From Reichenbachiella faecimaris (lineage in GTDB: Bacteria > Bacteroidota > Bacteroidia > Cytophagales > Cyclobacteriaceae), in NCBI RefSeq assembly GCF_900176375.1, contig NZ_FWYF01000002.1:160161-224160 (forward strand): a DNA stretch of 64,000 nucleotides, read 5' to 3'. Shown one piece after another: positions 1-64,000 of the stretch (its first letter is position 1; each line of letters starts with the position of its first letter). A program made the translations under genes and the position numbers. The notes below the pieces were generated by a model. The model made no database searches and was not told where the DNA came from. It saw only the letters and a list, made by a program, of their open reading frames with translations.

Positions 1-2
1 CT

Positions 3-587
3 GCAGGACCCACGGGACCTCAGGGGCCAGCAGGAAACGATGGGGCTGACGGAGCACCAGGTGCAAAAGGAGATAAGGGAGATACAGGTGCTACAGGCCC
101 ACAAGGGCCACAGGGACCAGTTGGCAATGCTGGTACGCAGTATTTTTATGTTTTCGCACAAGATTTTCAAGTATATGATGATTCAAAAGACTACAATTTT
201 AATGTTGGATACGACAACGAAGGAGGGCCAGAAAATGGCAGAGCTTTTATCATATCTGCTGAAACAAATACACCTGGCAAACTAGCCGCACTAATAAACC
301 TTCCCAATGGAGTTGTAATTGAAAAAGTAGATGTGGTAGTAGATGACACAAATTTCATTGGTGTTAAGGTAAGCCTTTGGGAAATTCCTTTTGGTAATAA
401 CCCACCTTCTGAGCTAAATGCTGGCACCTCCAAAAGCTCTGGACAAAAGCAAACATTCTCGTTTGATATTTCTAGGGAGGTAGATACCAGTGCTTCCATG
501 TTTATGCTCATTTTTGAAGGTCAGTCTCAAGTTCGTACTTCGATCAGCAACAGCATCTATAGGGCTCGAATAGTTTATAAAAACTAG
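3..587 (+). CDS. Collagen-like repeat protein, C-terminal part
   Basis: The gene is cut by the window edge; its reading frame starts at base 3 and ends at TAG 585-587, so 194 residues are visible. The first 45 or so residues are Gly-X-Y triplets ([23 protein letters not shown] type), the signature of bacterial collagen-like proteins. The rest is a non-repetitive domain of about 150 residues with alternating beta-like stretches and a C-terminal ending in YRARIVYKN. In Bacteroidota such proteins are usually lipoproteins or secreted surface proteins with an N-terminal signal, which would lie outside the window. The overlapping frame from 40 is a shadow. The C-terminal domain is not one I recognise. 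No enzymatic motif is visible. Confidence 0.8.
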
Positions 588-626
588 CGTTGTCTTTATA
601 TAACCAAGCAAACTTTCAAGCTTTTA

Positions 627-643
627 TTTAGAATGATTCCAAA
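627..643. promoter_or_regulatory. Fur-family box 1 (one mismatch)
   Basis: TTTAGAATGATTCCAAA is a 17-bp near-palindrome with the 7-1-7 layout of Fur/PerR boxes. It differs from the two perfect copies at 679 and 1471 at one base in the right half. It ends three bases upstream of the -33 element of the regulator promoter. Confidence 0.6.
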
Positions 644-646
644 CAA

Positions 647-678
647 TTTGCAAATGACCTCATTCGCATCTAGTTTTG
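647..678 (+). promoter_or_regulatory. Bacteroidota-type promoter of the LuxR-type regulator
   Basis: A -33 element TTTG (647-650) and a -7 element TAGTTTTG (671-678) are separated by exactly 20 bp, matching the TTTG/TAnnTTTG consensus of the primary sigma factor of this phylum. Transcription should start near 685, inside Fur-family box 2, about 20 bases before the TTG start codon at 705. Confidence 0.7.
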
Positions 679-695
679 TTTAGAATTATTCTAAA
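679..695. promoter_or_regulatory. Fur-family box 2 (perfect palindrome)
   Basis: TTTAGAATTATTCTAAA is a perfect 17-bp palindrome with a central T. It begins directly after the -7 element and covers the predicted transcription start, the classical position for a repressor. Its half-site TTAGAAT differs from the PerR half-site TTATAAT at one base and from the Fur half-site TGATAAT at two. Confidence 0.75.
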
Positions 696-704
696 TAGAA
701 AACA

Positions 705-1340
705 TTGCCAGCTACTCGCACTTATCTTGTCAATCCAAATTACATCTCTTTGATGGGCTGGAAGCAGATAATAGGAGACTCTCCATATTATAAGCTTGTG
801 GGTTCAGCTTACGACATGGAGGAGCTCGTCTCAGTGGATACTACTGTTAATAGTTTGGTTCTGGCAGACCTTTCCAAGGCTGGAGATCGCTATTTGAACC
901 AGATATCAGATTATATGAGCAAGCCCAATGTAGATATATTGCTTGTCGTAGACATGGCTAATCATAGTCTGATCCAAAAACTTAAAGAAATAGATGTTCG
1001 AGGTATTTTAACCACTCACTGTGACGCGCAAGAGATTAAAAGTGCTCTGGAAAGTATTCGTCTTGGGAAAAGGTTCTATTGTGGAGATATCTTGGAAATA
1101 ATGATGCATCCACCTGTGGAAGAGAAGCTAACCAGCCAGGACGAAGTCCTTTCCATTCGCGAAATCGAAGTACTGGAATGGGTTGTAAAAGGTCTGACAA
1201 CTCATCAAATAGCAGATCAGCTAAATGTAAGTACACATACGATCAATTCCCACAGAAAAAACATGCTCAAAAAACTCGGACTAACCTCACCAGTGGAGCT
1301 TATAGTCTATGCCGTTAAAACAGGTCTTGTGAACCTGTAA
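705..1340 (+). CDS. LuxR-type response regulator with degenerate receiver
   Basis: The protein has 211 residues, with an N-terminal receiver-like domain (about 1-125) and a C-terminal LuxR/NarL helix-turn-helix (about 145-211, core REIEVLEWVVKGLTTHQIA followed by the recognition-helix pattern STHTINSHRKN). The start is TTG at 705, because an in-frame stop at 696-698 excludes anything further upstream; the first ATG is at about 753 and would cut the receiver. Receiver residues are unusual: the acidic pair near position 10 reads NPN, and the usual Lys near the end of the domain is replaced in the ILTTHC segment, although an Asp sits at the phospho-acceptor position (LVLADLS). No histidine kinase lies nearby. 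The gene is bracketed by Fur-family boxes and lies just upstream of the haem receptor, so it may tune that locus; this is inference. Confidence 0.85.
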   Translation: MPATRTYLVNPNYISLMGWKQIIGDSPYYKLVGSAYDMEELVSVDTTVNSLVLADLSKAGDRYLNQISDYMSKPNVDILLVVDMANHSLIQKLKEIDVRGILTTHCDAQEIKSALESIRLGKRFYCGDILEIMMHPPVEEKLTSQDEVLSIREIEVLEWVVKGLTTHQIADQLNVSTHTINSHRKNMLKKLGLTSPVELIVYAVKTGLVNL

Positions 1341-1364
1341 TCACCTCAAGCTCACCAATATCTC

Positions 1365-1380
1365 ACTAGCTCTAGCTAGT
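1365..1380. repeat. Short inverted repeat after the regulator gene
   Basis: ACTAGCT-CT-AGCTAGT is a perfect 7-bp inverted repeat with a 2-base centre, 24 bases after the regulator stop. It has no T-run, so it is not a typical terminator; it could be a small operator or chance. Confidence 0.3.
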
Positions 1381-1433
1381 AAACTTACATCTACCTACTA
1401 CATATAGCGACTCGAATTTCCTTATCTCTAGCG

Positions 1434-1465
1434 ATTGTAGATCAGGCATAACTTCTCAAATTTTG
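1434..1465 (+). promoter_or_regulatory. Candidate promoter of the haem receptor operon
   Basis: ATTG (1434-1437) and AAATTTTG (1458-1465) are spaced by 20 bp and each differ from the TTTG/TAnnTTTG consensus at one base. The predicted start, near 1472, falls on the Fur-family box at 1471-1487, the same geometry as in the regulator promoter. Confidence 0.5.
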
Positions 1466-1470
1466 CATTG

Positions 1471-1487
1471 TTTAGAATGATTCTAAA
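1471..1487. promoter_or_regulatory. Fur-family box 3 before the haem receptor
   Basis: TTTAGAATGATTCTAAA is a perfect 17-bp palindrome around a central G, ending 11 bases before the receptor ATG. With boxes 1 and 2 it forms a three-member family in under 900 bp, which supports metal-dependent control of the downstream operon. Confidence 0.75.
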
Positions 1488-1498
1488 TAATAAGCGAA

Positions 1499-3763
1499 AT
1501 GATCAAATCAGCACTTACAGGGATATTAACTTTCCTAATAATAGGGAAAAGCAGTGGACAACAAATTCAGCTACTGAATCAAAATGATCCTATTGCTCAT
1601 GCGGCTATACGGGTAAATACCCTCTCAAATATCTCTGATACCTACATCACTGATGCTACTGGGCTGGCTCATATCAATCTCGATCCTCCCTACATAGCCA
1701 CTACCAGCCACATCAATTATGAAACTCGAGTGGATACCATATTTAAACACGGTGAGCTCCAATGGCAAATGACACCAAAAGAAAATCTGCTAGGTGAAGT
1801 GGTGGTGACAGGCCAATTTCAACCTCAGTCAGTTAAGCAATCGGTTTACAATGTTCGTGTTTTAAATAAAAATCGATTAGAAGCACAGGCTGCTCAATCA
1901 CTTCCAGAAGTATTAGCCACGGAACTCAATTTTAGATTTAGAAGAGACAATGCCGTAGGCAGCTCCACTGCCAGTTTACAAGGCTTATCCGGACAGAATA
2001 TTAAAGTGCTGATAGACGGCGTTCCATTGGTAGGTCGCAGCGGCGTGAGTAATGAAATTGATCTCAGTCAAATCAATATTAATTCAATAGAACAGGTGGA
2101 AATTGTAGAGGGTCCCATGGCAGTCAACTACGGCGCTGATGCTTTGGCAGGTGTAATCAACTTGATAACCAAACAACCTGACGCCAACAAATGGTCCATA
2201 AACCTCGCTATTCAAGAAGAAACCGCAGGCAAAGAATATCAACTTTTTGACGAAGGTATTCACAACCTCTCACTGCTTGCTTCATACGCACTCAACGCTT
2301 CTTGGTCTGTTCAATCTGAAATCAGACATCAAAAATTTGGTGGCTGGGGAGGTACTGGCAGAGACAAACTCTGGTATCCTAAGTCTCAGTTTTTTCAGTC
2401 GGCACTATTACGATACAGCAAAAACAATCTGAGCATTCACTACAGATTAGACTACCTCAACGAAACTATTGAGAACCAAGGACAACCCGAACCTGTCACC
2501 AATCAGGACGATCCATACGCTTTTGATAAAAACTACCTTACTTCTCGATGGATGCATCAACTGCAGGCCGATTATATGCTGGAGAAGGGGGCCATTCATA
2601 CGGTAGCTTCCTATTCTGACTATGATAGAATGACACACAGATTCAAATCCTACCTGATACCAGGCGTAGCAGACGTCACTACTTCAGACGGTCAAGACGC
2701 TATCACCTTCAACACCTTTTTCTTTAGAACTACCCTTGACGATGCGATCCAATGGTCATTAGGGCAAACTGAGTGGCATACTCAGATAGGAATCGATGGT
2801 ACGTTTGAATCTGCCCATGGTACAACACTCAATGACGGAGATAAGCACATGAACGACCTAGGGTTCTTTGCTTCAACTGAAATTGCGCTAGGGTCAAGTT
2901 TTAAAGTAAGGCCTGGTATAAGATTGACCCACAACTCCACATTTAGTACTAATCCTTCTGCTTCTATCAATCTAAAGTATGACCTCACGGCTCAATCCCA
3001 GATAAGACTGAGCTACGGTCGAGGATTCAGAGCTCCATCACTTCGGGAATTATACCATGAATTTGTGGACAACAATCATAATATTCTCGGCAATTCTGAG
3101 CTAAAACCTGAATATTCCAACAATCTCAATGGTGATTTCAGTCACCAATTTAAGAACACAAAATGGAGCTTTTCAGTCAAAGGATTCTACAACGACATCA
3201 ACAATCGCATCACCTACTTCACTCCAGAAGGAGCCAATCAAGCGACTACCTACACCAACCTCCTGCGCTACAAAACACTGGGAAGTTCTGGCTTTCTCAA
3301 CTATAAAAAAAATTCACTACTTGCCAAAATTGGCTTTTCCTATATTGGTAGATACCATAGTTTCAGCAGTGACGCCAGCAGCTTTAGTATTCCACAATTC
3401 CTATATTCTCCAGAGTTCATTGCCAACATGCAATACCAGTTATTCAAAACAGGAATCAAACTGGCCAGCTTCTACAAATTCACGGGTGCATCTAAGCAGT
3501 ACCAATCTGTGACACAGACTGACGGGTCATCAGCACCAGAATTGCGACAACTCGACGGTTTTCATTTTTGGGATGTGACTATATCCAAAGACTTTTTCAA
3601 AACCCTGTCTATTAGCCTAGGAGCAAAAAATTTGATGGACGTGACGTCCGTCAATAATACTAGCAATACCAGTAGCGCTCATGCTGGCAATGGAGATGGA
3701 CAGTCTTCCATTGCTTATGGACGCTCCTATTTTTTAAAACTGAATTACAATTTTTCTAAATAA
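1499..3763 (+). CDS. hmuR: TonB-dependent outer-membrane receptor, HmuR-like (haem)
   Basis: This is a 754-residue TonB-dependent receptor that would import haem or a haem-protein ligand across the outer membrane using TonB energy. It has an N-terminal signal peptide (about 1-20), a short carboxypeptidase-regulatory-like domain (about 22-95), the EVVVTGQ plug start at about 100, a plug domain to about 225, then a 22-strand-type barrel. The motif GFRAPSLRELY (about 508-518) followed by GNSELKPE (about 532-540) corresponds to the FRAP and NPDL-like boxes of haem receptors. A Fur-family box sits directly upstream, and a HmuY lipoprotein follows after 7 bases, as in hmuRY loci. The C-terminus ends NYNFSK. 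The haem ligand is inferred from motifs and neighbours; another iron chelate remains possible. Confidence 0.85.
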   Translation: MIKSALTGILTFLIIGKSSGQQIQLLNQNDPIAHAAIRVNTLSNISDTYITDATGLAHINLDPPYIATTSHINYETRVDTIFKHGELQWQMTPKENLLGEVVVTGQFQPQSVKQSVYNVRVLNKNRLEAQAAQSLPEVLATELNFRFRRDNAVGSSTASLQGLSGQNIKVLIDGVPLVGRSGVSNEIDLSQININSIEQVEIVEGPMAVNYGADALAGVINLITKQPDANKWSINLAIQEETAGKEYQLFDEGIHNLSLLASYALNASWSVQSEIRHQKFGGWGGTGRDKLWYPKSQFFQSALLRYSKNNLSIHYRLDYLNETIENQGQPEPVTNQDDPYAFDKNYLTSRWMHQLQADYMLEKGAIHTVASYSDYDRMTHRFKSYLIPGVADVTTSDGQDAITFNTFFFRTTLDDAIQWSLGQTEWHTQIGIDGTFESAHGTTLNDGDKHMNDLGFFASTEIALGSSFKVRPGIRLTHNSTFSTNPSASINLKYDLTAQSQIRLSYGRGFRAPSLRELYHEFVDNNHNILGNSELKPEYSNNLNGDFSHQFKNTKWSFSVKGFYNDINNRITYFTPEGANQATTYTNLLRYKTLGSSGFLNYKKNSLLAKIGFSYIGRYHSFSSDASSFSIPQFLYSPEFIANMQYQLFKTGIKLASFYKFTGASKQYQSVTQTDGSSAPELRQLDGFHFWDVTISKDFFKTLSISLGAKNLMDVTSVNNTSNTSSAHAGNGDGQSSIAYGRSYFLKLNYNFSK

Positions 3764-3770
3764 TTATACA

Positions 3771-5147
3771 ATGAATCATATTAAAATAACCACGCTTCTA
3801 CTCTCAGCGCTTGTTCTATTCGGAACTACTGCTTGTGAGGAAGATGAAGCATCACCAGTAAAAGTCAACTTCACCAATACGGAAGCAGGCATTTCAAAAA
3901 CCAGTCCATCTGTTGATTTGGAAATCTCGTTTTCCAGACCTGCAGAAGCGGACGGATCACTTACCATAAGCATTACCAGCGAAACCCTCAGCTATGGGGA
4001 GACAGCAGACTTTTATACCTCGCCCCTGGCTACAGAAAATGTAATTGCATTGCCCTATGTAGTTGGAGACGAATCTGTCACAGTTACTGTGATGTCTGGT
4101 AGTGCGCTCAACATTGAGCAAGACGAATCTATCACGCTCACCGTTTCTGACGAAGCTCAAGTACTTGACTTAGGCGATCAGACGGTATTGACAGTAGTGT
4201 TTTCTGAGAACTTTGTAGCACCATCTGGTACGGCAATACTTGATGCAGGAGGAGCAGAGTTTACACATCAGGCTTATTTCGATTTGAGCAAAATTTCGCA
4301 AACCAAAATTGACAAATACACTTGGGACTTAGGTTTTTCCTCTGGAGAAGATTTTCGAGTGATTATCAACAATGGAGCTAAAATGATGGCACAGGAGATC
4401 GATGCCACTGATTTGACTATAGTGACGGCAGCAGACACCATTGGATTTGCAGCCACACAAAGTTTTGCCGCCTACAATGGTGACGCTACAGACTGGGTGG
4501 ACAGCCCTGATGGCAATTTAGATTCTTTAGCACTCAACAAAGTAGCAACTACTGATGGAGACAACAAGGTTTATATTGTAAGCCGAGAAGGAGAAAACCG
4601 TAACTGGAAAAAAATCCGAGTGCTTCAGAATGGCAGTGGATACACCTTGCAATATGCAGACATTGATGCCGACACTTTCACTTCAGTAGATATCGCAAAA
4701 GACGAGGCCTACAACTTTTCTTTCTTTGATTTAGACAATGGATTGGCAGATGCAGAACCAACCAAGGACAGTTGGGACATCATGTACGGCGCTTACACCA
4801 ACGTCATCAACTTTGGTTATTTCCTGCCCTATTCATACAATGACTTTGTCATAATTAACCGACATGAAACCCAAGTGTCTGAAGTACTAATAAGTAGTAC
4901 ACTCACTTATGACTCTTTCAATCTGGCAGATGCAGCTTCGCTTACTTTTTCTTCCGATCAAAGCGCCATAGGATCAAACTGGCGAAATGGAGGTGGGCCT
5001 ACCTCAGAACCATCATTGAAGGAAGACAGGTTCTACGTCATTCAGGATTCGGAAGATAACTACTACAAGCTAAAATTCACCAGCATGTACAGTGCAGATA
5101 ACGGAGAACGCGGATTCGCAGGAATAGCATACGAACTACTACAATGA
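3771..5147 (+). CDS. hmuY: HmuY-family haem-binding lipoprotein with N-terminal extra domain
   Basis: The protein has 458 residues. It begins with a lipoprotein signal peptide (lipobox FGTTAC, Cys22) followed by acidic residues, so it is probably surface-exposed and lipid-anchored. Residues about 28-150 are Ser/Thr-rich beta sequence with a Calx-beta-like look. Residues about 155-458 fit the HmuY family: the DSWDIMYGAYTNV segment, IGSNWR, DRFYVIQDSEDNYYKLKF and the NGERG motif near the C-terminus. HmuY proteins take haem from host or environmental haemoproteins and pass it to the partner receptor. Most HmuY proteins are about 200-250 residues, so the N-terminal half is an extension. The stop overlaps the start of the DoxX gene (ATGA). 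The haem-ligating residues cannot be assigned by eye. Confidence 0.85.
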   Translation: MNHIKITTLLLSALVLFGTTACEEDEASPVKVNFTNTEAGISKTSPSVDLEISFSRPAEADGSLTISITSETLSYGETADFYTSPLATENVIALPYVVGDESVTVTVMSGSALNIEQDESITLTVSDEAQVLDLGDQTVLTVVFSENFVAPSGTAILDAGGAEFTHQAYFDLSKISQTKIDKYTWDLGFSSGEDFRVIINNGAKMMAQEIDATDLTIVTAADTIGFAATQSFAAYNGDATDWVDSPDGNLDSLALNKVATTDGDNKVYIVSREGENRNWKKIRVLQNGSGYTLQYADIDADTFTSVDIAKDEAYNFSFFDLDNGLADAEPTKDSWDIMYGAYTNVINFGYFLPYSYNDFVIINRHETQVSEVLISSTLTYDSFNLADAASLTFSSDQSAIGSNWRNGGGPTSEPSLKEDRFYVIQDSEDNYYKLKFTSMYSADNGERGFAGIAYELLQ

Positions 5148-5566
5148 ACAAACTAAAGATTCTGATTTTAGTAACACGGATAGCCCTTGGTGGGCTATTC
5201 GTTTACGCTGGGGCACAAAAATTTATTCCCAAACCTCCTCGACCTGCAGCTGAGCAAGGGGTAGAATTGCCTGACCATGTGGTGAAAATAAAATCCATGA
5301 TTGGCGGCCTGAAAGGGACTGGCTACTTCTGGCCACAGCTTGGTGTCGCAGAAATTGTATGCGGACTGCTGCTGATCAGTCAGCTCTATGCACTTCTAGG
5401 TGCTGTCATGCTTGTTCCGCTTTCGCTAAATATATTCCTGTTTCATCTGTATTTAGAGCCTCATGAAGTTGGCGAACTCATTCAAACTGGATTTTATCTA
5501 TTGATCAATATGGCCCTGCTCGCCTATGATTACCCAAAATTGAAAATTGCATTTTTAACCAAGTAA
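5144..5566 (+). CDS. DoxX-family membrane protein
   Basis: This is a 140-residue integral membrane protein with four hydrophobic segments. It opens with the typical DoxX pattern (ILILVTRIALGGLFVYAGAQKF), with a conserved Lys/Phe-Pro after helix 1. Its ATG overlaps the HmuY stop by 4 bases, so translation is probably coupled. DoxX-type proteins are often linked to redox or thiol processes, but their biochemistry is poorly defined. Its place within a haem-uptake operon suggests a role in handling the imported iron or haem or in the related redox stress; this is inference from context only. Confidence 0.8.
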   Translation: MNKLKILILVTRIALGGLFVYAGAQKFIPKPPRPAAEQGVELPDHVVKIKSMIGGLKGTGYFWPQLGVAEIVCGLLLISQLYALLGAVMLVPLSLNIFLFHLYLEPHEVGELIQTGFYLLINMALLAYDYPKLKIAFLTK

Positions 5567-5578
5567 GCACTTATAACA

Positions 5579-6517
5579 ATGAAAAAAATAATAATCGCAA
5601 TCTTGCTCATTTCCACGACAGTGGCCTATGGACAAAAACAAAAAAAAGAAGATATCGCAGCTATCAAAGCCATGTGCGGATGCTATGATATCCGTTTCAA
5701 CTTTGCTGAAACTTTCGCTCCAGACAAGGACTATGAGTTTCACGAAAACTACACTTCTGGCGCATTGGAATATGTTTTTCCTATTTCAGAAGACAAGGAC
5801 AAAATTGTATTACAGCACTTGTTGGTAATTGGCGACACCATGATTATCAAACATTGGAGACAAGATTGGCTATATGAAAATACTGATTTTTACTCCTTCG
5901 ACAAGGAAAATACATGGGAGTACAAATCTAAAAATCCAGCGCAAGTAAAGGGGCAATGGACTCAAAAAGTCTATCAAGTAGATGATAGCCCGCGCTATGA
6001 AGGCTCCGCCACATGGGTACATGTAGATGGCAAACACTACTGGGAAAGTGAAGCTGATGCGCCCCTACCACGAAGAGAATTCAGTAAGCGAAAAGACTAT
6101 AACGTGATGAAGAGAATCAACCGTCAGGAGATCACAGACTATGGCTGGGTGCATGAGCAGGACAACGACAAAATCATCCGTACTGAAGATGAAGATGTGC
6201 TACTTGCCCAGGAAAAAGGTTGGAATACCTACACCAAGACAGATGATTCCAAATGTGAGGTAGCCAAAAAATGGTGGGCAAAAAATCAGGCGTACTGGGC
6301 AGATGTTCGTCTGGTTTGGGATGAGCTGTTTGCACAAAACAAGACTGTGGCCATCAACATGAAAGTGGACGACAAAATCATGTTTCAAAGACTATTTGCT
6401 TTGGAAAAAGAAATGATAGGTGCGCAGCCTTATGACTCAGGAGCTTCTAAAACTAAAATCAAAGCCGTGATTCAAATGCACCTCAAGAGTGATCAAATGC
6501 TTACTTCGTTGAAGTAA
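5579..6517 (+). CDS. Exported DUF6607-like protein of the haem operon
   Basis: The product has 312 residues with a Sec signal peptide (about 1-18, cleaved after AYG) and no lipobox. The mature part is rich in Trp, Tyr and Lys/Asp, with segments such as MCGCYDIRFNFAETF near the N-terminus, IKHWRQDWLYEN and YGWVHEQDNDKIIRTE. From memory it resembles the DUF6607 family, which I associate with iron-regulated loci in marine bacteria; this cannot be checked here. It follows DoxX after 12 bases on the same strand, so it is probably co-transcribed with hmuR-hmuY. A CxC pair (MCGCYD) near residue 32 is notable. The function is unknown; periplasmic haem handling is a guess. Confidence 0.75.
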   Translation: MKKIIIAILLISTTVAYGQKQKKEDIAAIKAMCGCYDIRFNFAETFAPDKDYEFHENYTSGALEYVFPISEDKDKIVLQHLLVIGDTMIIKHWRQDWLYENTDFYSFDKENTWEYKSKNPAQVKGQWTQKVYQVDDSPRYEGSATWVHVDGKHYWESEADAPLPRREFSKRKDYNVMKRINRQEITDYGWVHEQDNDKIIRTEDEDVLLAQEKGWNTYTKTDDSKCEVAKKWWAKNQAYWADVRLVWDELFAQNKTVAINMKVDDKIMFQRLFALEKEMIGAQPYDSGASKTKIKAVIQMHLKSDQMLTSLK

Positions 6518-6556
6518 AAATCCACCTCTAAATTTCTTCTCAAAAGGAGACTTTGA

Positions 6557-6579
6557 CCATCCCTCAAACGGAGGGATGG
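6557..6579. repeat. Perfect hairpin without T-run
   Basis: CCATCCCTC-AAACG-GAGGGATGG forms a 9-bp perfect stem with a 5-base loop 39 bases after the DUF6607-like gene. No run of T follows on either strand, so it is either an RNA-stability or processing element or one copy of a dispersed intergenic repeat. Confidence 0.5.
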
Positions 6580-6614
6580 GAAGGGGTGGCAAATCTTATC
6601 AAACCAACAGCAAG

Positions 6615-6941
6615 ATGAAAAACTGTGATCCACATATCCTATCTCAAGGGCCTCACTTTAGCCTCACTCATTGTGACCGCTGCCAGCATATCGGACTCTA
6701 TTACAAAAATCTTCTGATTGGATATTCGCGCAAGCATTTTGCAAGGTTCGTGGAGAACTACTCCAAAATTAATTTTAACCATCATGCGGTGTACTTCCCG
6801 GATGAGTCGGCCAGAATCATCATCAAAACTCCACACAAAGACATTCAAATCAATCTTGATTTTCAGGAATTTACTGAACTCAAAAACCTTCTTCAAGAAA
6901 GCGCCCTATTACTCAAGGCCTACGAATTGATCAAGGCTTAA
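6615..6941 (+). CDS. Small cytoplasmic DUF6686-like protein
   Basis: This is a 108-residue soluble protein when started at ATG 6615 (MKNCDPH). The longer frame from 6576 would start inside the hairpin region and adds residues that do not look conserved. Visible features are the paired Cys in THCDRCQHIGLYYKNLLIGY, an earlier Cys-Asp-Pro-His, and a C-terminal amphipathic helix (LKNLLQESALLLKAYELI). It resembles, from memory, the DUF6686 family of Bacteroidota. The Cys/His set (C4, H7, C24, C27) could bind a metal or cluster. It lies on the same strand as the haem-uptake genes, 97 bases after the last of them, but whether it belongs to that transcript is open. Confidence 0.75.
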   Translation: MKNCDPHILSQGPHFSLTHCDRCQHIGLYYKNLLIGYSRKHFARFVENYSKINFNHHAVYFPDESARIIIKTPHKDIQINLDFQEFTELKNLLQESALLLKAYELIKA

Positions 6942-7027
6942 AATCTATAAATAGAAAGGTATTTTTATTTCTTAGTATAATTACATGCAATTCATGCTAA
7001 ATTTATATTTTGTTCGTCAAGCTAGCT

Positions 7028-7339
7028 ATGAAAACGCAAATCCTATATTTCCTTACTTTACTTTTACTAAGTTCTTGTGGCTCATACGAACAGGGATTAA
7101 AAGAAGGCATAGCGCAAGGAAAAACTGAGGGTCTAATTCTGGGAAGAGAAGAAGGTTTCGAAAGTGGGTTTGACGCTGGGCAACTACAAGGTGCTGAAGA
7201 GGGCCACGAGGCAGGTCATGCCAAAGGACACGAAAAAGGATATGAGGCTGGTTTTACGCAGGGCAAAAAAATCGGCTATCAAGCTGGATATGAAGCCGGT
7301 AAAAAACGAGGTTACGAAGAGTGCAGAATGGGCTGGTAG
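7028..7339 (+). CDS. Lipoprotein made of GX3 tetrad repeats
   Basis: The product has 103 residues from ATG 7028 (the TTG at 7010 is too far from the signal peptide). A lipoprotein signal peptide ends in LLSSCG (Cys16), so the protein is membrane-anchored. From Tyr19 almost to the end the sequence is 19 unbroken four-residue units with Gly in the fourth place (for example HEKG, YEAG, FTQG, YQAG), ending in YEECRMGW. The pattern matches the deca-GX3 repeats known from Yae1/Lto1-type proteins but is longer and stands alone behind a lipobox. A rod-like glycine-ladder helix that packs against a partner or itself is a reasonable inference. No function is assigned. Confidence 0.8.
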   Translation: MKTQILYFLTLLLLSSCGSYEQGLKEGIAQGKTEGLILGREEGFESGFDAGQLQGAEEGHEAGHAKGHEKGYEAGFTQGKKIGYQAGYEAGKKRGYEECRMGW

Positions 7340-7343
7340 CCTT

Positions 7344-8894
7344 CTACAAATTCTTTGACCAAACCTTAAATAGTGCAGCCTGATTGGCCGTAGGATCAAT
7401 TATTTGAGCAAAACTAAAATTCGTGGGATTGTAGTCAATTCCTATTTTTTCATAATAAGAAGCAATGGGCAAGGCCTCGGTTCCTTTGATATAATCATTG
7501 ATAAAGGTTTCTATTTCCGGGTAGGTCATATCTACTATAGTCTCAAAAAAATCAGCCTCAGAAAACGCTTGGTCAGGCCCAAAAGTATCAATCAATTCTA
7601 GTACCACTTCTCGCATACCTTTGGTTCCATTGGATAGTTCTAGCAGCCGAATGTCCAACAAGCTAATTACGAATGCTCCTCGGTTATAGATGTTGCCAAA
7701 CTCGCCTCCTCCTTTGCTAGTGTAGGCCTCAGAACCAATTTGCTGCAAACTAAAACTTGGATCAAATTGACTATCTATGGATACTTTCGTGCTGATCTCT
7801 GACAATAAAGTGGGCAAATCCATAGACCCATTTCTATACTGCATAAAATCAGACGCCCATTCTGTTACACCCTCATATAGCCAAAGGTGCTGTGAGGGTG
7901 TAGGAACTGCAAAATTGAAATCAGCTATAATCTCGCTATGAATATTCAAAGGAGTGACCACATGAAAAAACTCATGAGCAGAAATACTTTTTATTGCCCT
8001 TCCAAAATTTACGGTGTAATCACGATCGCGAAGGACATAAACAGAGCTTTTAGAATGCTCCAATGCCCCTGCATTCCGATCTCCAAAATGGTATAAGAAG
8101 TCATATTGATCCGTGGGTAAAACTTCGAGAAATGCTTCTGCATCCAGCAAAATTTGATTGACATCTGCCAATACGTTCGCAGCCGTAATCGCTCCACTCG
8201 CGGAATAGACATGGATGTTGATATCTGCCCCTCCTACTTCAGTAGATGTGCTGGACAAATTCCCAAGTAAGATTGGAGAATCAGCTAGATGGTCGAAATC
8301 TGTAGCTCTAAATACACCTTCTTCATACACTGGCAAAGCAGTCCCCAAAGACCAGCTTTTGGGGTAACCAAGAGATACAAAATAATCTCGCTCTTTGAGC
8401 CCTTCCGGGTATCCTATGACCATTGGCGTATTCAATAACACGTGGTCATTTTCAATAGATGTCCCTGCCATAGCATAAATAGGATATTCCAAAACTTGCG
8501 TATCAAAAGTCTCGCTCACTTCATATATGATTTTAAAGGCAGAGGTGGGATCTGCTATTTTCCATTGATTGGTGGAAATAGCTGTAGCGGTTATTTTATT
8601 GCCTTCTTCATCAAATACCCTTAAGTTCTGAACAAATCTGCCAGCATTAGAAATATCATACGTGCCTGGCACCGTAGCCGCAAATTGCAAGATATCATTG
8701 TCTTGAGACAATCCATCCACATACATTTCTACCTTAAAAGTATCATCCGATCGATCATTCAAATTGATATGCACATAAAAGGCATCTGATAAATCCGCAT
8801 CTGTAGGGAGTACAAATCTGGGGTCAACATCGTCATCACAAGCAGTGAACAACCAGATGGCCAGCAGTGAGAGGTATTTAAACTTTGTAATCAT
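7344..8894 (-). CDS. M61-family (glycyl aminopeptidase-like) metallopeptidase lipoprotein
   Basis: This is a 516-residue lipoprotein (signal peptide with FTAC, then acidic residues) when started at ATG 8894; the upstream TTG at 8918 adds residues outside the signal peptide. An N-terminal beta domain (about 30-190) precedes a gluzincin core: HEFFH (His307, Glu308, His311) and LWLYEGVTEW with Glu341 as the third zinc ligand, then the GTEALP segment near residue 480 that M61 enzymes share. The usual C-terminal PDZ domain is missing, so the protein is shorter than typical M61 members of about 600 residues. It would cleave peptides on the cell surface or in the periplasm. It starts 59 bases after nadB on the same strand and may share its transcript. 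Confidence 0.85.
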   Translation of the reverse strand: MITKFKYLSLLAIWLFTACDDDVDPRFVLPTDADLSDAFYVHINLNDRSDDTFKVEMYVDGLSQDNDILQFAATVPGTYDISNAGRFVQNLRVFDEEGNKITATAISTNQWKIADPTSAFKIIYEVSETFDTQVLEYPIYAMAGTSIENDHVLLNTPMVIGYPEGLKERDYFVSLGYPKSWSLGTALPVYEEGVFRATDFDHLADSPILLGNLSSTSTEVGGADINIHVYSASGAITAANVLADVNQILLDAEAFLEVLPTDQYDFLYHFGDRNAGALEHSKSSVYVLRDRDYTVNFGRAIKSISAHEFFHVVTPLNIHSEIIADFNFAVPTPSQHLWLYEGVTEWASDFMQYRNGSMDLPTLLSEISTKVSIDSQFDPSFSLQQIGSEAYTSKGGGEFGNIYNRGAFVISLLDIRLLELSNGTKGMREVVLELIDTFGPDQAFSEADFFETIVDMTYPEIETFINDYIKGTEALPIASYYEKIGIDYNPTNFSFAQIIDPTANQAALFKVWSKNL

Positions 8895-8953
8895 ATCAAT
8901 GAAGGTTAACGGTAACAAATAAACTTCATTGTGCCCAAATACCCTTATCCGTT

Positions 8954-10507
8954 TCAGGCTTCCTTATAGAACCCTCCTCTATTTTCAGTTCGAGCTTGTG
9001 ATTGTTTTACTATCAGGTAGGCAATAGTGATCAAGTTTCGTAGTTCAGAAAGTTGCGGAGAGATTTTTGTTTTTTTGTATAAATCCTCAGTTTCTTCATA
9101 GAGGACTTTCAATCGATTTGAAGCGCGATTGAGCCGCTCGTCTGATCGTACAATCCCCACATAGTTGCTCATGATGGCTTGCACTTCCTTTTTGTTGTGT
9201 GTGATCAGGATGAGCTCTTTTGGATTGGTGGTGCCTTCTTCACTCCAGTCAGGTACTTTAGCGTTTTCTTCCACACTTTCTACTTCTTCACATGATTTTT
9301 CATAGCAATGATGAGCAAAAATCAACGCTTCGAGCAATGAATTAGAGGCCAGTCTATTGGCGCCATGCAAACCTGTACAAGCACATTCGCCACAAGCATA
9401 TAGGTTGGCTATTTGTGTCTGACCAAAGGCATTGGTAACCACCCCTCCACACAGATAATGAGCAGCAGGAACCACAGGGATCATGTCCTTTTTCCAATCT
9501 ATCCCCAGTTCCTTACATTTTTGCAGAATATTAGGAAAGTGATTTTCAAATCCTATGGGATCCAAATGACGACAGTCTAGGTATACGTAGTCATCACCAC
9601 TTTTCTTCAATTCACTATCAATCGCGCGCGAGACAATATCACGAGAAGCCAATTCCTTTCTCTCGTCGTACTGCCCCATGAAAAGTTCACCCTTTCGATT
9701 ACGCAAGAGTGCCCCAAAACCTCGTACAGCTTCAGAAATCAAAAAGGTTTGACCTGGTCTGGTATCATAGAGTGCTGTTGGATGAAACTGCACAAATTCC
9801 ATGTTTTGAATTTGCGCCTTGGCGCGATAAGCCATGGCCACACCGTCCCCAGTGGCTACTTTTGGATTGGTGGTATTTTGATAAACTTGGCCTATACCAC
9901 CACTGGCTAGTAGCACTATCTTAGAGAGGTAAGTTTCAATTTTTCCTGTTTTCTCATCCAGTACATAAGCCCCATAGCACTTATTATCTTCTCTACCCTT
10001 CCATTCCTGGATATGGTGATTGGTGATCAAATCCACAGCAAAATGATGACTAAGCAAACTGATATTGTCGCACTGTGCTACTTGATCCAGCAGGGTTTCT
10101 TCTAATTCAAACCCAGTAATGTCCTTGTGATGTAAAATTCTATTCTGAGAATGCCCCCCTTCTCTGCCTAAGTCAAAATCACCTAGGTTGTTCTTGTCAA
10201 ATTCAGCTCCCCAGCTGAGTAACTCTTTCAATCTGTCGGGCGCTTCCCTAACCACCATTTCTACAATCTCCCGATCACAAAGGCCGTCCCCTGCCATGAG
10301 CGTGTCTTCGATGTGCTGCTCATAAGAATCCGTGACTGTATCAATAACCACGGCCATTCCACCTTGAGCGTATTTAGTATTTGATTCGTTGGCAGCAGCC
10401 TTAGTCACAATAGCCACTTTCTTTTCTGGAAATCTCTTAGCTACCTTGAGCGCATAGGTCAGTCCTGCCAGGCCAGAGCCAATAATAAGAAAATCGTGTT
10501 TGATCAT
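8954..10507 (-). CDS. nadB: L-aspartate oxidase
   Basis: The enzyme has 517 residues and oxidises L-aspartate to iminoaspartate with FAD, the first step of de novo NAD synthesis. The FAD-binding GSGLAG lies at residues 10-15, the TKYAQGG segment at about 45, the HHKDITGFELEE segment follows, and the AHYLCGGV and CTGLHGANRLASNSLLE motifs typical of the succinate dehydrogenase/NadB flavoprotein family are present. Its length agrees with the family (about 520-540). It lies 3 bases downstream of nadA, so the two consecutive pathway steps are co-transcribed. NadC is not in the window. Confidence 0.97.
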   Translation of the reverse strand: MIKHDFLIIGSGLAGLTYALKVAKRFPEKKVAIVTKAAANESNTKYAQGGMAVVIDTVTDSYEQHIEDTLMAGDGLCDREIVEMVVREAPDRLKELLSWGAEFDKNNLGDFDLGREGGHSQNRILHHKDITGFELEETLLDQVAQCDNISLLSHHFAVDLITNHHIQEWKGREDNKCYGAYVLDEKTGKIETYLSKIVLLASGGIGQVYQNTTNPKVATGDGVAMAYRAKAQIQNMEFVQFHPTALYDTRPGQTFLISEAVRGFGALLRNRKGELFMGQYDERKELASRDIVSRAIDSELKKSGDDYVYLDCRHLDPIGFENHFPNILQKCKELGIDWKKDMIPVVPAAHYLCGGVVTNAFGQTQIANLYACGECACTGLHGANRLASNSLLEALIFAHHCYEKSCEEVESVEENAKVPDWSEEGTTNPKELILITHNKKEVQAIMSNYVGIVRSDERLNRASNRLKVLYEETEDLYKKTKISPQLSELRNLITIAYLIVKQSQARTENRGGFYKEA

Positions 10508-10510
10508 TAA

Positions 10511-11470
10511 TTATTTAGATAGTTCAAACATACGCTCTAAAGGGATGAGCGCTTTTTTCCTTATATCTTCGGGAACGTCTATTTCTGGGGTTTCATTTTT
10601 AAGACAGAGATATAATTTCTCTAGGGTGTTCATTTTCATGAAATGGCATTCGCTACAAGCGCAAGTGTTGTCTTCTTTGGCGGGAGCAGGAATCAATCGC
10701 TTATTGGGTACTCTCTTTTGCATTTCATGCAAAATACCTGCTTCTGTAGCCACAATAAACTCTTCTGATTTGTCCTCCTGAACAAAATTTAGCAGCTTTT
10801 CAGTAGAACCCACAAAAGAGGCCACTCTCAATACTTGCTGCTGAGACTCGGGGTGTGCAATGAATTTGGCCTGTGGGTTTGCTTTGTGCAGATCCAAAAT
10901 CTTGTCCATGGCAAATGCCTCATGCACCATACAGGCTCCATCCCACAGCAACATGTCTCTGCCCGTTTGATGAATCAAGTATTCACCCAAGTTTCGATCT
11001 GGCGCGCAAATGATCTTTTGATCTTTTGGAATGGAATTGATGATATCCACTGCATTAGATGACGTACAAATGATGTCGCTCATCGCCTTGATCTCAGCCG
11101 TACAGTTGATATAAGTCACCACGATGTGGTCTGGATGAGCCTCTACAAATGCTTTGAAGGGTCCAACAGGTGCTGATTCGGCTAAGGAGCATCCTGCATT
11201 GACATCAGGAAGAATCACTTTTTTAGTTGGGTTGATGATTTTGGCTGTCTCGGCCATGAAATGTACACCTGCGAAAACTATAATGTCAGCATCTGTTTCG
11301 GCTGCTTTTCTAGATAATCCCAAACTATCCCCTACAAAATCGGCTATGTCTTGAATGTCAGCCTCCTGATAATAATGCGCCAGCAAAACGGCATTTTTTT
11401 CTTTCTTCAGTCTGACAATTTCTTCCAGATATTCTGATCTGGTCTTCGGTACTACTTCCAATTGCTCCAT
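10511..11470 (-). CDS. nadA: Quinolinate synthase
   Basis: The enzyme has 319 residues and condenses iminoaspartate with dihydroxyacetone phosphate to quinolinate, using a [4Fe-4S] cluster. Cluster-ligand cysteines are visible at Cys94 (NAGCSLAES), Cys180 (WDGACMVHE) and in the CACSEC motif (270-275). The N-terminal [22 protein letters not shown] segment is characteristic. It is the first gene of the minus-strand nadA-nadB unit. The ATG at 11470 gives the expected N-terminus. Confidence 0.97.
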
Positions 11471-11533
11471 GGCTCCAGTGGCTTTCCTTTATCATTCAAA
11501 ATGACCTGAAAGCTCGTTAATTACTTAAGAATA

Positions 11534-11541
11534 CAAATTTA
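11534..11541 (-). promoter_or_regulatory. Candidate -7 element of the nadA-nadB promoter
   Basis: On the minus strand this reads TAAATTTG, a match to TAnnTTTG, 63 bases upstream of the nadA start. No clear TTTG is seen at the expected -33 position (TTCG at best), so support is partial. Confidence 0.4.
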
Positions 11542-11692
11542 ATGTAAATCATGGGGTTCAGCGAAAACCACCCTAAAATAAACTTTCATGAGACAACGAT
11601 TTTTTACTATGGCAGGATCATAATTTTACAATATCTTTAGATGTTAAATTTTCAACCCAGCGGCTCAACTATAGTAAACTAAAACGTAAACC

Positions 11693-12796
11693 ATGTCTGT
11701 GCTTAACTCTGCCAAAACACCCGACCTAGCCAAAATCACATACCTTTTAATCAGTACTGTAGCTGTAGTGATGGTACTATACTATTCGGAAGAATATGTC
11801 ATTCCATTTATAGTCGCTATGCTCGTTTGGTTCATCATCCATGAAGCCAGAGAGTATTTGGTGAGGATCCCTATAGTTCGGGATAAGGTTCCTGTCTGGG
11901 CACAGAGCACCTTTTCTTTCCTCTTTATGAATGTAATACTCTTCATAGTTGGAAAACTACTTTATGCCAGCATGTCTCATCTTTCTGAAAACCTTGAAGA
12001 ATACCAATCAAACCTGCTTTTGGCTTTGACTGAATTAGATGGACTTGCAGGGATCAATGTATCTTCTCAACTCATAGAATATGTGCAAAATGTCGACTTC
12101 ACCAAGTATATCAGTATGATGATCGATACAGCGACTACCTTGCTTGGAGATGCCTTTTTAATTCTAATCTATATCATTTTTCTACTCATTGAAGAAACTG
12201 TATTTGACAAAAAAATGGAGTCCTTCTATCCCAATGAAGATGTTCGCAAAAAGAAATTTGGCCTCCTAAACAAAATGGACAGGAACATTGGGCGATATCT
12301 GTTGCTCAAAACTTTTGTAAGCTTCATCACTGGCCTACTCAGCTATATTATTTTATTTTTATTTGACATTGACTCTCCATTTTTTTGGGCAATGCTTATT
12401 TTTGTCCTCAACTACATCCCTACGGTAGGTTCTTTGATTGCTACATTGTTTCCAGCCTTTTTTGCCATTCTGCAATTCGGCGAATTAGCACCATTTGTTT
12501 ACATTTTGGTATCTGTTGGAGTCATACAAGTTATTGTCGGCAATATTATCGAACCTAAGATGATGGGGAATTCGTTGAACATGAGTTCTCTGGTGGTGGT
12601 TCTATCTTTGACGATATGGGGCGCTATTTGGGGAATAATGGGTATGATTTTAAGTGTACCCATTACCGTTATGATGATTATTGTTTGTGAAGAAATTCCG
12701 AGTTTGAGGTTTGTGGCCATTGCACTTTCCGAAAACGGGGAATTAAGTAATGATTCAGTGGTGAATACATTGGCTGAAGATTCTACCGAAGATTAA
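11693..12796 (+). CDS. AI-2E family transporter (PerM/TqsA-like)
   Basis: This is a 367-residue membrane protein with about seven hydrophobic segments. A pair lies near the N-terminus, a central amphipathic region follows (about 95-140), and the conserved block FVLNYIPTVGSLIATLFPAFFA then IVGNIIEPKMMGNSLNMSSLVVVLSL is diagnostic of the AI-2 exporter/UPF0118 family. Members export small molecules, including autoinducer-2 in some bacteria and Na+(Li+)/H+ in others, so the substrate is not determined. The acidic C-terminal tail (EDSTED) is typical. It stands alone, divergent from nadA. Confidence 0.9.
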   Translation: MSVLNSAKTPDLAKITYLLISTVAVVMVLYYSEEYVIPFIVAMLVWFIIHEAREYLVRIPIVRDKVPVWAQSTFSFLFMNVILFIVGKLLYASMSHLSENLEEYQSNLLLALTELDGLAGINVSSQLIEYVQNVDFTKYISMMIDTATTLLGDAFLILIYIIFLLIEETVFDKKMESFYPNEDVRKKKFGLLNKMDRNIGRYLLLKTFVSFITGLLSYIILFLFDIDSPFFWAMLIFVLNYIPTVGSLIATLFPAFFAILQFGELAPFVYILVSVGVIQVIVGNIIEPKMMGNSLNMSSLVVVLSLTIWGAIWGIMGMILSVPITVMMIIVCEEIPSLRFVAIALSENGELSNDSVVNTLAEDSTED

Positions 12797-12871
12797 TTTG
12801 GTTTAATCGAAAGATAGCCCGTATTGACCTAAGAAATTTTAGCAATACTAGACAATAATTAATTTCGAGCT

Positions 12872-13846
12872 ATGGAAAGAAAATTTTTAAGATGGTCATT
12901 GATACTCTCAGCGATCATGGTGCTTACCTATCAGCAGGTAAATGCACAAGGGTGCAGTGATGCAGGGTTCTGCACAATGGGCGCAATGAAGCCCGACCAG
13001 TCCTTCAACAAGAAAGTTAAATTAAAGCTAAGAACTATTGAGGTTAGCTATTATCATGGAGCATCTACACTGTCTCCATTGATCAATGTGGTTAACCTTG
13101 ATGCCTCTTTTTCTATTACCAACAATTTAGGCTTTCAAATCAAACTGCCTTATCAGTGGGTGAATGGAAATTTTGACAATACTTCAGGGATGGGGGACAT
13201 TTCCTTGAGTGCGACGCAGCGAATCTCAGGAAATGAAAATTATGACATAAGTGCCACACTGGGAATGAAAATTCCAAGCAATGATGGTGACCTCAAAGAC
13301 AGTGGTTCCAAATTTCCAGAGGCCAAAGGATTGTCGCTTCCTATGTATTATCAAACCAGTTTGGGTAGCTATGATGTGGTAGCGGGAGCTTCTTATATCA
13401 GTTCTAAATGGCTTTTTGCTACAGGTATCCAGGCGGCGCTGACTACCAATAGCAATAACTTTTGGCCTGGAGAATGGGTAGGTATTTATCCAGACGAATC
13501 CTATGTGAGAGATTACGATGTAGCTACTAATCTCAAAAGAGGAACAGACGTGATGATTCGTGTAGAACGCAACTTCAGGTTCTCCAACTATAGCTTTAAC
13601 ATCGGGCTTCTACCAATTTATAGAATCACCAAAGATCAAATTGAAGATCGCGACACGGGAGAGTACATGAAATTGGATGATACCACTGGTCTTGCACTTA
13701 CTTTGCTTAGTAGCTTTTCATATCATTTTGATGTGACCAATAGCATCAAGGTCTCTTTCGGAAAAAAATTCATGGATCGTAAAGTAAATCCTGATGGACT
13801 TACTAGACAACATGTAATCATTGTAGCGTATGGATTTAGATTTTAG
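12872..13846 (+). CDS. Outer-membrane beta-barrel protein upstream of the CHAT gene
   Basis: The product has 324 residues with a signal peptide (about 1-25, cleaved after VNAQ). The mature N-terminus carries a short Cys pair (GCSDAGFC). The rest is alternating beta-strand sequence ending in YGFRF, the terminal aromatic typical of outer-membrane barrels. About 12 strands look possible. It resembles Bacteroidota proteins annotated only as 'transporter' or 'OmpW/outer membrane protein'. The stop codon is 4 bases before the start of the TPR-CHAT gene, so the two are translated together and probably cooperate. Whether the barrel is a pore, an anchor or a substrate is unknown. Confidence 0.8.
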   Translation: MERKFLRWSLILSAIMVLTYQQVNAQGCSDAGFCTMGAMKPDQSFNKKVKLKLRTIEVSYYHGASTLSPLINVVNLDASFSITNNLGFQIKLPYQWVNGNFDNTSGMGDISLSATQRISGNENYDISATLGMKIPSNDGDLKDSGSKFPEAKGLSLPMYYQTSLGSYDVVAGASYISSKWLFATGIQAALTTNSNNFWPGEWVGIYPDESYVRDYDVATNLKRGTDVMIRVERNFRFSNYSFNIGLLPIYRITKDQIEDRDTGEYMKLDDTTGLALTLLSSFSYHFDVTNSIKVSFGKKFMDRKVNPDGLTRQHVIIVAYGFRF

Positions 13847-13850
13847 AAAC

Positions 13851-16565
13851 ATGAGAAATAAAGTAATCACCCTATTTGCTCTTTGTTGTCTTTCTTTTTC
13901 CATTTCGTTTGGGCAGCATTCCATAGACAATCCAGACTACTTGGCAGGAGAAAAACATTTTGAGGCTGGTGAATTTGCTGCAGCCCTGGCTAAATATGAA
14001 TCTGCCGTGCAAAAGCTAGATGTCAGACAAGCTGGCCAGTGCCAGCTTAGAATAGCAGAGGTAAACACCCGAATGGGAAATGCCCAAGTTGGATTGGACA
14101 TGTGCCATGCATTAGAAAACAGCCTGCAAGATGACCCCTTTCTATTGGCTGAAAATTACAGTGTGAAAGGTGATGCGTATTTGCATCTGGGAAGAAATGG
14201 AGAGGCTATTAAGGATTTGCTTAAAGCACAAAACCTCTTTCAAAATGCCGGAGTCAGCTCTTCCAAAGAAATGGCCAATTGCTACAATGATTTAGGGATT
14301 GCTTATTGGAACAATGGCAATACAGACTTGTCCTTGCAGTATTTGCAAAATGCACTGAATATCAGAGAAGAACTTTATGGAGAGCATCATCCAGAAGTAG
14401 CAGATTCTTACAATAACATTGGTTTGGTCAATGCTGACATCAATACTTTTGCGGCCGTTATCTATTTCAACAATGCCCTGAAAGTGTATCGTTCTATCTA
14501 TGACGAAAATCATCCTAAGATCGCTCTGGTACTCAATAATCTGGCACTGCAGTATGATGTGCAAGAAAATTATGAGCAGGCGCTAGAGGACTTGCAACAG
14601 GTCTCGGCCATTTACAACCATTTGCATGAGGGTGATCATCCAAGTAAAGCCTTTGTAGCTTTTAGTATTGGCAATGTGTACTACCATCAGCAATCATACG
14701 ATCAGGCACTCAGCTATCAGAATGAGGCATTAGAAATGTACACTCGACTCTACGGACCCAAGCACCCTGAGATTGCGAACATTTACAATCTCAAGGGAGA
14801 TATCTATTTGAAAAAAGGTGAATACAGAATGGCACTGGAGACTATACAAAAAGCCATTTATGCTAATTTATCAGATCAGGAATTGACTGACATTTATCAA
14901 AATCCAAAATTGGAAAGTTATTACAATGCTGACATCCTGCTGAGCTCCCTCCAACAAAAGTCAGACGCTTTTGAAACTTATCATTATAGTAAGACACTAA
15001 AATTTAGAGACCTTGGGGCTGCACTCAATACACTAGAAAAAGCAGATGAGCTGGTAAGTCATATCAGGCAAATTCGGCTAAGTGAGAAGGATAAAATTTC
15101 GCTAAGTGCCAAGGCCTCTGAAATCTATGAAGCTGGAGTATCCCTGTCCTATCAAATGAGTCAGGTGGTATTTAAACCCAAAGACTACCTTGAGAAAGCA
15201 TTTTATTTTGCTGAAAAAAGTAAATCGGCAGTCTTGCTTTCTGCAATTCAAGACACCAATGCCAAAGAATTCTCTGGCATCCCAGCAGAGTTGATCACAG
15301 AGGAAAGTGAACTAAAAGCCAGCATTGTACTACAGGAACAGCTTTTAGCAACTAATCAGGAGCCAGAAAAAGAAGCCAATTTAAAGCAAGAATTGCTTAC
15401 GCTAAACAATAGGTACAACGAGTTTGTGAGACAACTTGAAGCCGATTATCCAAATTATTACAACTTGAAGTTTAACGTGAAGCATGTTGGTTTATCAGAA
15501 CTTCAAACCGCACTTGGAGCAAACACAGCACTGGTGACACATTTTATTACCGAAAATAGGATTTATACTTTCTATGTCACTATGGACAACTTTCAGGTAT
15601 TTCGTGAATCAAAAGCAGATGATTTTGACAAACAAATTTTCGGGCTCAGAAACGCGATGAAATATGATATGAAAAATGCATTTGTCAGAACGGGTCAGCG
15701 ACTATATGACGAGCTTTTTCCTATGAAAATCAAAAGCCACATCAATCAGCTCTTGATTATTCCAGAGGGTGGCTTATCAACTATCCCATTTGAGGCCCTG
15801 ATCACAGAGCAGAAATTGGAAGACGAATTGAGCTATTCGCAAATGCCTTTTTTGATTAAAAAATATAATGTCAGCTATGACAACTCAGCTACGCTTTTCG
15901 TGCAACGTAAGAAAGAGATTGACAATTATGAGGGAGCCACAGAGGATATTTTGCTGGTAGCTCCAATCAACTTTGACAAGTACCAATACCAAGGGCTTAC
16001 AGGCAGGCTAAATGATTTACCAGGTTCTAAAGCAGAAATTGATGAAATAAAACTCTTGTTTAAAGCGAATGCTAGGGGAGCCACCCTACTCACAGAATCA
16101 GAAGCCACTAAAGCGAATCTTACAAATGAAAACATCAAACCATATAAGTATATTCACTTTGCTACGCATGGCATGGTGAACGAATCTGAGCCAAGCCTTT
16201 CGAGAATTTTTTTGCGGGATGGTAGTTTGTATTCGGGAGATATTTACAACATTGATATCAATGCCGATTTGGTCTGTTTGAGTGCGTGTGAAACTGGTTT
16301 GGGGAAGATTTCAAAAGGAGAAGGTATCATTGGGCTATCAAGAGCCTTGCTTTATGCAGGAGCAAAGAACCTGATCGTGTCACTTTGGACGGTAGCAGAT
16401 GCCTCTACTTCACAATTGATGATAGACTTTTACAACAATCACTTGTACTCCACCACGCACAACACATTTAGTGGAGCATTGAGAAAAGCCAAACTATCAT
16501 TGATCAATGACGAAAAGTACAACAAACCCTATTATTGGGCACCTTTTGTACTGATTGGGGAGTAG
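13851..16565 (+). CDS. Secreted TPR-CHAT protease-like protein
   Basis: The product has 904 residues from ATG 13851; the ATG at 13830 lies inside the previous gene and would spoil the signal peptide, which ends at FGQ (about residue 22). Tetratricopeptide repeats cover about 30-350, including the kinesin-light-chain-like pattern with HPEVADSYNNIG and HPKIALVLNNLA. A helical linker follows, and a C-terminal CHAT domain (about 620-900) carries HFATHG (His near 770) and SACETG (Cys near 813), the caspase-type His/Cys dyad. CHAT domains are cysteine peptidases of the caspase clan that act on partner proteins. This one is exported, so it is distinct from the cytoplasmic CRISPR-associated TPR-CHAT. 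Its partner is probably the barrel encoded 4 bases upstream. Confidence 0.92.
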   Translation: MRNKVITLFALCCLSFSISFGQHSIDNPDYLAGEKHFEAGEFAAALAKYESAVQKLDVRQAGQCQLRIAEVNTRMGNAQVGLDMCHALENSLQDDPFLLAENYSVKGDAYLHLGRNGEAIKDLLKAQNLFQNAGVSSSKEMANCYNDLGIAYWNNGNTDLSLQYLQNALNIREELYGEHHPEVADSYNNIGLVNADINTFAAVIYFNNALKVYRSIYDENHPKIALVLNNLALQYDVQENYEQALEDLQQVSAIYNHLHEGDHPSKAFVAFSIGNVYYHQQSYDQALSYQNEALEMYTRLYGPKHPEIANIYNLKGDIYLKKGEYRMALETIQKAIYANLSDQELTDIYQNPKLESYYNADILLSSLQQKSDAFETYHYSKTLKFRDLGAALNTLEKADELVSHIRQIRLSEKDKISLSAKASEIYEAGVSLSYQMSQVVFKPKDYLEKAFYFAEKSKSAVLLSAIQDTNAKEFSGIPAELITEESELKASIVLQEQLLATNQEPEKEANLKQELLTLNNRYNEFVRQLEADYPNYYNLKFNVKHVGLSELQTALGANTALVTHFITENRIYTFYVTMDNFQVFRESKADDFDKQIFGLRNAMKYDMKNAFVRTGQRLYDELFPMKIKSHINQLLIIPEGGLSTIPFEALITEQKLEDELSYSQMPFLIKKYNVSYDNSATLFVQRKKEIDNYEGATEDILLVAPINFDKYQYQGLTGRLNDLPGSKAEIDEIKLLFKANARGATLLTESEATKANLTNENIKPYKYIHFATHGMVNESEPSLSRIFLRDGSLYSGDIYNIDINADLVCLSACETGLGKISKGEGIIGLSRALLYAGAKNLIVSLWTVADASTSQLMIDFYNNHLYSTTHNTFSGALRKAKLSLINDEKYNKPYYWAPFVLIGE

Positions 16566-16570
16566 TAAAC

Positions 16571-16601
16571 CACCTCTTGATCTCCAGGAGATCAAGAGGT
16601 G
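16571..16601. terminator. Hairpin between convergent CHAT and glpX genes
   Basis: Two 14-base arms (CACCTCTTGATCTC and its exact complement) flank the 3-base loop CAG. It lies between convergent genes and would work in both directions, although no long T-run follows on either strand. Confidence 0.6.
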
Positions 16602-16613
16602 AGTAATTGCAAA

Positions 16614-17555
16614 TCAGAGTTCGAACAAGTCATTTTCAACCTGACCAGCCTCAGGGCCAATCATCAAATAATCTACGAGTACTTCATTATTAGTGCTCTC
16701 TTTTGGTTCGTCCAACAACACACCAGCCGTGACTCCAGCTGCCACAAATACTGCCCAGTCTGATTGGACCAGATCGCTGAGCAACAATACTTTATCAATA
16801 TCAGTACCCTCAGCTAGTAGAGCACTTCGTTCGTCTTCTTGCTGAGGGGCTAACTGACCCTGCATATCTCCTCCTAAAGCCAAAACAGCTGCTGCTGTGA
16901 TGACCGCTTCTGGCGCGCCGCCTATTCCCATCAAGGCATCTACCTCACTAGCTTCCATCAGTGCCAAAACAGAACCAATCACATCTCCTTCAGCGTGTAA
17001 GTCTACTCGCGCACCACAGGCTTCTATTTCTTTTCTAAGTTCAATATGTCGTGGCTTATCCAGTACATATACGACCAGGTCTTCTATTTTTTTTTCACTG
17101 GCTTGTGCAATTGATTTCAAATTATCAGCCGTTGACTTTGTAATGTCAATGGCACCTCTTGCTGCCGCTCCAACCACAATTTTCTTCATGTAATAAGCAC
17201 TCCCTGCATCCCAGAACTTGCCCTGGTCAGTAGCTGCTACAACCGCTATGGCATTTGGTTTGCCCGCAGCCATGAGTGAAGTGCCTTCTACTGGATCCAC
17301 AGCAATATCCAATTTTAGACCTACTCCATTCCCTAATTTTTCACCCATATAGAGCATGGGTGCCTCATCTTTCTCTCCTTCCCCCACTCGAACTACTGCA
17401 TCCATCTGTGCCTCCTCAAACGACTTGCGCATGGCATCTACTGCAGCTTGGTCGCCTGCCTCTTTCTCACCCGTCCCTACAAATTTCTTAGCGGCTGCGG
17501 CTGCGCTACAGACTACTTGTTTTAAATCTTCAACCAGTTGCTCGTGTTCTGTCAT
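16614..17555 (-). CDS. glpX: Fructose-1,6-bisphosphatase class II
   Basis: The enzyme has 313 residues and hydrolyses fructose-1,6-bisphosphate in gluconeogenesis. Metal- and substrate-binding motifs are visible: VGEGEKDEAPML, DIAVDPVEGTSLMAAG and MGIGGAPEAVITAAA, all characteristic of the GlpX/class II lithium-sensitive phosphatase fold. Its length fits the family (about 320-335). It is transcribed alone, converging with the CHAT gene and divergent from the crotonase gene. The low-complexity Ala run near residue 20 is common in the family. Confidence 0.95.
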   Translation of the reverse strand: MTEHEQLVEDLKQVVCSAAAAAKKFVGTGEKEAGDQAAVDAMRKSFEEAQMDAVVRVGEGEKDEAPMLYMGEKLGNGVGLKLDIAVDPVEGTSLMAAGKPNAIAVVAATDQGKFWDAGSAYYMKKIVVGAAARGAIDITKSTADNLKSIAQASEKKIEDLVVYVLDKPRHIELRKEIEACGARVDLHAEGDVIGSVLALMEASEVDALMGIGGAPEAVITAAAVLALGGDMQGQLAPQQEDERSALLAEGTDIDKVLLLSDLVQSDWAVFVAAGVTAGVLLDEPKESTNNEVLVDYLMIGPEAGQVENDLFEL

Positions 17556-17630
17556 CTGGCAAAACTATATCTCAGAAACGATTCAAAGTAAGATTCAACC
17601 ATTTTATCTATAATTCAACTAATTTAGAAT

Positions 17631-18407
17631 ATGAGCCATTCCCTAGTTACCTCCAAAATCAAAAATCACGTCTTGCACATCGTCCTCAACAGGGCCAACA
17701 AGATGAATGCATTTACCTATGCCATGCTGCAAGAACTGTCCGAAGCCTATACCCAATTGGAAGCTGACCCCAGTCTACGATGTGGCTTAGTCTATGCAAA
17801 TGGCGATCACTTTACTGCTGGACTAGATTTAGCTGATGTTTCAAAAAACATTCAAAAGGGAGCAAACCTTTTCGAGGAAGGCAACATTGATCCACTTCAA
17901 ATATTTGACAAGAAAAGAACCAAGCCAGTAGTCATTGCCGTGCAAGGCACTTGCTTAACCATTGGTATTGAAATGATTTTGGCCAATGACATTTGTATAG
18001 CTGGTGAAAATTCCAAATTTGGACAGATAGAAGTAAAGCGCGGCATACTCGCATTTGGCGGAGCCACCATCCGATTTCAACAAAGATGTGGCTGGGGAAA
18101 TGCCATGAAATACTTGTTGACCGGAGACACGTTTGATGCGCAGGAAGCCCTTAGGATCGGACTTGTGCAGGAATTGAGTGCGGATCCAGTAGGCGAAGCC
18201 ATTCAGCTGGCCGAGCGGATGGCCCAGCAGGCACCCTTGGCCGTGCAAGCCACTTTAGCCAGTGCCAAAACAGCCCTTTTAGATGGACAGGATCAGGCAG
18301 AAAAAGACTTGATGCCCATGCTTCATCAACTCATGCAAACTACAGATGCTAAGGAAGGGCTCATGTCATTTCTGGAAAGAAGAGAGGCTAAATTCAAGGG
18401 AGAGTAG
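17631..18407 (+). CDS. Enoyl-CoA hydratase/isomerase (crotonase) family protein
   Basis: The enzyme has 258 residues with the crotonase fold. The oxyanion-hole motifs are HFTAGLDLADV (about 62-72) and GTCLTIGIEMILANDI (about 105-120), followed by FGQIEVKRGI. The residue pattern around the second catalytic Glu is not the standard hydratase one (GNA in place of the usual acidic position), so it may be an isomerase, a hydrolase or a general crotonase. The C-terminal helix ends MSFLERREAKFKGE, like family members that handle short acyl-CoAs. It stands alone between glpX and corA. The substrate is not determined. Confidence 0.88.
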   Translation: MSHSLVTSKIKNHVLHIVLNRANKMNAFTYAMLQELSEAYTQLEADPSLRCGLVYANGDHFTAGLDLADVSKNIQKGANLFEEGNIDPLQIFDKKRTKPVVIAVQGTCLTIGIEMILANDICIAGENSKFGQIEVKRGILAFGGATIRFQQRCGWGNAMKYLLTGDTFDAQEALRIGLVQELSADPVGEAIQLAERMAQQAPLAVQATLASAKTALLDGQDQAEKDLMPMLHQLMQTTDAKEGLMSFLERREAKFKGE

Positions 18408-18508
18408 CCTGTTTACAAGCGATTATAAGGAATCATTTATTTACATTTAATGTATGGACGATTTCACTGTGGTTCGTCTCATTTGGACATCAGATTGAAG
18501 CAATAAAA

Positions 18509-19633
18509 ATGAAAGGCATAGATATCACCAGACCAGACAAACTGTTATTGAAAGGCATCAAGACCTTGGGTGCCTTAGGACAAAACCTGTATTCAGACAA
18601 AAAATCTGAAGCCAAAGCAAAGGCAGAACTGACCTTCATTGGCAAAAAGAAAATGGAATCTGTCCAAAGTCAGCTTTATCAATTTGACGCCAAAGCCTAT
18701 ACAGTGGAAAATGACTTGGACGATTTTTCCTTCCTAAAAGAGGCGCAAGGCAGCAATATATCCTGGCTGAATTTTCATGGTGTACATGACGTAGAACTCT
18801 TGAAAAAAGTAGGCAAAGCCATACATCTTGATAGGCTCACCATCAGGCAAATTCTTGATACTACGCAACGTCCAAAAGTAGATGAGTATGATGATCACCT
18901 GTTTTTCAGTGTGAAATCAATTGCAAAAAATAAAGAAGAAATTGATGTGGAGCAATTGTCTTTTGTACTAGGGTCTCATTATGCTGTTTCCTTTCAGGAA
19001 GAAATTGGAGACCATTTTGATGGCATCAGAAACAAACTAAAAGAAGGACTAGGGTTCGTTCGCAAACGATCTAGCGACTATCTGCTTTCTCAGTTGCTTG
19101 ATGCCATTTTGGATAATTATTTTGAAACCATTGACCAAACGAATGAGGCCATCTCTCTGATAGAAAAAGTGGTAATTGATGATCCTGATAAATCAACACT
19201 TATTGTGCTTGAAAAACATAAACAAAATGCTCAAACCATAAAAAAGGCACTGGGGCCCTTCAAAGAGGCACTCACCAATCTGATGAATGGAGATAGCAAA
19301 CTAATTCAGCAGACTAACTTGAAGTATTTTCGAGACCTGGGCAACTCTGCCTCTGCCGCCATGGAAGAAATTGAATCTACGTTAAGAACTTTGGAGGGAT
19401 TGACCAATATTTGTTTCGCCTCTCAAAGTCAGAAAATGAACGAAACCATGAAGGTACTCACCACAGTGGCTACGATTTTCATCCCTCTGACTTTCATAGC
19501 AGGTATCTATGGCATGAACTTCGACAACATGCCAGAATTGCATAACCCCAATGGCTATTTCTACACTTGGGGCGTCATGGGAGCAATTTTCATTGCCATG
19601 CTGATTTATTTTAAAGTAAAAAAATGGATATGA
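18509..19633 (+). CDS. corA: CorA-type magnesium/cobalt transporter
   Basis: The product has 374 residues: a large cytoplasmic N-terminal domain (about 1-310) and two C-terminal membrane helices. The hallmark GMN motif occurs as YGMNFDNMPE after the first helix, and the protein ends with a basic YFKVKKWI. The basic N-terminal extension (about 1-60) is longer than in minimal CorA but common in Bacteroidota. It would form a homopentameric channel for Mg2+ uptake. It sits 10 bases upstream of a DUF2062 gene, so both are probably one transcript. No magnesium riboswitch was recognised in the 100 bases upstream. Confidence 0.95.
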   Translation: MKGIDITRPDKLLLKGIKTLGALGQNLYSDKKSEAKAKAELTFIGKKKMESVQSQLYQFDAKAYTVENDLDDFSFLKEAQGSNISWLNFHGVHDVELLKKVGKAIHLDRLTIRQILDTTQRPKVDEYDDHLFFSVKSIAKNKEEIDVEQLSFVLGSHYAVSFQEEIGDHFDGIRNKLKEGLGFVRKRSSDYLLSQLLDAILDNYFETIDQTNEAISLIEKVVIDDPDKSTLIVLEKHKQNAQTIKKALGPFKEALTNLMNGDSKLIQQTNLKYFRDLGNSASAAMEEIESTLRTLEGLTNICFASQSQKMNETMKVLTTVATIFIPLTFIAGIYGMNFDNMPELHNPNGYFYTWGVMGAIFIAMLIYFKVKKWI

Positions 19634-19643
19634 TCCCATTGGA

Positions 19644-20090
19644 GTGAAAAATTATAAAAACAAATTTGTCTTTAAGCTCAAACGGCACTTCTTAGAAGTG
19701 CTACGTACCAAAACCTCTGACCACTCTGTAGCTATGGGGTTTGCGGTAGGAAGTTTTGTCGCCATTTTGCCCACGCCTGGCATTAGTTTTCTTATTGGCA
19801 TTGGTATTGTCGCCATTTTCAAAACCATCAACAAATACGCCCTCTTTCTGGCCATGGTCGTTTGGAATATCTGGACACTAGCTCCTATCTACTGGGCAAG
19901 CTATGAAATAGGAGAAGCCATCTTTGGGGATGTAGAAAAAGTAATATTTGATATCAAAGAATGGGATCAAGTTTTTGACTACAGCCTGCGCTTCTTGATT
20001 GGCAATTTATTTTTGTCCACTCCTATTGCTGTGCTGAGTTATTTTTTGGTGAGGGCTGGGGTAAGAAAGTATAAAAGGAGTAGACAATAA
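19644..20090 (+). CDS. DUF2062 membrane protein
   Basis: The product has 148 residues starting at GTG 19644, 10 bases after corA. The pattern SVAMGFAVGSFVAILPTPGISFLIGIG followed by the conserved NIWTLAPIYWASYEIG block is that of the DUF2062 family of small membrane proteins. Two or three membrane helices and a basic C-terminal tail (RKYKRSRQ) are visible. The function of the family is unknown. Pairing with corA suggests membrane or ion homeostasis, by context only. Confidence 0.85.
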   Translation: MKNYKNKFVFKLKRHFLEVLRTKTSDHSVAMGFAVGSFVAILPTPGISFLIGIGIVAIFKTINKYALFLAMVVWNIWTLAPIYWASYEIGEAIFGDVEKVIFDIKEWDQVFDYSLRFLIGNLFLSTPIAVLSYFLVRAGVRKYKRSRQ

Positions 20091-20310
20091 GTCTAAACTA
20101 CCCCCAAACGAAAAAAAATCCTGCTCCGTCGCAAGGGTATGGCGATTGTATCTTGCTGGTATTTCAAATGCCTCATAAGATTTCAGCCGTATTAGGAAAT
20201 GCGACCGATCAGGATTTCAATTCACCCATCAATTTTGTCAACTATCCGATCGGGAATCAGCTCCAGTTTTTGTTCGTTGATTTGGATCATGTTAAGATTA
20301 ATTTTAAATT

Positions 20311-20366
20311 TTGTTCATATAATTCATTTTGTTCGAATTAAATGAACAATGTATATTTGTGAACAA
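20311..20366. promoter_or_regulatory. Symmetric operator of the AbiE-type operon
   Basis: Four 6-base half-sites are arranged symmetrically: TTGTTC at 20311-20316 and 20329-20334, then GAACAA at 20344-20349 and 20361-20366. The inner two overlap the -33 element and the -7 spacer; the last lies between the -7 element and the start codon. This fits negative autoregulation by the antitoxin, as is known for AbiEi proteins. Confidence 0.6.
20328..20359 (+). promoter_or_regulatory. Promoter of the AbiE-type operon
   Basis: TTTG (20328-20331) and TATATTTG (20352-20359) are exact consensus elements with a 20-bp spacer. Transcription should start at about 20366, so the ATG at 20367 is nearly leaderless and the ATG at 20349, within the promoter, cannot be used. 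Confidence 0.75.
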
Positions 20367-21332
20367 ATGGAGCGAAAAATTATAAATACTGCCATAGCAA
20401 ACCTCTCGAATTTTACTGGAGTAACAGGAGCCTACAAGCCAGCTAAAGTATTAGATGGCAAAATCACTATTGCCTACAAAGGCAAGAAACATGATTTCAC
20501 TGTTGAAGTTAAAAAAGATGTAAAGCCTTATATAGTAGAACAACTTCAAGCATTAAAAAAGCAATACCCAGACCTAATACTGATAGCAGAGCGTATTCCC
20601 CAGGCAACCAAAAGAAAACTTGAAGAATTAACCATTCCATACATTGAGGCCAATGGCAACATGTACTTGGAAACTCCAGATATGTTCATTCATTTAGAAA
20701 CTATCAAGCCAATTAAAATTACCAAAGAGACTGGAAATCGAGCCTTTACTAAAACTGGCCTCAAAGTAGTATTTCAATTATTGATTAATCCAGAACTCAT
20801 TAATAAAACACAAAGAGAGATAGCTAAAATCACAGGCGTAGCTCTAGGCAACATCCCACAAGTTATTGATGGCCTAAAAGAAACTGGCTATCTACTTCCT
20901 CTTAACAAGAGGACATACATCTGGGAAAAAAAGGAAGAATTGATTGAGCGTTGGATTGATGGCTATCAAACCACACTCAAGCCCACATTGAAAAAGAACA
21001 CATATGCTATAAGAGGTGACTGGCAAGACCTGAAATTAACAAATGGAACCGTATGGGGAGGAGAACCAGCAGCTGATCTACTAACGAATCATCTCAGACC
21101 AGAAATATTTACCCTATACACAAAAGAGACTCAAATAGATCTAATTAAAAATTATAAGCTGCAACCCAAACCAACTGGAGAACTAACCACTTTAGAAAAA
21201 TTCTGGAATGAGGACATCGATCAAATGGCTCCAGCAATACTTGTCTATGCTGACCTTAAACTAACAGGAGGTAAACGAAATAACGAAACAGCGCAGATAA
21301 TCTACAATGAACATATCAAACCAAACCTATAA
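20367..21332 (+). CDS. AbiEi-like antitoxin (COG4861-type)
   Basis: The product has 321 residues from ATG 20367; the longer frame from 20349 starts inside the promoter. The N-terminal domain (about 1-110) has DFTVEVK and the GNMYLE segment, resembling a degenerate restriction-endonuclease-like fold. A winged helix-turn-helix follows (about 130-180, KTQREIAKITGVALGNIPQVI), then a C-terminal domain of about 140 residues. This layout matches proteins annotated as type IV toxin-antitoxin AbiEi-family antitoxins. It would neutralise the nucleotidyltransferase partner and repress its own promoter, where four symmetric half-sites are present. The start of the partner overlaps the last 26 bases. Low GC relative to neighbours and tRNA proximity suggest horizontal acquisition. 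Confidence 0.8.
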   Translation: MERKIINTAIANLSNFTGVTGAYKPAKVLDGKITIAYKGKKHDFTVEVKKDVKPYIVEQLQALKKQYPDLILIAERIPQATKRKLEELTIPYIEANGNMYLETPDMFIHLETIKPIKITKETGNRAFTKTGLKVVFQLLINPELINKTQREIAKITGVALGNIPQVIDGLKETGYLLPLNKRTYIWEKKEELIERWIDGYQTTLKPTLKKNTYAIRGDWQDLKLTNGTVWGGEPAADLLTNHLRPEIFTLYTKETQIDLIKNYKLQPKPTGELTTLEKFWNEDIDQMAPAILVYADLKLTGGKRNNETAQIIYNEHIKPNL

Positions 21333-22149
21333 AGAATTAGCTATTCCATACTTCAAAGAGGTATTTGAAGATATTGACAAAATTATGTCCGCACATCACC
21401 TCCCTTATTATTTAATTGGGGTAAGCGCGATTGCACTAGAATTATTGAAGAAAGGAATCAAACCCAATCGAGGCACAAAGGATATAGATTTTGCCATTAT
21501 GGTCTCAACCATTCATCAATATGAAGAGATCAGCAAAACCCTCACAAACGAAGGATACAACAAAGTAAAAGCACCTTGGACTTTCTATTCGGAAAAATAC
21601 AATGTAGCCATAGACATTCTTCCCTTTGGGGAAATTGAATAGCAAGACACCTTAGGATTCATTGAGAGATACGCTGACTTACACCTGCTAGGGTTCAAGG
21701 AAGTACTTGAAAAAAGTGAAAAAGTGCATATTGAAGAGAAAATAGCTCAGATACCTTCATTACCAGGAATGGTCATTTTGAAGTTAGTAGCATGGAATGA
21801 CAGACCTGAAGAACGGGAAAATGATTTATCAGATATCCTTAGAATAATTCAGCACTTTTATGACTTGGAATTTGATGATATAGCAGATCACCATTATGAT
21901 CTATTGGCAACCGATATTCTAGACGAATTATTAGTCTCAGCCGAAGTATTAGGTCGAAAATGTAGAATATACCTTGAAAAATCTACAACCCTATCTGATA
22001 GGATCACTGGTATTCTAAAAAACGAACTTACTATCAATGAGAAATCCGCAATTGCACGAGACTGGGCAAGAAAATTAGATAAAGATGTCAACTACGCCAG
22101 CTCCATAATACGAGCCTTTCAGAGAGGGATTTTATCCAAGAAGGAGTAA
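21307..22149 (+). pseudogene. AbiEii-like nucleotidyltransferase toxin interrupted by an in-frame TAG
   Basis: One continuous frame of 281 codons is broken only by TAG at 21640-21642 (codon 112). Codons 1-111 hold the nucleotidyltransferase core: GVSA (about 39-41), TKDIDF with Asp59 and Asp61, and AIDILPFGE with Asp103. Codons 113-280 continue without a frameshift (LHLLGFKEVL, PGMVILKLVAWNDRPEERENDLSDI), the helical part that normally completes the enzyme. The family transfers nucleotides or phosphates to tRNA or other targets. The break suggests an inactivated toxin kept with an intact antitoxin; amber readthrough or two separate polypeptides (a start near 21724 or 21769) are less likely options. 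The start overlaps the antitoxin gene by 26 bases. Confidence 0.8.
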
Positions 22150-22184
22150 TAATCTATTACTGGAAAAAAAGATAAAATATTTTT

Positions 22185-22203
22185 CGACACCAAAACCGAC
22201 ACC
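22185..22203 (+). repeat. Direct repeat CGACACC near the tRNA scar
   Basis: CGACACC-AAAAC-CGACACC: two identical 7-mers 12 bases apart, in non-coding DNA between the toxin frame and the tRNA-Leu fragment. Such short direct repeats beside a tRNA-derived att core resemble arm-type integrase sites, but chance cannot be excluded. Confidence 0.35.
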
Positions 22204-22250
22204 ACACAAACACAAAACCCCAGACAATCAGGCGATTACCAAGGGTTTAT

Positions 22251-22310
22251 GTGCCGGAAGTGGGAGGCTGCGCGCCCCGCTTGAACCCTCACAACTCGAA
22301 AGTCACAAGA
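22251..22310 (-). pseudogene. Broken copy of the tRNA-Leu 3' half
   Basis: Aligned with the intact tRNA-Leu region 22383-22428, this segment matches at 43 of 46 positions (22251-22265 and 22280-22310) but carries a 14-base GC-rich insert (22266-22279) in the T-arm. The copy covers the T-arm, variable loop and part of the anticodon stem; the 5' half is missing. It lies beyond the tRNA 3' end, as expected for an attachment-site duplication left by an integrated element. Confidence 0.75.
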
Positions 22311-22351
22311 CTAGGTTTCAAAAGACTTAAAATCATAAAATGGCTGCAAAC

Positions 22352-22378
22352 AAAAAAAACTTCCCTAAAGGAAGCTTT
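22352..22378 (-). terminator. Terminator after tRNA-Leu
   Basis: On the minus strand a 9-bp stem (one G-U pair) with a 5-base loop is followed by eight T residues. It lies 6 bases after the tRNA-Leu gene and ends the tRNA-Gly/tRNA-Leu transcript. Confidence 0.8.
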
Positions 22379-22383
22379 TAAAG

Positions 22384-22467
22384 TGCCAGAAGTGGGACTT
22401 GAACCCACACGACTCGAAAGTCACAAGATTTTAAGTCTTGCGTGTCTACCAATTCCACCATTCCGGC
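22384..22467 (-). tRNA. tRNA-Leu (anticodon TAA)
   Basis: The 84-base gene folds as a class II tRNA. Its acceptor stem GCCGGAA pairs with TTCTGGC (one G-U), the discriminator is A, and the anticodon stem CAAGA/TCTTG encloses the loop CTTAAAA, giving anticodon TAA. There is a long variable arm and the T-arm GTGGG-TTCAAGT-CCCAC. CCA is not encoded. It is transcribed after tRNA-Gly. Confidence 0.95.
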
Positions 22468-22559
22468 AGTAGACTCTTAAGCATGAATTGGATACAAAAA
22501 AAGTGTATGCGCGATGCTTCTGCACCTTCTCACTCACATACACTCTCACACTCAATTGG

Positions 22560-22632
22560 AGCGAAAGACGAGGTTCGAACTCGCGACCTCCACCTTGGCA
22601 AGGTGGCGCTCTACCAGCTGAGCTACTTTCGC
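22560..22632 (-). tRNA. tRNA-Gly (anticodon GCC)
   Basis: The 73-base gene has the acceptor stem GCGAAAG/CTTTCGC, discriminator T, D-arm GCTC-AGCTGGTA-GAGC, and anticodon stem CCACC/GGTGG with loop TTGCCAA (anticodon GCC). The T-arm is CGAGG-TTCGAAC-style, and CCA is encoded directly after it (TGGA on the plus strand). Confidence 0.96.
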
Positions 22633-22662
22633 TTTTTATCAGCCCGATTGGCTAATGGAATG

Positions 22663-22692
22663 CAAAGATAGATAGCCACTTTAATTTATCAA
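22663..22692 (-). promoter_or_regulatory. Promoter of the tRNA-Gly/tRNA-Leu unit
   Basis: On the minus strand TTG (22690-22692), a 19-base spacer and TATCTTTG (22663-22670) match the phylum consensus. The -7 element lies 30 bases before the tRNA-Gly gene. Confidence 0.75.
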
Positions 22693-22722
22693 CTCTTTCA
22701 TGAAATATTTTAAGAATATTTT

Positions 22723-23160
22723 TCAGGTCGCATGTTTTATGATTCGAAAGCTACTTACCAGCTTTTCTACAATCACTAAACAGATGACGCCTTCGACAAT
22801 CAAAAACAGCTGCCTGAGCCTTGGGTCGGCAATAAAATCAAGCACTTCCATCGATTGTGTTCTCACCTGATCCAGGTATCTGATCTCTAATCCAGGCGCT
22901 CCACTGCCCATCAGAAAGTATGAAGTTGCAATAAGCGCGGCGAAAAAAGCCATCATCCAAACCAATAATTTGAAATTGGCATGTCGCTTTTTGGCTAATA
23001 ATGCGGAAGCAATAACTGTGGACGTAAAATTAGTCCCCACCTCCTTGAGTGGAAGTGATTTCATCCATTGATCCAAATCCTGAACATCCTTCAAATCCTT
23101 AACCATTCTGCTGCTTTCAAGCGCATCAAACTGTTCAATATCTTTATCATTACTCTCCAT
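22723..23160 (-). CDS. Membrane protein partner of the ECF sigma factor
   Basis: The product has 145 residues from ATG 23160; the longer frame from TTG 23187 begins 6 bases after the sigma gene and is less likely. The N-terminal 70 residues are soluble, with an acidic/Lys pattern (DLDQWMKSLPLKEVG). Two hydrophobic helices follow (about 72-92 and 122-140), with a basic C-terminus. Position just after an ECF sigma gene and the soluble-then-membrane layout suggest an anti-sigma or accessory factor, but no zinc-binding HxxxCxxC motif is present. It is not a family I recognise. Confidence 0.65.
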   Translation of the reverse strand: MESNDKDIEQFDALESSRMVKDLKDVQDLDQWMKSLPLKEVGTNFTSTVIASALLAKKRHANFKLLVWMMAFFAALIATSYFLMGSGAPGLEIRYLDQVRTQSMEVLDFIADPRLRQLFLIVEGVICLVIVEKLVSSFRIIKHAT

Positions 23161-23193
23161 AATTTCCAAAGTTAATGTTTCTATCAAAACAGA

Positions 23194-23769
23194 TTAAAGT
23201 ATGCTCTCTAATTCTGTTAGTAATAATTTGCGTAACAATTCTGCCAGTTTCTTCCTGGCTCTGAATATTTTCACTTTGAGATTTCCTTTATCAATTTTGG
23301 TCACCTCCACGAGTTCATCCATATCCAGTTCATCGAAATAATACAATGTAATGAGCAACCTTTCTTCATCCTTTAACTGCCCTACGGCCTTATTTAGGTA
23401 AAATGTCCTGTCATTTGCATTGAGTCCTCCAAATTCTTCAAAGCTCGAATATTCGGCTATGCCCTCTGGGCTACTATCAATATCCTCCGTTCTGATTTTT
23501 TTCTTTCTTGTACGGCTAATAGCCATATTCATAACTATTCTATAAAACCAGGTAGTGAATTTTGATTCGCCTTTGAATTTATCTATGGAAGTCAATAGTT
23601 TCACAAAGGCATCATGAGCGACCTCTTCAGCATCTTCTTCGTTTTGAAGAATTCGATCTGCTATAGTAAAGGCAAAGTTTTTGTGCCTGTTTACTAGCAT
23701 TTCGAAACTGGACATATCTCCAGTTTTGATTTTTTCTATCAATTGAATATCTGAAATGGACTCTTTCAC
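23194..23769 (-). CDS. ECF-type RNA polymerase sigma factor
   Basis: The product has 191 residues with the sigma-70 region 2 (about 25-95: FTIADRILQNEEDAEEVAHDAFVKLL, then FTTWFYRIVMNMA) and region 4 (about 135-185: LYYFDELDMDELVEV then a helix-turn-helix). This is a typical stand-alone extracytoplasmic-function sigma factor. Its target promoters and signal are unknown. The next gene on the same strand encodes a two-helix membrane protein that could restrain it. A 120-base region upstream contains an inverted repeat (23890-23922). Confidence 0.93.
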   Translation of the reverse strand: MKESISDIQLIEKIKTGDMSSFEMLVNRHKNFAFTIADRILQNEEDAEEVAHDAFVKLLTSIDKFKGESKFTTWFYRIVMNMAISRTRKKKIRTEDIDSSPEGIAEYSSFEEFGGLNANDRTFYLNKAVGQLKDEERLLITLYYFDELDMDELVEVTKIDKGNLKVKIFRARKKLAELLRKLLLTELESIL

Positions 23770-23889
23770 TCACCTGTGAGGTTTAATGCTTCAAGGCTCT
23801 CCTCGGTAAAAAATTATTTATGCCAGCTGCCTTGCAAACAGATCACAAGGCCCATGGATTACCAATGTGACGCCATGAGTTTCTTTCAA

Positions 23890-23922
23890 GTTACAAAGAA
23901 TAAATTTTTATTTTTTTGTAAC
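23890..23922. repeat. Inverted repeat between divergent genes
   Basis: GTTACAAA (23890-23897) and TTTGTAAC (23915-23922) form perfect 8-bp arms around a 17-base A/T-only centre apart from one G. It lies between the sigma-factor gene and the DUF6249-like gene, so it is more likely an operator or promoter-linked structure than a terminator. Confidence 0.45.
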
Positions 23923-23970
23923 CAGCTGATACGACGTGCTGTCCAATGAGCAAATCAAAAATTTAAAATT

Positions 23971-24324
23971 ATGCACGCACATGAAACGCTAATCCCAATC
24001 GTCCTATTCATTTCTATTGCTGTAGTACTTATCGTCATCAGAAAATTTCAGAATGACGAACGATTGGCCCTCATAGAAAAAGGAGGAGATGCCAATATTT
24101 TCAATTCAAACAAAAAAAATAATTCATTCCCAGCATTGAGGTATGGGCTCTTATTTATAGGGGCTGGAATCGGAATTTTGGTAGGTAATATTGTAGCCGA
24201 AGCGCGAATCATTGATGATGAGGCAGCCATTTTCTCATTCCTGATGATCTTCGGAGGGGCAGGACTTTTTACCTCTTACTTTATTGAAAGAAAAGAAGCC
24301 ACTAAGCAGGAAAATGATAGATAA
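23971..24324 (+). CDS. Small DUF6249-like membrane protein
   Basis: The product has 117 residues with an N-terminal helix (about 7-25), a soluble loop containing NDERLALIEKGGD, and two further helices (about 57-78 and 90-105), ending in a charged tail. The ERLALIEKG segment after the first helix is typical of the DUF6249 group found next to ECF sigma factors in Bacteroidota; the assignment is from memory. It is transcribed away from the sigma factor and could be one of its targets. Confidence 0.7.
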   Translation: MHAHETLIPIVLFISIAVVLIVIRKFQNDERLALIEKGGDANIFNSNKKNNSFPALRYGLLFIGAGIGILVGNIVAEARIIDDEAAIFSFLMIFGGAGLFTSYFIERKEATKQENDR

Positions 24325-24338
24325 TGATTTTCATATAA

Positions 24339-24382
24339 TTAATAAAATAGGCCAGGGTTTAAATTCTGACCTATTTTATTAA
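24339..24382. terminator. Bidirectional terminator
   Basis: TTAATAAAATAGG (24339-24351) pairs perfectly with CCTATTTTATTAA (24370-24382), and an inner CAG/CTG extends the stem after one mismatch. It lies between convergent genes and gives T-rich ends in both directions. Confidence 0.75.
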
Positions 24383-24389
24383 AATGTAT

Positions 24390-24884
24390 TCATGATTTAA
24401 AAACATTCCCTCCTTCTGCTTGACTGCTGTCAAATACGCGAATTCCAACAACCTCTGCTTCAGCAGTTTTCTCACCTTGACAATAAAAATCACATTGCAT
24501 CACTGTTTTTCTGCCTTTCACTTCTATGATTCTAGCTCTCAATTCTACGACATGCTTATTTGAGGTAGGTTTGAGGTATCTGACGTTCAATGTGCCTGTA
24601 GCATATCTATACTCAGGCATAGAATCCAAGTCACGACCCTCTTCTTTGTAAGCATGCGCCATGGCCGTACCCATACAGTGACAATCAATCAAAGTAGCCA
24701 TAATGCCTCCGTTCATCAAATCAGACCAGCCATGATAGTGCTCCTCAGATTGCCAATGGCATACAGACTCATCACCTTCCCAATAACTTTTGATGTGTAG
24801 TCCTTGATCATTGTGAATGCCACACCCAAAGCAAACATTCTCAGGCATGTGGTTTTGAAAGTATATTTTATCTGTCGAATTCAT
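24390..24884 (-). CDS. Hotdog-fold thioesterase (PaaI-like)
   Basis: The product has 164 residues from ATG 24884; the upstream in-frame ATG at 24926 would overlap the divergent small gene. It carries the hotdog core pattern HYHGWSDLMNGGIMATLIDCHCMGTA (about 58-83), where the NGG loop and following Asp match acyl-CoA thioesterases of the PaaI/YbgC superfamily. The N-terminal CFGCGIHNDQGLHI segment with paired Cys is common in a subgroup of these enzymes. The substrate is unknown. It is monocistronic and faces a divergent small gene 29 bases away. Confidence 0.85.
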   Translation of the reverse strand: MNSTDKIYFQNHMPENVCFGCGIHNDQGLHIKSYWEGDESVCHWQSEEHYHGWSDLMNGGIMATLIDCHCMGTAMAHAYKEEGRDLDSMPEYRYATGTLNVRYLKPTSNKHVVELRARIIEVKGRKTVMQCDFYCQGEKTAEAEVVGIRVFDSSQAEGGNVFKS

Positions 24885-24913
24885 TAAATTTCTTCTTGGG
24901 TTCAAGAACGAAG

Positions 24914-25063
24914 ATGAACAGAACAAATAAAAAACCGAAGCAGAAGGCTAAAAAAGATAAGCCAAAAGAGAAGTCAGCAGCGCCTGAAACCAAAAAGACG
25001 TCTGAAAATCCTTCAGAAGGAATTCCAGACGTCGATTTTAAAAAATTCTTAGGTTGTGGTTGA
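24914..25063 (+). CDS. Small lysine-rich protein (49 aa)
   Basis: The frame runs ATG 24914 to TGA 25061-25063. The product is very basic at the start (NKKPKQKAKKDKPKEK), then Ser/Glu-rich, and ends in a distinct DVDFKKFLGCG. The clean composition and the non-random C-terminal end suggest a real gene, although no family is recognised. It is divergent from the thioesterase gene, with starts 29 bases apart. Its stop directly abuts the stop of the next small gene on the opposite strand. Confidence 0.5.
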   Translation: MNRTNKKPKQKAKKDKPKEKSAAPETKKTSENPSEGIPDVDFKKFLGCG

Positions 25064-25159
25064 TCAAATAGTAGCGTATAAAAACGCTGCCAGACCAGCC
25101 GCCCAAACCAAAATATAAGCTCTTAAGATTTGGATTCTAATTTTTTCAATAGCTGACAT
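25064..25159 (-). CDS. Small single-helix membrane protein (31 aa)
   Basis: The frame runs ATG 25159 to TGA 25066-25064. The peptide has a charged N-terminus (MSAIEKIRIQ) and one hydrophobic helix (ILRAYILVWAAGLAAFLYATI) that reaches the C-terminus. The stop is adjacent to that of the Lys-rich gene on the plus strand. It is too short for family assignment, but its composition is that of a genuine small membrane protein rather than a shadow frame, and no other gene overlaps it. Confidence 0.45.
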   Translation of the reverse strand: MSAIEKIRIQILRAYILVWAAGLAAFLYATI

Positions 25160-25435
25160 ACAAAAGATTTGTGATGAAATACAAATTAATTTACTATGCA
25201 AGTTATGGATCAGAACTAGTTAAGTCAATTGGTAAAATCTCCTAAAGTGTTTTTGCGTCTTTTTCCTAGTAAGATATTTTTAAATCATTGATTTACTGAT
25301 ATTTACCAGCTACTTAATTGAGTTTCACTTTAAATTAGGTGAAAAATACTAATTCTAGAATAATAGAAAAATACAATACGATTTGCTTAATAGTGCAAGA
25401 TAATATGTTCAACAAGAGTGGCTCAAAACTGCCTT

Positions 25436-25948
25436 TCACTTATGAGTAAGCCGTGCCTTCAATACATAATTGATGTCTTCTCCCATCATATCTGGCACCA
25501 CAAGATTTCCCTCCGTTTCGAAGTGTCCTTCGATTGCATACTGATGATCTTCTGCTCGACCATATATGAAATACCCTGATATGATTGCTTCTTGAATTTT
25601 AATTTCTGCCATTGCTATAAATTGATTTTCGCCTACCTGGGAGCCTTGATAGGCACGCATCACAATTACCTGATCCTGATACTCATCCAAATTGAGGTAG
25701 ACTCGTCTCTTTACCTCAAAAATCGGCAACACATGCGCCGTAAATTCGAGTGCCTCTAAATTTCCACCTGGCAATTTGAAGTCTACAAAATGCCACTGTG
25801 TGAACACCATCAACGCGTCGTTTTTTCTATTGAGCGTAAGCTCACCTGAAGGGTCAGAAAGACCAAAACACGAAAGAGAAATCAAAAGCAGACCCACTGC
25901 AAGTATTCCAGTGGTACTGGCACGTACAGATTTTAGTGAGATTTTCAT
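25436..25948 (-). CDS. Exported protein of unknown function
   Basis: The product has 170 residues with an N-terminal basic stretch and hydrophobic segment (about 13-27). The segment ends in LLISLSCFG, which could be a lipobox (Cys27) or a normal signal peptide. The mature part is beta-rich (FKLPGGNLEALEFTAHVLPIF, EAIISGYFIYGRAEDHQYAIEGHFETEGN) and may form a small beta-barrel or sandwich. It is not a family I recognise. It sits alone, 81 bases downstream of murF-alr on the same strand and after 276 bases of AT-rich non-coding DNA on its other side. Confidence 0.65.
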   Translation of the reverse strand: MKISLKSVRASTTGILAVGLLLISLSCFGLSDPSGELTLNRKNDALMVFTQWHFVDFKLPGGNLEALEFTAHVLPIFEVKRRVYLNLDEYQDQVIVMRAYQGSQVGENQFIAMAEIKIQEAIISGYFIYGRAEDHQYAIEGHFETEGNLVVPDMMGEDINYVLKARLTHK

Positions 25949-26029
25949 TGCAGATGGTTTTTAATCTACTGCAAGGTATGGCCTCCTCCAAATGGCTTCA
26001 ATCCGTATTTTCACGCACTAAAAAGTGCA

Positions 26030-28438
26030 TCATTCACTTAAGAAGACTCTTTTCACTCTTTGGCTGACATTCGTCAATATTTCGTAAGGAATGGTCTTAA
26101 TCCACTCGGCCAATTCACTGATATTGGGTTTTTCGCCAAAAACAACCACTTCATCACCTGATTTGACGGGTACATCAGTCACATCTACCATAGTCATATC
26201 CATGCAGATATTACCTATGGTAGGTACGAGCTGGTCATTGACCAACATTTGGCCTGTACCATTACCAAAAGCTCGTAAATAACCATCTGCATAGCCAATG
26301 GGTATTATGGCAATCGTCGTGTCCTTTTTTGCAAACCCACTGCGCCCATAGCCTATAGATTCACCAGCTGCTATCTTTTTAACTTGAGAAACACTACATT
26401 TCAAAGCGCTCACTATCTTCAATTTTCCTTGCTCTGTTTGGGTAGGGTCAAAACCATGAAGGCCAATGCCCAATCTGACCATATCAAAATGCAATTCAGG
26501 ATAATTGACTATCCCTCCTGTATTTACTATATGACGCATGGGTTTATACCATAGACTTTCCATGATAGTAGTACTCATTCTTTCGAATCGCTCTCCCTGT
26601 TGCTTCGTATAATCGGCATGTCTTGGGTCTTCACTCCCTGCCAAATGACTGAATATGCTTTTTACCTTCAACTGTTTATTGAGCTTGAGCTGCTCAATCA
26701 GACGTTGCAGATTACTTTCCGTAAATCCCAGGCGATTCATTCCTGTTTCGAGCTTGATATGAATGGCAGGTAGATCCTGCATACTTTCATAATAGTCGAG
26801 AAAATCTATCAGCTGATCTAAACTATAAATCTCAGGTTCCAAGTTGTATTCCTTCAACAGCCTAAAAGAAGCAGGAGACACATTCATGATCATAATAGGT
26901 ATGTGTATACCGTTTTTCCTCAATTCAACAGCCTCATCTGCATAGGCCACACCCAAATAGTCCACCTTATGAAACTGAAGCAAGTTGGCTATCTCAAAAT
27001 TACCTCCACCATAAGCCAGTGCTTTGACCATGACCATGATTTTGGTTTCGGGTGCTAATTTACTTCTGTAGTAATTTAGATTGTGGATGAGATTTTCCAG
27101 ATTCACCTCCAAAATAGTACCATGCGCTTTTTGTTCCAGGCTATTTACGATGAGCTCAAATTCAAAATCTCTGGCGCCTTTTACAAGGACGATTTCATCG
27201 TTAGGTGCGTAACCTGATTCCAGTAGATCCTGGGTCGAACTATAAAACTTAGCAGGAATATGAAAACAAGCACGAGATTGATTGATTTCATTACCAACAC
27301 CTATAAATTTTTGAATATTGTTCTTTTGAAGCAATTCATTGACACGCTGATAAAGTGCATCACTCGATAATCCCGTTTGGTACAAATCAGAAAGAATAAC
27401 TGTTTTTTTTGATCGTTGATTTTGTCTACCTAAAAAATCAAGTGCCACCTCCAAACCATACAAATCATTATTGTAGGTATCATCAATTACGTAGGATCTA
27501 TTAATGGCTTGCTTCATTTCAAGCCTCATTTTTACTGACGAAAGTCTATTCAACCTCAGTTGAATAAATTCCTGATCATATCCAAGTACAACCAGCATGG
27601 CCGTGCAATGCATAATGTTTTCCACAGAAGCAGGGTCGTCATACTTCAGGAAAAAACTCAATTCTTTTTCTTGAACATCCAACACATACTTCTTCCCTTT
27701 TTGCTCTTTGATTTTCCATGGGATGAGTTGGGTAGTTTGAGAAACGGTCTTTGTCAAAGCTTGCTTCAGGGTATCATGACTCGCACAGTAAATTACCTTT
27801 TGGGCATGAACAAACAGCTTTGCCTTTTCCATAGCCTTTTCGGATAAATCTTTAAATCCTGCATTGTGTGCTTCACCAATATTGGTAAAGATGCCGAGGG
27901 TTGGGCCAATCACTCGCTCCAAACGCTCCATCTCTCCCACTTCTGAAATTCCTGCTTCAAAAATTCCCAGATTGTGGTGATGGCCCATCGCCCAGACAGA
28001 CAAAGGGACACCTAATTGAGAATTGTAGCTCTTTGGGCTTTTCACGATATCGAACTGATCATCCAGCATTTGGGCCAACCACTCTTTTACAATAGTTTTT
28101 CCATTGCTACCCGTGATGCCAATGACCGGATAGTTGAATTCACTGCGTTGTGATTTCGCCATTCCTTGCATGGCGGCTATCGCGTCTTTTACCAAAAAAT
28201 AGGAAGCATCTGCCTTCATTTTGACTTCCCGCTCAATGACGAATAGCCGAACGCCCTTTTCGTAAGCATCATTGATGAATTGATGCCCATCATGGTTTTG
28301 ACCTGAAATAGCGAAAAATACCACACCTGATTGAATCGCAATTTGTCGCGAATCAAAAGCCAAGCCGCGCACAGTAATATCCAATGGCAGTTGTATCATT
28401 TCTCCCTGAGAGCTTTTGCTCAATTCGCTGAATTTCAT
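26030..28438 (-). CDS. murF-alr: Bifunctional MurF ligase / alanine racemase
   Basis: The protein has 802 residues from ATG 28438 (a GTG at 28483 would add 15 residues and is possible). Residues about 1-430 form MurF, which adds D-Ala-D-Ala to the UDP-MurNAc tripeptide; the ATP loop is GITGSNGKTIVK. Residues about 440-802 form a PLP-dependent alanine racemase (MVKALAYGGG with the PLP Lys, the IGYGRSG segment, IIPIGYADGY and the NICMDMTMVDVTD block). The fusion links D-alanine supply and use in cell-wall synthesis and is known from Bacteroidota. The MurF half lacks some of the residues of stand-alone enzymes near its end, but I cannot judge whether it is active. Confidence 0.93.
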   Translation of the reverse strand: MKFSELSKSSQGEMIQLPLDITVRGLAFDSRQIAIQSGVVFFAISGQNHDGHQFINDAYEKGVRLFVIEREVKMKADASYFLVKDAIAAMQGMAKSQRSEFNYPVIGITGSNGKTIVKEWLAQMLDDQFDIVKSPKSYNSQLGVPLSVWAMGHHHNLGIFEAGISEVGEMERLERVIGPTLGIFTNIGEAHNAGFKDLSEKAMEKAKLFVHAQKVIYCASHDTLKQALTKTVSQTTQLIPWKIKEQKGKKYVLDVQEKELSFFLKYDDPASVENIMHCTAMLVVLGYDQEFIQLRLNRLSSVKMRLEMKQAINRSYVIDDTYNNDLYGLEVALDFLGRQNQRSKKTVILSDLYQTGLSSDALYQRVNELLQKNNIQKFIGVGNEINQSRACFHIPAKFYSSTQDLLESGYAPNDEIVLVKGARDFEFELIVNSLEQKAHGTILEVNLENLIHNLNYYRSKLAPETKIMVMVKALAYGGGNFEIANLLQFHKVDYLGVAYADEAVELRKNGIHIPIMIMNVSPASFRLLKEYNLEPEIYSLDQLIDFLDYYESMQDLPAIHIKLETGMNRLGFTESNLQRLIEQLKLNKQLKVKSIFSHLAGSEDPRHADYTKQQGERFERMSTTIMESLWYKPMRHIVNTGGIVNYPELHFDMVRLGIGLHGFDPTQTEQGKLKIVSALKCSVSQVKKIAAGESIGYGRSGFAKKDTTIAIIPIGYADGYLRAFGNGTGQMLVNDQLVPTIGNICMDMTMVDVTDVPVKSGDEVVVFGEKPNISELAEWIKTIPYEILTNVSQRVKRVFLSE

Positions 28439-28633
28439 AAATATGCTGACTTTATGTGGTAAATACTGCTCTGATGAGTTCACCCGATCAAATTCTAAAT
28501 TACATACATTATTTTACAAAATTGGTATCGGTTTTTTTCATCCTATTCTCTTTTCAGTTATCTCATTTCGCTTAACTTGCAAAGTTTAGTCCAGTAAGAA
28601 TTATAGCAAGATTGACCTCTTGCATTCGTCCAT

Positions 28634-31561
28634 ATGAAAGTATCACCAAGTCAGTCTTTTCAAATTATATATACACTTTTTGAACACCAATATCTCGGCT
28701 ATCTGTTCGAGTCTTTTGTGATTCAATTAGACAGCGAAGGCCGATTGACCTTTTCGCATCAGAATATCTCGGCCAAAAATGCCAAGGAATTTGACAAAGG
28801 CTTGGACGAGAATGACTATGAGCTCATTAAGCTGATGGACTCTATGCAACCCGACGTGGTGGCTAAAAAATATGACAGAAAAAAATCCAAGCCAGACGAC
28901 TTCTTTTTGAAATGTTTTGACGAACAAATTGGGGATCAGCACGCACAGCAAGAAATCAAAAACTACGTAGAGCGAAGACGAGCTAAGATCATGCCCTTGA
29001 TGCATGGCAAGCGACTCTTCGAAATGGGTAATGATGGTGAGCCCGCATGGAAAGAGATAGAAGTATTGAATGAAAAAGCCAGTGTTCTTTTTCATTTTAG
29101 AAGAAATGAAGAAAACACGCACTATTTTCCCACCATCAAATATAATGATGAGAAGATAGAATTTCAATACAAAGGAGCTTACATTCTTTGTAACGACCCA
29201 GCTTATATTGTCATCGAAAACAAGCTCTATAGCTTCCAAAAAAATGTAGATGCCAATAAAATTAAGCCGTTTCTCAACAAGAAATTCATTGCAATTCCAA
29301 GAAAAATTGAGGATAACTATTACAACAAATTTGTCGCCCCATTAGTGGCTTCTTTTGATGTATATGCGAAAGGATTTGACATCAAAACCGAAACGGCCGA
29401 AATAAAGCCTATGCTTTATTTCTCAGAATTAGCTTCTAATGGCAACGCTATGGAATTGTTCGATTCCAATGGCAATAGAGCAGTTGACTCGGAATCTAAA
29501 ATCTTGTTTGAATTGAAGTTCAACTATGGCAATCACCACTATAGTGCCGAGCATCTAAAAGAAGTAAGTGTGCACGTAGAAAAGGAAGATGACCAATATA
29601 CCTTTCATCGCATCAAGCGAAATCTTGACAAGGAAAAGAAATTTGTATCCTTCTTAGGAGAAACTGGCCTGTTGCTAAAACACGCCAGGTCTACCATGGA
29701 AACGGCCAAGGCTTTTTCTTGGATTCAAAACACCAAAAAACTACTTGAAGATTCTGGCATTACCTTAAAACAAAACGGAAAAGGCGAGAAAAAATACTTT
29801 CTGGGCAAGTCAGAAATGACCGTTCAAATCAAGGAAAATATCGACTGGTTTGACGTTCATGCAGTTATCAAATTTGGTGAGTTTGAAATTCCATTTCATA
29901 TCATCAGGAACTATATCCTGAAGAAAAAACATGAAATAGAGTTGCCCAATGGAGAGATTGCTGTGATTCCAGAAGAATGGTTTACTCAATACTCAGAATT
30001 AATGGCTTTTGCAGACGTAGGGGAAGAAGAATCTCTTCAATTGCAAAAACATCATATTTCGCTAGTCAAAGATTTGGACGAGTCCAATTTAGCTCATCTG
30101 CAATTGACCAATAAACTTGAAAGGCTCAGAGATTTTGACGCCATTGAGGATTACGAACTCCCTGTTGGGTTCAAAGGTGAGCTCAGGGCTTATCAACGTG
30201 CTGGATTCAACTGGATGCGATTTTTGAATGAATACAGGTTAGGTGGCTGTCTGGCAGATGATATGGGTCTTGGTAAGACTGTACAGACTCTAGCGCTACT
30301 TCAGTCCGTACATCAGGGCAACGACAATGGAACCAGTCTTTTAGTCATGCCTACTTCATTGATCTACAACTGGGAGAAAGAAGCTGAGAAATTTACGCCA
30401 GAGCTAAAAATACTAAACTATACTGGCGTCAAAAGAGTCAAAGACCCTAAGCGATTTGCGACATACGATCTGGTCATTACTTCTTATGGGCTGATCAGGC
30501 AAGACATAGACTTATTAGCTGATTTTCATTTCAACTATATCATTCTAGATGAATCTCAAGTTATTAAAAACCCAGATTCAATTATTTCTAAATGTGTAAG
30601 AGATCTAAACTCATCTTATAAGCTCATACTGACAGGCACACCTATTGAAAACACAACCATGGATCTTTGGTCTCAAATGACCTTCTTGAATCCTGGCCTA
30701 TTGGGAGGAAAGTCTTTCTTTAGAAATCAGTTTCAGCTGCCGATTGAAAAGAAAAACGACGAAGAAAAAACCAAAAAACTCTATACGATTATCAAGCCCT
30801 TCCTCCTCAGGAGACATAAGTCACAAGTAGCTACAGACCTTCCTGAGAAAATTGAAAATGTACGCTATTGCACCATGTCCGAAGCGCAAGAGGAAGCTTA
30901 TGAAAAAGTAAAATCCGCCTATCGAGACAAGATCATGGAGGAGATAGAAGCAGGTGGTATTGGCAAATCGCAATTCATGATATTGCAGGGATTGACTAAA
31001 CTTCGTCAGATAGCTAATCACCCCTCTCTCGCGGACGAAGATTATAAAGAGGATTCAGGCAAGCTGGAAGACATCAGCTATATGCTAGAGAACGCCATCA
31101 ATAAGAATCATAAAATTCTTGTGTTCTCTCAGTTTGTAAAGCATTTGAAAATCGTTTCAAAATACTTGGAGGAACATAATATAAAATACTCCTATCTGGA
31201 CGGCAGTACTAAAGACCGACAGAAAGAAGTAGAAAATTTTCAAAATGATGAGCGTATAAAAGTGTTTTTGATTTCACTCAAAGCTGGTGGTTTAGGGCTC
31301 AATCTGACTGAAGCTGAATATGTCTTCTTATTGGATCCATGGTGGAATCCAGCAATAGAAGCACAGGCTATAGACAGAGCGCATAGAATTGGTCAGAAGA
31401 ACAAGGTCTTCACCTACCGATTCATCACCAAAAACACAGTAGAAGAAAAAATTCTACAGCTTCAGCAAAGCAAGCAAAAATTGGCAGACGACTTAATTAC
31501 TACAGAAGAAAGTTTTGTGAAAACATTGACAAAGGCTGACATAGCTGGCCTCCTAGATTAG
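28634..31561 (+). CDS. SNF2-family helicase-like ATPase
   Basis: The product has 975 residues. An N-terminal half (about 1-510) of family-specific sequence precedes the SNF2 engine: Walker A LADDMGLGKT, motif II DESQVIKN, motif III LTGTPIEN, then LVFSQF, motif V LKAGGLGLNLTEA and motif VI DRAHRIGQ. Such proteins translocate on double-stranded DNA to displace proteins or RNA polymerase, like RapA. Motif II reads DESQ in place of the common DEAQ. The last base of its TAG overlaps the stop of the convergent gene (4-base overlap, 31558-31561). It is monocistronic. Confidence 0.93.
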   Translation: MKVSPSQSFQIIYTLFEHQYLGYLFESFVIQLDSEGRLTFSHQNISAKNAKEFDKGLDENDYELIKLMDSMQPDVVAKKYDRKKSKPDDFFLKCFDEQIGDQHAQQEIKNYVERRRAKIMPLMHGKRLFEMGNDGEPAWKEIEVLNEKASVLFHFRRNEENTHYFPTIKYNDEKIEFQYKGAYILCNDPAYIVIENKLYSFQKNVDANKIKPFLNKKFIAIPRKIEDNYYNKFVAPLVASFDVYAKGFDIKTETAEIKPMLYFSELASNGNAMELFDSNGNRAVDSESKILFELKFNYGNHHYSAEHLKEVSVHVEKEDDQYTFHRIKRNLDKEKKFVSFLGETGLLLKHARSTMETAKAFSWIQNTKKLLEDSGITLKQNGKGEKKYFLGKSEMTVQIKENIDWFDVHAVIKFGEFEIPFHIIRNYILKKKHEIELPNGEIAVIPEEWFTQYSELMAFADVGEEESLQLQKHHISLVKDLDESNLAHLQLTNKLERLRDFDAIEDYELPVGFKGELRAYQRAGFNWMRFLNEYRLGGCLADDMGLGKTVQTLALLQSVHQGNDNGTSLLVMPTSLIYNWEKEAEKFTPELKILNYTGVKRVKDPKRFATYDLVITSYGLIRQDIDLLADFHFNYIILDESQVIKNPDSIISKCVRDLNSSYKLILTGTPIENTTMDLWSQMTFLNPGLLGGKSFFRNQFQLPIEKKNDEEKTKKLYTIIKPFLLRRHKSQVATDLPEKIENVRYCTMSEAQEEAYEKVKSAYRDKIMEEIEAGGIGKSQFMILQGLTKLRQIANHPSLADEDYKEDSGKLEDISYMLENAINKNHKILVFSQFVKHLKIVSKYLEEHNIKYSYLDGSTKDRQKEVENFQNDERIKVFLISLKAGGLGLNLTEAEYVFLLDPWWNPAIEAQAIDRAHRIGQKNKVFTYRFITKNTVEEKILQLQQSKQKLADDLITTEESFVKTLTKADIAGLLD

Positions 31562-32343
31562 TCCTCAAATGCAGCTGAGAACATATAAGAACTAGCGTTC
31601 TTTATCCGCTGACTTGGATAGATGCCTTGAGCAATAATGATCATCTTATAGGCCTGTCGATAATCATTGTTATTGAATTGTTTAAGCGCCTGATTGTAAT
31701 AATGTAATCCTGCCAATTGACGCATGTCAACAATATTATTGATGTACTCAGGGCCTTGCATGGCTGCTTCATTACTTGCCAAACCAGTCATTCCCAACTC
31801 TGTGTTGATTCTAATAGATTCTTGATCAACAAAAGCCGTCCTTTCGGCAATCTCTTGAGCATCCCAGGCAAATCCAGCCAAAGCATCTGTAGATTCAAAT
31901 AAATATTTCTTCCCACCTGATTTGGCCATCAAATACACATGATAATCTGTTTCGTGCACTTCATAATCAAAGCCTAACTCATCCAGAATCAAGGCATACA
32001 AAGCTGTACCTGTTACACAGTCGTATTTTTTTTCTTTCTTGAAGATTTCACTGAAAGTAACATACTGCTCATATTCTCCAAGCATCTTTCGATGAACTGT
32101 GTAAAACACATATTTTAGGAATAAAGCATCAGATTTTGAACTTGCTTGTCTTTCTCTCAACTTATCTACAAGTACAGCATAACTTTCTTCATAAGCCAAA
32201 ACTTGATCTGCCGACAGATCGTCGAACTCAGATCTGATAAACAGTCCCAGTTTTGTGTCACTGGACAAATACTTCTCCCCCGTAGCTTGCGATGTGGTCG
32301 CATGCAGAGTCAAAAGTGCCAATCCAATGAGTATTTTTTTCAT
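31558..32343 (-). CDS. Exported transglutaminase-like protein
   Basis: The product has 261 residues with a signal peptide (about 1-20, ending in TSQA). A Cys-His-Asp set in the order of the transglutaminase/papain-like fold is visible: YDCVTGTALYALILDELG (Cys near 109), TDYHVYLMAK (His near 129) and FESTD (Asp near 145). The C-terminal half is helical with Asn/Tyr/Gln-rich repeats that could be TPR-like (HYYNQALKQFNNNDYRQAYKMI). It is probably a periplasmic or surface protein. Substrate and role are unknown. It is convergent with the SNF2 gene. Confidence 0.75.
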   Translation of the reverse strand: MKKILIGLALLTLHATTSQATGEKYLSSDTKLGLFIRSEFDDLSADQVLAYEESYAVLVDKLRERQASSKSDALFLKYVFYTVHRKMLGEYEQYVTFSEIFKKEKKYDCVTGTALYALILDELGFDYEVHETDYHVYLMAKSGGKKYLFESTDALAGFAWDAQEIAERTAFVDQESIRINTELGMTGLASNEAAMQGPEYINNIVDMRQLAGLHYYNQALKQFNNNDYRQAYKMIIIAQGIYPSQRIKNASSYMFSAAFED

Positions 32344-32553
32344 ACTGGTTAATTGATTTTCTTAATGTTACTTCAATGTTACCTAATTGTTAACAAATAT
32401 ACTAACCAAAATTGAGCCCTCGTTGCCAAGCGGGCACTTTTCGATGAAAAATCATGTTTTTACCTATAAAAATCTGTGGTCTTGCCCCAAATGAAAGTCC
32501 TTTTTGGCCTGCCTTCATTATCTTTCTAGGCTTTTATTAAACAAACATTCCCT

Positions 32554-33963
32554 ATGGCAAACCAGTTTCAATCTCAATTCGACAAACAAAAAGTAAAGAG
32601 TTTAACGCTTCGAACCGAATCTATTACATGCCGACGACAAAGGCTGAAATCACTTAAAACCTGGATTCTAAACAACAAGGATAAAATTCGAAAGGCTCTG
32701 CACGCAGACTTAAGAAAATCAGAAACTGAGACAGATATCACAGAAATATTTACAGTCACAACGGAAATTAATGACGCACTCAGCCATCTGCATCAATGGG
32801 CCAGACCACAGCACGTTTCTCCTGGCATGACATATCTAGGGACATCAGCCAGAATAAAACCAGAGCCCAAAGGGGTCTGTCTGATTATCGCACCTTGGAA
32901 CTTCCCATTCAACTTGATTGGCAGTCCGTTGGCTTCATGCTTGGCAGCTGGAAATACTGCTATTTTAAAGCCATCAGAGCATACACCAGCAACCTCTAAG
33001 CTCATTAAGGAAATGGTGGAAGATGTGTTTGAGCCGGAATTAGTAACTGTAATAGAAGGTGCTGTTCCTGAAACTACAGCCTTACTAGAGTTGCCTTTTG
33101 ATCACATTTTTTTCACTGGCAGCACGAATGTGGGTAAAATAGTGATGGGAGCCGCAGCCAAAAACCTCAGTTCCGTTACATTGGAACTAGGCGGCAAGTC
33201 TCCTGTAATCATAGATGAAACCGCCAGTGCTGATGATGCCGCTCGCAAAATAGTCTGGGGAAGATTCAATAATAATGGCCAAACCTGCATTGCTCCTGAT
33301 TATATTTTCATTAGCGATATTGTAAAAGACAAATTTGTCGCATCCGCCAAAAAATACGTTTCGCAGCTATTCGATAGCAATAATGAAGGAATGGCCCATA
33401 CAAAAGACTACTCCAGGCTAGTCAATGCGAATCATGCCAGTAGGTTGGTAGATATGCTAGAAGAAGCCAAGCAATCTGGTGCTAAAATAGAATTTGGGGG
33501 TGATCACAGTACAGAGGATAGATTTATCGAGCCCACTCTCTTGTCAAACATAGACGAATCTAATCGCATCTGGCAAGAAGAGATCTTTGGACCCATCATG
33601 CCTATGAAAGTGTACGAAGACATCAATGATGTGATCCATCACATCAACAAAAATGACAAACCTCTGTCTCTATACCTCTTTACAACAAGTAGGAAAATGA
33701 AGAAGCACATTACCCAAGCAACATCAGCTGGTACCATGGTAATTAATGATGTGGTCGTGCAGTATGCCCATCCTAACTTACCCTTTGGCGGAGTCAATCA
33801 CAGTGGTATTGGCAAATCACATGGGAAATATGGATTCATGGAATTCTCAAATCAAAAATCCGTTTTGAGTCAGCGCATTGGTCTCACCAATGCCTTGCTT
33901 TTCTATCCGCCTTTCAATGGCTTCAAAAAATGGGTGGTGAGTTTTATGATTAAGTGGTTTTAA
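32554..33963 (+). CDS. Aldehyde dehydrogenase (ALDH3-like)
   Basis: The enzyme has 469 residues and oxidises aldehydes with NAD(P)+. The catalytic Cys lies in NNNGQTCIAPDY, the general-base Glu in LELGGKSPVII, and the cofactor loop in FTGSTNVGKIVM. The length (no C-terminal extension beyond a hydrophobic tail WVVSFMIKWF) and the PFGGVNHSGIG segment fit class 3-type ALDHs of bacteria, which act on medium-chain or aromatic aldehydes. The hydrophobic C-terminal end could associate with the membrane. It is convergent with the GNAT gene, two bases away. Confidence 0.92.
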   Translation: MANQFQSQFDKQKVKSLTLRTESITCRRQRLKSLKTWILNNKDKIRKALHADLRKSETETDITEIFTVTTEINDALSHLHQWARPQHVSPGMTYLGTSARIKPEPKGVCLIIAPWNFPFNLIGSPLASCLAAGNTAILKPSEHTPATSKLIKEMVEDVFEPELVTVIEGAVPETTALLELPFDHIFFTGSTNVGKIVMGAAAKNLSSVTLELGGKSPVIIDETASADDAARKIVWGRFNNNGQTCIAPDYIFISDIVKDKFVASAKKYVSQLFDSNNEGMAHTKDYSRLVNANHASRLVDMLEEAKQSGAKIEFGGDHSTEDRFIEPTLLSNIDESNRIWQEEIFGPIMPMKVYEDINDVIHHINKNDKPLSLYLFTTSRKMKKHITQATSAGTMVINDVVVQYAHPNLPFGGVNHSGIGKSHGKYGFMEFSNQKSVLSQRIGLTNALLFYPPFNGFKKWVVSFMIKWF

Positions 33964-33965
33964 AA

Positions 33966-34439
33966 TTACTCTTCTGAATTGACTGACAAGCGCATCTTCA
34001 CCATGTGCTTTTTGAAGCCTGCTTTTTCATAGGCTCGCACAGCAGGTACATTGTCTTCATAGACTTCTAGTCTGATTTCATTGACTCCTTTGGATCGACT
34101 CCAAAGTTTTAGTTCGTCTAGTATTTGTTTTATGATTCCCTTTCCTCTTTGTTTGGGATCAACAAACATGAAGCCCAGATAGGCATATTTTTCATGTCTC
34201 AGGTATTCTTTGGCACTTATTATATTGGCATAGCCAGATGCCACTACTACCCCTTCCACTTCAGCTACTATGACTTTGGCATGATCAGAGGCTATAAGTG
34301 CTTTCAGGTCATAATAATTGATGTGACCGGATTTTAAAGTTGGGTCAAATGGGCGTTCGGCTTGGATAATGCCTTGCTCAAATTCATAAAGAGTGGGTAA
34401 ATCAGCATTTGTTGCTAAGCGTAAAGTAACTGGAGTCAT
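33966..34439 (-). CDS. GNAT-family N-acetyltransferase
   Basis: The product has 157 residues. The acetyl-CoA binding motif A is seen in LGFMFVDPKQRGKGIIKQIL (the QRGKG pyrophosphate loop), followed by motif B EIRLEVYEDNVPAVRAYEKAGFKKH. Such enzymes acetylate amines, amino acids or protein N-termini; the substrate is not predictable. It stands alone, convergent with the aldehyde dehydrogenase gene. Confidence 0.88.
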   Translation of the reverse strand: MTPVTLRLATNADLPTLYEFEQGIIQAERPFDPTLKSGHINYYDLKALIASDHAKVIVAEVEGVVVASGYANIISAKEYLRHEKYAYLGFMFVDPKQRGKGIIKQILDELKLWSRSKGVNEIRLEVYEDNVPAVRAYEKAGFKKHMVKMRLSVNSEE

Positions 34440-34506
34440 TGGGTAAATTTAGTACGTCAGTAGATTACGTACAGAGACTCAAATGGATGCAGGGTCGGAA
34501 TTTTAT

Positions 34507-35334
34507 TTAATCTTCCCTTTCGTATATCAATTTTCCACGCTTATCCCATTCACGTATGATATAGGGTCTGAATTCGTCGTCAAATGGATCTTTAGAATAG
34601 ACAATCTCCCGCTTTCTGCGATTTCGAATATCATAATATTCTCGCCAAAGGCCTACTTTATTGTCAAAGTGATACTCCCCCATTGCCGCCAGATTACCAC
34701 TTTTATGAAAAGCATAATAGTTGCCTTCTTTCTCTCCAAAGTGAACAGGAATGATTTCTTCTATTTGTTTCGTCTCCTTATTGTGATAGGCCACCAAAGA
34801 CTGTTTTGGCCAGCCTTTATAATACTTTTCTTTTGACTGAAGAATATTATGCTTATTCCATGTAGACCAGCGTCCGTGCTTGGTACCCATATAGAATATA
34901 CCCTCTTCAATCACCTGATCGCCAAGCATTTTTTTGTACGGGCCATGCAGAATGCCAGCATTGTCTTTATCTATCTTTCTAGACTTGATGATTTTTCTCT
35001 TTCTGAAATCATACCAGTAGACATCTCGAACGTACGGAACAGGATCTTCATAAACCTTTAGTACTGAAAACAGTTCTGTTACCGTATTTCCTCCAAATCC
35101 CTGTCGGGTAAATGCCTTTCTGGTCTTTTTGCCATAAAACACATTCCGCTTAGGTTTTTTCTTTTTTATTTCAATGACATCCTCTGGATCCTTTGCATCC
35201 AAATCCACAGTAAGGGGCTTCTCATATTGGGTCTCAAAATCATCATCAGTATAATCCTGACCTTTTGCAAAGGAGACTTGCAATACCAGAAGCAGAAACA
35301 GAACATATTTTACAGTAGGTTGTGTCATTGTCAT
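34507..35334 (-). CDS. Exported MORN/YwqK-like repeat protein
   Basis: The product has 275 residues from ATG 35334 (ATG 35328 is equally possible). Starts further upstream would add a hydrophobic stretch that does not fit a signal peptide. The signal peptide ends at FAKGQ. The mature part contains MORN-type beta-hairpin units: HGPYKKM, EEGIFYMGTKHGRWSTW, EGNYYAFHKSGNLAAMGEYHFDNKVGLWREYYD. These resemble the repeats of YwqK-type antitoxin-like and MORN proteins, common on Bacteroidota surfaces. Function unknown. It lies downstream of htpG, beyond that gene's terminator. Confidence 0.75.
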   Translation of the reverse strand: MTMTQPTVKYVLFLLLVLQVSFAKGQDYTDDDFETQYEKPLTVDLDAKDPEDVIEIKKKKPKRNVFYGKKTRKAFTRQGFGGNTVTELFSVLKVYEDPVPYVRDVYWYDFRKRKIIKSRKIDKDNAGILHGPYKKMLGDQVIEEGIFYMGTKHGRWSTWNKHNILQSKEKYYKGWPKQSLVAYHNKETKQIEEIIPVHFGEKEGNYYAFHKSGNLAAMGEYHFDNKVGLWREYYDIRNRRKREIVYSKDPFDDEFRPYIIREWDKRGKLIYERED

Positions 35335-35422
35335 ATCGCAACGAGGATCATTTACAATCATTGCCAAATTCAAAACTAAATATATGTGGGCAATTAAAAA
35401 ACTTGCCCAGGCCACAAACAAA

Positions 35423-35452
35423 AATAGCCATGAGTTTTCACCCATGGCTATT
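35423..35452 (-). terminator. Terminator of htpG
   Basis: On the minus strand a perfect 10-bp stem (AATAGCCATG/CATGGCTATT) with a 10-base loop is followed by a T-rich stretch. It lies 18 bases after the htpG stop. Confidence 0.8.
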
Positions 35453-35469
35453 CCTTTATATCACTAAAC

Positions 35470-37362
35470 TTACTCTGCGCTAATCGCTACAGAACGCTTG
35501 ATAAAGCTAGTCAAGGCTGCACCTTCCAACAGACCCTGAGAAAGCAAAGCCAAGTCATAAGCCTGACGAGCCAATTGCTCTTTATTTTCAGCCTTCTTCG
35601 CTTTCAATATTTTTGAAACCAATGGATGGTTAGCATTGATTGCCACAGTATACTGATCTGGCATATCACCCATCATCATCATACCTCCACCACCTTGCTT
35701 CTGCATATCCTTCATTCTTCTCATGAATTCAGGCATAGTCACAATCACAGGCATTTCGTCAGCAGCCAATGATTCTACATTTACTGTTGAGTTCTTGTCA
35801 TTGATAGCCTTCTCAAAAAGCGCCTTGGCAGATTCTTTTTCTTTATCAGAAAGTACAGATTCTACCTTTTCGTCTTTGTCGATCAGTTTGTCTGCCGTCT
35901 CGGCATCTACACGTTTCAATTGTGTTTTTTCTAGCTTATGTTCCAGTGTACCAATAAAATGGCTATCCAATGGCCCATCGAATTTCAACACATCATAAGA
36001 TTTATTTTTAACTGACTCTATAAAAGCATGTTGCTTGGCTGGATTAGTCGCATAGAGATAAACCAGATTGTCATCTTTGTCTTTTTGAAGGGCGGACGCC
36101 TTCTCTTTGTACTCATCAAAAGTAAAGAACTCATCATCTGTATTTTGTAGCAGAGCAAAGTCCTTTGCTTTATCATAAAACTTCTCATCGCTCAGCATGC
36201 CATACTTCACGAATAGGCCAATGTTTTCCCACTTGTCTTCAAAGGCTTTTCTGTCCTTTTTGAATAGTTCGGCCAATTTATCAGCTACCTTCTTGGTGAT
36301 GTAGGTATTGATCTTTTTTACTGCGCCATCCGCTTGCAAAAAGCTTCTTGATACGTTCAGTGGAATATCTGGAGAATCAATCACGCCATGTAGTAACATC
36401 AAAAATTCCGGAACCACATCTTTCACCTCATCAGTGATAAACACCTGGCGAGAATATAGTTGGATCTTATTTTTCTGAAGTTCTAACTCATTCTTCACTT
36501 TTGGGAAATAAAGAATTCCAGTCAGGTTGAATGGATAATCTACATTCAGATGAATCCAGAATAATGGCTCCTCAGACATTGGATACAACTCTCTGTAGAA
36601 AGCCAAGTAATCTTCGTCTTTCAACTCGGCTGGAGACTTGGTCCAAAGCGGAGTCGTGTTATTGATGATGTTATCTTTCTTTACTGTCTTGTACTGTGGT
36701 TTTCCATCTTTGTCTTCACCATCAGGTACGCTCTGATCCTTCTGTCCAAACTGGATTTCTACGGGCAAGAATTTACAATACTTGGAAAGAATTCCCTGCA
36801 ATCTAGCTTGATTCAAGAATTCTTCAGACTCTTCATTGATATGAAGAATGATATCTGTTCCTCTTTCTTTTCTGGTACCCTCAGTGATCTCGAATTCTGT
36901 ACTACCATCACAAATCCAATTAGCTGGTTCTGCGCCTTCTACGTGAGACAAAGAATTGATCTCTACCTTATCTGCAACCATAAAAGCAGAATAGAAACCT
37001 AGTCCAAAATGACCAATGATCTGCTGTTCGTCACCCTTGTCTTTGTATTTCTCTACGAACTCAGTAGCACCAGAAAATGCAATCTGGTTGATGTATTTTT
37101 TGATGTCATCAGCTGTCATTCCGATACCTTTATCCGAAATGGTGATGGTCTTTGCTTTCTCGTCAAAGTTCACTTCGACTTTCAAATCGCCAAGTTCACC
37201 ATTGTACTCACCCATACCAGATAACTGCTTCAGTTTTTGAGAAGCATCTACTGCGTTGGAAACTAATTCTCTCAAGAATATTTCGTGATCTGAATAAAGA
37301 AATTTCTTGATGATGGGAAAAATATTCTCGGTGTGAATCGAAATATTACCTTTCTCTTGCAT
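35470..37362 (-). CDS. htpG: Hsp90-family chaperone HtpG
   Basis: The product has 630 residues of an ATP-dependent dimeric chaperone. The N-terminal GHKL ATPase is clear: RELVSNAVDASQK, DKGIGMTADDI, and FGLGFYSAFMVAD. The middle domain contains FWIHLNVDYPFNLTGILYFP and LNVSRSFLQAD. The C-terminal dimerisation domain ends with Ile-Ser-Ala-Glu. A Gly/Met-rich loop (QGGGGMMMMGD) near 570 is a common feature in this phylum. A candidate regulatory inverted repeat lies at 37455-37480 upstream. It is monocistronic. Confidence 0.97.
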   Translation of the reverse strand: MQEKGNISIHTENIFPIIKKFLYSDHEIFLRELVSNAVDASQKLKQLSGMGEYNGELGDLKVEVNFDEKAKTITISDKGIGMTADDIKKYINQIAFSGATEFVEKYKDKGDEQQIIGHFGLGFYSAFMVADKVEINSLSHVEGAEPANWICDGSTEFEITEGTRKERGTDIILHINEESEEFLNQARLQGILSKYCKFLPVEIQFGQKDQSVPDGEDKDGKPQYKTVKKDNIINNTTPLWTKSPAELKDEDYLAFYRELYPMSEEPLFWIHLNVDYPFNLTGILYFPKVKNELELQKNKIQLYSRQVFITDEVKDVVPEFLMLLHGVIDSPDIPLNVSRSFLQADGAVKKINTYITKKVADKLAELFKKDRKAFEDKWENIGLFVKYGMLSDEKFYDKAKDFALLQNTDDEFFTFDEYKEKASALQKDKDDNLVYLYATNPAKQHAFIESVKNKSYDVLKFDGPLDSHFIGTLEHKLEKTQLKRVDAETADKLIDKDEKVESVLSDKEKESAKALFEKAINDKNSTVNVESLAADEMPVIVTMPEFMRRMKDMQKQGGGGMMMMGDMPDQYTVAINANHPLVSKILKAKKAENKEQLARQAYDLALLSQGLLEGAALTSFIKRSVAISAE

Positions 37363-37454
37363 GATATATTTTTATTTAATGAATTAAAGTTTGATCGGAC
37401 AATGTCCAGTAGTGGGCTGATTATCAAATGCCATTCCAAACACTTGAAAAAAGA

Positions 37455-37480
37455 AATCCGTGACAGGATGTCAGCGGATT
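37455..37480. promoter_or_regulatory. Inverted repeat upstream of htpG
   Basis: AATCCG and TGACA-GGA-TGTCA followed by CGGATT form a near-perfect palindrome (one bulged G), with a further TGACAGTTTGG half-site at 37490-37500. It lies about 95 bases upstream of htpG, so it could be a heat-shock operator. CIRCE is absent. Confidence 0.45.
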
Positions 37481-37554
37481 AGGATTTTTTGACAGTTTGG
37501 TGGGTTTAATTTTTTCCAAAGTTTCAGCACTTTAGAAAAGTTACTCCAGATTAT

Positions 37555-38046
37555 TTATCTGATACGATCAGCTGATCTGACCAATTTTTCGTCTCTGCGG
37601 ATGAAACGGTTAGACAGCAAATTGAAAAGCAAGGCGGACACTCCCAAATAAAAAGCAAATAAATAATTGCCCTGTTGTGTGGGAGCGACTAATCGCTCAG
37701 CTTGATAGACGTGATAAACTATCAAGCCCATAGCACCTCCCATAAACAATGAATTCAAAGCTCCTAACTTCATTTGCAACAGACGATCATTGTATCGGGA
37801 AATAGAATAAAGGGCTACTACAGCTGCCAGCACAGCCAAGATGGCTATATAAAAGGTTTGACCTTCAGTAATTACGGCTATTTCACCTGTCTCAATATCT
37901 TTTTTGGTATGTGAAAATTTTAATGCAGTCAATTCTACCAATTCACTTTTCTCACTATCCAACTTATTCCAAATCGGAAAAAACAACATGGTAATCATAC
38001 AGGCAGCAACACCAAATAAAAATATAGACTGAACTCGTTGTATCAT
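37555..38046 (-). CDS. DUF4293 membrane protein
   Basis: The product has 163 residues and four predicted membrane helices. It opens with MIQRVQSIFLFGVAACM, the typical start of the DUF4293 family of Bacteroidota, and ends in a basic cytoplasmic tail after the last helix (SNRFIRRDEKLVRSADRIR). A soluble loop of about 35 residues (NKLDSEKSELVELTALKF) separates helices 1 and 2. The function is unknown. It lies 66 bases downstream of cdaA on the same strand, possibly within one transcript. Confidence 0.85.
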   Translation of the reverse strand: MIQRVQSIFLFGVAACMITMLFFPIWNKLDSEKSELVELTALKFSHTKKDIETGEIAVITEGQTFYIAILAVLAAVVALYSISRYNDRLLQMKLGALNSLFMGGAMGLIVYHVYQAERLVAPTQQGNYLFAFYLGVSALLFNLLSNRFIRRDEKLVRSADRIR

Positions 38047-38112
38047 AAGACTTAAAATTTGGGCAAAAGTAGGGAATTGTATTTCAATACCTAGACTTGA
38101 AAAAGGAGATTT

Positions 38113-39018
38113 TTAATCTAACGACAACTCAGATTTGGTAGCTTCATCTTTGCTGGCTTTTTCTTTTTGATCTGGCTTGATCGCCTTGGCCATCAAACTT
38201 TCATTTTTGGATTCGTCTAAGTTGCTCAGGTATTCGTTGATTCGTGCGCGAATTTCTTGTGTAGACAAGTTGTATTCGAACTCTCCACCCCTTGCGACAG
38301 TGAGTTGTCCAGTTTCTTCGGACACAATTACGACCAGAGAGTCTGTGGTTTCTGACATACCCAGTGCCGCGCGATGCCTGAGGCCAAATTGGGCGGGAAT
38401 ATCGTCTCGTTCTGACACAGGTAGTATACATCTGGCGGCCACCACTCTGTTGTTATTGATGATAATCGCTCCGTCGTGTAAAGGAGATAGCTTATTGAAA
38501 ATAGCTAAAATCAGCCTCTTGGAAATCTTGGCTTCTAACCTGTCTCCAGAATCTGCAAAAAATTTAAGTTCTGAACTCCTCGAAAATACGATGAGTGCTC
38601 CCGTGTTAGAGCCAGCCATATTCTTAATAGCATCAATGATTGGAGATACATCCAAGTGGTTTTTGTCGTACTTTTCGTGCCAAAACTGTTGGACATTTTT
38701 GAGGATATTACCTTCTTCAAAGACAGTTGTTTTTCCCAAAAGCAATAGGAATTTTCTGATTTCCTGCTGGAACAACACAATGACTGCTATAACCCCAACG
38801 CCCATAAACTGACCCAGTATGATACTCAAGAGTTCCATATCCACAGCCTTTACCACCAGGTAGATCAAATACAGAAACAGGAAACCCAGAAAAATCTTGA
38901 TGGCCACACTTCCTTTCATGAGCTTATACACGTGGTATAAGAAAAAGCTCACAAAAAGAATGTCGAATACATCAACCCATCCTATTTCTAAAAACCCAAT
39001 TTGAAATCCTAAAATCAT
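38113..39018 (-). CDS. cdaA: Diadenylate cyclase CdaA
   Basis: The product has 301 residues and makes cyclic di-AMP from two ATP. Three N-terminal membrane helices (about 10-85) are followed by a DAC domain with the DGA (182-184) and RHR (214-216) motifs of diadenylate cyclases. The C-terminal tail is Lys/Ser/Asp-rich. Its start overlaps the folP stop by 4 bases (ATGA). The usual partner genes cdaR and glmM are not adjacent. Cyclic di-AMP controls turgor and K+ balance in bacteria. Confidence 0.95.
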   Translation of the reverse strand: MILGFQIGFLEIGWVDVFDILFVSFFLYHVYKLMKGSVAIKIFLGFLFLYLIYLVVKAVDMELLSIILGQFMGVGVIAVIVLFQQEIRKFLLLLGKTTVFEEGNILKNVQQFWHEKYDKNHLDVSPIIDAIKNMAGSNTGALIVFSRSSELKFFADSGDRLEAKISKRLILAIFNKLSPLHDGAIIINNNRVVAARCILPVSERDDIPAQFGLRHRAALGMSETTDSLVVIVSEETGQLTVARGGEFEYNLSTQEIRARINEYLSNLDESKNESLMAKAIKPDQKEKASKDEATKSELSLD

Positions 39019-39860
39019 TTTTTGTTCTTTGTCATTGCTTCGTAAAGCTTGATGGTCTCCTTGGCTTCTCTTACATCATGTACTCTCAATACAGAGGCTC
39101 CATTCATCAAGCATGCCATATTAAGTGCCGTAGTTCCATTGAGTGCCCGATCAGGTGAACTCTCAAGTTCTTTAAATATCATGGACTTTCGAGATACTCC
39201 ACACAGTATGGGTACGCCCAATATACGCAGCAGTTCTAACTTATTTAATAACTCAAAATTTTGTTCTTTAGTCTTTGCAAAGCCAAAACCTGGATCAATA
39301 AGAATATCCTTGACCCCTCTGCTTCTCAGTTCTTTGACCTTCGCATTAAAATAATCAATAATCTCCGAAACCATCTGATCATAGTCCGTAAGATTCGCCA
39401 TGGTTTGCGGATTGCCTCTCATGTGCATCATCACATACGGCACATTAAGCTCCTCTATCAAATCAAACATACCCACATCAAGATTGCCAGCTGAGATGTC
39501 ATTGACCATACAAGCTCCATGTTCTATGGCGCCTTTGGCCACTGTGGCTCTAAATGTATCAATGGAGATGATCACCTCAGGAAAATGCTTGAGTATGGCA
39601 TCTATGCCCGCAACAGCAGCATCCCACTCCTCTCGCATCGGAATATCTGTGGCGCCAGGTCTGCTTGAATATGCCCCTACGTCCAAAATATTAACACCTT
39701 CATTAACCATCTTTTCCACCTTGGTCAACAAATCACTATCTGACTTGATCTTGCCCCCATCATAAAATGAGTCTGCCGTCAGGTTGATAATGCCCATTAC
39801 CTTAGGCTCAGATAGGGCCATAAGTTCTCCTTTGATATTTATGAATTTGGACTCAGTCAT
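39015..39860 (-). CDS. folP: Dihydropteroate synthase
   Basis: The enzyme has 281 residues and joins p-aminobenzoate to dihydropterin pyrophosphate in folate synthesis. The motifs MGIINLTADSFYDGG, NILDVGAYSSRPGA and DILIDPGFGFAKT match FolP. The sulfonamide-target fold is complete. It overlaps cdaA by 4 bases, a gene order common in Bacteroidota. The ATG at 39860 gives a 14-residue extension before the conserved core; ATG 39821 (MALSEPKVMG) is an alternative start. Confidence 0.95.
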   Translation of the reverse strand: MTESKFINIKGELMALSEPKVMGIINLTADSFYDGGKIKSDSDLLTKVEKMVNEGVNILDVGAYSSRPGATDIPMREEWDAAVAGIDAILKHFPEVIISIDTFRATVAKGAIEHGACMVNDISAGNLDVGMFDLIEELNVPYVMMHMRGNPQTMANLTDYDQMVSEIIDYFNAKVKELRSRGVKDILIDPGFGFAKTKEQNFELLNKLELLRILGVPILCGVSRKSMIFKELESSPDRALNGTTALNMACLMNGASVLRVHDVREAKETIKLYEAMTKNKK

Positions 39861-39937
39861 TAATTTCTGAAATAATTTGTTGCCAGCTATTTACGCCTTA
39901 ATTTTAGCCGCTCAATTCAATAAAATCGGACGAAATA

Positions 39938-40489
39938 GTGGAAGAAAAAACGGTAGGCGAATATACAGAAGTTATAAAGGCTTGTAAAGACATTTTCGAA
40001 AAGAAAACCAAGGACTACGGCACGGCTTGGCGGATTTTGAGAGCTTCTTCACTGACAGATCAGATTTTCATTAAGGCCAAAAGAATCCGCTCCATTCAGG
40101 AAAAAGGGGAGCAAAAAATACAAGAAGATATTGCTGGGGAATTTGTAGCTATTATCAACTATTGTATCATGGCCATCATGCAGGTTCGCATGAATGGAAA
40201 TGAGGGAATGGAAATTCCGTATGATAAACTTGAGCCCTTATATTCGGGTATAGCTGATGAGACCAGAGATTTGCTAGCCAATAAAAATCATGACTATGAT
40301 GAAGCCTGGAGAGATATGCGTGTATCGTCCATGACTGATATCATTCTGATGAAAATATTGAGAACTAAGCAGATTGAGGACAATCAAGGAAAGACTTTGA
40401 TCTCAGAAGGTGTAGAAGCCAATTATCAAGACATGATCAACTACTCTGTTTTTTGTTTGATTCTTATGGGCTTCACAAACAAGAATTAG
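39938..40489 (+). CDS. DUF1599 protein with two repeated units
   Basis: The product has 183 residues starting at GTG 39938. It contains two copies of a domain: KDYGTAWRILRASSLTDQIFIKAKRIRSIQE (about 24-54) and DYDEAWRDMRVSSMTDIILMKILRTKQIE (about 117-145). This is the DUF1599 family (later called nucleotide-modification-associated domain 1). The domain is linked by context in phages to hypermodified nucleotides; in Bacteroidota it lies next to folP, as here (divergent, 77 bases). Its chromosomal role is unknown. Confidence 0.88.
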   Translation: MEEKTVGEYTEVIKACKDIFEKKTKDYGTAWRILRASSLTDQIFIKAKRIRSIQEKGEQKIQEDIAGEFVAIINYCIMAIMQVRMNGNEGMEIPYDKLEPLYSGIADETRDLLANKNHDYDEAWRDMRVSSMTDIILMKILRTKQIEDNQGKTLISEGVEANYQDMINYSVFCLILMGFTNKN

Positions 40490-40581
40490 TTATGCTAACT
40501 GTTAAAAACTTGTTATTGTCGAATGACTCAAAAAAGACCATCAGATAGTTCATTAACTTTAGCTTCTAAAATAATCAGTAT

Positions 40582-41673
40582 ATGAAATTAGCATTGACCC
40601 TTGTAAGATTTTTTGTAGGAGGACTTTTCATTTTCTCTGGATTGATCAAAGTAAATGATCCTGTAGGAACAGCGATCAAGATGTCTGAGTATTTTGAAAT
40701 ATTCTCTCTTGAGATCGCCAACTTCTTTCACTACTTTGTCCCTTTGGCTCTTCCTATTTCCATTTTCATGGTGGTATTGGAAGTGGTATTGGGTATCGCC
40801 TTAATCTTGAACTACAAACAGAATTGGACGCTAAAAGCGCTGCTGGCCATTATCGTATTCTTCACATTTCTGACAGGCTGGTCGGCTATTACGAATAGTG
40901 TAACAGATTGCGGCTGCTTTGGTGACGCCATCAAACTAACACCATGGGAGTCATTCATCAAAGACCTTGTCTTGGTGGTGATGATCCTGTTTTTGTACCT
41001 GAGCCAGCATGATCCACAATCTGAGGCAGCCGAAAAAAGGGGACATTTTCTTGTTGGGGGTTCGTTAGTACTTTCTCTGGGCTTAGCCATTTATGCAGTG
41101 GCTCATTTGCCTTTCGTAGATTTTAGAGCGTACAAAGTTGGCAACAACATTCCCACAGAGATGCAACCCTCTGCTGAATACATCTATGAGTATGTGATGG
41201 AAAAAGAGGGAGAAGAGTTCAAATTTGAGGCCTACCCTACTGATCCTTCTTTCACATTTGTGGCCATGAACCATCTCAACCCCGAAGCTGCTCCGAAAAT
41301 TACAGATTTTGGCGTTTGGAATGATGACGGAGATTTTACTTCTGAGGTATTTGTTGGAAATAAGCTATTTGTGATTTTGTACGACGTTTCGAAATCGGAT
41401 AAATCCAGCATAGTTGAAATCAACAATCTCATAAAAGCATTGGGAGACCATATTGAAGTCTATGCCCTGACTGCATCTGACGGCTCTACTTTTGAAACAT
41501 TCCAAAAAGAAGTGGGATTAGATATTCCATATTACTACACAGACGCTACTGTATTAAAAACCATTACTCGATCAAACCCTGGATTGTGGTTGCTATCCAA
41601 TGGCACAGTAAAAGGCAAGTGGCACTATAATGATGTTCCCAATTATAGTAAAGTGTTGGATTTGGTGGAGTAA
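40582..41673 (+). CDS. BT_3928-family DoxX-thioredoxin-like membrane protein
   Basis: The product has 363 residues. An N-terminal DoxX-like part with four helices (about 1-140) has a VTDCGCFGDAI motif at about 110 with a Cys pair. A further helix (about 155-175) anchors a C-terminal thioredoxin-like domain (about 255-363) that lacks a CxxC motif. This architecture is the BT_3928 family seen in Bacteroidota. A role in disulfide or quinone redox chemistry is suggested by similarity to MauE/DoxX. It stands in a string of plus-strand genes with a second DoxX protein. Confidence 0.88.
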   Translation: MKLALTLVRFFVGGLFIFSGLIKVNDPVGTAIKMSEYFEIFSLEIANFFHYFVPLALPISIFMVVLEVVLGIALILNYKQNWTLKALLAIIVFFTFLTGWSAITNSVTDCGCFGDAIKLTPWESFIKDLVLVVMILFLYLSQHDPQSEAAEKRGHFLVGGSLVLSLGLAIYAVAHLPFVDFRAYKVGNNIPTEMQPSAEYIYEYVMEKEGEEFKFEAYPTDPSFTFVAMNHLNPEAAPKITDFGVWNDDGDFTSEVFVGNKLFVILYDVSKSDKSSIVEINNLIKALGDHIEVYALTASDGSTFETFQKEVGLDIPYYYTDATVLKTITRSNPGLWLLSNGTVKGKWHYNDVPNYSKVLDLVE

Positions 41674-41718
41674 CAAAATTGGTTTGAGCTTTTTATTTGA
41701 CTATATTATTTACTCAAT

Positions 41719-42069
41719 ATGAAAAGAGACAAAATCATTTACTGGGTTGCCACCGGGTTAATCTCTATTATGATGCTCATGTCTGGAGGAATCTACTTAG
41801 TCAACACGGAAGAAGTCACTAGTGTCATTGAAGGATTGGGGTTCCCTGGTTTTATCACGCTCCCCTTAGGAATTGCTAAACTGATTGGAGTAGTCATTAT
41901 TCTGACCAGAAGACCGACTCGCCTGTTGGAATGGGCTTATGCTGGTTTCTTTTTTGATTTTATACTTGCCTTTATGGCGCATTGGCATGCCAACGATGGA
42001 GGACATGATCTCGCAGCAATTGCCTTGGTACTTTTAATGATCTCCTACTTCTTTGAAAAAAGAATTTAA
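41719..42069 (+). CDS. DoxX-like small membrane protein
   Basis: The product has 116 residues with four membrane helices. The pattern YLVNTEEVTSVIEGLGFPGFITLPLGIAKLIGVVIIL is typical of the DoxX_2 group, with a conserved Ala-His-Trp His pair (FMAHWHANDGGHD) near the end of helix 3. Function unknown. It follows BT_3928 after 45 bases on the same strand. Confidence 0.8.
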   Translation: MKRDKIIYWVATGLISIMMLMSGGIYLVNTEEVTSVIEGLGFPGFITLPLGIAKLIGVVIILTRRPTRLLEWAYAGFFFDFILAFMAHWHANDGGHDLAAIALVLLMISYFFEKRI

Positions 42070-42077
42070 ACTTGTCA

Positions 42078-43319
42078 CTAATCTAAAGTTTCCGCATCAT
42101 TAAGTCTAATAAATAAAAATTTAACCCACCCTTCTTGAATATTTGAATATTCAATTAATTCATCACTTTTGTCCTTCCATATAATCTTTTCAACCACCTT
42201 TCCATCACCTAAAACACTATACTCACTAGACCATATCCATGAAATTTCAGCGGTATAGATCAGCTCTGAAGTAGCGTCATAGAATTTAACGATTGAGACT
42301 CCAGTATCCCCGAGCTGATGATTTTCCTCTCCGTACTGGAAATATTTTGTGGTTCCATGTCCAACTTTTAAAAGCTCTCCATTTGATATCTCATAAAATG
42401 TATGCTCTAAAAGAGAGTCGTCTGTCCACTTTATGAGATAACAAAAATTAATTTCTCCTTCAAAATATTCGGATGGATAATAGTTGTATTGGTAATCGTA
42501 AAGCATTCGAAGTTTTAGTTTATTACCGTATACACTCTCCTTCTGTATTTTATCATCTTTAAACAACAGCTCACGGTAATAATCTCCATATTCGAACCTA
42601 GTAAAGGAATCACCATGGTCGGAGAAATTATTTCGTTTGATTAAGACATTCTTACTGTCATATTCAAATGTATAATAATACGAATTTAACTCACCGTTAA
42701 AAGATGTAGAATACTTAGTAAGCAATTCTTCTTGATATTCGAAAAAAGCTTCGAAATACGATCCTTCTGACTCCGTTCTAATTTTAATCGTATTTTTATC
42801 TTCATCGTAGAAAAAGAAATGATTTTCTACCCAATATTCATTTTTTTCCTCAATGCGCTCAACTAAGCCTTCAGAATTATGTCTTATGGTCAGGTCAGAG
42901 ATTTGACCATAATCAGTTGATATTTTCACTTTTTCAATTAGTCCATCCTTGTCGTAATTAAATAAATAATATATTGGATAGTCTCTTCTTGAACTTTCAT
43001 CATAAGAAATAGAAACTGATGATGATATAAATCCGTCATCACTGACTGAATGCTCAAATACCTCCACCTCTTCTCCGATCTCACCCAAGTATTGGATATT
43101 TCTTGAACTTCTTATCAGTCTACCTTTATCGTCATATTCATGTCTAAACTCGCCCTCGTAAGTAGGGGATTGGTATCCAACAATTCTATATATGACTCTA
43201 TGAAAGGATCTCAAGAATTTCTCATTATCCAACTGTGGTGGTAATGTTTCGTTGTCATCACAAGAAGAAAAGAAAATAAATACAAAAAAGAAAAGTAATT
43301 TAAGTCTAGATTGGTTCAT
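42078..43319 (-). CDS. Lipoprotein with YD-like repeats
   Basis: The product has 413 residues from ATG 43319 with a lipoprotein signal peptide (FFSSC). The mature part contains repeated 20-30 residue units of the type YDDKGRLI, YDKDGLIEK, NSEGLVERI, YDSKNVLIKR, resembling YD-like repeats of RHS-type proteins. These form a beta-rich rod or shell. It is more AT-rich than its neighbours and its ORF has lower conservation of codon use, so it may be lineage-specific. Surface location is likely; function unknown. It is downstream of lpd on the same strand. Confidence 0.75.
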   Translation of the reverse strand: MNQSRLKLLFFFVFIFFSSCDDNETLPPQLDNEKFLRSFHRVIYRIVGYQSPTYEGEFRHEYDDKGRLIRSSRNIQYLGEIGEEVEVFEHSVSDDGFISSSVSISYDESSRRDYPIYYLFNYDKDGLIEKVKISTDYGQISDLTIRHNSEGLVERIEEKNEYWVENHFFFYDEDKNTIKIRTESEGSYFEAFFEYQEELLTKYSTSFNGELNSYYYTFEYDSKNVLIKRNNFSDHGDSFTRFEYGDYYRELLFKDDKIQKESVYGNKLKLRMLYDYQYNYYPSEYFEGEINFCYLIKWTDDSLLEHTFYEISNGELLKVGHGTTKYFQYGEENHQLGDTGVSIVKFYDATSELIYTAEISWIWSSEYSVLGDGKVVEKIIWKDKSDELIEYSNIQEGWVKFLFIRLNDAETLD

Positions 43320-43375
43320 GAGTATAGTTTTATCAGCCACAAATTATAGGAGGATACATGTTAAACACTAACCTT

Positions 43376-44770
43376 TTACATATGAATCGGCCCTGCATCT
43401 GTTGCTGCCAAGCATGCTTCCTTCACGGCTTCCATGTAAGTCGGGTGAGCATGTGACATTCTGGAAACATCTTCTGCAGACGCTCTAAATTCCATGGCCG
43501 TCACACCAGCGGCAATCATATCTGCTGCCCTAGCACCAATGATGTGAACACCTAAAATCTCTTCCGTGGTTTTGTCAGCCAAGATTTTCACCAATCCGTC
43601 CGTATCCATACTGGCTCTGGCTCTACCTAGGGCTTTGTATGGAAATGATCCTACTTTATACGCTTTGCCAGCTTCTTTCAGTTGTTCCTCTGTTTGTCCA
43701 ACTCCAGCCACTTCTGGCCAAGTGTAAACTACCCCTGGAATCAGGTTGTAATTGATATGCGGCTTCTGCCCTGCCAATTGCTCAGCTACTAAAACTCCTT
43801 CCTCTTCCGCTTTGTGAGCGAGCATAGCCCCCTTCACCACATCGCCAATCGCATAGATATTATCAGCCGAAGTCCTCAGATGATCGTCCGTTTCAATACG
43901 CCCAGCTTTGTCTGTTGTGATTCCAACATTCTCTAGTCCAAGTCCATCAGTATACGCTCTTCGCCCAATAGACACTAGGCAATAATCGCCTTTGAGCTCA
44001 ACTACCTCCCCATTGGGGGTATCGGCTTTCACGGTTACATTCTTGCCTTTGACTTCTACGCCAGTCACTTTATGCTTGAGGTAGAATTTTACTCCTAGTT
44101 TCTTCAAAGACTTCGTCAATTCTTTAGACATGGTACTGTCCATTCCTGGAATAATTCTATCAAAGAATTCTACAACAGAAACGTCGGCACCCAGTCTTTT
44201 GTAAACAGAACCCAATTCCAATCCAATCACACCACCACCAATGATTATCATGTGTTTGGGAATTTCTTTCAACTCTAGTGCCTCGGTACTTGTGATCACT
44301 CTTTTCTTATCAATATTGATGAAGGGTAGAGAAGATGGCTTTGATCCTGTCGCTATTATTACCTTGTCTGTTGAAATAGTTTCTTCCTTTTCGCCCGCTA
44401 CTTTAATAGTGTTTTTGTCAACAAACGAGCCATGACCATGAAAAACATCAATTTTGTTTTTCTTCATCAAAAACTGAATACCGTCAGTATTTGCCTTTAC
44501 CACATCACCCTTTCGGGCAATCATTTGTTTGAAGTTTACCTTTGGAGCAGGAATATCAATCCCGTGCTCTTTGAAGGTATGTTCGGCATTGTGAAAATGC
44601 TCAGACGAATCCAACAAAGCCTTGGAAGGAATGCAGCCCACATTCAGACAGGTTCCTCCTAATGTATTATATTTTTCTACTATCGCAGTTTTGAATCCTA
44701 ATTGTGCACATCTGATAGCTGCTACATAGCCCCCAGGGCCGGATCCTATTACCGTTACGTCGTATTTCAT
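43376..44770 (-). CDS. lpdA: Dihydrolipoyl dehydrogenase (E3)
   Basis: The enzyme has 464 residues and reoxidises dihydrolipoamide of the 2-oxoacid dehydrogenase complexes with FAD and NAD+. The FAD loop GSGPGGYVAA (10-19), the redox disulfide Cys41/Cys46 in GGTCLNVGCIPSK, and the HAHPTYMEAVKEA dimer motif with the catalytic His are present. It lies downstream of sucA and sucB on the same strand, separated by an inserted four-helix-bundle gene, and probably serves that 2-oxoglutarate dehydrogenase complex. Confidence 0.97.
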   Translation of the reverse strand: MKYDVTVIGSGPGGYVAAIRCAQLGFKTAIVEKYNTLGGTCLNVGCIPSKALLDSSEHFHNAEHTFKEHGIDIPAPKVNFKQMIARKGDVVKANTDGIQFLMKKNKIDVFHGHGSFVDKNTIKVAGEKEETISTDKVIIATGSKPSSLPFINIDKKRVITSTEALELKEIPKHMIIIGGGVIGLELGSVYKRLGADVSVVEFFDRIIPGMDSTMSKELTKSLKKLGVKFYLKHKVTGVEVKGKNVTVKADTPNGEVVELKGDYCLVSIGRRAYTDGLGLENVGITTDKAGRIETDDHLRTSADNIYAIGDVVKGAMLAHKAEEEGVLVAEQLAGQKPHINYNLIPGVVYTWPEVAGVGQTEEQLKEAGKAYKVGSFPYKALGRARASMDTDGLVKILADKTTEEILGVHIIGARAADMIAAGVTAMEFRASAEDVSRMSHAHPTYMEAVKEACLAATDAGPIHM

Positions 44771-44797
44771 AATTTTAGTATATGGTACTAAGTATTG

Positions 44798-45198
44798 AGT
44801 ACAAAGTACAGTTCGTCTTATTTTAAGGAAGTCATCAGGCCAAATAACATTCGATGGATTTCATCTATGTTTTGGGTTAGAACTTCTTGTTTTTCATTTT
44901 TCAGGTAACCAATTCTTGTTGAAATCTGGATTTGAGTATTTAACTCGAAAAGAGAACCTGTTGCAATCGATAAAAAATGGGCAAACTCCTTTTTTGAAGT
45001 GCGTCCACTACCTTCTGCAATATTTGAAGGAATTGAAACTGCACATCTTCTAATCTGGCTAATCAAACCGAACTTTTCGTCATTTGGAAAACTTTTCACC
45101 ACAGCATAAACCTCTTCAACAAGATCCATTGACTTTTTCCAAACTTGTAAATCTTGATATCGATTCATTCTAAAACTTTGTACTTTAGACTTTGTACT
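44798..45198. repeat. Inverted repeats flanking the S23-like cassette
   Basis: AGTACAAAGT at 44798-44807 on the left and its complement ACTTTGTACT at 45175-45184 and again at 45189-45198 on the right enclose the four-helix-bundle gene almost exactly. This is the pattern of a small mobile or recently inserted cassette. Confidence 0.6.
44818..45168 (-). CDS. Four-helix-bundle protein (S23/IVP family)
   Basis: The product has 116 residues of the family first seen within intervening sequences of 23S rRNA genes. Markers are YQDLQVWKKSMDLVEEVY at the start, QIRRCAVSIPSNIAEGSGR in the middle (SIPSNIAEG is diagnostic) and the FELNTQIQISTRIGYL helix. Here it is a free-standing gene between sucB and lpd, flanked by inverted repeats. 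Members form pentameric helical bundles and may bind nucleic acid; in retroelements an Avd relative helps the reverse transcriptase. No such enzyme is nearby. Confidence 0.88.
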   Translation of the reverse strand: MNRYQDLQVWKKSMDLVEEVYAVVKSFPNDEKFGLISQIRRCAVSIPSNIAEGSGRTSKKEFAHFLSIATGSLFELNTQIQISTRIGYLKNEKQEVLTQNIDEIHRMLFGLMTSLK

Positions 45199-45201
45199 GT
45201 T

Positions 45202-46722
45202 TTAAATTCCTAACATCAATCGAGCTGGATCTTCAAGCAACTCTTTTATCCTTACCAAGAAACTTACAGACTCTTTACCGTCAATAATTCTATGGTCGTA
45301 AGACAACGCCAAGTACATGATTGGTCTGATTTCAACTTGTCCGTTGATAGCCACTGGTCGTTCTACAATATTGTGCATGCCTAAAATGGCCGACTGAGGT
45401 GCATTGATAATAGGTGTAGAAAGCATAGAACCAAAGATACCACCATTGGTCACAGTAAATGTTCCACCCTGCATCTCGTCAATACTCAATTTGTTGTCTC
45501 TGGCCTTTTTAGCTAGTCTTACCACTTCACTTTCTACTTGATTGAACGAAAGTGATTCTGCGTTTCTGATTACTGGCACCACCAAGCCTTTAGGAGCAGA
45601 TACTGCTATTGACACATCACAAAAATCATTATATACAATCTCATTGCCATCAATCTGTGCATTTACTGCTGGCCATTCTTGCAGGGCTTGACAAGCTGCT
45701 TTGATGAAGAAAGACATGAAACCCAAGCCGACCTCATACTTATCCTTAAAAGCATCTTTGTATTTTTTACGAAGGTCCATGACTGGCTTCATATCTACTT
45801 CATTGAAAGTAGTCAGCATAGCTGTTTCATTCTTTACAGAAACCAAACGCTTTGCTACCGTCTTTCTCAATGGAGTTAATTTCTTTCTGGTTTGTTCTCT
45901 ACCACCACCAAAAGCTGGAACCGCAGGAGCAGTTTCTTTAGCTGGGGTGCTAGCTGCAGCAGGAGAAGATTTTTGAGCTGCTTGTGCGTCATCCTTTGTG
46001 ATTCTGCCTCCAACACCAGAACCCACCAAATCGCCAGCTGGAATGCCCTTTTCAGCCAAAATCTTAGCCGCAGCAGGAGATGGGTGTCCAGCTGCGTAAC
46101 CTGGAGCTCCAGTTGGGGTTTCTGCTGTTACCTCTGGAGTGGGTGCTGCCGCAGGTGCAGATGCCACTCCGGCCATCACGTCAATTTTACATATCAGTGC
46201 ACCTATTTCGATTGTATCACCTTCTTGAGCTACTATTTTGAGAACACCACGAGCTTCGGCAGCCAATTCGAAAGTAGCCTTGTCTGACTCAATTTCAGCA
46301 ATTGGCTCATCGAGTTCCACTACATCACCATCTTGCTTCATCCAAGCACCAATAGTTACCTCAGTAATTGACTCGCCTACAGTAGGTACTTTCATTTCTA
46401 AGGTCTCTCCAGTTTTTCCTCCATCAGATGATGCTGGTACAGATTCGATTTTAGCAGTAGGTGCTGATGATAAGGCTCCTGCACCTGCAGCAGTTTCATC
46501 AATAGTACAAACGACCGTACCTATTTCTATAGTTTCGCCTTCTTCTACTTTGATAGTGAGAATTCCAGCTGCCTCAGCATTGAGTTCGAAGGTTGCTTTG
46601 TCTGATTCCAGTTCGCAGATGACTTCGTCCATTTCGACATAATCGCCACTCTGCTTGGTCCATTGCGAAACCGTCACTTCGGTTATCGATTCACCAACGG
46701 TTGGTATTTTAACTTCAATCAT
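45202..46722 (-). CDS. sucB: 2-oxoglutarate dehydrogenase E2 (dihydrolipoyl succinyltransferase)
   Basis: The enzyme has 506 residues. Two lipoyl domains are seen, with lipoylated Lys42 and Lys148 each in an ESDKATFEL motif. An E3/E1-binding domain follows (about 207-245, [32 protein letters not shown]). The catalytic core (about 270-506) includes SYDHRIIDG with the active-site His. Most bacterial SucB proteins carry a single lipoyl domain, so the pair is noteworthy but known in Bacteroidota. It follows sucA after 36 bases. Confidence 0.95.
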
Positions 46723-46758
46723 TTCTTTATTATTAAATTTTTTAAGTCTCGTTTGATA

Positions 46759-49479
46759 TTACAAAGTGAAGGCCTGATTTACCAAGTTTTCCTGCTCTTG
46801 CTTATGAACCTTGGAATAACCAGTCGCAGGTGAAGCCGCCGCCTTTCGCGAAATCACATCTTTCGTCACCTCTCTGAATACTCTCAAAATAAATGACCAA
46901 GCACCCATGTTTTCTGGCTCTTCTTGTACCCAGTAAACCATGTCTACTTTGTACTTTTTCAGTTCAGCCAAAACTTGTTTTTTCGGAAATGGATGCAACT
47001 GCTCTACTCTAATGATCGCCACATCCTTACGCTTATCTGCTTGTTGCTTTTCTAGCAAATCAAAATACACTTTGCCATTGCACAACAGCACCTTTTTGAC
47101 CTTTTTAGGTTCTGCATAATCGTCGCCAATTACTTCTCTAAATTTACCTTTGGTAAATTCTTCCATTTTAGACATTACCAATGGATGTCTGAAAAGAGAT
47201 TTTGGCGACATTAGAATGCAGGGCATTCTAAATGGCATCGCCAACTGTCTTCTGATCATGTGGAAATAATTCGCTGGTGTAGTCAGGTTACAGATATACA
47301 TATTGTTCCCCGAAGCCAGCTGCAAATAACGTTCAGGTCTAGCGTTAGAGTGCTCTGGGCCTTGGCCTTCGTATCCATGCGGCAATAGAAGTACAAGTCC
47401 ATTCATTCTCCTCCACTTGGTGTAAGAACAAGAAATAAACTGATCTACCATCACTTGGGCGCCATTGGCAAAATCTCCGAACTGCGCTTCCCAAATTACA
47501 ACTGCATTTGGATCAGCCATGGCATAGCCAAACTCAAATCCCATACAACCAAACTCTGAAAGTAAAGAGTTATATATCTTAAAGTCTTTCTCACAACCTT
47601 CAATATGATCCAAGAAACTATACGCCTCATTGGTGTTCATATCTCTTACTACAGCATGTCTATGCGAGAATGTACCGCGCTTGGTATCCTGACCAGAAAT
47701 CCTAACCGTGTTATTATCCAGGAGCATAGATCCATAAGCCAACATTTCAGCAGCTGCCCAGTTGAGTTCCTTTTTATCAAAGAACATCTCCTTGCGCTGT
47801 TTCAACACCTTTTCAATTTGTTTCAATGGTTTGAAACCTTTTGGCACTTTAGACATTGCTTCGCCTACCTTTTTCACTGTATCCAATGAAATCGAAGTGT
47901 CAGGCGACTGATCAAAATCTTCTGGCTTTGAAAGTCTCATTTCTGAGAATTCCTTTTCACTTTGTTGTAAAGTATAAGGAAGCTTGTCCTGCTTCACTTG
48001 ATTTAAGCGATCTTGCAGCTGTGCCTTAAATTCCTTATCCATTGACTTGGCCAATCCAGCATCAATATCTCCTCTATCAATAAGCGATTTATTATAAACC
48101 TCTCTAGGATTCGCATGCTTCGAAATCAGATTGTATAAAGAAGGCTGAGTGAATTTCGGCTCATCTGACTCATTGTGGCCATGACGTCTATAGCACACCA
48201 TGTCAACGAAAATGTCTCTCTTGAATTTCTGGCGGTATTCAACAGCCATTTTCATACAGAACACTACAGCTTCTGGATTGTCACCATTTACGTGTAGCAC
48301 AGGCGCATCAACCGTTTTAGCTAAATCTGTACAATAGATACTCGATCTTGCTTCATCAAAATCAGTAGTAAATCCAACCTGGTTATTAATCACAAAGTGG
48401 ATCGTACCACCTGTTGAGTATGCATCCAACTTCGACATTTGCACCAACTCATAGCCAATTCCCTGGCCTGCTATCGCAGCGTCACCATGAATTAAAATCG
48501 GCATGATCTTCGAATTATCATTCTCATATAGACCATCAATTTTAGCTCTTGCAAACCCTTCTACAACTGGGTTTACTGCCTCCAAATGAGATGGATTTGG
48601 TGCCAATTTCAAATCCACTGTATGACCCTTTGGAGTCACGATCTGAGATGAGAATCCCATGTGATATTTTACATCACCATCACCCATAGTTTGATCAGGA
48701 ACGTACCCACCTTCAAATTCATTGAACACTTGCTCATAGGTTTTTCCCATAATGTTTACCAGCACATTGAGTCTGCCTCTGTGAGCCATACCCATTACGA
48801 CTTCCTGCACTCCTAATTCTGCACCTTTGTTGATAGCAGCATCAAGGGCGGGGATTGTGGTTTCACCACCTTCAAGTGAGAATCTTTTCTGACCTAAATA
48901 TTTTGTGTGAAGGAAATTTTCAAAAACAACTGCTTCATTAAGCTTAGATAAAATTTGTTTCTTCTCTTCAACAGGTGGATTGAAGTTAAGCGCTTCTCTT
49001 TCCACCTTCTCTTTGAACCATTCCAGAATATTTGGTTTTCGGATATACATATATTCGAACCCCACTGTTCCCTCATAAATATCTTTAAGAGAAGCTACAA
49101 TCTTCTTCAGTGAAGCCTTCCCTATTCCAATGATATTTCCACATTCAAATTCGGTATCAAGATCTTCCTTGGTCAACCCAAAATCCTCAATATCCAAAAG
49201 TGCTCGTCTATCCTTTCTTTGCCTAACTGGATTCGTATCCGATTTTAAATGTCCACGCGATCTATACGCATGAATCAAATCACGTACAGCGAGTTCCTTA
49301 TTCGAAACAGCACCTGTGCTTGCTTCACCATTTTCACCATATTTTTGAAGAGAGAACTCAAAGCCTTCAAAGAATCGTTGCCATGAAACGTCAACAGAAT
49401 TGGGATCGGCTTTGTAAGATTGGTACATATCGTCAATCACTCCACTGTGTGCATTGGCGATATAAGAATATTTATCCAT
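46759..49479 (-). CDS. sucA: 2-oxoglutarate dehydrogenase E1
   Basis: The enzyme has 906 residues and decarboxylates 2-oxoglutarate with thiamine diphosphate in the TCA cycle. An N-terminal YSYIANAHSGVIDDMY segment, VVMGMAHRGRLNVLVN, HGDAAIAGQG, GFTTD, and the C-terminal QEEPENMGAWSFI match SucA/OdhA. The HAVVRDMNTNEAY and IWEAQFGDFANGAQVMVDQF motifs of the pyrimidine-binding half are also present. It is the first gene of the sucA-sucB(-S23)-lpd unit on the minus strand, read from the promoter at 49503-49532. Confidence 0.97.
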   Translation of the reverse strand: MDKYSYIANAHSGVIDDMYQSYKADPNSVDVSWQRFFEGFEFSLQKYGENGEASTGAVSNKELAVRDLIHAYRSRGHLKSDTNPVRQRKDRRALLDIEDFGLTKEDLDTEFECGNIIGIGKASLKKIVASLKDIYEGTVGFEYMYIRKPNILEWFKEKVEREALNFNPPVEEKKQILSKLNEAVVFENFLHTKYLGQKRFSLEGGETTIPALDAAINKGAELGVQEVVMGMAHRGRLNVLVNIMGKTYEQVFNEFEGGYVPDQTMGDGDVKYHMGFSSQIVTPKGHTVDLKLAPNPSHLEAVNPVVEGFARAKIDGLYENDNSKIMPILIHGDAAIAGQGIGYELVQMSKLDAYSTGGTIHFVINNQVGFTTDFDEARSSIYCTDLAKTVDAPVLHVNGDNPEAVVFCMKMAVEYRQKFKRDIFVDMVCYRRHGHNESDEPKFTQPSLYNLISKHANPREVYNKSLIDRGDIDAGLAKSMDKEFKAQLQDRLNQVKQDKLPYTLQQSEKEFSEMRLSKPEDFDQSPDTSISLDTVKKVGEAMSKVPKGFKPLKQIEKVLKQRKEMFFDKKELNWAAAEMLAYGSMLLDNNTVRISGQDTKRGTFSHRHAVVRDMNTNEAYSFLDHIEGCEKDFKIYNSLLSEFGCMGFEFGYAMADPNAVVIWEAQFGDFANGAQVMVDQFISCSYTKWRRMNGLVLLLPHGYEGQGPEHSNARPERYLQLASGNNMYICNLTTPANYFHMIRRQLAMPFRMPCILMSPKSLFRHPLVMSKMEEFTKGKFREVIGDDYAEPKKVKKVLLCNGKVYFDLLEKQQADKRKDVAIIRVEQLHPFPKKQVLAELKKYKVDMVYWVQEEPENMGAWSFILRVFREVTKDVISRKAAASPATGYSKVHKQEQENLVNQAFTL

Positions 49480-49502
49480 TTGCTAATTTGTCTTTGCTGG
49501 CA

Positions 49503-49532
49503 CAAATATAGTCCTCACATCAAACAATCAAA
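49503..49532 (-). promoter_or_regulatory. Promoter of the sucA operon
   Basis: On the minus strand TTTG (49529-49532), 18 bases, then TATATTTG (49503-49510) match the phylum consensus. The -7 element lies 23 bases before the sucA start. Confidence 0.65.
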
Positions 49533-49643
49533 AACCGTATAATCGTTTATCAAATTATATTAATTTAAACCCATCCAGAGTACTTTTAGATATTCTAATA
49601 AGTTATTGTCTAGTTCATTTTTAATTTATTCATAAAAAAACAC

Positions 49644-49651
49644 TACATTTG
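49644..49651 (+). promoter_or_regulatory. Candidate -7 element of the rpsP operon
   Basis: TACATTTG matches TAnnTTTG 56 bases before rpsP. No TTTG is seen at the -33 position, so the element is supported only in part. Confidence 0.45.
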
Positions 49652-49707
49652 CGGACTTTTTAATACAAGTGGACGTGATCCGCAACATTTAAACTATACC
49701 ATATAAA

Positions 49708-50445
49708 ATGGCAGTAAAAATTAGACTAGCCCGAAGAGGGCGAAAAAAACAGGCAATTTACGATGTAGTCGTAGCAGACGCCCGTGCGCCACGTGATGGC
49801 CGATTTATCGAAAAGCTAGGTTCGTACAACCCCAATTCAGATCCTGCATTCATCAGCATTGATGAAGACAGAGCATTTAAGTGGGTAATGGACGGTGCGC
49901 AGCCTACTGATACCGCGAGAGCAATTCTTTCGTACAGAGGTGTGATGTACAAAAAACACTTACAAGTAGGTGTAAATAAAGGTGCAATCACCCAAGAAGA
50001 TGCCGACAAGAAATTCGAAGCATGGATGACTGAGAAAGAAAGCAAGGTTCAAGGAAAAGTTGATAATTTGGCAAAAGCCAAAGATGAAGCTAACAAGACC
50101 AAGCTAGAAGCTGAGGCTAAAGTGAATGCAGCAAGAGCAGAGGAGATCGCTAAGAAAAGATTAGCCATTGAAGAAGCTGAAGTAGCAGCCAAAGCTGAAG
50201 CTAGTGCCGAAGAGGCTCCAGCAACTGAAGAAGCACCTGCAGCCGAGGCAGCAGCTCCAACAGAGGAGGCGCCTGCAGATGAAGCAACTCCAGAAACTCC
50301 AGCAGTAGAGGAGAAAAAGGAAGAAGCTCCAGTAGCAGAGGTGAAGGAAGAAGCACCTGTATCAGAAGCTAAAGAAGAAGCACCTGCAGTGGAAGAAAAA
50401 CCAGCTGAAGACGCTTCAAAAGAAGAAGAAAAAGCCGCTGAATAA
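49708..50445 (+). CDS. rpsP: Ribosomal protein S16 with long acidic C-terminal extension
   Basis: The product has 245 residues. Residues 1-80 are a normal S16 ([37 protein letters not shown]). Residues about 85-245 form an extension: a charged helical segment (to about 160), then a tail made of Glu/Ala/Pro (EEAPA-type) units of low complexity. S16 in most bacteria has 80-90 residues; in Bacteroidota it is commonly extended to about 180, but this tail is longer. It starts the rpsP-rimM-trmD-rplS operon, the standard order. Confidence 0.95.
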
Positions 50446-50451
50446 TTTATT

Positions 50452-50982
50452 ATGACGGTTGATGATTGCTACCAAATTGGTCATGTAATCAAGACCCACG
50501 GCTTAAAAGGTGAAGTTCAACTCTTTTTAGATGTTGACAATCCTTTAGCATATCAAGAAATGGAATCAATGCTCGTTCAACAGGACGATTCGTTGATTCC
50601 ATTTTTTATTGAACATCTTCAAATTAGCGCTAGTAAGGCCATTGCTAAATTCGAGGAAGTTGATGATATAGAAGAAGCCAAGGTTCTTGTTGCTTCCCAA
50701 CTCTATTTACCTTTGAGTGTATTGCCTGACCTGGAGGCTGGTGAGTATTATTTGCACCAATTGGTAGGTATGGATCTTTATGACAAAGATAATTATATAG
50801 GTAAGGTAAAAGAGCTTTTTGAAATAGGTCCGCAAGAACTTATTTCTGTTATACACCAGGAAAAAGAAGTGCTGATCCCCCTGAAAGATGAGATCATCAA
50901 AAAGGTAGATATCCAAAACAATAGGATTGACGCTGACATACCTGATGGCCTTATAGACATATATCTTGAAGATGAGAATTGA
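50452..50982 (+). CDS. rimM: Ribosome maturation factor RimM
   Basis: The product has 176 residues. The N-terminal RimM domain (about 1-90, starting [19 protein letters not shown]) and the PRC barrel (about 98-170, [27 protein letters not shown]) are both complete. RimM binds S19 and assists 30S head assembly. It begins 6 bases after rpsP and overlaps trmD by 11 bases. Confidence 0.95.
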
Positions 50983-51664
50983 TATCATCACATGTGTGCC
51001 TGCCATGTTTAGTGGCACAATAGATCAGAGCATACTAAAAAGAGCTGCCGATAAAGGCCTGGCCGAAATTCATGTTCACGATCTTAGAGATTTTGCGATC
51101 AACAAGCATAATCAAATCGACGATTATGCCTTTGGAGGTGGCGCTGGCATGGTGTTGATGATTGAGCCCATTGATAAGTGTATTACCAAACTCAAATCTG
51201 AGAGAGCATATGATGAGGTGATCTACATGAGCCCAGACGGAGAAACACTCTCACAAGGGGTTTCCAATGAATTGAGCCTTAAAAAAAACATCATCCTTCT
51301 TTGTGGTCATTATAAAGGTGTAGATGAGCGAGTTCGCGAACATCTCGCCACTCGTGAAATCAGTATTGGCGACTATGTGCTAACTGGTGGTGAGCTGGCA
51401 GCAGCAGTGGTGGCAGACTCTGTCATTCGATTATTGCCTGGCGTGATGAACGATGAAACTTCTGCTCTTACAGACTCTTTTCAGGATGATCTGATTGCAC
51501 CACCTGTATATACCAGGCCCGCCGAATATAACAATTGGAAAGTGCCAGACGTGCTGACATCAGGACATCAAGCTAAAATAGAAGCCTGGAGATTTGAGCA
51601 ACAAGTACAAAGAACCAAGGCCAAAAGGCCTGATTTGCTTAAAAACCCAGATTCCGAAGATTGA
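50972..51664 (+). CDS. trmD: tRNA (guanine-37-N1)-methyltransferase
   Basis: The enzyme has 230 residues from ATG 50972 (a TTG at 50966 is not needed). It methylates G37 of tRNAs with S-adenosylmethionine. The knot motifs are [24 protein letters not shown] and [16 protein letters not shown]. The C-terminal half is complete. It overlaps rimM by 11 bases, so the two are coupled. Confidence 0.96.
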
Positions 51665-51695
51665 TCAAAGGAATTAAAATTTTATTTTGAATCCC

Positions 51696-51729
51696 TTTGA
51701 ACTATTTAATAAATAAATTTCTATATTTG
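51696..51729 (+). promoter_or_regulatory. Internal promoter before rplS
   Basis: TTTG (51696-51699) and TATATTTG (51722-51729) have a 22-base spacer, slightly long. They would give rplS its own transcript from the 102-base gap after trmD. Confidence 0.55.
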
Positions 51730-51766
51730 CAGTCCGATTTTTGGAGGGGCATATAAAGCTAATAAA

Positions 51767-52120
51767 ATGAGCGACTTAATTAAATTAATCGAAGACGAAT
51801 ACAAAGAAAAGAGAGCAGCAATGCCTTCTTTCAACCCAGGTGATACTGTGAATGTTCACGTAAAGATCAAAGAGGGTAATAAAGAAAGAATTCAGCAGTT
51901 TCAGGGAACTGTTTTACAAATCAAAAACCCTAGCTCTAATGGCGAAACCTTCACAGTAAGAAAAATCTCTAGCGGCATTGCTGTGGAGAGAATTTTCCCA
52001 ATGCTTTCTCCTAACATCGAGAAAATCGAAGTCTTGAGAAAAGGGAAAGTAAGAAGAGCGAAACTATACTACTTAAGAGGTAGAAAAGGGAAAGCAGCTA
52101 GAATTAAAGAGAGACTTTAA
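51767..52120 (+). CDS. rplS: Ribosomal protein L19
   Basis: The product has 117 residues, the usual length. The block [29 protein letters not shown] and [45 protein letters not shown] are unmistakable. It sits at the 30S-50S interface and ends the rpsP operon. Confidence 0.98.
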
Positions 52121-52141
52121 TCCTCGCTCACCAAAATATTT

Positions 52142-52171
52142 AAAAAGTCCCGATCTATCGGGACTTTTTTT
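52142..52171 (+). terminator. Terminator of the rpsP-rplS operon
   Basis: AAAAAGTCCCGA-TCTA-TCGGGACTTTTT is a perfect 12-bp stem with a 4-base loop and a run of seven T, 21 bases after rplS. Confidence 0.93.
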
Positions 52172-52223
52172 GTTTCTAGTTTTGTGGACATATAAGTACT
52201 AAAGCGCGTATACGGATTGAACC

Positions 52224-52994
52224 ATGAAAATTACGTTTTATAAATACCAGGGAACAGGCAATGACTTCGTAATGATTGATAACCGTGAAGGGATCTTTTC
52301 TCACGAAACCAGTTTAGTCTCAAAAATGTGCGATAGAAAATTCGGCATCGGAGCTGATGGGCTCATTCTGATAGAGCATCATGATAAGCTGGATTTTGAA
52401 ATGGTGTATTTCAACGCAGACGGCAGCCAAAGTCTCTGTGGAAATGGTAGTAGATGCGCCGTAAGTTTTGCTAGATACTTAGGTATTATACAGGATCATG
52501 CCAATTTCCTGACTATAGATGGTGAATATGAAGCTGACATTAAAAATGGCTTAATTCATCTACATATGCGCGACCAGCAAAACCCAAAAAAGTTTGATTC
52601 TCATTATTTCTTGAATAATGGTTCCCCTCACCACATAGAGTTCGTCAACGATGTCGACAAAAAAGATGTTCGCAATTTAGGAGCGACTACTAGGTATTCC
52701 GACGCGTACAAACCAAATGGAACCAATGTCAATTTTGTGCAGGTAAAAGAAGACCACACCATATATGTTCGTACTTATGAACGAGGTGTAGAGGACGAAA
52801 CTTTATCATGTGGCACAGGCATCACCGCCTCAGCATTGGCCGCAGCTGACAAAGGACTCAGAAGCCCAATTTTCATTGAGGCAAAGGGTGGAAAATTAGA
52901 GGTCAGATTTGAGCAAAACGTTGATAAGTCATTCTCAAACATCTGGCTGATTGGCCCAGCCGAACAAGTTTTTGTCGGCCAGTTTGACATATAA
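52224..52994 (+). CDS. dapF: Diaminopimelate epimerase
   Basis: The enzyme has 256 residues and converts LL- to meso-diaminopimelate for lysine and peptidoglycan synthesis. The catalytic cysteine pair is Cys72 (SLCGNGSRC) and Cys196 (LSCGTGITA). The start KYQGTGNDFVMIDN is typical. It is monocistronic, between the rplS terminator and secA. Confidence 0.96.
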   Translation: MKITFYKYQGTGNDFVMIDNREGIFSHETSLVSKMCDRKFGIGADGLILIEHHDKLDFEMVYFNADGSQSLCGNGSRCAVSFARYLGIIQDHANFLTIDGEYEADIKNGLIHLHMRDQQNPKKFDSHYFLNNGSPHHIEFVNDVDKKDVRNLGATTRYSDAYKPNGTNVNFVQVKEDHTIYVRTYERGVEDETLSCGTGITASALAAADKGLRSPIFIEAKGGKLEVRFEQNVDKSFSNIWLIGPAEQVFVGQFDI

Positions 52995-53081
52995 AAAACT
53001 AACGGTTCGTTTTTTGTTATTACCCTTCTCAGATTCACGTCTAGAACAAAAAAGAAATTAAATTTACCGATTCATTACATA

Positions 53082-53143
53082 GAGTCTATGAGATATTTAC
53101 ACCATACGCTGCATTTTGGAGTACTGGTGCTAGGCATAGACTC
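53082..53143. repeat. 9-bp inverted repeat in the secA leader
   Basis: GAGTCTATG (53082-53090) pairs with CATAGACTC (53135-53143) across a 44-base loop. The left arm contains the ATG of the leader ORF, so a folded leader RNA would hide that start. Confidence 0.45.
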
Positions 53144-53186
53144 ATTTATAAACAGACATTGCATAAAAAGTAAATATTCATGTTAA
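53088..53186 (+). CDS. Possible 32-codon leader ORF of secA
   Basis: The frame runs ATG 53088 to TAA 53184-53186 and overlaps the secA start codon (53180-53182) by 7 bases in another frame, which would couple the two translations. The peptide begins basic (MRYLHHT), has a hydrophobic core (LHFGVLVLGI) and a basic end, like a very short export signal. In E. coli and others, secA is controlled by arrest peptides (SecM), but no known arrest motif such as RAGP or RAPP is present. A chance frame is a real possibility. Confidence 0.3.
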   Translation: MRYLHHTLHFGVLVLGIDSFINRHCIKSKYSC

Positions 53187-56100
53187 ATATTATTACAAAA
53201 GGCATAGCCAAAGTATTTGGTACAAAGGCGGATAGAGATTTGAAAGAGCTTTTGCCTTACGTGGATTTGATCAATGGTGAATATCAGAAATTAGCCCAAA
53301 TTTCAGACGATGAACTCAGAGGAAAATCTCAAGAGTTGAAAGAAGAAATAGCAGCACATCTACAATCCATAGATGACGAAATGGCTGCTTTGCATCAGCA
53401 AGTTGAAGACAATCCTGATCTTGATATTGTCGAAAAAGAAACAGTCTTTAATAAAATTGATGAACTCGAAAAGAAAAGAGACGAACAGCTCGAAGAAAAA
53501 CTACTTGACATTCTCCCTAGAGCCTTTGCGATTGTAAAAGATACTGCACGTCGACTGACAGAAAACAAAAAGCTGACAGTTCAAGCCTCCATGATGGACA
53601 AGCAGCTTGCCGCAAGTAAACCACACATAGAAATTAATGGCGAAACTGCCACTTGGCACAACGAATGGAAAGCATTTGGCCAAGACGTAGTCTGGAATAT
53701 GATCCACTACGATGTACAGTTGCTGGGTGGAGTTGTTCTTCATCAGGGCAAAATTGCAGAGATGGCAACAGGTGAAGGTAAGACGCTGGTAGCTACGTTA
53801 CCAGCTTTCTTGAATGGCCTATCTGGTCGTGGCGTTCATGTGATTACTGTCAATGATTATCTTGCCAAAAGGGATGCCGAGTGGAATGCACCACTCTTTG
53901 AATTCCACGGTTTAAAAGTTGACTGTATTGACAAACATCAGGCGAGTTCTCCTCAAAGAAAAGCCGCCTATGAAAGCGACATTATCTACGGCACAAATAA
54001 CGAATTTGGCTTTGATTATCTTAGAGACAACATGGCTCGTCATCCAGACGAGTTGATGCAAGGCAAGCATCACTTCGCCATGGTTGATGAGGTCGATTCT
54101 GTATTGATTGATGACGCCAGAACGCCATTGATCATTTCAGGCCCCATTCCTAGAGGTGATGAGCATGAATTCTATGAGCTCAAGCCAAGAATCAGTAAGC
54201 TAGTAGATGCACAGCGCAAGACTACTTCTCAGTTCTTGAATGAGGCTAAGAAATTAATCGCAGAAGGCAATGAAAACGATGGTGGACTCGCCCTTTTCAG
54301 AGCATTCAGGGGACTGCCTAAATACAAGCCATTGATTAAGTTTTTGAGCGAAACCGGCATTCGTCAGGTTCTTCAAAAAACCGAAAATATTTACTTGGCA
54401 GACAACCAAAAACTGATGCCAGAAGCAGATGAACCATTGTATTTCACTATTGATGAAAAGACGAATGGCATTGAGCTGACCGACAAGGGTATAGATTTGA
54501 TTACTGGTGAGGGTGAAGATCAAAACTTCTTCATACTTCCCGACATTGGATTGGAGATCGCTCAGTTGGAGCAAGACTCTTCATTGAGTGAAAACGACAT
54601 GCTTCACAAGAAAGAAGCATTAATCCGTGATTATTCTGTAAAAGGACAAAGAATCCACTCTGTCAATCAATTGCTCAAAGCCTACACGCTTTTCGAAAAA
54701 GACACAGAATACATAGTTGTTGAAGACAAGGTTAAAATTGTCGACGAACAAACGGGTCGTGTGATGGACGGCAGGAGGTATTCAGATGGCTTGCATCAAG
54801 CGATAGAAGCAAAGGAAAATGTGAAGGTTGAAGACGCTACTCAGACCTATGCTACGATCACTCTACAAAACTACTTCAGGATGTATCACAAGCTAGCAGG
54901 GATGACAGGTACTGCTGAAACTGAAGCAGGTGAATTCATGGAGATTTACAAGCTGGATGTTATCGTGATTCCTACCAATCGTCCAATCCAAAGAAAGGAC
55001 ATGGAAGACAAGGTCTACAAGACCATCCGCGAAAAATTCAATGCTGTAGCTGACGAAATTGTAGAATTGACCCATGCAGGAAGACCTGTTTTGGTAGGTA
55101 CCACTTCCGTAGAAATATCCGAACTGATCAGTAGAATGCTGACCATGAAGAGCATCAAGCACCAGGTACTGAATGCCAAGCAACATGCAAAAGAAGCAGA
55201 CGTAGTGGCAGAGGCAGGCAAGCCCGGAACCGTGACTATTGCCACCAACATGGCTGGCCGTGGTACAGACATTAAATTAACTCCTGAATCAAAAGCTGCT
55301 GGAGGCTTGGCCATTATTGGCACTGAACGACATGAATCTCGACGTGTAGACAGGCAATTGAGAGGAAGATCTGGTCGTCAAGGAGATGTAGGTTCTTCTC
55401 AGTTCTTCGTTTGTTTGGAAGACAACCTGATGAGGCTTTTCGGCTCGGACCGTATTGCTCGGATCATGGACAGATTGGGCCTTGAAGAAGGAGAAGTCAT
55501 CCAGCATAGCATGATTACCAAGTCAATCGAAAGAGCGCAAACCAAGGTAGAGGAAAACAACTTTGCCACACGAAAAAACTTGCTTGAGTATGATGATGTA
55601 ATGAACTCGCAGCGTGAAGTGATCTATTCAAGAAGAAAAAATGCATTGTATGGAGAAAGGCTAGATCTTGATATCTTAAACATGCTCTACGATACGGCTG
55701 ATGATATTGCTATTAATGCCAAGTCCACTGGTGACTTTGATAGTCTGAAATTAAACTGCTTGGGTATCCTAGGCATGGATACTAAAATAGATCAGGAAAA
55801 CTTCACCAGTCAAGGCCCTGAGCAATTGGGAGAAAAACTCTATCATGAGGCACTGAATGCATATCATACTAAAAACAAGATGGTGTCTGAACGGGCACTT
55901 CCTGTTTTGAAAAACATACAAACGACAAGAGGTGCAACTGTAAAAGAAATTCAGATCCCATTTAGTGATGGTAAAAAACAAATTGGTGTTGTAGCTGGAT
56001 TAGAGAAATCTATTGAAACGGAAGGCCGAGAGATGATCAAGGCTATGGAGAAAATGATTGCCTTGGCAATTATTGATCAAAGCTGGAAAGAGCATTTGCG

Positions 56101-56527
56101 CGAAATGGATGATTTGAAACAGTCAGTAAGAATGGCTGTCCATGAGCAAAAAGACCCCTTATTGATCTATAAGTTTGAGGCCTTCGAAATGTTCAAGCAG
56201 TTCTTGGCAAGAGTGAATGAAGACACGATTTCCTTCTTGACCAAAGCGGAAATTGCGGTCCAAGAACCAGATCAAGTCCAGGAGGCTCGTCAACAAAGAG
56301 CAGCTCAAAACTATAGCGAATCAAAAGCAGACAGTGGGTCTACATTGGCGGCTAACAATAGAACAGCTCCAGTTGAAAAAACCGCCCCTATCAAATCAGA
56401 AAAAGTATATGGCAGAAACGACCGCGTGACTGCACAATATGCTGATGGCTCTTTGAAAGAAGATGTGAAATTCAAGAGTGTAGAGGCAGATGTGGCACAA
56501 GGAAAATGTGTAATTGTTGAAAGTTAA
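53180..56527 (+). CDS. secA: Preprotein translocase ATPase SecA
   Basis: The product has 1115 residues and drives protein export through SecYEG. The Walker A MATGEGKTLVATL, DEVDSVLIDDART, the TNMAGRGTDI motif and RQLRGRSGRQGD are present. An insertion of about 100 residues in the N-terminal motor (EDNPDLDIVEKETVFNKI and around) is typical of Bacteroidota SecA. The C-terminus ends KCVIVES and lacks the zinc-binding CxCxSG motif of E. coli SecA. A small ORF overlaps its start. Confidence 0.97.
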   Translation: MLNIITKGIAKVFGTKADRDLKELLPYVDLINGEYQKLAQISDDELRGKSQELKEEIAAHLQSIDDEMAALHQQVEDNPDLDIVEKETVFNKIDELEKKRDEQLEEKLLDILPRAFAIVKDTARRLTENKKLTVQASMMDKQLAASKPHIEINGETATWHNEWKAFGQDVVWNMIHYDVQLLGGVVLHQGKIAEMATGEGKTLVATLPAFLNGLSGRGVHVITVNDYLAKRDAEWNAPLFEFHGLKVDCIDKHQASSPQRKAAYESDIIYGTNNEFGFDYLRDNMARHPDELMQGKHHFAMVDEVDSVLIDDARTPLIISGPIPRGDEHEFYELKPRISKLVDAQRKTTSQFLNEAKKLIAEGNENDGGLALFRAFRGLPKYKPLIKFLSETGIRQVLQKTENIYLADNQKLMPEADEPLYFTIDEKTNGIELTDKGIDLITGEGEDQNFFILPDIGLEIAQLEQDSSLSENDMLHKKEALIRDYSVKGQRIHSVNQLLKAYTLFEKDTEYIVVEDKVKIVDEQTGRVMDGRRYSDGLHQAIEAKENVKVEDATQTYATITLQNYFRMYHKLAGMTGTAETEAGEFMEIYKLDVIVIPTNRPIQRKDMEDKVYKTIREKFNAVADEIVELTHAGRPVLVGTTSVEISELISRMLTMKSIKHQVLNAKQHAKEADVVAEAGKPGTVTIATNMAGRGTDIKLTPESKAAGGLAIIGTERHESRRVDRQLRGRSGRQGDVGSSQFFVCLEDNLMRLFGSDRIARIMDRLGLEEGEVIQHSMITKSIERAQTKVEENNFATRKNLLEYDDVMNSQREVIYSRRKNALYGERLDLDILNMLYDTADDIAINAKSTGDFDSLKLNCLGILGMDTKIDQENFTSQGPEQLGEKLYHEALNAYHTKNKMVSERALPVLKNIQTTRGATVKEIQIPFSDGKKQIGVVAGLEKSIETEGREMIKAMEKMIALAIIDQSWKEHLREMDDLKQSVRMAVHEQKDPLLIYKFEAFEMFKQFLARVNEDTISFLTKAEIAVQEPDQVQEARQQRAAQNYSESKADSGSTLAANNRTAPVEKTAPIKSEKVYGRNDRVTAQYADGSLKEDVKFKSVEADVAQGKCVIVES

Positions 56528-56554
56528 GAGTCGACTTTGTACCTTGAGTTATTC

Positions 56555-57121
56555 ATGAGTTATTTTAAATTTCGTATTTTGAAAACCATATTATCAAAGT
56601 TAAGCTTCGTGTTTCCAATAGTTACTATTGTCACTCTTTTGCAATTTTGTGCCCCGACAGCATCTACTAGTACAAGTAGCTCTGTATATGAAGAGGATTT
56701 GTCCATACATAGACCGTCCTATACGATGGCAGAAGAAGCAACTGAAGAAGTAGAAGTGGCTACAACAACGAAAACTTACGCTTCCACAGCCGAATTTATA
56801 ACTCCTACGAACCATATCAAGGCCGAATTAGACACTGTACTTTACAGAATCAAAAAGTCACGGGAAAATATCAAATACGTAGATGGCTATTCTATACAGC
56901 TTTACTCTGGCAACAATAGAGACAAAGCCAATCAGGTGAAGGTGAAAACTTACGAAGTGCTGGAAGATCAGCGTCCCAGAGTGAGTTATGACCAACCCAA
57001 TTACAAAGTGCGTGTAGGCGAGTACTATTCGCGCCTGGAGGCTAATACTGATTTCGTAACCTTACGAAATCACTTTTCTAGAGCTGTTCTGGTACCAGTC
57101 AAGATTAAAATTGTGAATTAA
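56555..57121 (+). CDS. SPOR-like exported protein
   Basis: The product has 188 residues from ATG 56555 (the TTG at 56537 is upstream of the better start). A hydrophobic segment (about 15-35) ends at LLQFCAPT, a possible lipobox. A Ser/Thr/Glu-rich linker (about 38-95) leads to a C-terminal SPOR-like domain (about 112-188: GYSIQLYSGNNRDKANQVK, NYKVRVGEYYSR, ending AVLVPVKIKIVN). SPOR domains bind denuded peptidoglycan, so a periplasmic cell-wall role is likely. It lies 27 bases after secA. Confidence 0.78.
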   Translation: MSYFKFRILKTILSKLSFVFPIVTIVTLLQFCAPTASTSTSSSVYEEDLSIHRPSYTMAEEATEEVEVATTTKTYASTAEFITPTNHIKAELDTVLYRIKKSRENIKYVDGYSIQLYSGNNRDKANQVKVKTYEVLEDQRPRVSYDQPNYKVRVGEYYSRLEANTDFVTLRNHFSRAVLVPVKIKIVN

Positions 57122-57148
57122 ATACCTAATTTCAGGTATTGTTTTATT
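57121..57148 (+). terminator. Weak terminator after the SPOR-like gene
   Basis: AATACCT-AATTTC-AGGTATT is a 7-bp stem with a 6-base loop followed by GTTTTATT; the stop TAA overlaps its first base. Confidence 0.5.
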
Positions 57149-57217
57149 GATTGTGCTTTTCTTCCTTTATCTTATATAGGACAAAAAAGATAATTTCCTT
57201 AATTCAAATCAAATACT

Positions 57218-57754
57218 ATGTTCAAAAAAATACTTTTAGTGGGAATGTATTGCACCTGTGCGTTGGTGGCTACTGCCCAAGTCGAAAAGGGAGATAAAGT
57301 GCTGGGAGCTAATTTATCCATCACGTCTCAAACCGTTGGAGATTTCACTTTTACCCAGGCCTTTCTGGTAGCGTCAGGTGAAATATATGTTACAGATAAT
57401 ATTTCGGTTGGTGCTGGCCCGTTGCTATTTGCCAGTTTTAGTGACGCAGCTGATTCGGGCGGGGTTGGTCTCAATCTATTGGGCAACTATTCTTTTCTTA
57501 CTGATGCTGGAGTTGTCATGCCTTATGTGGGTGCACAGTACACCTTTCTATCAACCATCGACAGTGAATCTGATGAGCCACCGAGCTTTGGGTCTCTTGG
57601 CGGAAATGTAGGCATGAAAATTTTCTTAACAGAAAGAACCAGTATTGATGCCAAACTAAGTTATACTGGATACATACATTCGTCACTTGACGAGGTACCA
57701 GACGGCGGAAATTTGGCCTTAAATATTGGTTTCAGTATCATTTTCCCAAATTAA
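57218..57754 (+). CDS. Outer-membrane beta-barrel protein upstream of the caspase gene
   Basis: The product has 178 residues with a signal peptide (about 1-21, ending in TAQ). The mature protein is about eight beta-strands with aromatic girdles (FLVASGEIYVTDNISVGAGPLLFASF, YVGAQYTFLST) ending in FSIIFPN, typical of a small OmpA/OmpW-type barrel. Its stop is 3 bases before the start of the caspase-like gene. This repeats, with unrelated sequences, the arrangement of the barrel-CHAT pair at 12.9-16.6 kb. Confidence 0.78.
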   Translation: MFKKILLVGMYCTCALVATAQVEKGDKVLGANLSITSQTVGDFTFTQAFLVASGEIYVTDNISVGAGPLLFASFSDAADSGGVGLNLLGNYSFLTDAGVVMPYVGAQYTFLSTIDSESDEPPSFGSLGGNVGMKIFLTERTSIDAKLSYTGYIHSSLDEVPDGGNLALNIGFSIIFPN

Positions 57755-57757
57755 GAG

Positions 57758-59764
57758 TTGAATCACCGAACGATTACTTTTTTGATTGCGATATTGCTGA
57801 GCCAGCTCTCAATGGCTCAGCAATACTCGTTATTGCCCTACAAACAATTTGAGACCTCATACGGTCAACCGATATCTACTATAGACCTCTCTCTGGATAG
57901 CGAACAAATCTTGCTCACAGACAAAAAGGGATTACTTCAGTTGTGGGATGTTCCCAATCTGGTAAAGCAAAAAGAGACCAAATCAAAAACGCCCTACCTA
58001 CTCACCTCTTTTAGTAAAGCGTTCATTACGCTACTCAATAAAAAGGGGGAACTCTTAAAATTAGATCAAAATTTTGATCAAATATTCCAGAGCGAAACAG
58101 GGACTGTTCCAGTTCTTGCCACATTAGACCCAGATAAAAAAATAATGAGTACCCTTACCAAAGAAGGGTACATCGAACTGTTTGACCTATCGGTAAATAT
58201 GAGCTACGCCAAAATGGATAGCCGGAATGATTCTAAAAACTCTTTGTTTATAGGATTTGACCGATTTGGACAATATATAGCACAAATCTCCAACTTGGGA
58301 GAAGTGAGAATCTGGAACCCTGCTACGCAAAATATCTTGAAACACTTGAAACTAGAGAGTGGAGAGTACCATGGTTCTAAATCAATAATACATAGCGCCA
58401 CTACTAGCAAAGGAAGCAATTATTTCATCGTAGGACTGCAAGAAATTTTTATCCCCAAAGGAGGTATGCAATCGGGCAAACAACCTGAAAGGAGAAATAT
58501 GCTGATTGTTTATGATTGGGATACAGGAAACGAAATCAAACGCATAAAAACCAATGATAGAGTAGATCAGATAGTAGCAGGTCCTGGTCCTGAAACCCTA
58601 ATCTACATCAGTAATGACAAGAGTGAAATTAACTTGATCAACATCCAATCAGGCAGCCTGATGCATCGAGTCAGTACCACTTTTAAGCCAACGATACTGA
58701 AACTTTCGGATGATAATCAGTTGCTGGCCGCTGGCTCTGAAGATGGCCAGATTGCAATTTTCGAACTTCAAAGAAATGCAACCGCAGAAATCAAGATTTT
58801 GTCCCCACCTATAAGTCGGGGGTTGAATGGTTCACAAACAAGCAACAGAGAAATAAACCTAAAAGGAACCATTGAAAACATCAGAGGGCTCAAGGCCTTG
58901 ACCATCAATGGAAGAGAAGCCTCTCTAAATAACTTCGGCGAATTCGAGACCAAAATCGCATTAGCACCTGGGAAAAATAAAATTCGAATTGAGGCGCTGG
59001 ATCACGAGCAAAACAGAATAGTAAAAGACATTTTCCTCACTAGGAATATAGATCCCACACCTAATGCAAATAAATCTGAACACTCCAATCTAAAAAAGAA
59101 AAAAATAGCTCTGGTCATAGGAAACTCCGACTATGCTAATGTATCTCCTCTGGCCAATCCAGCCAAGGATGCAGAAGCCATGGAGCAGGCACTCTTGTCT
59201 TTAGGCTTTGAAGTTATCAAATTGATCAATGTCGGTTATGAAGAGATGAAAAATGCGGTTTTCAGATATGGCGACCTTATCCAAGATGTGGATGTTTCAA
59301 TGTTTTACTACGCTGGTCATGGTCTTGAAGTGGATGGGGTGAATTATCTTGTACCAACAGATGCCAACATAAATTCCAGTCTAGACGTCAAATTGAAAAC
59401 CATTCCGCTGACAGGGGTATTAAGAACCATAGATTATGCGAATGATGAAGGACTCAATATGATTATTCTAGATGCCTGTAGAAATAACCCATTCCCAACA
59501 GGTAAACGAGGAGGTGCAGGACTTGCTCGGGAAACAGCCACGAGTGGAACCATCATCGCCTATGCCACTGAGCCAGGAGCTACTGCTTCCGATGGCACGG
59601 GAGACAATGGACTCTACACTGGAGAGCTCGTTAAACAAATGCTAATTTTTCAAAGGATCGAAGACGTTTTTATCAATACAAGAAATAACGTAGAAATATT
59701 ATCAAACGGAGAGCAAAAGCCTTGGGAGGAAGCCAGACTCAAGGGAGTGTTTTACCTTAATTAG
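57758..59764 (+). CDS. Exported propeller-caspase (C14-like) protein
   Basis: The product has 668 residues starting at TTG 57758; no ATG gives a signal peptide, which ends at SMAQ (about residue 21). Residues about 25-345 have WD40-like blades (LWDVPNL, VRIWNPAT, AGSEDGQIAIF). A short Ig-like linker (about 350-435) leads to a caspase fold (about 447-668): KKIALVIGNSDY, YYAGHG with His521, and ILDACRNNPF with Cys574. This is a metacaspase-like peptidase of the C14 family in an exported form. Substrate unknown. The barrel gene immediately upstream is probably its partner. Confidence 0.9.
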   Translation: MNHRTITFLIAILLSQLSMAQQYSLLPYKQFETSYGQPISTIDLSLDSEQILLTDKKGLLQLWDVPNLVKQKETKSKTPYLLTSFSKAFITLLNKKGELLKLDQNFDQIFQSETGTVPVLATLDPDKKIMSTLTKEGYIELFDLSVNMSYAKMDSRNDSKNSLFIGFDRFGQYIAQISNLGEVRIWNPATQNILKHLKLESGEYHGSKSIIHSATTSKGSNYFIVGLQEIFIPKGGMQSGKQPERRNMLIVYDWDTGNEIKRIKTNDRVDQIVAGPGPETLIYISNDKSEINLINIQSGSLMHRVSTTFKPTILKLSDDNQLLAAGSEDGQIAIFELQRNATAEIKILSPPISRGLNGSQTSNREINLKGTIENIRGLKALTINGREASLNNFGEFETKIALAPGKNKIRIEALDHEQNRIVKDIFLTRNIDPTPNANKSEHSNLKKKKIALVIGNSDYANVSPLANPAKDAEAMEQALLSLGFEVIKLINVGYEEMKNAVFRYGDLIQDVDVSMFYYAGHGLEVDGVNYLVPTDANINSSLDVKLKTIPLTGVLRTIDYANDEGLNMIILDACRNNPFPTGKRGGAGLARETATSGTIIAYATEPGATASDGTGDNGLYTGELVKQMLIFQRIEDVFINTRNNVEILSNGEQKPWEEARLKGVFYLN

Positions 59765-59891
59765 CATTCACGCAAGATTCAATCTCGCAAAAGCAGTTAG
59801 TCATTTTTGTAAATTTTTAATAGTTTTTGTTAATAACAATAGACTCCAGGAAGGCTTTGCATAATTTTTTTAAATTACCAAAAATTCATTC

Positions 59892-61082
59892 ATGGCGCTA
59901 ATAGACAAAATAAAGACTCTTTCTGAAGCACTTCACAAAGAAACAATAGCCAATAGGCAGCACATACACGCCAACCCTGAGTTGTCCTTTCAAGAAACTG
60001 AGACTGCTAAATACGTAGTTGATCAACTCAAAAAATTTGGTGTAAAAACAAAAACTGGTATTGCAGGCAATGGCATTGAGGCTATCATTGAAGGCAAAAA
60101 CCCGAAGAAAAAAGTTATTGCACTTCGCGCTGACATGGATGCCCTTCCTATCATAGAAGACAGCAGCAAACCCTACAAATCAAAAAATGAAGGAGTGATG
60201 CATGCCTGTGGACATGACGTACATACCTCGTCACTATTGACTACTGTCAATATTCTGAATCAGGTCAAGGGCGATTTTGAAGGTACCATTAAGTTTATTT
60301 TTCAGCCAGGAGAAGAACTTTTCCCTGGTGGTGCTTCACTTATGATCAAGGAAGGCATTCTAGAAAATCCAACGCCAAATGCCATCATAGGACAGCACGT
60401 GATGCCTTTAATACCCGTAGGCAAAGTAGGTTTCAGAAAAGGCATGTATATGGCTAGTGCAGATGAGTTGTACGTCACCGTGACTGGAAAGGGTGGACAT
60501 GGCGCACTTCCTGAGCACAATGTTGATCCTATAGTGATTGCATCCCACATCATCATAGCACTACAGCAGGTAGTCAGTCGGATGGCAGCACCCAAAATCC
60601 CAAGTGTGCTTAGCTTTGGAAAAGTACAAGCCATGGGTGCAACCAATGTCATTCCAAACGAAGTGAAAATTGAAGGCACCTTCAGAACACTTGACGAAAA
60701 GTGGAGAAAAGAAGCGCACCTCAAGATGAAGAAAATGGCGGAAGGTATGGCGGAATCAATGGGTGGTTCTTGTGATTTTAATATTCAAGTAGGATATCCT
60801 TTTCTAAAGAACGAACCAGAGTTAACAGAAAGGGCCAAACAAGCTGCCATTGCTTATTTGGGTAAAGAAAATGTAGTTGATCTAGATATCTGGATGGCAG
60901 CAGAAGACTTTTCTTATTACTCTCAAGAAGTAGATGCCTGTTTTTACCGATTGGGTACTCGAAATGAAGAGAAAGGCATCGTGTCTGGTGTGCATACACC
61001 TACATTCGACATTGATGAAGATGCACTATCACATGGCCCGGGACTTATGGCATGGCTGGCCATCAATGAGTTGAACACCTAA
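59892..61082 (+). CDS. M20-family metal-dependent amidohydrolase
   Basis: The enzyme has 396 residues. Metal-binding motifs HACGHDVHTS (about 100-109), the acidic PGEELFPGG (about 139) and GQHVMP (about 165) match the M20D family (IAA-amino acid hydrolase, carboxypeptidase, N-acyl-amino acid amidohydrolase). A dimerisation domain (about 180-290) is present. Such enzymes cleave N-acyl amino acids. The stop overlaps the ATG of the transporter gene by 1 base, which suggests that the transporter supplies its substrate or removes its product. Confidence 0.92.
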   Translation: MALIDKIKTLSEALHKETIANRQHIHANPELSFQETETAKYVVDQLKKFGVKTKTGIAGNGIEAIIEGKNPKKKVIALRADMDALPIIEDSSKPYKSKNEGVMHACGHDVHTSSLLTTVNILNQVKGDFEGTIKFIFQPGEELFPGGASLMIKEGILENPTPNAIIGQHVMPLIPVGKVGFRKGMYMASADELYVTVTGKGGHGALPEHNVDPIVIASHIIIALQQVVSRMAAPKIPSVLSFGKVQAMGATNVIPNEVKIEGTFRTLDEKWRKEAHLKMKKMAEGMAESMGGSCDFNIQVGYPFLKNEPELTERAKQAAIAYLGKENVVDLDIWMAAEDFSYYSQEVDACFYRLGTRNEEKGIVSGVHTPTFDIDEDALSHGPGLMAWLAINELNT

Positions 61083-62521
61083 TGAGACTTGACAGAAAGC
61101 TTATTGGTAAAACATTAGGCCCTGCCTCATTTATCATACTGTTTTTCTTTTTGCCTTTAGATGGCCTGAGTGAAGAAGGAAGAGCTGTATTGGCCACTAC
61201 AGCATGGGTTGGGATCTGGTGGATGACTGAAGCCATTCCGATCGAGGCAACAGCACTACTTCCAATGGTACTATTTCCTCTTACTGGAGCAGTTGACATG
61301 AGGTCAACTACTTTCCCCTACGCACATCCACTCATATTCCTCTTTCTTGGGGGATTTATGATTGCAATAGCCATAGAAAAGTGGAATCTGCACAAGCGAA
61401 TTGCGCTAAACATTATTTCATTGTTAGGATCAAATCCCAGCCAATTGATTCTAGGCTTTATGATTGCCACTGGCTTCTTATCCATGTGGATTTCCAATAC
61501 GGCTACTACACTGATGATGATACCCATAGGGCTTTCCGTGATTGCTAATTTGGATGAAAACAAGAATTTCGCTAAAGCCTTGCCACTAGCCATTGCCTAT
61601 TCTGCTTCTATTGGTGGAATGGCAACTTTAATCGGAACACCTCCAAATATCGTATTTGCAGGTATTGTTAAAGACACCTTTGGCGTGGAAGTCAATTTCA
61701 TGGAATGGATGATAATTGGCCTCCCTTTTTCCATACTAATGATCGGGATCACCTGGCTGGTGATCACCAAATATGCATTCAAAATTTCACCTGACATGAA
61801 TTTGTCCAATGCTGGCATAAATGAAAGATTGGCAGAATTGGGAAAAATGAGCGCGGAAGAAAAACGAGTATTGGCGGTCTTTTCGTTTACTGCTATTTGT
61901 TGGATGTCAAGAACTTATCTCCTCAATCCCATCCTACCTGGGCTCAATGACACCACGATAGGGGTATTTGGAGGATTGTGTTTATTTCTTATCCCAAATA
62001 CTGAAGGAGGAAAATTATTAAACTGGCAACTGATGAGCAAAGTACCTTGGGGCATCCTTGTCTTATATGGTGGTGGTTTGTCTATCGCCAACGCAGTGGC
62101 TAAAACAGATCTAGCAGCATGGATAGGGGCATTGCTCAACACTTGGGGAAATTTAGAATTAGTGCTACTCATTTCACTGATAGTTGCTGCTGTGAATTTC
62201 ATGACAGAAATCACTTCCAATATCGCTACGGCAAGTATGGTTCTACCCATTTTGGCTGCACTGGCCATATCAATTGATACGCACCCATACTATTTAATGG
62301 TTGGAGCGATTCTAGCTGCTTCATGTGCCTTTATGCTCCCAGTTGCCACTGCACCCAATGCGATTGCTTTTAGTGCCGGTACCGTTAAAATGAAAGACAT
62401 GATCAAGGTGGGCATTTTGCTCAATATTTTATCCATTCTATTAATCACTCTTATTGTTTATGTGATCATGCCCATCGTCTGGACATTAGACATATCTCTA
62501 TTTTTATCTTCTCTCAAGTAA
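61082..62521 (+). CDS. DASS-family (SLC13) sodium/dicarboxylate-type transporter
   Basis: The product has 479 residues and about 11-12 membrane helices. Two SNT-type signatures, SMWISNTATTLMMIPIG (about 140) and TEITSNIATASMVLPIL (about 377), are those of the divalent-anion:Na+ symporters. The family imports di- and tricarboxylates or sulfate. It overlaps the M20 gene by one base, so the pair works together. No sulfate-type TrkA_C domains are present, which favours organic anions. Confidence 0.92.
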   Translation: MRLDRKLIGKTLGPASFIILFFFLPLDGLSEEGRAVLATTAWVGIWWMTEAIPIEATALLPMVLFPLTGAVDMRSTTFPYAHPLIFLFLGGFMIAIAIEKWNLHKRIALNIISLLGSNPSQLILGFMIATGFLSMWISNTATTLMMIPIGLSVIANLDENKNFAKALPLAIAYSASIGGMATLIGTPPNIVFAGIVKDTFGVEVNFMEWMIIGLPFSILMIGITWLVITKYAFKISPDMNLSNAGINERLAELGKMSAEEKRVLAVFSFTAICWMSRTYLLNPILPGLNDTTIGVFGGLCLFLIPNTEGGKLLNWQLMSKVPWGILVLYGGGLSIANAVAKTDLAAWIGALLNTWGNLELVLLISLIVAAVNFMTEITSNIATASMVLPILAALAISIDTHPYYLMVGAILAASCAFMLPVATAPNAIAFSAGTVKMKDMIKVGILLNILSILLITLIVYVIMPIVWTLDISLFLSSLK

Positions 62522-62570
62522 TCCATCGTCTGATTGATATCCTTTATATTTATGCCCTAAATGATAGCAA

Positions 62571-62933
62571 GTGGATATTTTAAAGATCAGTAAACTAAAG
62601 GAAACTTTTACCGAATACATCAGAGTCAAGTTCGAACTATTTAAGCTTGACTTGACAGAACACCTTTCCAATGTTTTGGCTCAATTGATTGCCTATTTGG
62701 TCATTCTAGTGATTTCTGGCCTGATGATTACTTTTCTTAGCATAGCTTTGGCTCACTTTCTGAATGCTTATTTCGAGCATGAATCCATTGGTTATTTGAT
62801 TGTTGCTGGTATCTATTTATTCTTTTTGCTCCTTGTTTTTTACTTCTTAAAGTCAGGGAAACTCAAAGCATTTTTCGAGACCAAATTGATGGAAAATATT
62901 TCCAATGAAAAGTCAAAGAATGAAGAAGAGTAG
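62571..62933 (+). CDS. Holin-X/phage-holin-like small membrane protein
   Basis: The product has 120 residues starting at GTG 62571. It has an amphipathic N-terminal helix (ETFTEYIRVKFELFKLDLTEHLSNVLAQ), two strong membrane helices (about 37-60 and 73-98), and a charged tail. This is the layout of the 'phage holin family'/DUF1469-like proteins that occur next to YtxH-like genes, involved in membrane stress rather than phage lysis. It overlaps the next gene by 29 bases. Confidence 0.75.
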   Translation: MDILKISKLKETFTEYIRVKFELFKLDLTEHLSNVLAQLIAYLVILVISGLMITFLSIALAHFLNAYFEHESIGYLIVAGIYLFFLLLVFYFLKSGKLKAFFETKLMENISNEKSKNEEE

Positions 62934-63261
62934 TCAGGTGATACCAACGAAAAGAGAACAATTATTATCCAAAGAGCGCCAGTTGGCTGCAGCATTAGAA
63001 AATGAAGCCACTGAAGTAGAATCTAAATTAGCAAGTACTTTAAAAACACTAGCAGTTATAAGTGCTGGGGTTTTGGCTGTCACTATTCTATTCAAAGTAG
63101 TAGCTCCAGAATCAACAGTCAAAACAGGTAAAAAGAAAAAAATTAAAGAAACCAATGGCAAACCTTCGCCATTAACTGCCTCAGTGATATCCATTGGTTT
63201 ACAAAAACTAATACCTTTAGTCATAGAAAAATTCTTCTCGCTCAACAGCAAAAAAACCTAA
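62905..63261 (+). CDS. Small membrane-anchored protein after the holin-X gene
   Basis: The product has 118 residues from ATG 62905 (ATG 62920 is a good alternative). A charged N-terminal helical part (KREQLLSKERQLAAALENEATEVESKLA) precedes one membrane helix (about 48-66) and a basic Lys-rich loop. A second short hydrophobic stretch (LTASVISIGLQKLIPLVIEKFF) is near the C-terminus. It does not match a named family I know. Overlap with the holin-X-like gene indicates that the two work together. Confidence 0.7.
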   Translation: MKSQRMKKSSQVIPTKREQLLSKERQLAAALENEATEVESKLASTLKTLAVISAGVLAVTILFKVVAPESTVKTGKKKKIKETNGKPSPLTASVISIGLQKLIPLVIEKFFSLNSKKT

Positions 63262-63263
63262 AG

Positions 63264-64000
63264 ATGAAAAAGCTGCTGAATCAACTTCAAGATAAAAAGG
63301 CAAACCAGGTCAAGTCACTAGCTGTACTTATCGACCCAGATAAGACCTCTGATTTGGGCAAGCTCATGCGACTGATCAACCTCTGTGTTGAAAATAAGGT
63401 TGATTATCTTCTGGTTGGAGGAAGTTTGATCACTAATGACAATTTCTCTAGAGTTGTCTCTATTATAAAATCAAACTGTGAAATTCCAGTTGTCATTTTC
63501 CCAGGCAATCATATACAAATTGATTCCAATGCTGATGCTATCTTCTTGCTATCATTAATATCAGGTAGAAACCCTGATTTTTTGATTGGGCAGCATGTAT
63601 TAGCCGCACCTGTTTTAAAGAAGAGTAAATTGGAGATCATTCCCATGGGCTACATGCTGGTAAACTCAGGAGTCCCTACCTCAGCCAGCTATATGAGCAA
63701 TACCGTTCCGCTTCCAGCAAACAAACCTACCATAGCAGCCTGTACTGCCATGGCTGGAGAAATGCTTGGCATGCAAACTATTTACTTAGACGCAGGTAGT
63801 GGGGCAGATGAGCCCATTCCTCAAAAACTCATTTCAACAGTGGCAAGATCCATTGAGGTTCCTTTAGTTGTAGGTGGTGGATTGAATTCAATCAGTCGAG
63901 TCAACAAAGCACTGGAAGCTGGAGCAGACTTGATAGTGATTGGAAATGCTATTGAGAAAGAGGAAAACTTCTTAATCCAGGTTTCTGACCGGATTCATTC
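63264..64000 (+). CDS. Geranylgeranylglyceryl-phosphate synthase family protein (partial)
   Basis: The frame starts at ATG 63264, 2 bases after the previous stop, and runs off the window with 245 codons, so the end is almost reached (family about 245-255 residues). Motifs are VLIDPDKT (about 20), LLVGGSLIT, VIFPGN, IPMGYMLVNSG, YLDAGSGA and VVGGGLNS, all of the TIM-barrel GGGP synthase/PcrB family. Archaeal enzymes make the first ether bond of archaeal lipids; bacterial homologues in Bacteroidota form group II and can use geranylgeranyl or shorter chains. The physiological product here is unknown. Confidence 0.93.
   Translation, partial: MKKLLNQLQDKKANQVKSLAVLIDPDKTSDLGKLMRLINLCVENKVDYLLVGGSLITNDNFSRVVSIIKSNCEIPVVIFPGNHIQIDSNADAIFLLSLISGRNPDFLIGQHVLAAPVLKKSKLEIIPMGYMLVNSGVPTSASYMSNTVPLPANKPTIAACTAMAGEMLGMQTIYLDAGSGADEPIPQKLISTVARSIEVPLVVGGGLNSISRVNKALEAGADLIVIGNAIEKEENFLIQVSDRIH

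Follow-up and report, generated by a model that had tools for sequence, protein, structure and literature searches.

Two adjacent genes of Reichenbachiella faecimaris, one for a small outer-membrane barrel and the other for an exported-looking protein that combines a WD40-type propeller, an Ig-like domain and a C14 paracaspase-type domain, form an accessory pair that is found again at five other loci. The pairing is more than chance, the coupling of the two genes is well supported, and the pair probably works as one envelope module. The genes lie on the same strand of a 64,000-nucleotide stretch of genomic DNA (the window), with 3 bases between the stop codon of the barrel gene and the start of the protease gene (Table 1). 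An earlier note on this DNA had described a small barrel followed after 3 bases by an exported WD40-like/Ig/caspase protein with His521 and Cys574; the open reading frames (ORFs) are exactly as stated there, and Pfam searches, AlphaFold2 models and alignments agree with that description.

The barrel gene starts with ATG and encodes 178 residues. PF13505 is the only Pfam match of the product, and no NCBIfam model matches it up to E=1. The AlphaFold2 model (mean pLDDT 86.5) contains eight long strands, and the nearest folds in the PDB include OprF-N, OmpW and OmpA and, by TM-score, NspA; with the profile match and the eight-stranded model in agreement, the ORF encodes a small barrel of the OmpA/OmpW type. 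Identity with PorV was considered and rejected, as no PorV or PorV_fam profile matched (NCBIfam up to E=1; Pfam). The family of the window barrel is common, and the other members that were read (loci L036-L039) adjoin unrelated genes.

The TTG start of the protease gene is plausible because the encoded protein has a leader of its own and its relatives have leaders too; the signal peptide was judged by reading the sequence rather than with a predictor. Comparison of the AlphaFold2 model with the PDB assigns the N-terminal ~320 residues to a WD40-type propeller, with, for example, 290 residues of chain 7qdr_C aligned to model residues 21-339 (Z 29.4, rmsd 2.7). The global confidence of the model is middling (pLDDT 80.2, pTM 0.60), and the comparison was dominated by WD40 propellers; the caspase and Ig parts were assessed by sequence only. 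Residues 228-247 are the densest 20-residue run of invariant positions in the propeller among the six proteins described below and are a candidate docking or activation site. By sequence, the closest solved catalytic domains are those of human MALT1 paracaspase chains (best E=2.8e-15). Across 20 aligned caspase domains His521 and Cys574 do not vary, and in all six module proteases Asp471 and Asp572 are invariant as well; the window protein is likely an active protease. The two aspartates align with aspartates of the MALT1 substrate pocket, which prefers Arg; judged from this alignment and that specificity, the enzyme would cleave after Arg or Lys. Autocleavage at the invariant ERRN of a propeller hairpin, and cutting at a Lys-Gly-Asp motif of the barrel, are suggestions drawn from the sequence. 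Two other identities of the protein were rejected. A type IX sortase of the PorU kind is contradicted by the lack of a C25 domain among the 25 of 26 Pfam families listed up to E=1 and of a match to the NCBIfam PorU model, and a type IX cargo protein by the lack of Por_Secre_tail among the Pfam and NCBIfam matches listed and by a caspase domain that reaches residue 666 of 668.

Table 1. Features of the barrel-protease pair and its flanking genes (positions in the window)
Feature	Position	Strand	Evidence
SPOR-domain protein, left flank, outside the module	56537..57121	+	PF05036; M20 is the next gene in 7 of 7 other genomes of the genus
Small outer-membrane barrel of 178 aa with 8 strands and a signal-peptide-like N-terminus	57218..57754	+	PF13505 (OMP_b-brl), E=4.6e-7, 30.6 bits, barely above the cut-off of 28.7; 8 strands in AlphaFold2 model; OmpA/OmpW/NspA folds
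Exported-looking propeller-Ig-paracaspase, 668 aa, TTG start	57758..59764	+	PF00656, E=2.5e-33; PF09136, E=6e-8; five full-length relatives, 44-47% identity
Signal-peptide-like N-terminus, likely cut after Ala20 (SMA/QQ)	57758..57817	+	Sequence reading; hydrophobic leaders of relatives ending in AQ
Seven-bladed WD40-type propeller, residues 22-345	57821..58792	+	AlphaFold2 model; VIA Z ~29 to WD40 chains; blades counted from model strands
Propeller family signature QEIFIPKGG...PERRN, residues 228-247	58439..58498	+	12 of 20 residues invariant in all six proteins
Ig-like domain (Glucodextran_B), residues 357-427	58826..59038	+	PF09136, 32.9 bits against a cut-off of 27
C14 paracaspase-type domain, residues 448-666	59099..59755	+	PF00656 (Peptidase_C14), 116.1 bits against a curated cut-off of 21.4; MALT1 sequence match; 67-78% identity among the six
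Catalytic His521 codon	59318..59320	+	Invariant
Catalytic Cys574 codon	59477..59479	+	Invariant
M20 peptidase, right flank, outside the module	59892..61082	+	PF01546; SPOR-M20 junction in the genus

Within the genus, the pair occurs only in the window genome, as an insert of ~2.6 kb. The gene order secA-SPOR-M20 is kept in seven other genomes of the genus, none of which keeps an ORF of at least 80 aa between the SPOR and M20 genes or has a hit to the protease's propeller part; the barrel has a match in only one of the seven, located elsewhere in the genome and not beside a caspase gene. With SPOR and M20 side by side and nothing of the pair between them in all seven, the pair is an accessory insertion that came in as a unit. 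Immediately ahead of the M20 start, the flanking sequence, read by eye, is similar to that of the sister genome. A foreign base composition was not seen, the module having 41.2% GC and windows of the same size 40.2% (sd 1.5). Phage records gave no match, and none of 274 matches in plasmid records covers 80% of the query (the 15 listed cover at most 40%), negative results that may leave room for other mobile elements.

Relatives of the protease were collected by two routes. A scan of named genomes with the caspase-domain alignment was evaluated for the best 80 of 521 confirmed loci, 20 of which were inspected. The three best, from Bacteroidetes bacterium SZAS-70 (L078), Dawidia soli (L079) and Cyclobacteriaceae bacterium Prado073 (L080), are 68-71% identical in the caspase domain and match along the whole protein; among the other 17, only L134 matches the propeller part (E=0.001). 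The second route employed the propeller and Ig parts as the query, without the caspase domain and without the barrel. In a draw of 395 genomes of the class only the window's own genome matched, and in a draw of 390 genomes of the order five did, namely the window's own, G712, G802, G839 and G612. The last was dropped as a carrier, its propeller match being partial (E=1.5e-12, 130 of 443 positions), which leaves the protease in 4 of the 390 genomes; G712 duplicates the SZAS-70 record, its barrel being identical to that of L078, and was counted once. Dawidia soli and the Cyclobacteriaceae MAG carriers both belong to the Cytophagales according to the NCBI taxonomy.

At each of the five other loci the protease is encoded in full length, with one to three homologous barrels alongside, and since the barrel was unused in these searches, the five are independent of the way in which the finding was picked. 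The arrangement varies: a single barrel gene lies upstream of the protease gene on the same strand in SZAS-70 (73 nt gap), head-to-head with it on the opposite strand in Dawidia soli (116 nt) and beside it on the same strand in G802 (70 nt gap); two tandem barrels accompany the protease in Prado073 (7 nt gap) and three in G839 (4 nt gap), in both cases on its strand. The four carrier genomes counted hold 8, 8, 11 and 13 PF13505 matches, and with ~3,000-4,200 genes per genome, our own estimate from genome size, the chance of a small-barrel neighbor is roughly 0.5% per locus (~1 in 200); multiplying this chance over the loci would be too generous, since they may have a shared origin. Within regions of 13.9-18 kb that surround the loci, no other gene is common to all six at E 1e-5, and the only other shared item is one ORF pair, sigma-factor-like by eye, in two loci. 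Among the six loci the propellers are 31-45% identical and barrels of different loci 23-50%; no correlated divergence of barrel and propeller is claimed from these identity matrices, which were read by eye and contain too few pairs. The loci number only six, all from Bacteroidota, and may go back to one ancestral pairing.

The earlier note had gone further and suggested a general, undescribed envelope system, which would show over the Bacteroidota as an excess of exported C14 or CHAT genes directly after barrel genes. For C14 this excess did not appear at the level of the phylum. In an even draw of the phylum, C14 is present in 72 of 198 genomes, and the two neighbors of the best-scoring C14 gene were taken from 71 of these (the window genome was left out), 140 genes in all. 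Models of three small-barrel kinds matched 1 of the 140 neighbors versus 1 of 140 control genes, where the former match had itself served to build a barrel model and the latter had E=0.0013; Omp85 matched 2 of the 140 controls. Barrel families are absent from the 25 commonest Pfam families listed for the 140 neighbors, the last of which has two members, and 32 of the 71 C14 proteins are signal-peptide-like by a crude home-made test. Closer C14 relatives were represented by 34 loci (L098, from the same genome as L046, was left out), 32 of them with a usable caspase ORF and together providing 67 neighbors; three match the second small-barrel kind and are those it was built from, and two are TonB-dependent receptors. 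Most C14 genes, close ones included, have no recognizable barrel neighbor in these sets. Six weak barrel candidates, four beside closer-relative caspases and two in the phylum set, were left uncounted: a 163-aa ORF head-to-head with the C14 gene of L134 (PF13505 E=0.0048, below the cut-off) and ORFs of 448 aa (L047), 257 aa (L082), 260 aa (L155), 415 aa (L228) and 657 aa (L258). A tie to barrels belongs to particular C14 families, not to the class as a whole.

Some arrangements of C14 genes were recorded on the way. In the window genome, two of the three other C14 genes have no obvious barrel neighbor by eye; the third, a 988-aa WD40-C14 gene, is overlapped at its end by the gene of a 247-aa exported-looking protein (L077 8539-9282, G000:C7), barrel-like by eye and with no Pfam or NCBIfam match. 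A locus of Spirosoma terrae (L155 1745-12857) holds an array of repeat units in which three small C14 genes alternate with similar-looking neighbors, and in L053 4390-7029 (G029) two C14 genes follow one another in tandem with 15 bases between them.

Beyond the window pair, barrels do recur as neighbors of exported caspase-fold enzymes. The barrel-CHAT pair with the same layout, to which the earlier note had pointed elsewhere in the window, is real: the genes at 12872-13846 and 13830-16565 overlap by 17 bases, the CHAT protein matches PF12770 (E=5.3e-59), and the 324-aa barrel has no Pfam match. This barrel was found in 25 of 59 relatives, and a TPR-CHAT homolog lies directly downstream on the same strand in 17 of the 20 loci read, all 8 genomes of the genus included, with the similarity seen in the TPR part since the flanks end before CHAT; nine of the 17, the window among them, have the same 17-base overlap. 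The CHAT half of the proposed excess was followed in the window genome and this one barrel family; by eye, six other CHAT genes of the genome have no obvious barrel as an immediate neighbor (a PorP/SprF-like gene is found two genes from one of them). A second barrel-like family, of 270-300 aa (PF13568 below the cut-off), adjoins TPR-C14 genes in three seed loci (G024, G022 and G031), chosen because of that neighbor; as a query against the 390 genomes it was found in four places, one of them a seed, and of the three new ones two are beside a TPR-caspase (G796, G917) and one is not. PorU-PorV (NF033707, NF033710) and PorU2-PorV2 (NF052324, NF052325) are adjacent pairs in the window genome as well (PorU2-PorV2 and PorU-PorV at L299, G000:C7:626000-642000, and L300, G000:C6:824000-838000).

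As further observations, the 270-300-aa family, unrelated to the window barrel, is directly beside TPR-C14 genes in L049, L055, L056, L266 and L267, and in L055 and L056 one such gene stands between two caspase genes. A C14 gene is directly followed by that of a TonB-dependent receptor in L054 (G003, 7764-12407) and likewise in L050 (G018, 3927-7873), the junctions in G003 and G018 being a 3-base gap and a 4-base overlap.

Of the general system, then, what stands is a conserved module in the window (six of six loci), a conserved CHAT pair and an existing TPR-C14 pair, without a general rule that joins C14 to barrels. The word undescribed can hold for these pairs only, as type IX secretion already offers a known case in PorU-PorV, where a barrel is the partner of an exported enzyme of caspase fold. 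The two systems are alike in the adjacency of genes for an exported caspase-fold enzyme and an outer-membrane barrel. PorU, a clan CD caspase-fold enzyme, belongs to family C25 and the window protease to C14; PorV is a larger FadL-like barrel, whereas the window pair joins an eight-stranded barrel to a protein with a WD40-type propeller in which no sorting domain was found. Since the Pfam and NCBIfam matches listed include neither a C25 domain nor a PorV profile nor a sorting domain, PorU-PorV, in which a barrel guides the caspase-fold enzyme, serves as a working analogy by layout and not as a relative, with another barrel and another peptidase family. MALT1, the best solved sequence relative of the catalytic domain, also carries Ig-like domains beside it; the window protein differs in being bacterial and exported-looking and in its N-terminal propeller. 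The TPR-CHAT pair resembles the window pair as a conserved, directly adjacent combination of an exported-looking caspase-clan protein with a barrel-like protein, and differs by CHAT in place of C14, by a barrel without a Pfam match and by its presence in all 8 genomes of the genus.

The bacterial C14 homologs (meta-, ortho- and paracaspases) share with the window protease the C14 domain, the His-Cys dyad and WD40 as an accessory domain. Their operon neighbors were surveyed in 2012 (PMC3501461). In the passages of that survey consulted here, WD40 occurs as metacaspase-NACHT-WD40, OmpA is named as an outer-membrane component of 14 operons, and a small-barrel pairing is not seen; of 217 metacaspase operons, the survey could assign no function to 70. 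Among the best matches listed from the PMC subset of the literature (titles and starts of abstracts), no description of a barrel paired with an exported caspase was found. The interpretation in the earlier note is partly supported: the window pair is a real module for which no description was found, and it stands among several caspase-fold/barrel pairs, but no general rule for C14 follows.

For the mechanism we infer, at about even chances, a two-gene accessory envelope module in which a periplasmic protease of Arg/Lys type is docked to, and perhaps gated by, its own barrel. Both proteins would be exported by Sec, and the barrel, in one to three copies per locus, would sit in the outer membrane. 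The protease would stay in the periplasm, because its caspase domain extends to the C-terminal end and the searches showed no type IX sorting domain; this placement is predicted from the N-terminus and the missing sorting domain. The propeller may then dock on the barrel or on a ligand bound to it, and the barrel would place, and perhaps switch on, the caspase-fold protease, which would cut after Arg or Lys. The coupling of the genes, the kept catalytic residues, the OmpA-type barrel and the propeller are observed; the mechanism built on them and the role of the module are conditional.

A main rival to docking holds that the barrel is a substrate or inhibitor, whose periplasmic end or loops the protease clips, with a change of permeability or the release of a signal as the result. 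Caspase-like proteases cleave adjacent bacterial gasdermins, and the tandem barrels, in two and three copies, would fit several substrates. A possible cut site is offered by the Lys-Gly-Asp that directly follows the predicted leader in eight of the nine aligned module barrels, the Asp being absent from all five non-module barrels of the same alignment; however, the ninth module barrel has Ala in place of Lys, the generic barrels begin similarly with K-G or Q-G, and the barrel model is OmpA-like and does not have the gasdermin fold. We regard a substrate or inhibitor barrel as unlikely. An envelope anti-phage or killing system, in which the barrel senses a surface attack and the protease responds by destroying proteins of the envelope, would agree with the sporadic presence in the order draw, the differing insertion sites and the poor conservation of the surface protein, and the empty search of phage records counts neither for nor against it. 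The defence-system search (PADLOC) adds in its favor a generic caspase model matched by the protease, but the match is weak and covers part of the model only (E=7.1e-10), the barrel has none, and the nameable neighbors in the loci read are, by eye, housekeeping and not defence genes. We consider this reading improbable.

Two unrelated cargo genes may also merely travel together, given that each comes from a common family and that a joint function is putative; yet the pairing has been kept at all six loci despite duplication of the barrel and one inversion, and no other gene is common to them, which makes mere co-travel very unlikely. The docked and perhaps barrel-gated protease is the reading we prefer. 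Because its presence is patchy and its barrel poorly conserved, the data suggest a surface-related, non-essential role, in sensing, competition or defence, over a housekeeping one, a defence role being possible.

To our knowledge, the role of exported bacterial caspase homologs is largely unknown, and a conserved partner provides a handle on them, since a protein at the surface may be what positions the protease or sets it off. A wider reading, which we hold to be rather doubtful, is that in this bacterial group the pairing of an exported caspase-fold enzyme with an outer-membrane barrel has arisen repeatedly and each time independently, the partners being two unrelated small barrels and TonB receptors for C14, a third barrel for CHAT and PorV for C25. 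There would then be a general design, in which the barrel serves to recruit or gate the enzyme at the outer membrane, and the window pair would be a mobile and rapidly evolving form of it. If barrels do repeatedly recruit caspase-fold enzymes, PorU-PorV would be one member of that wider design and not an oddity of secretion.
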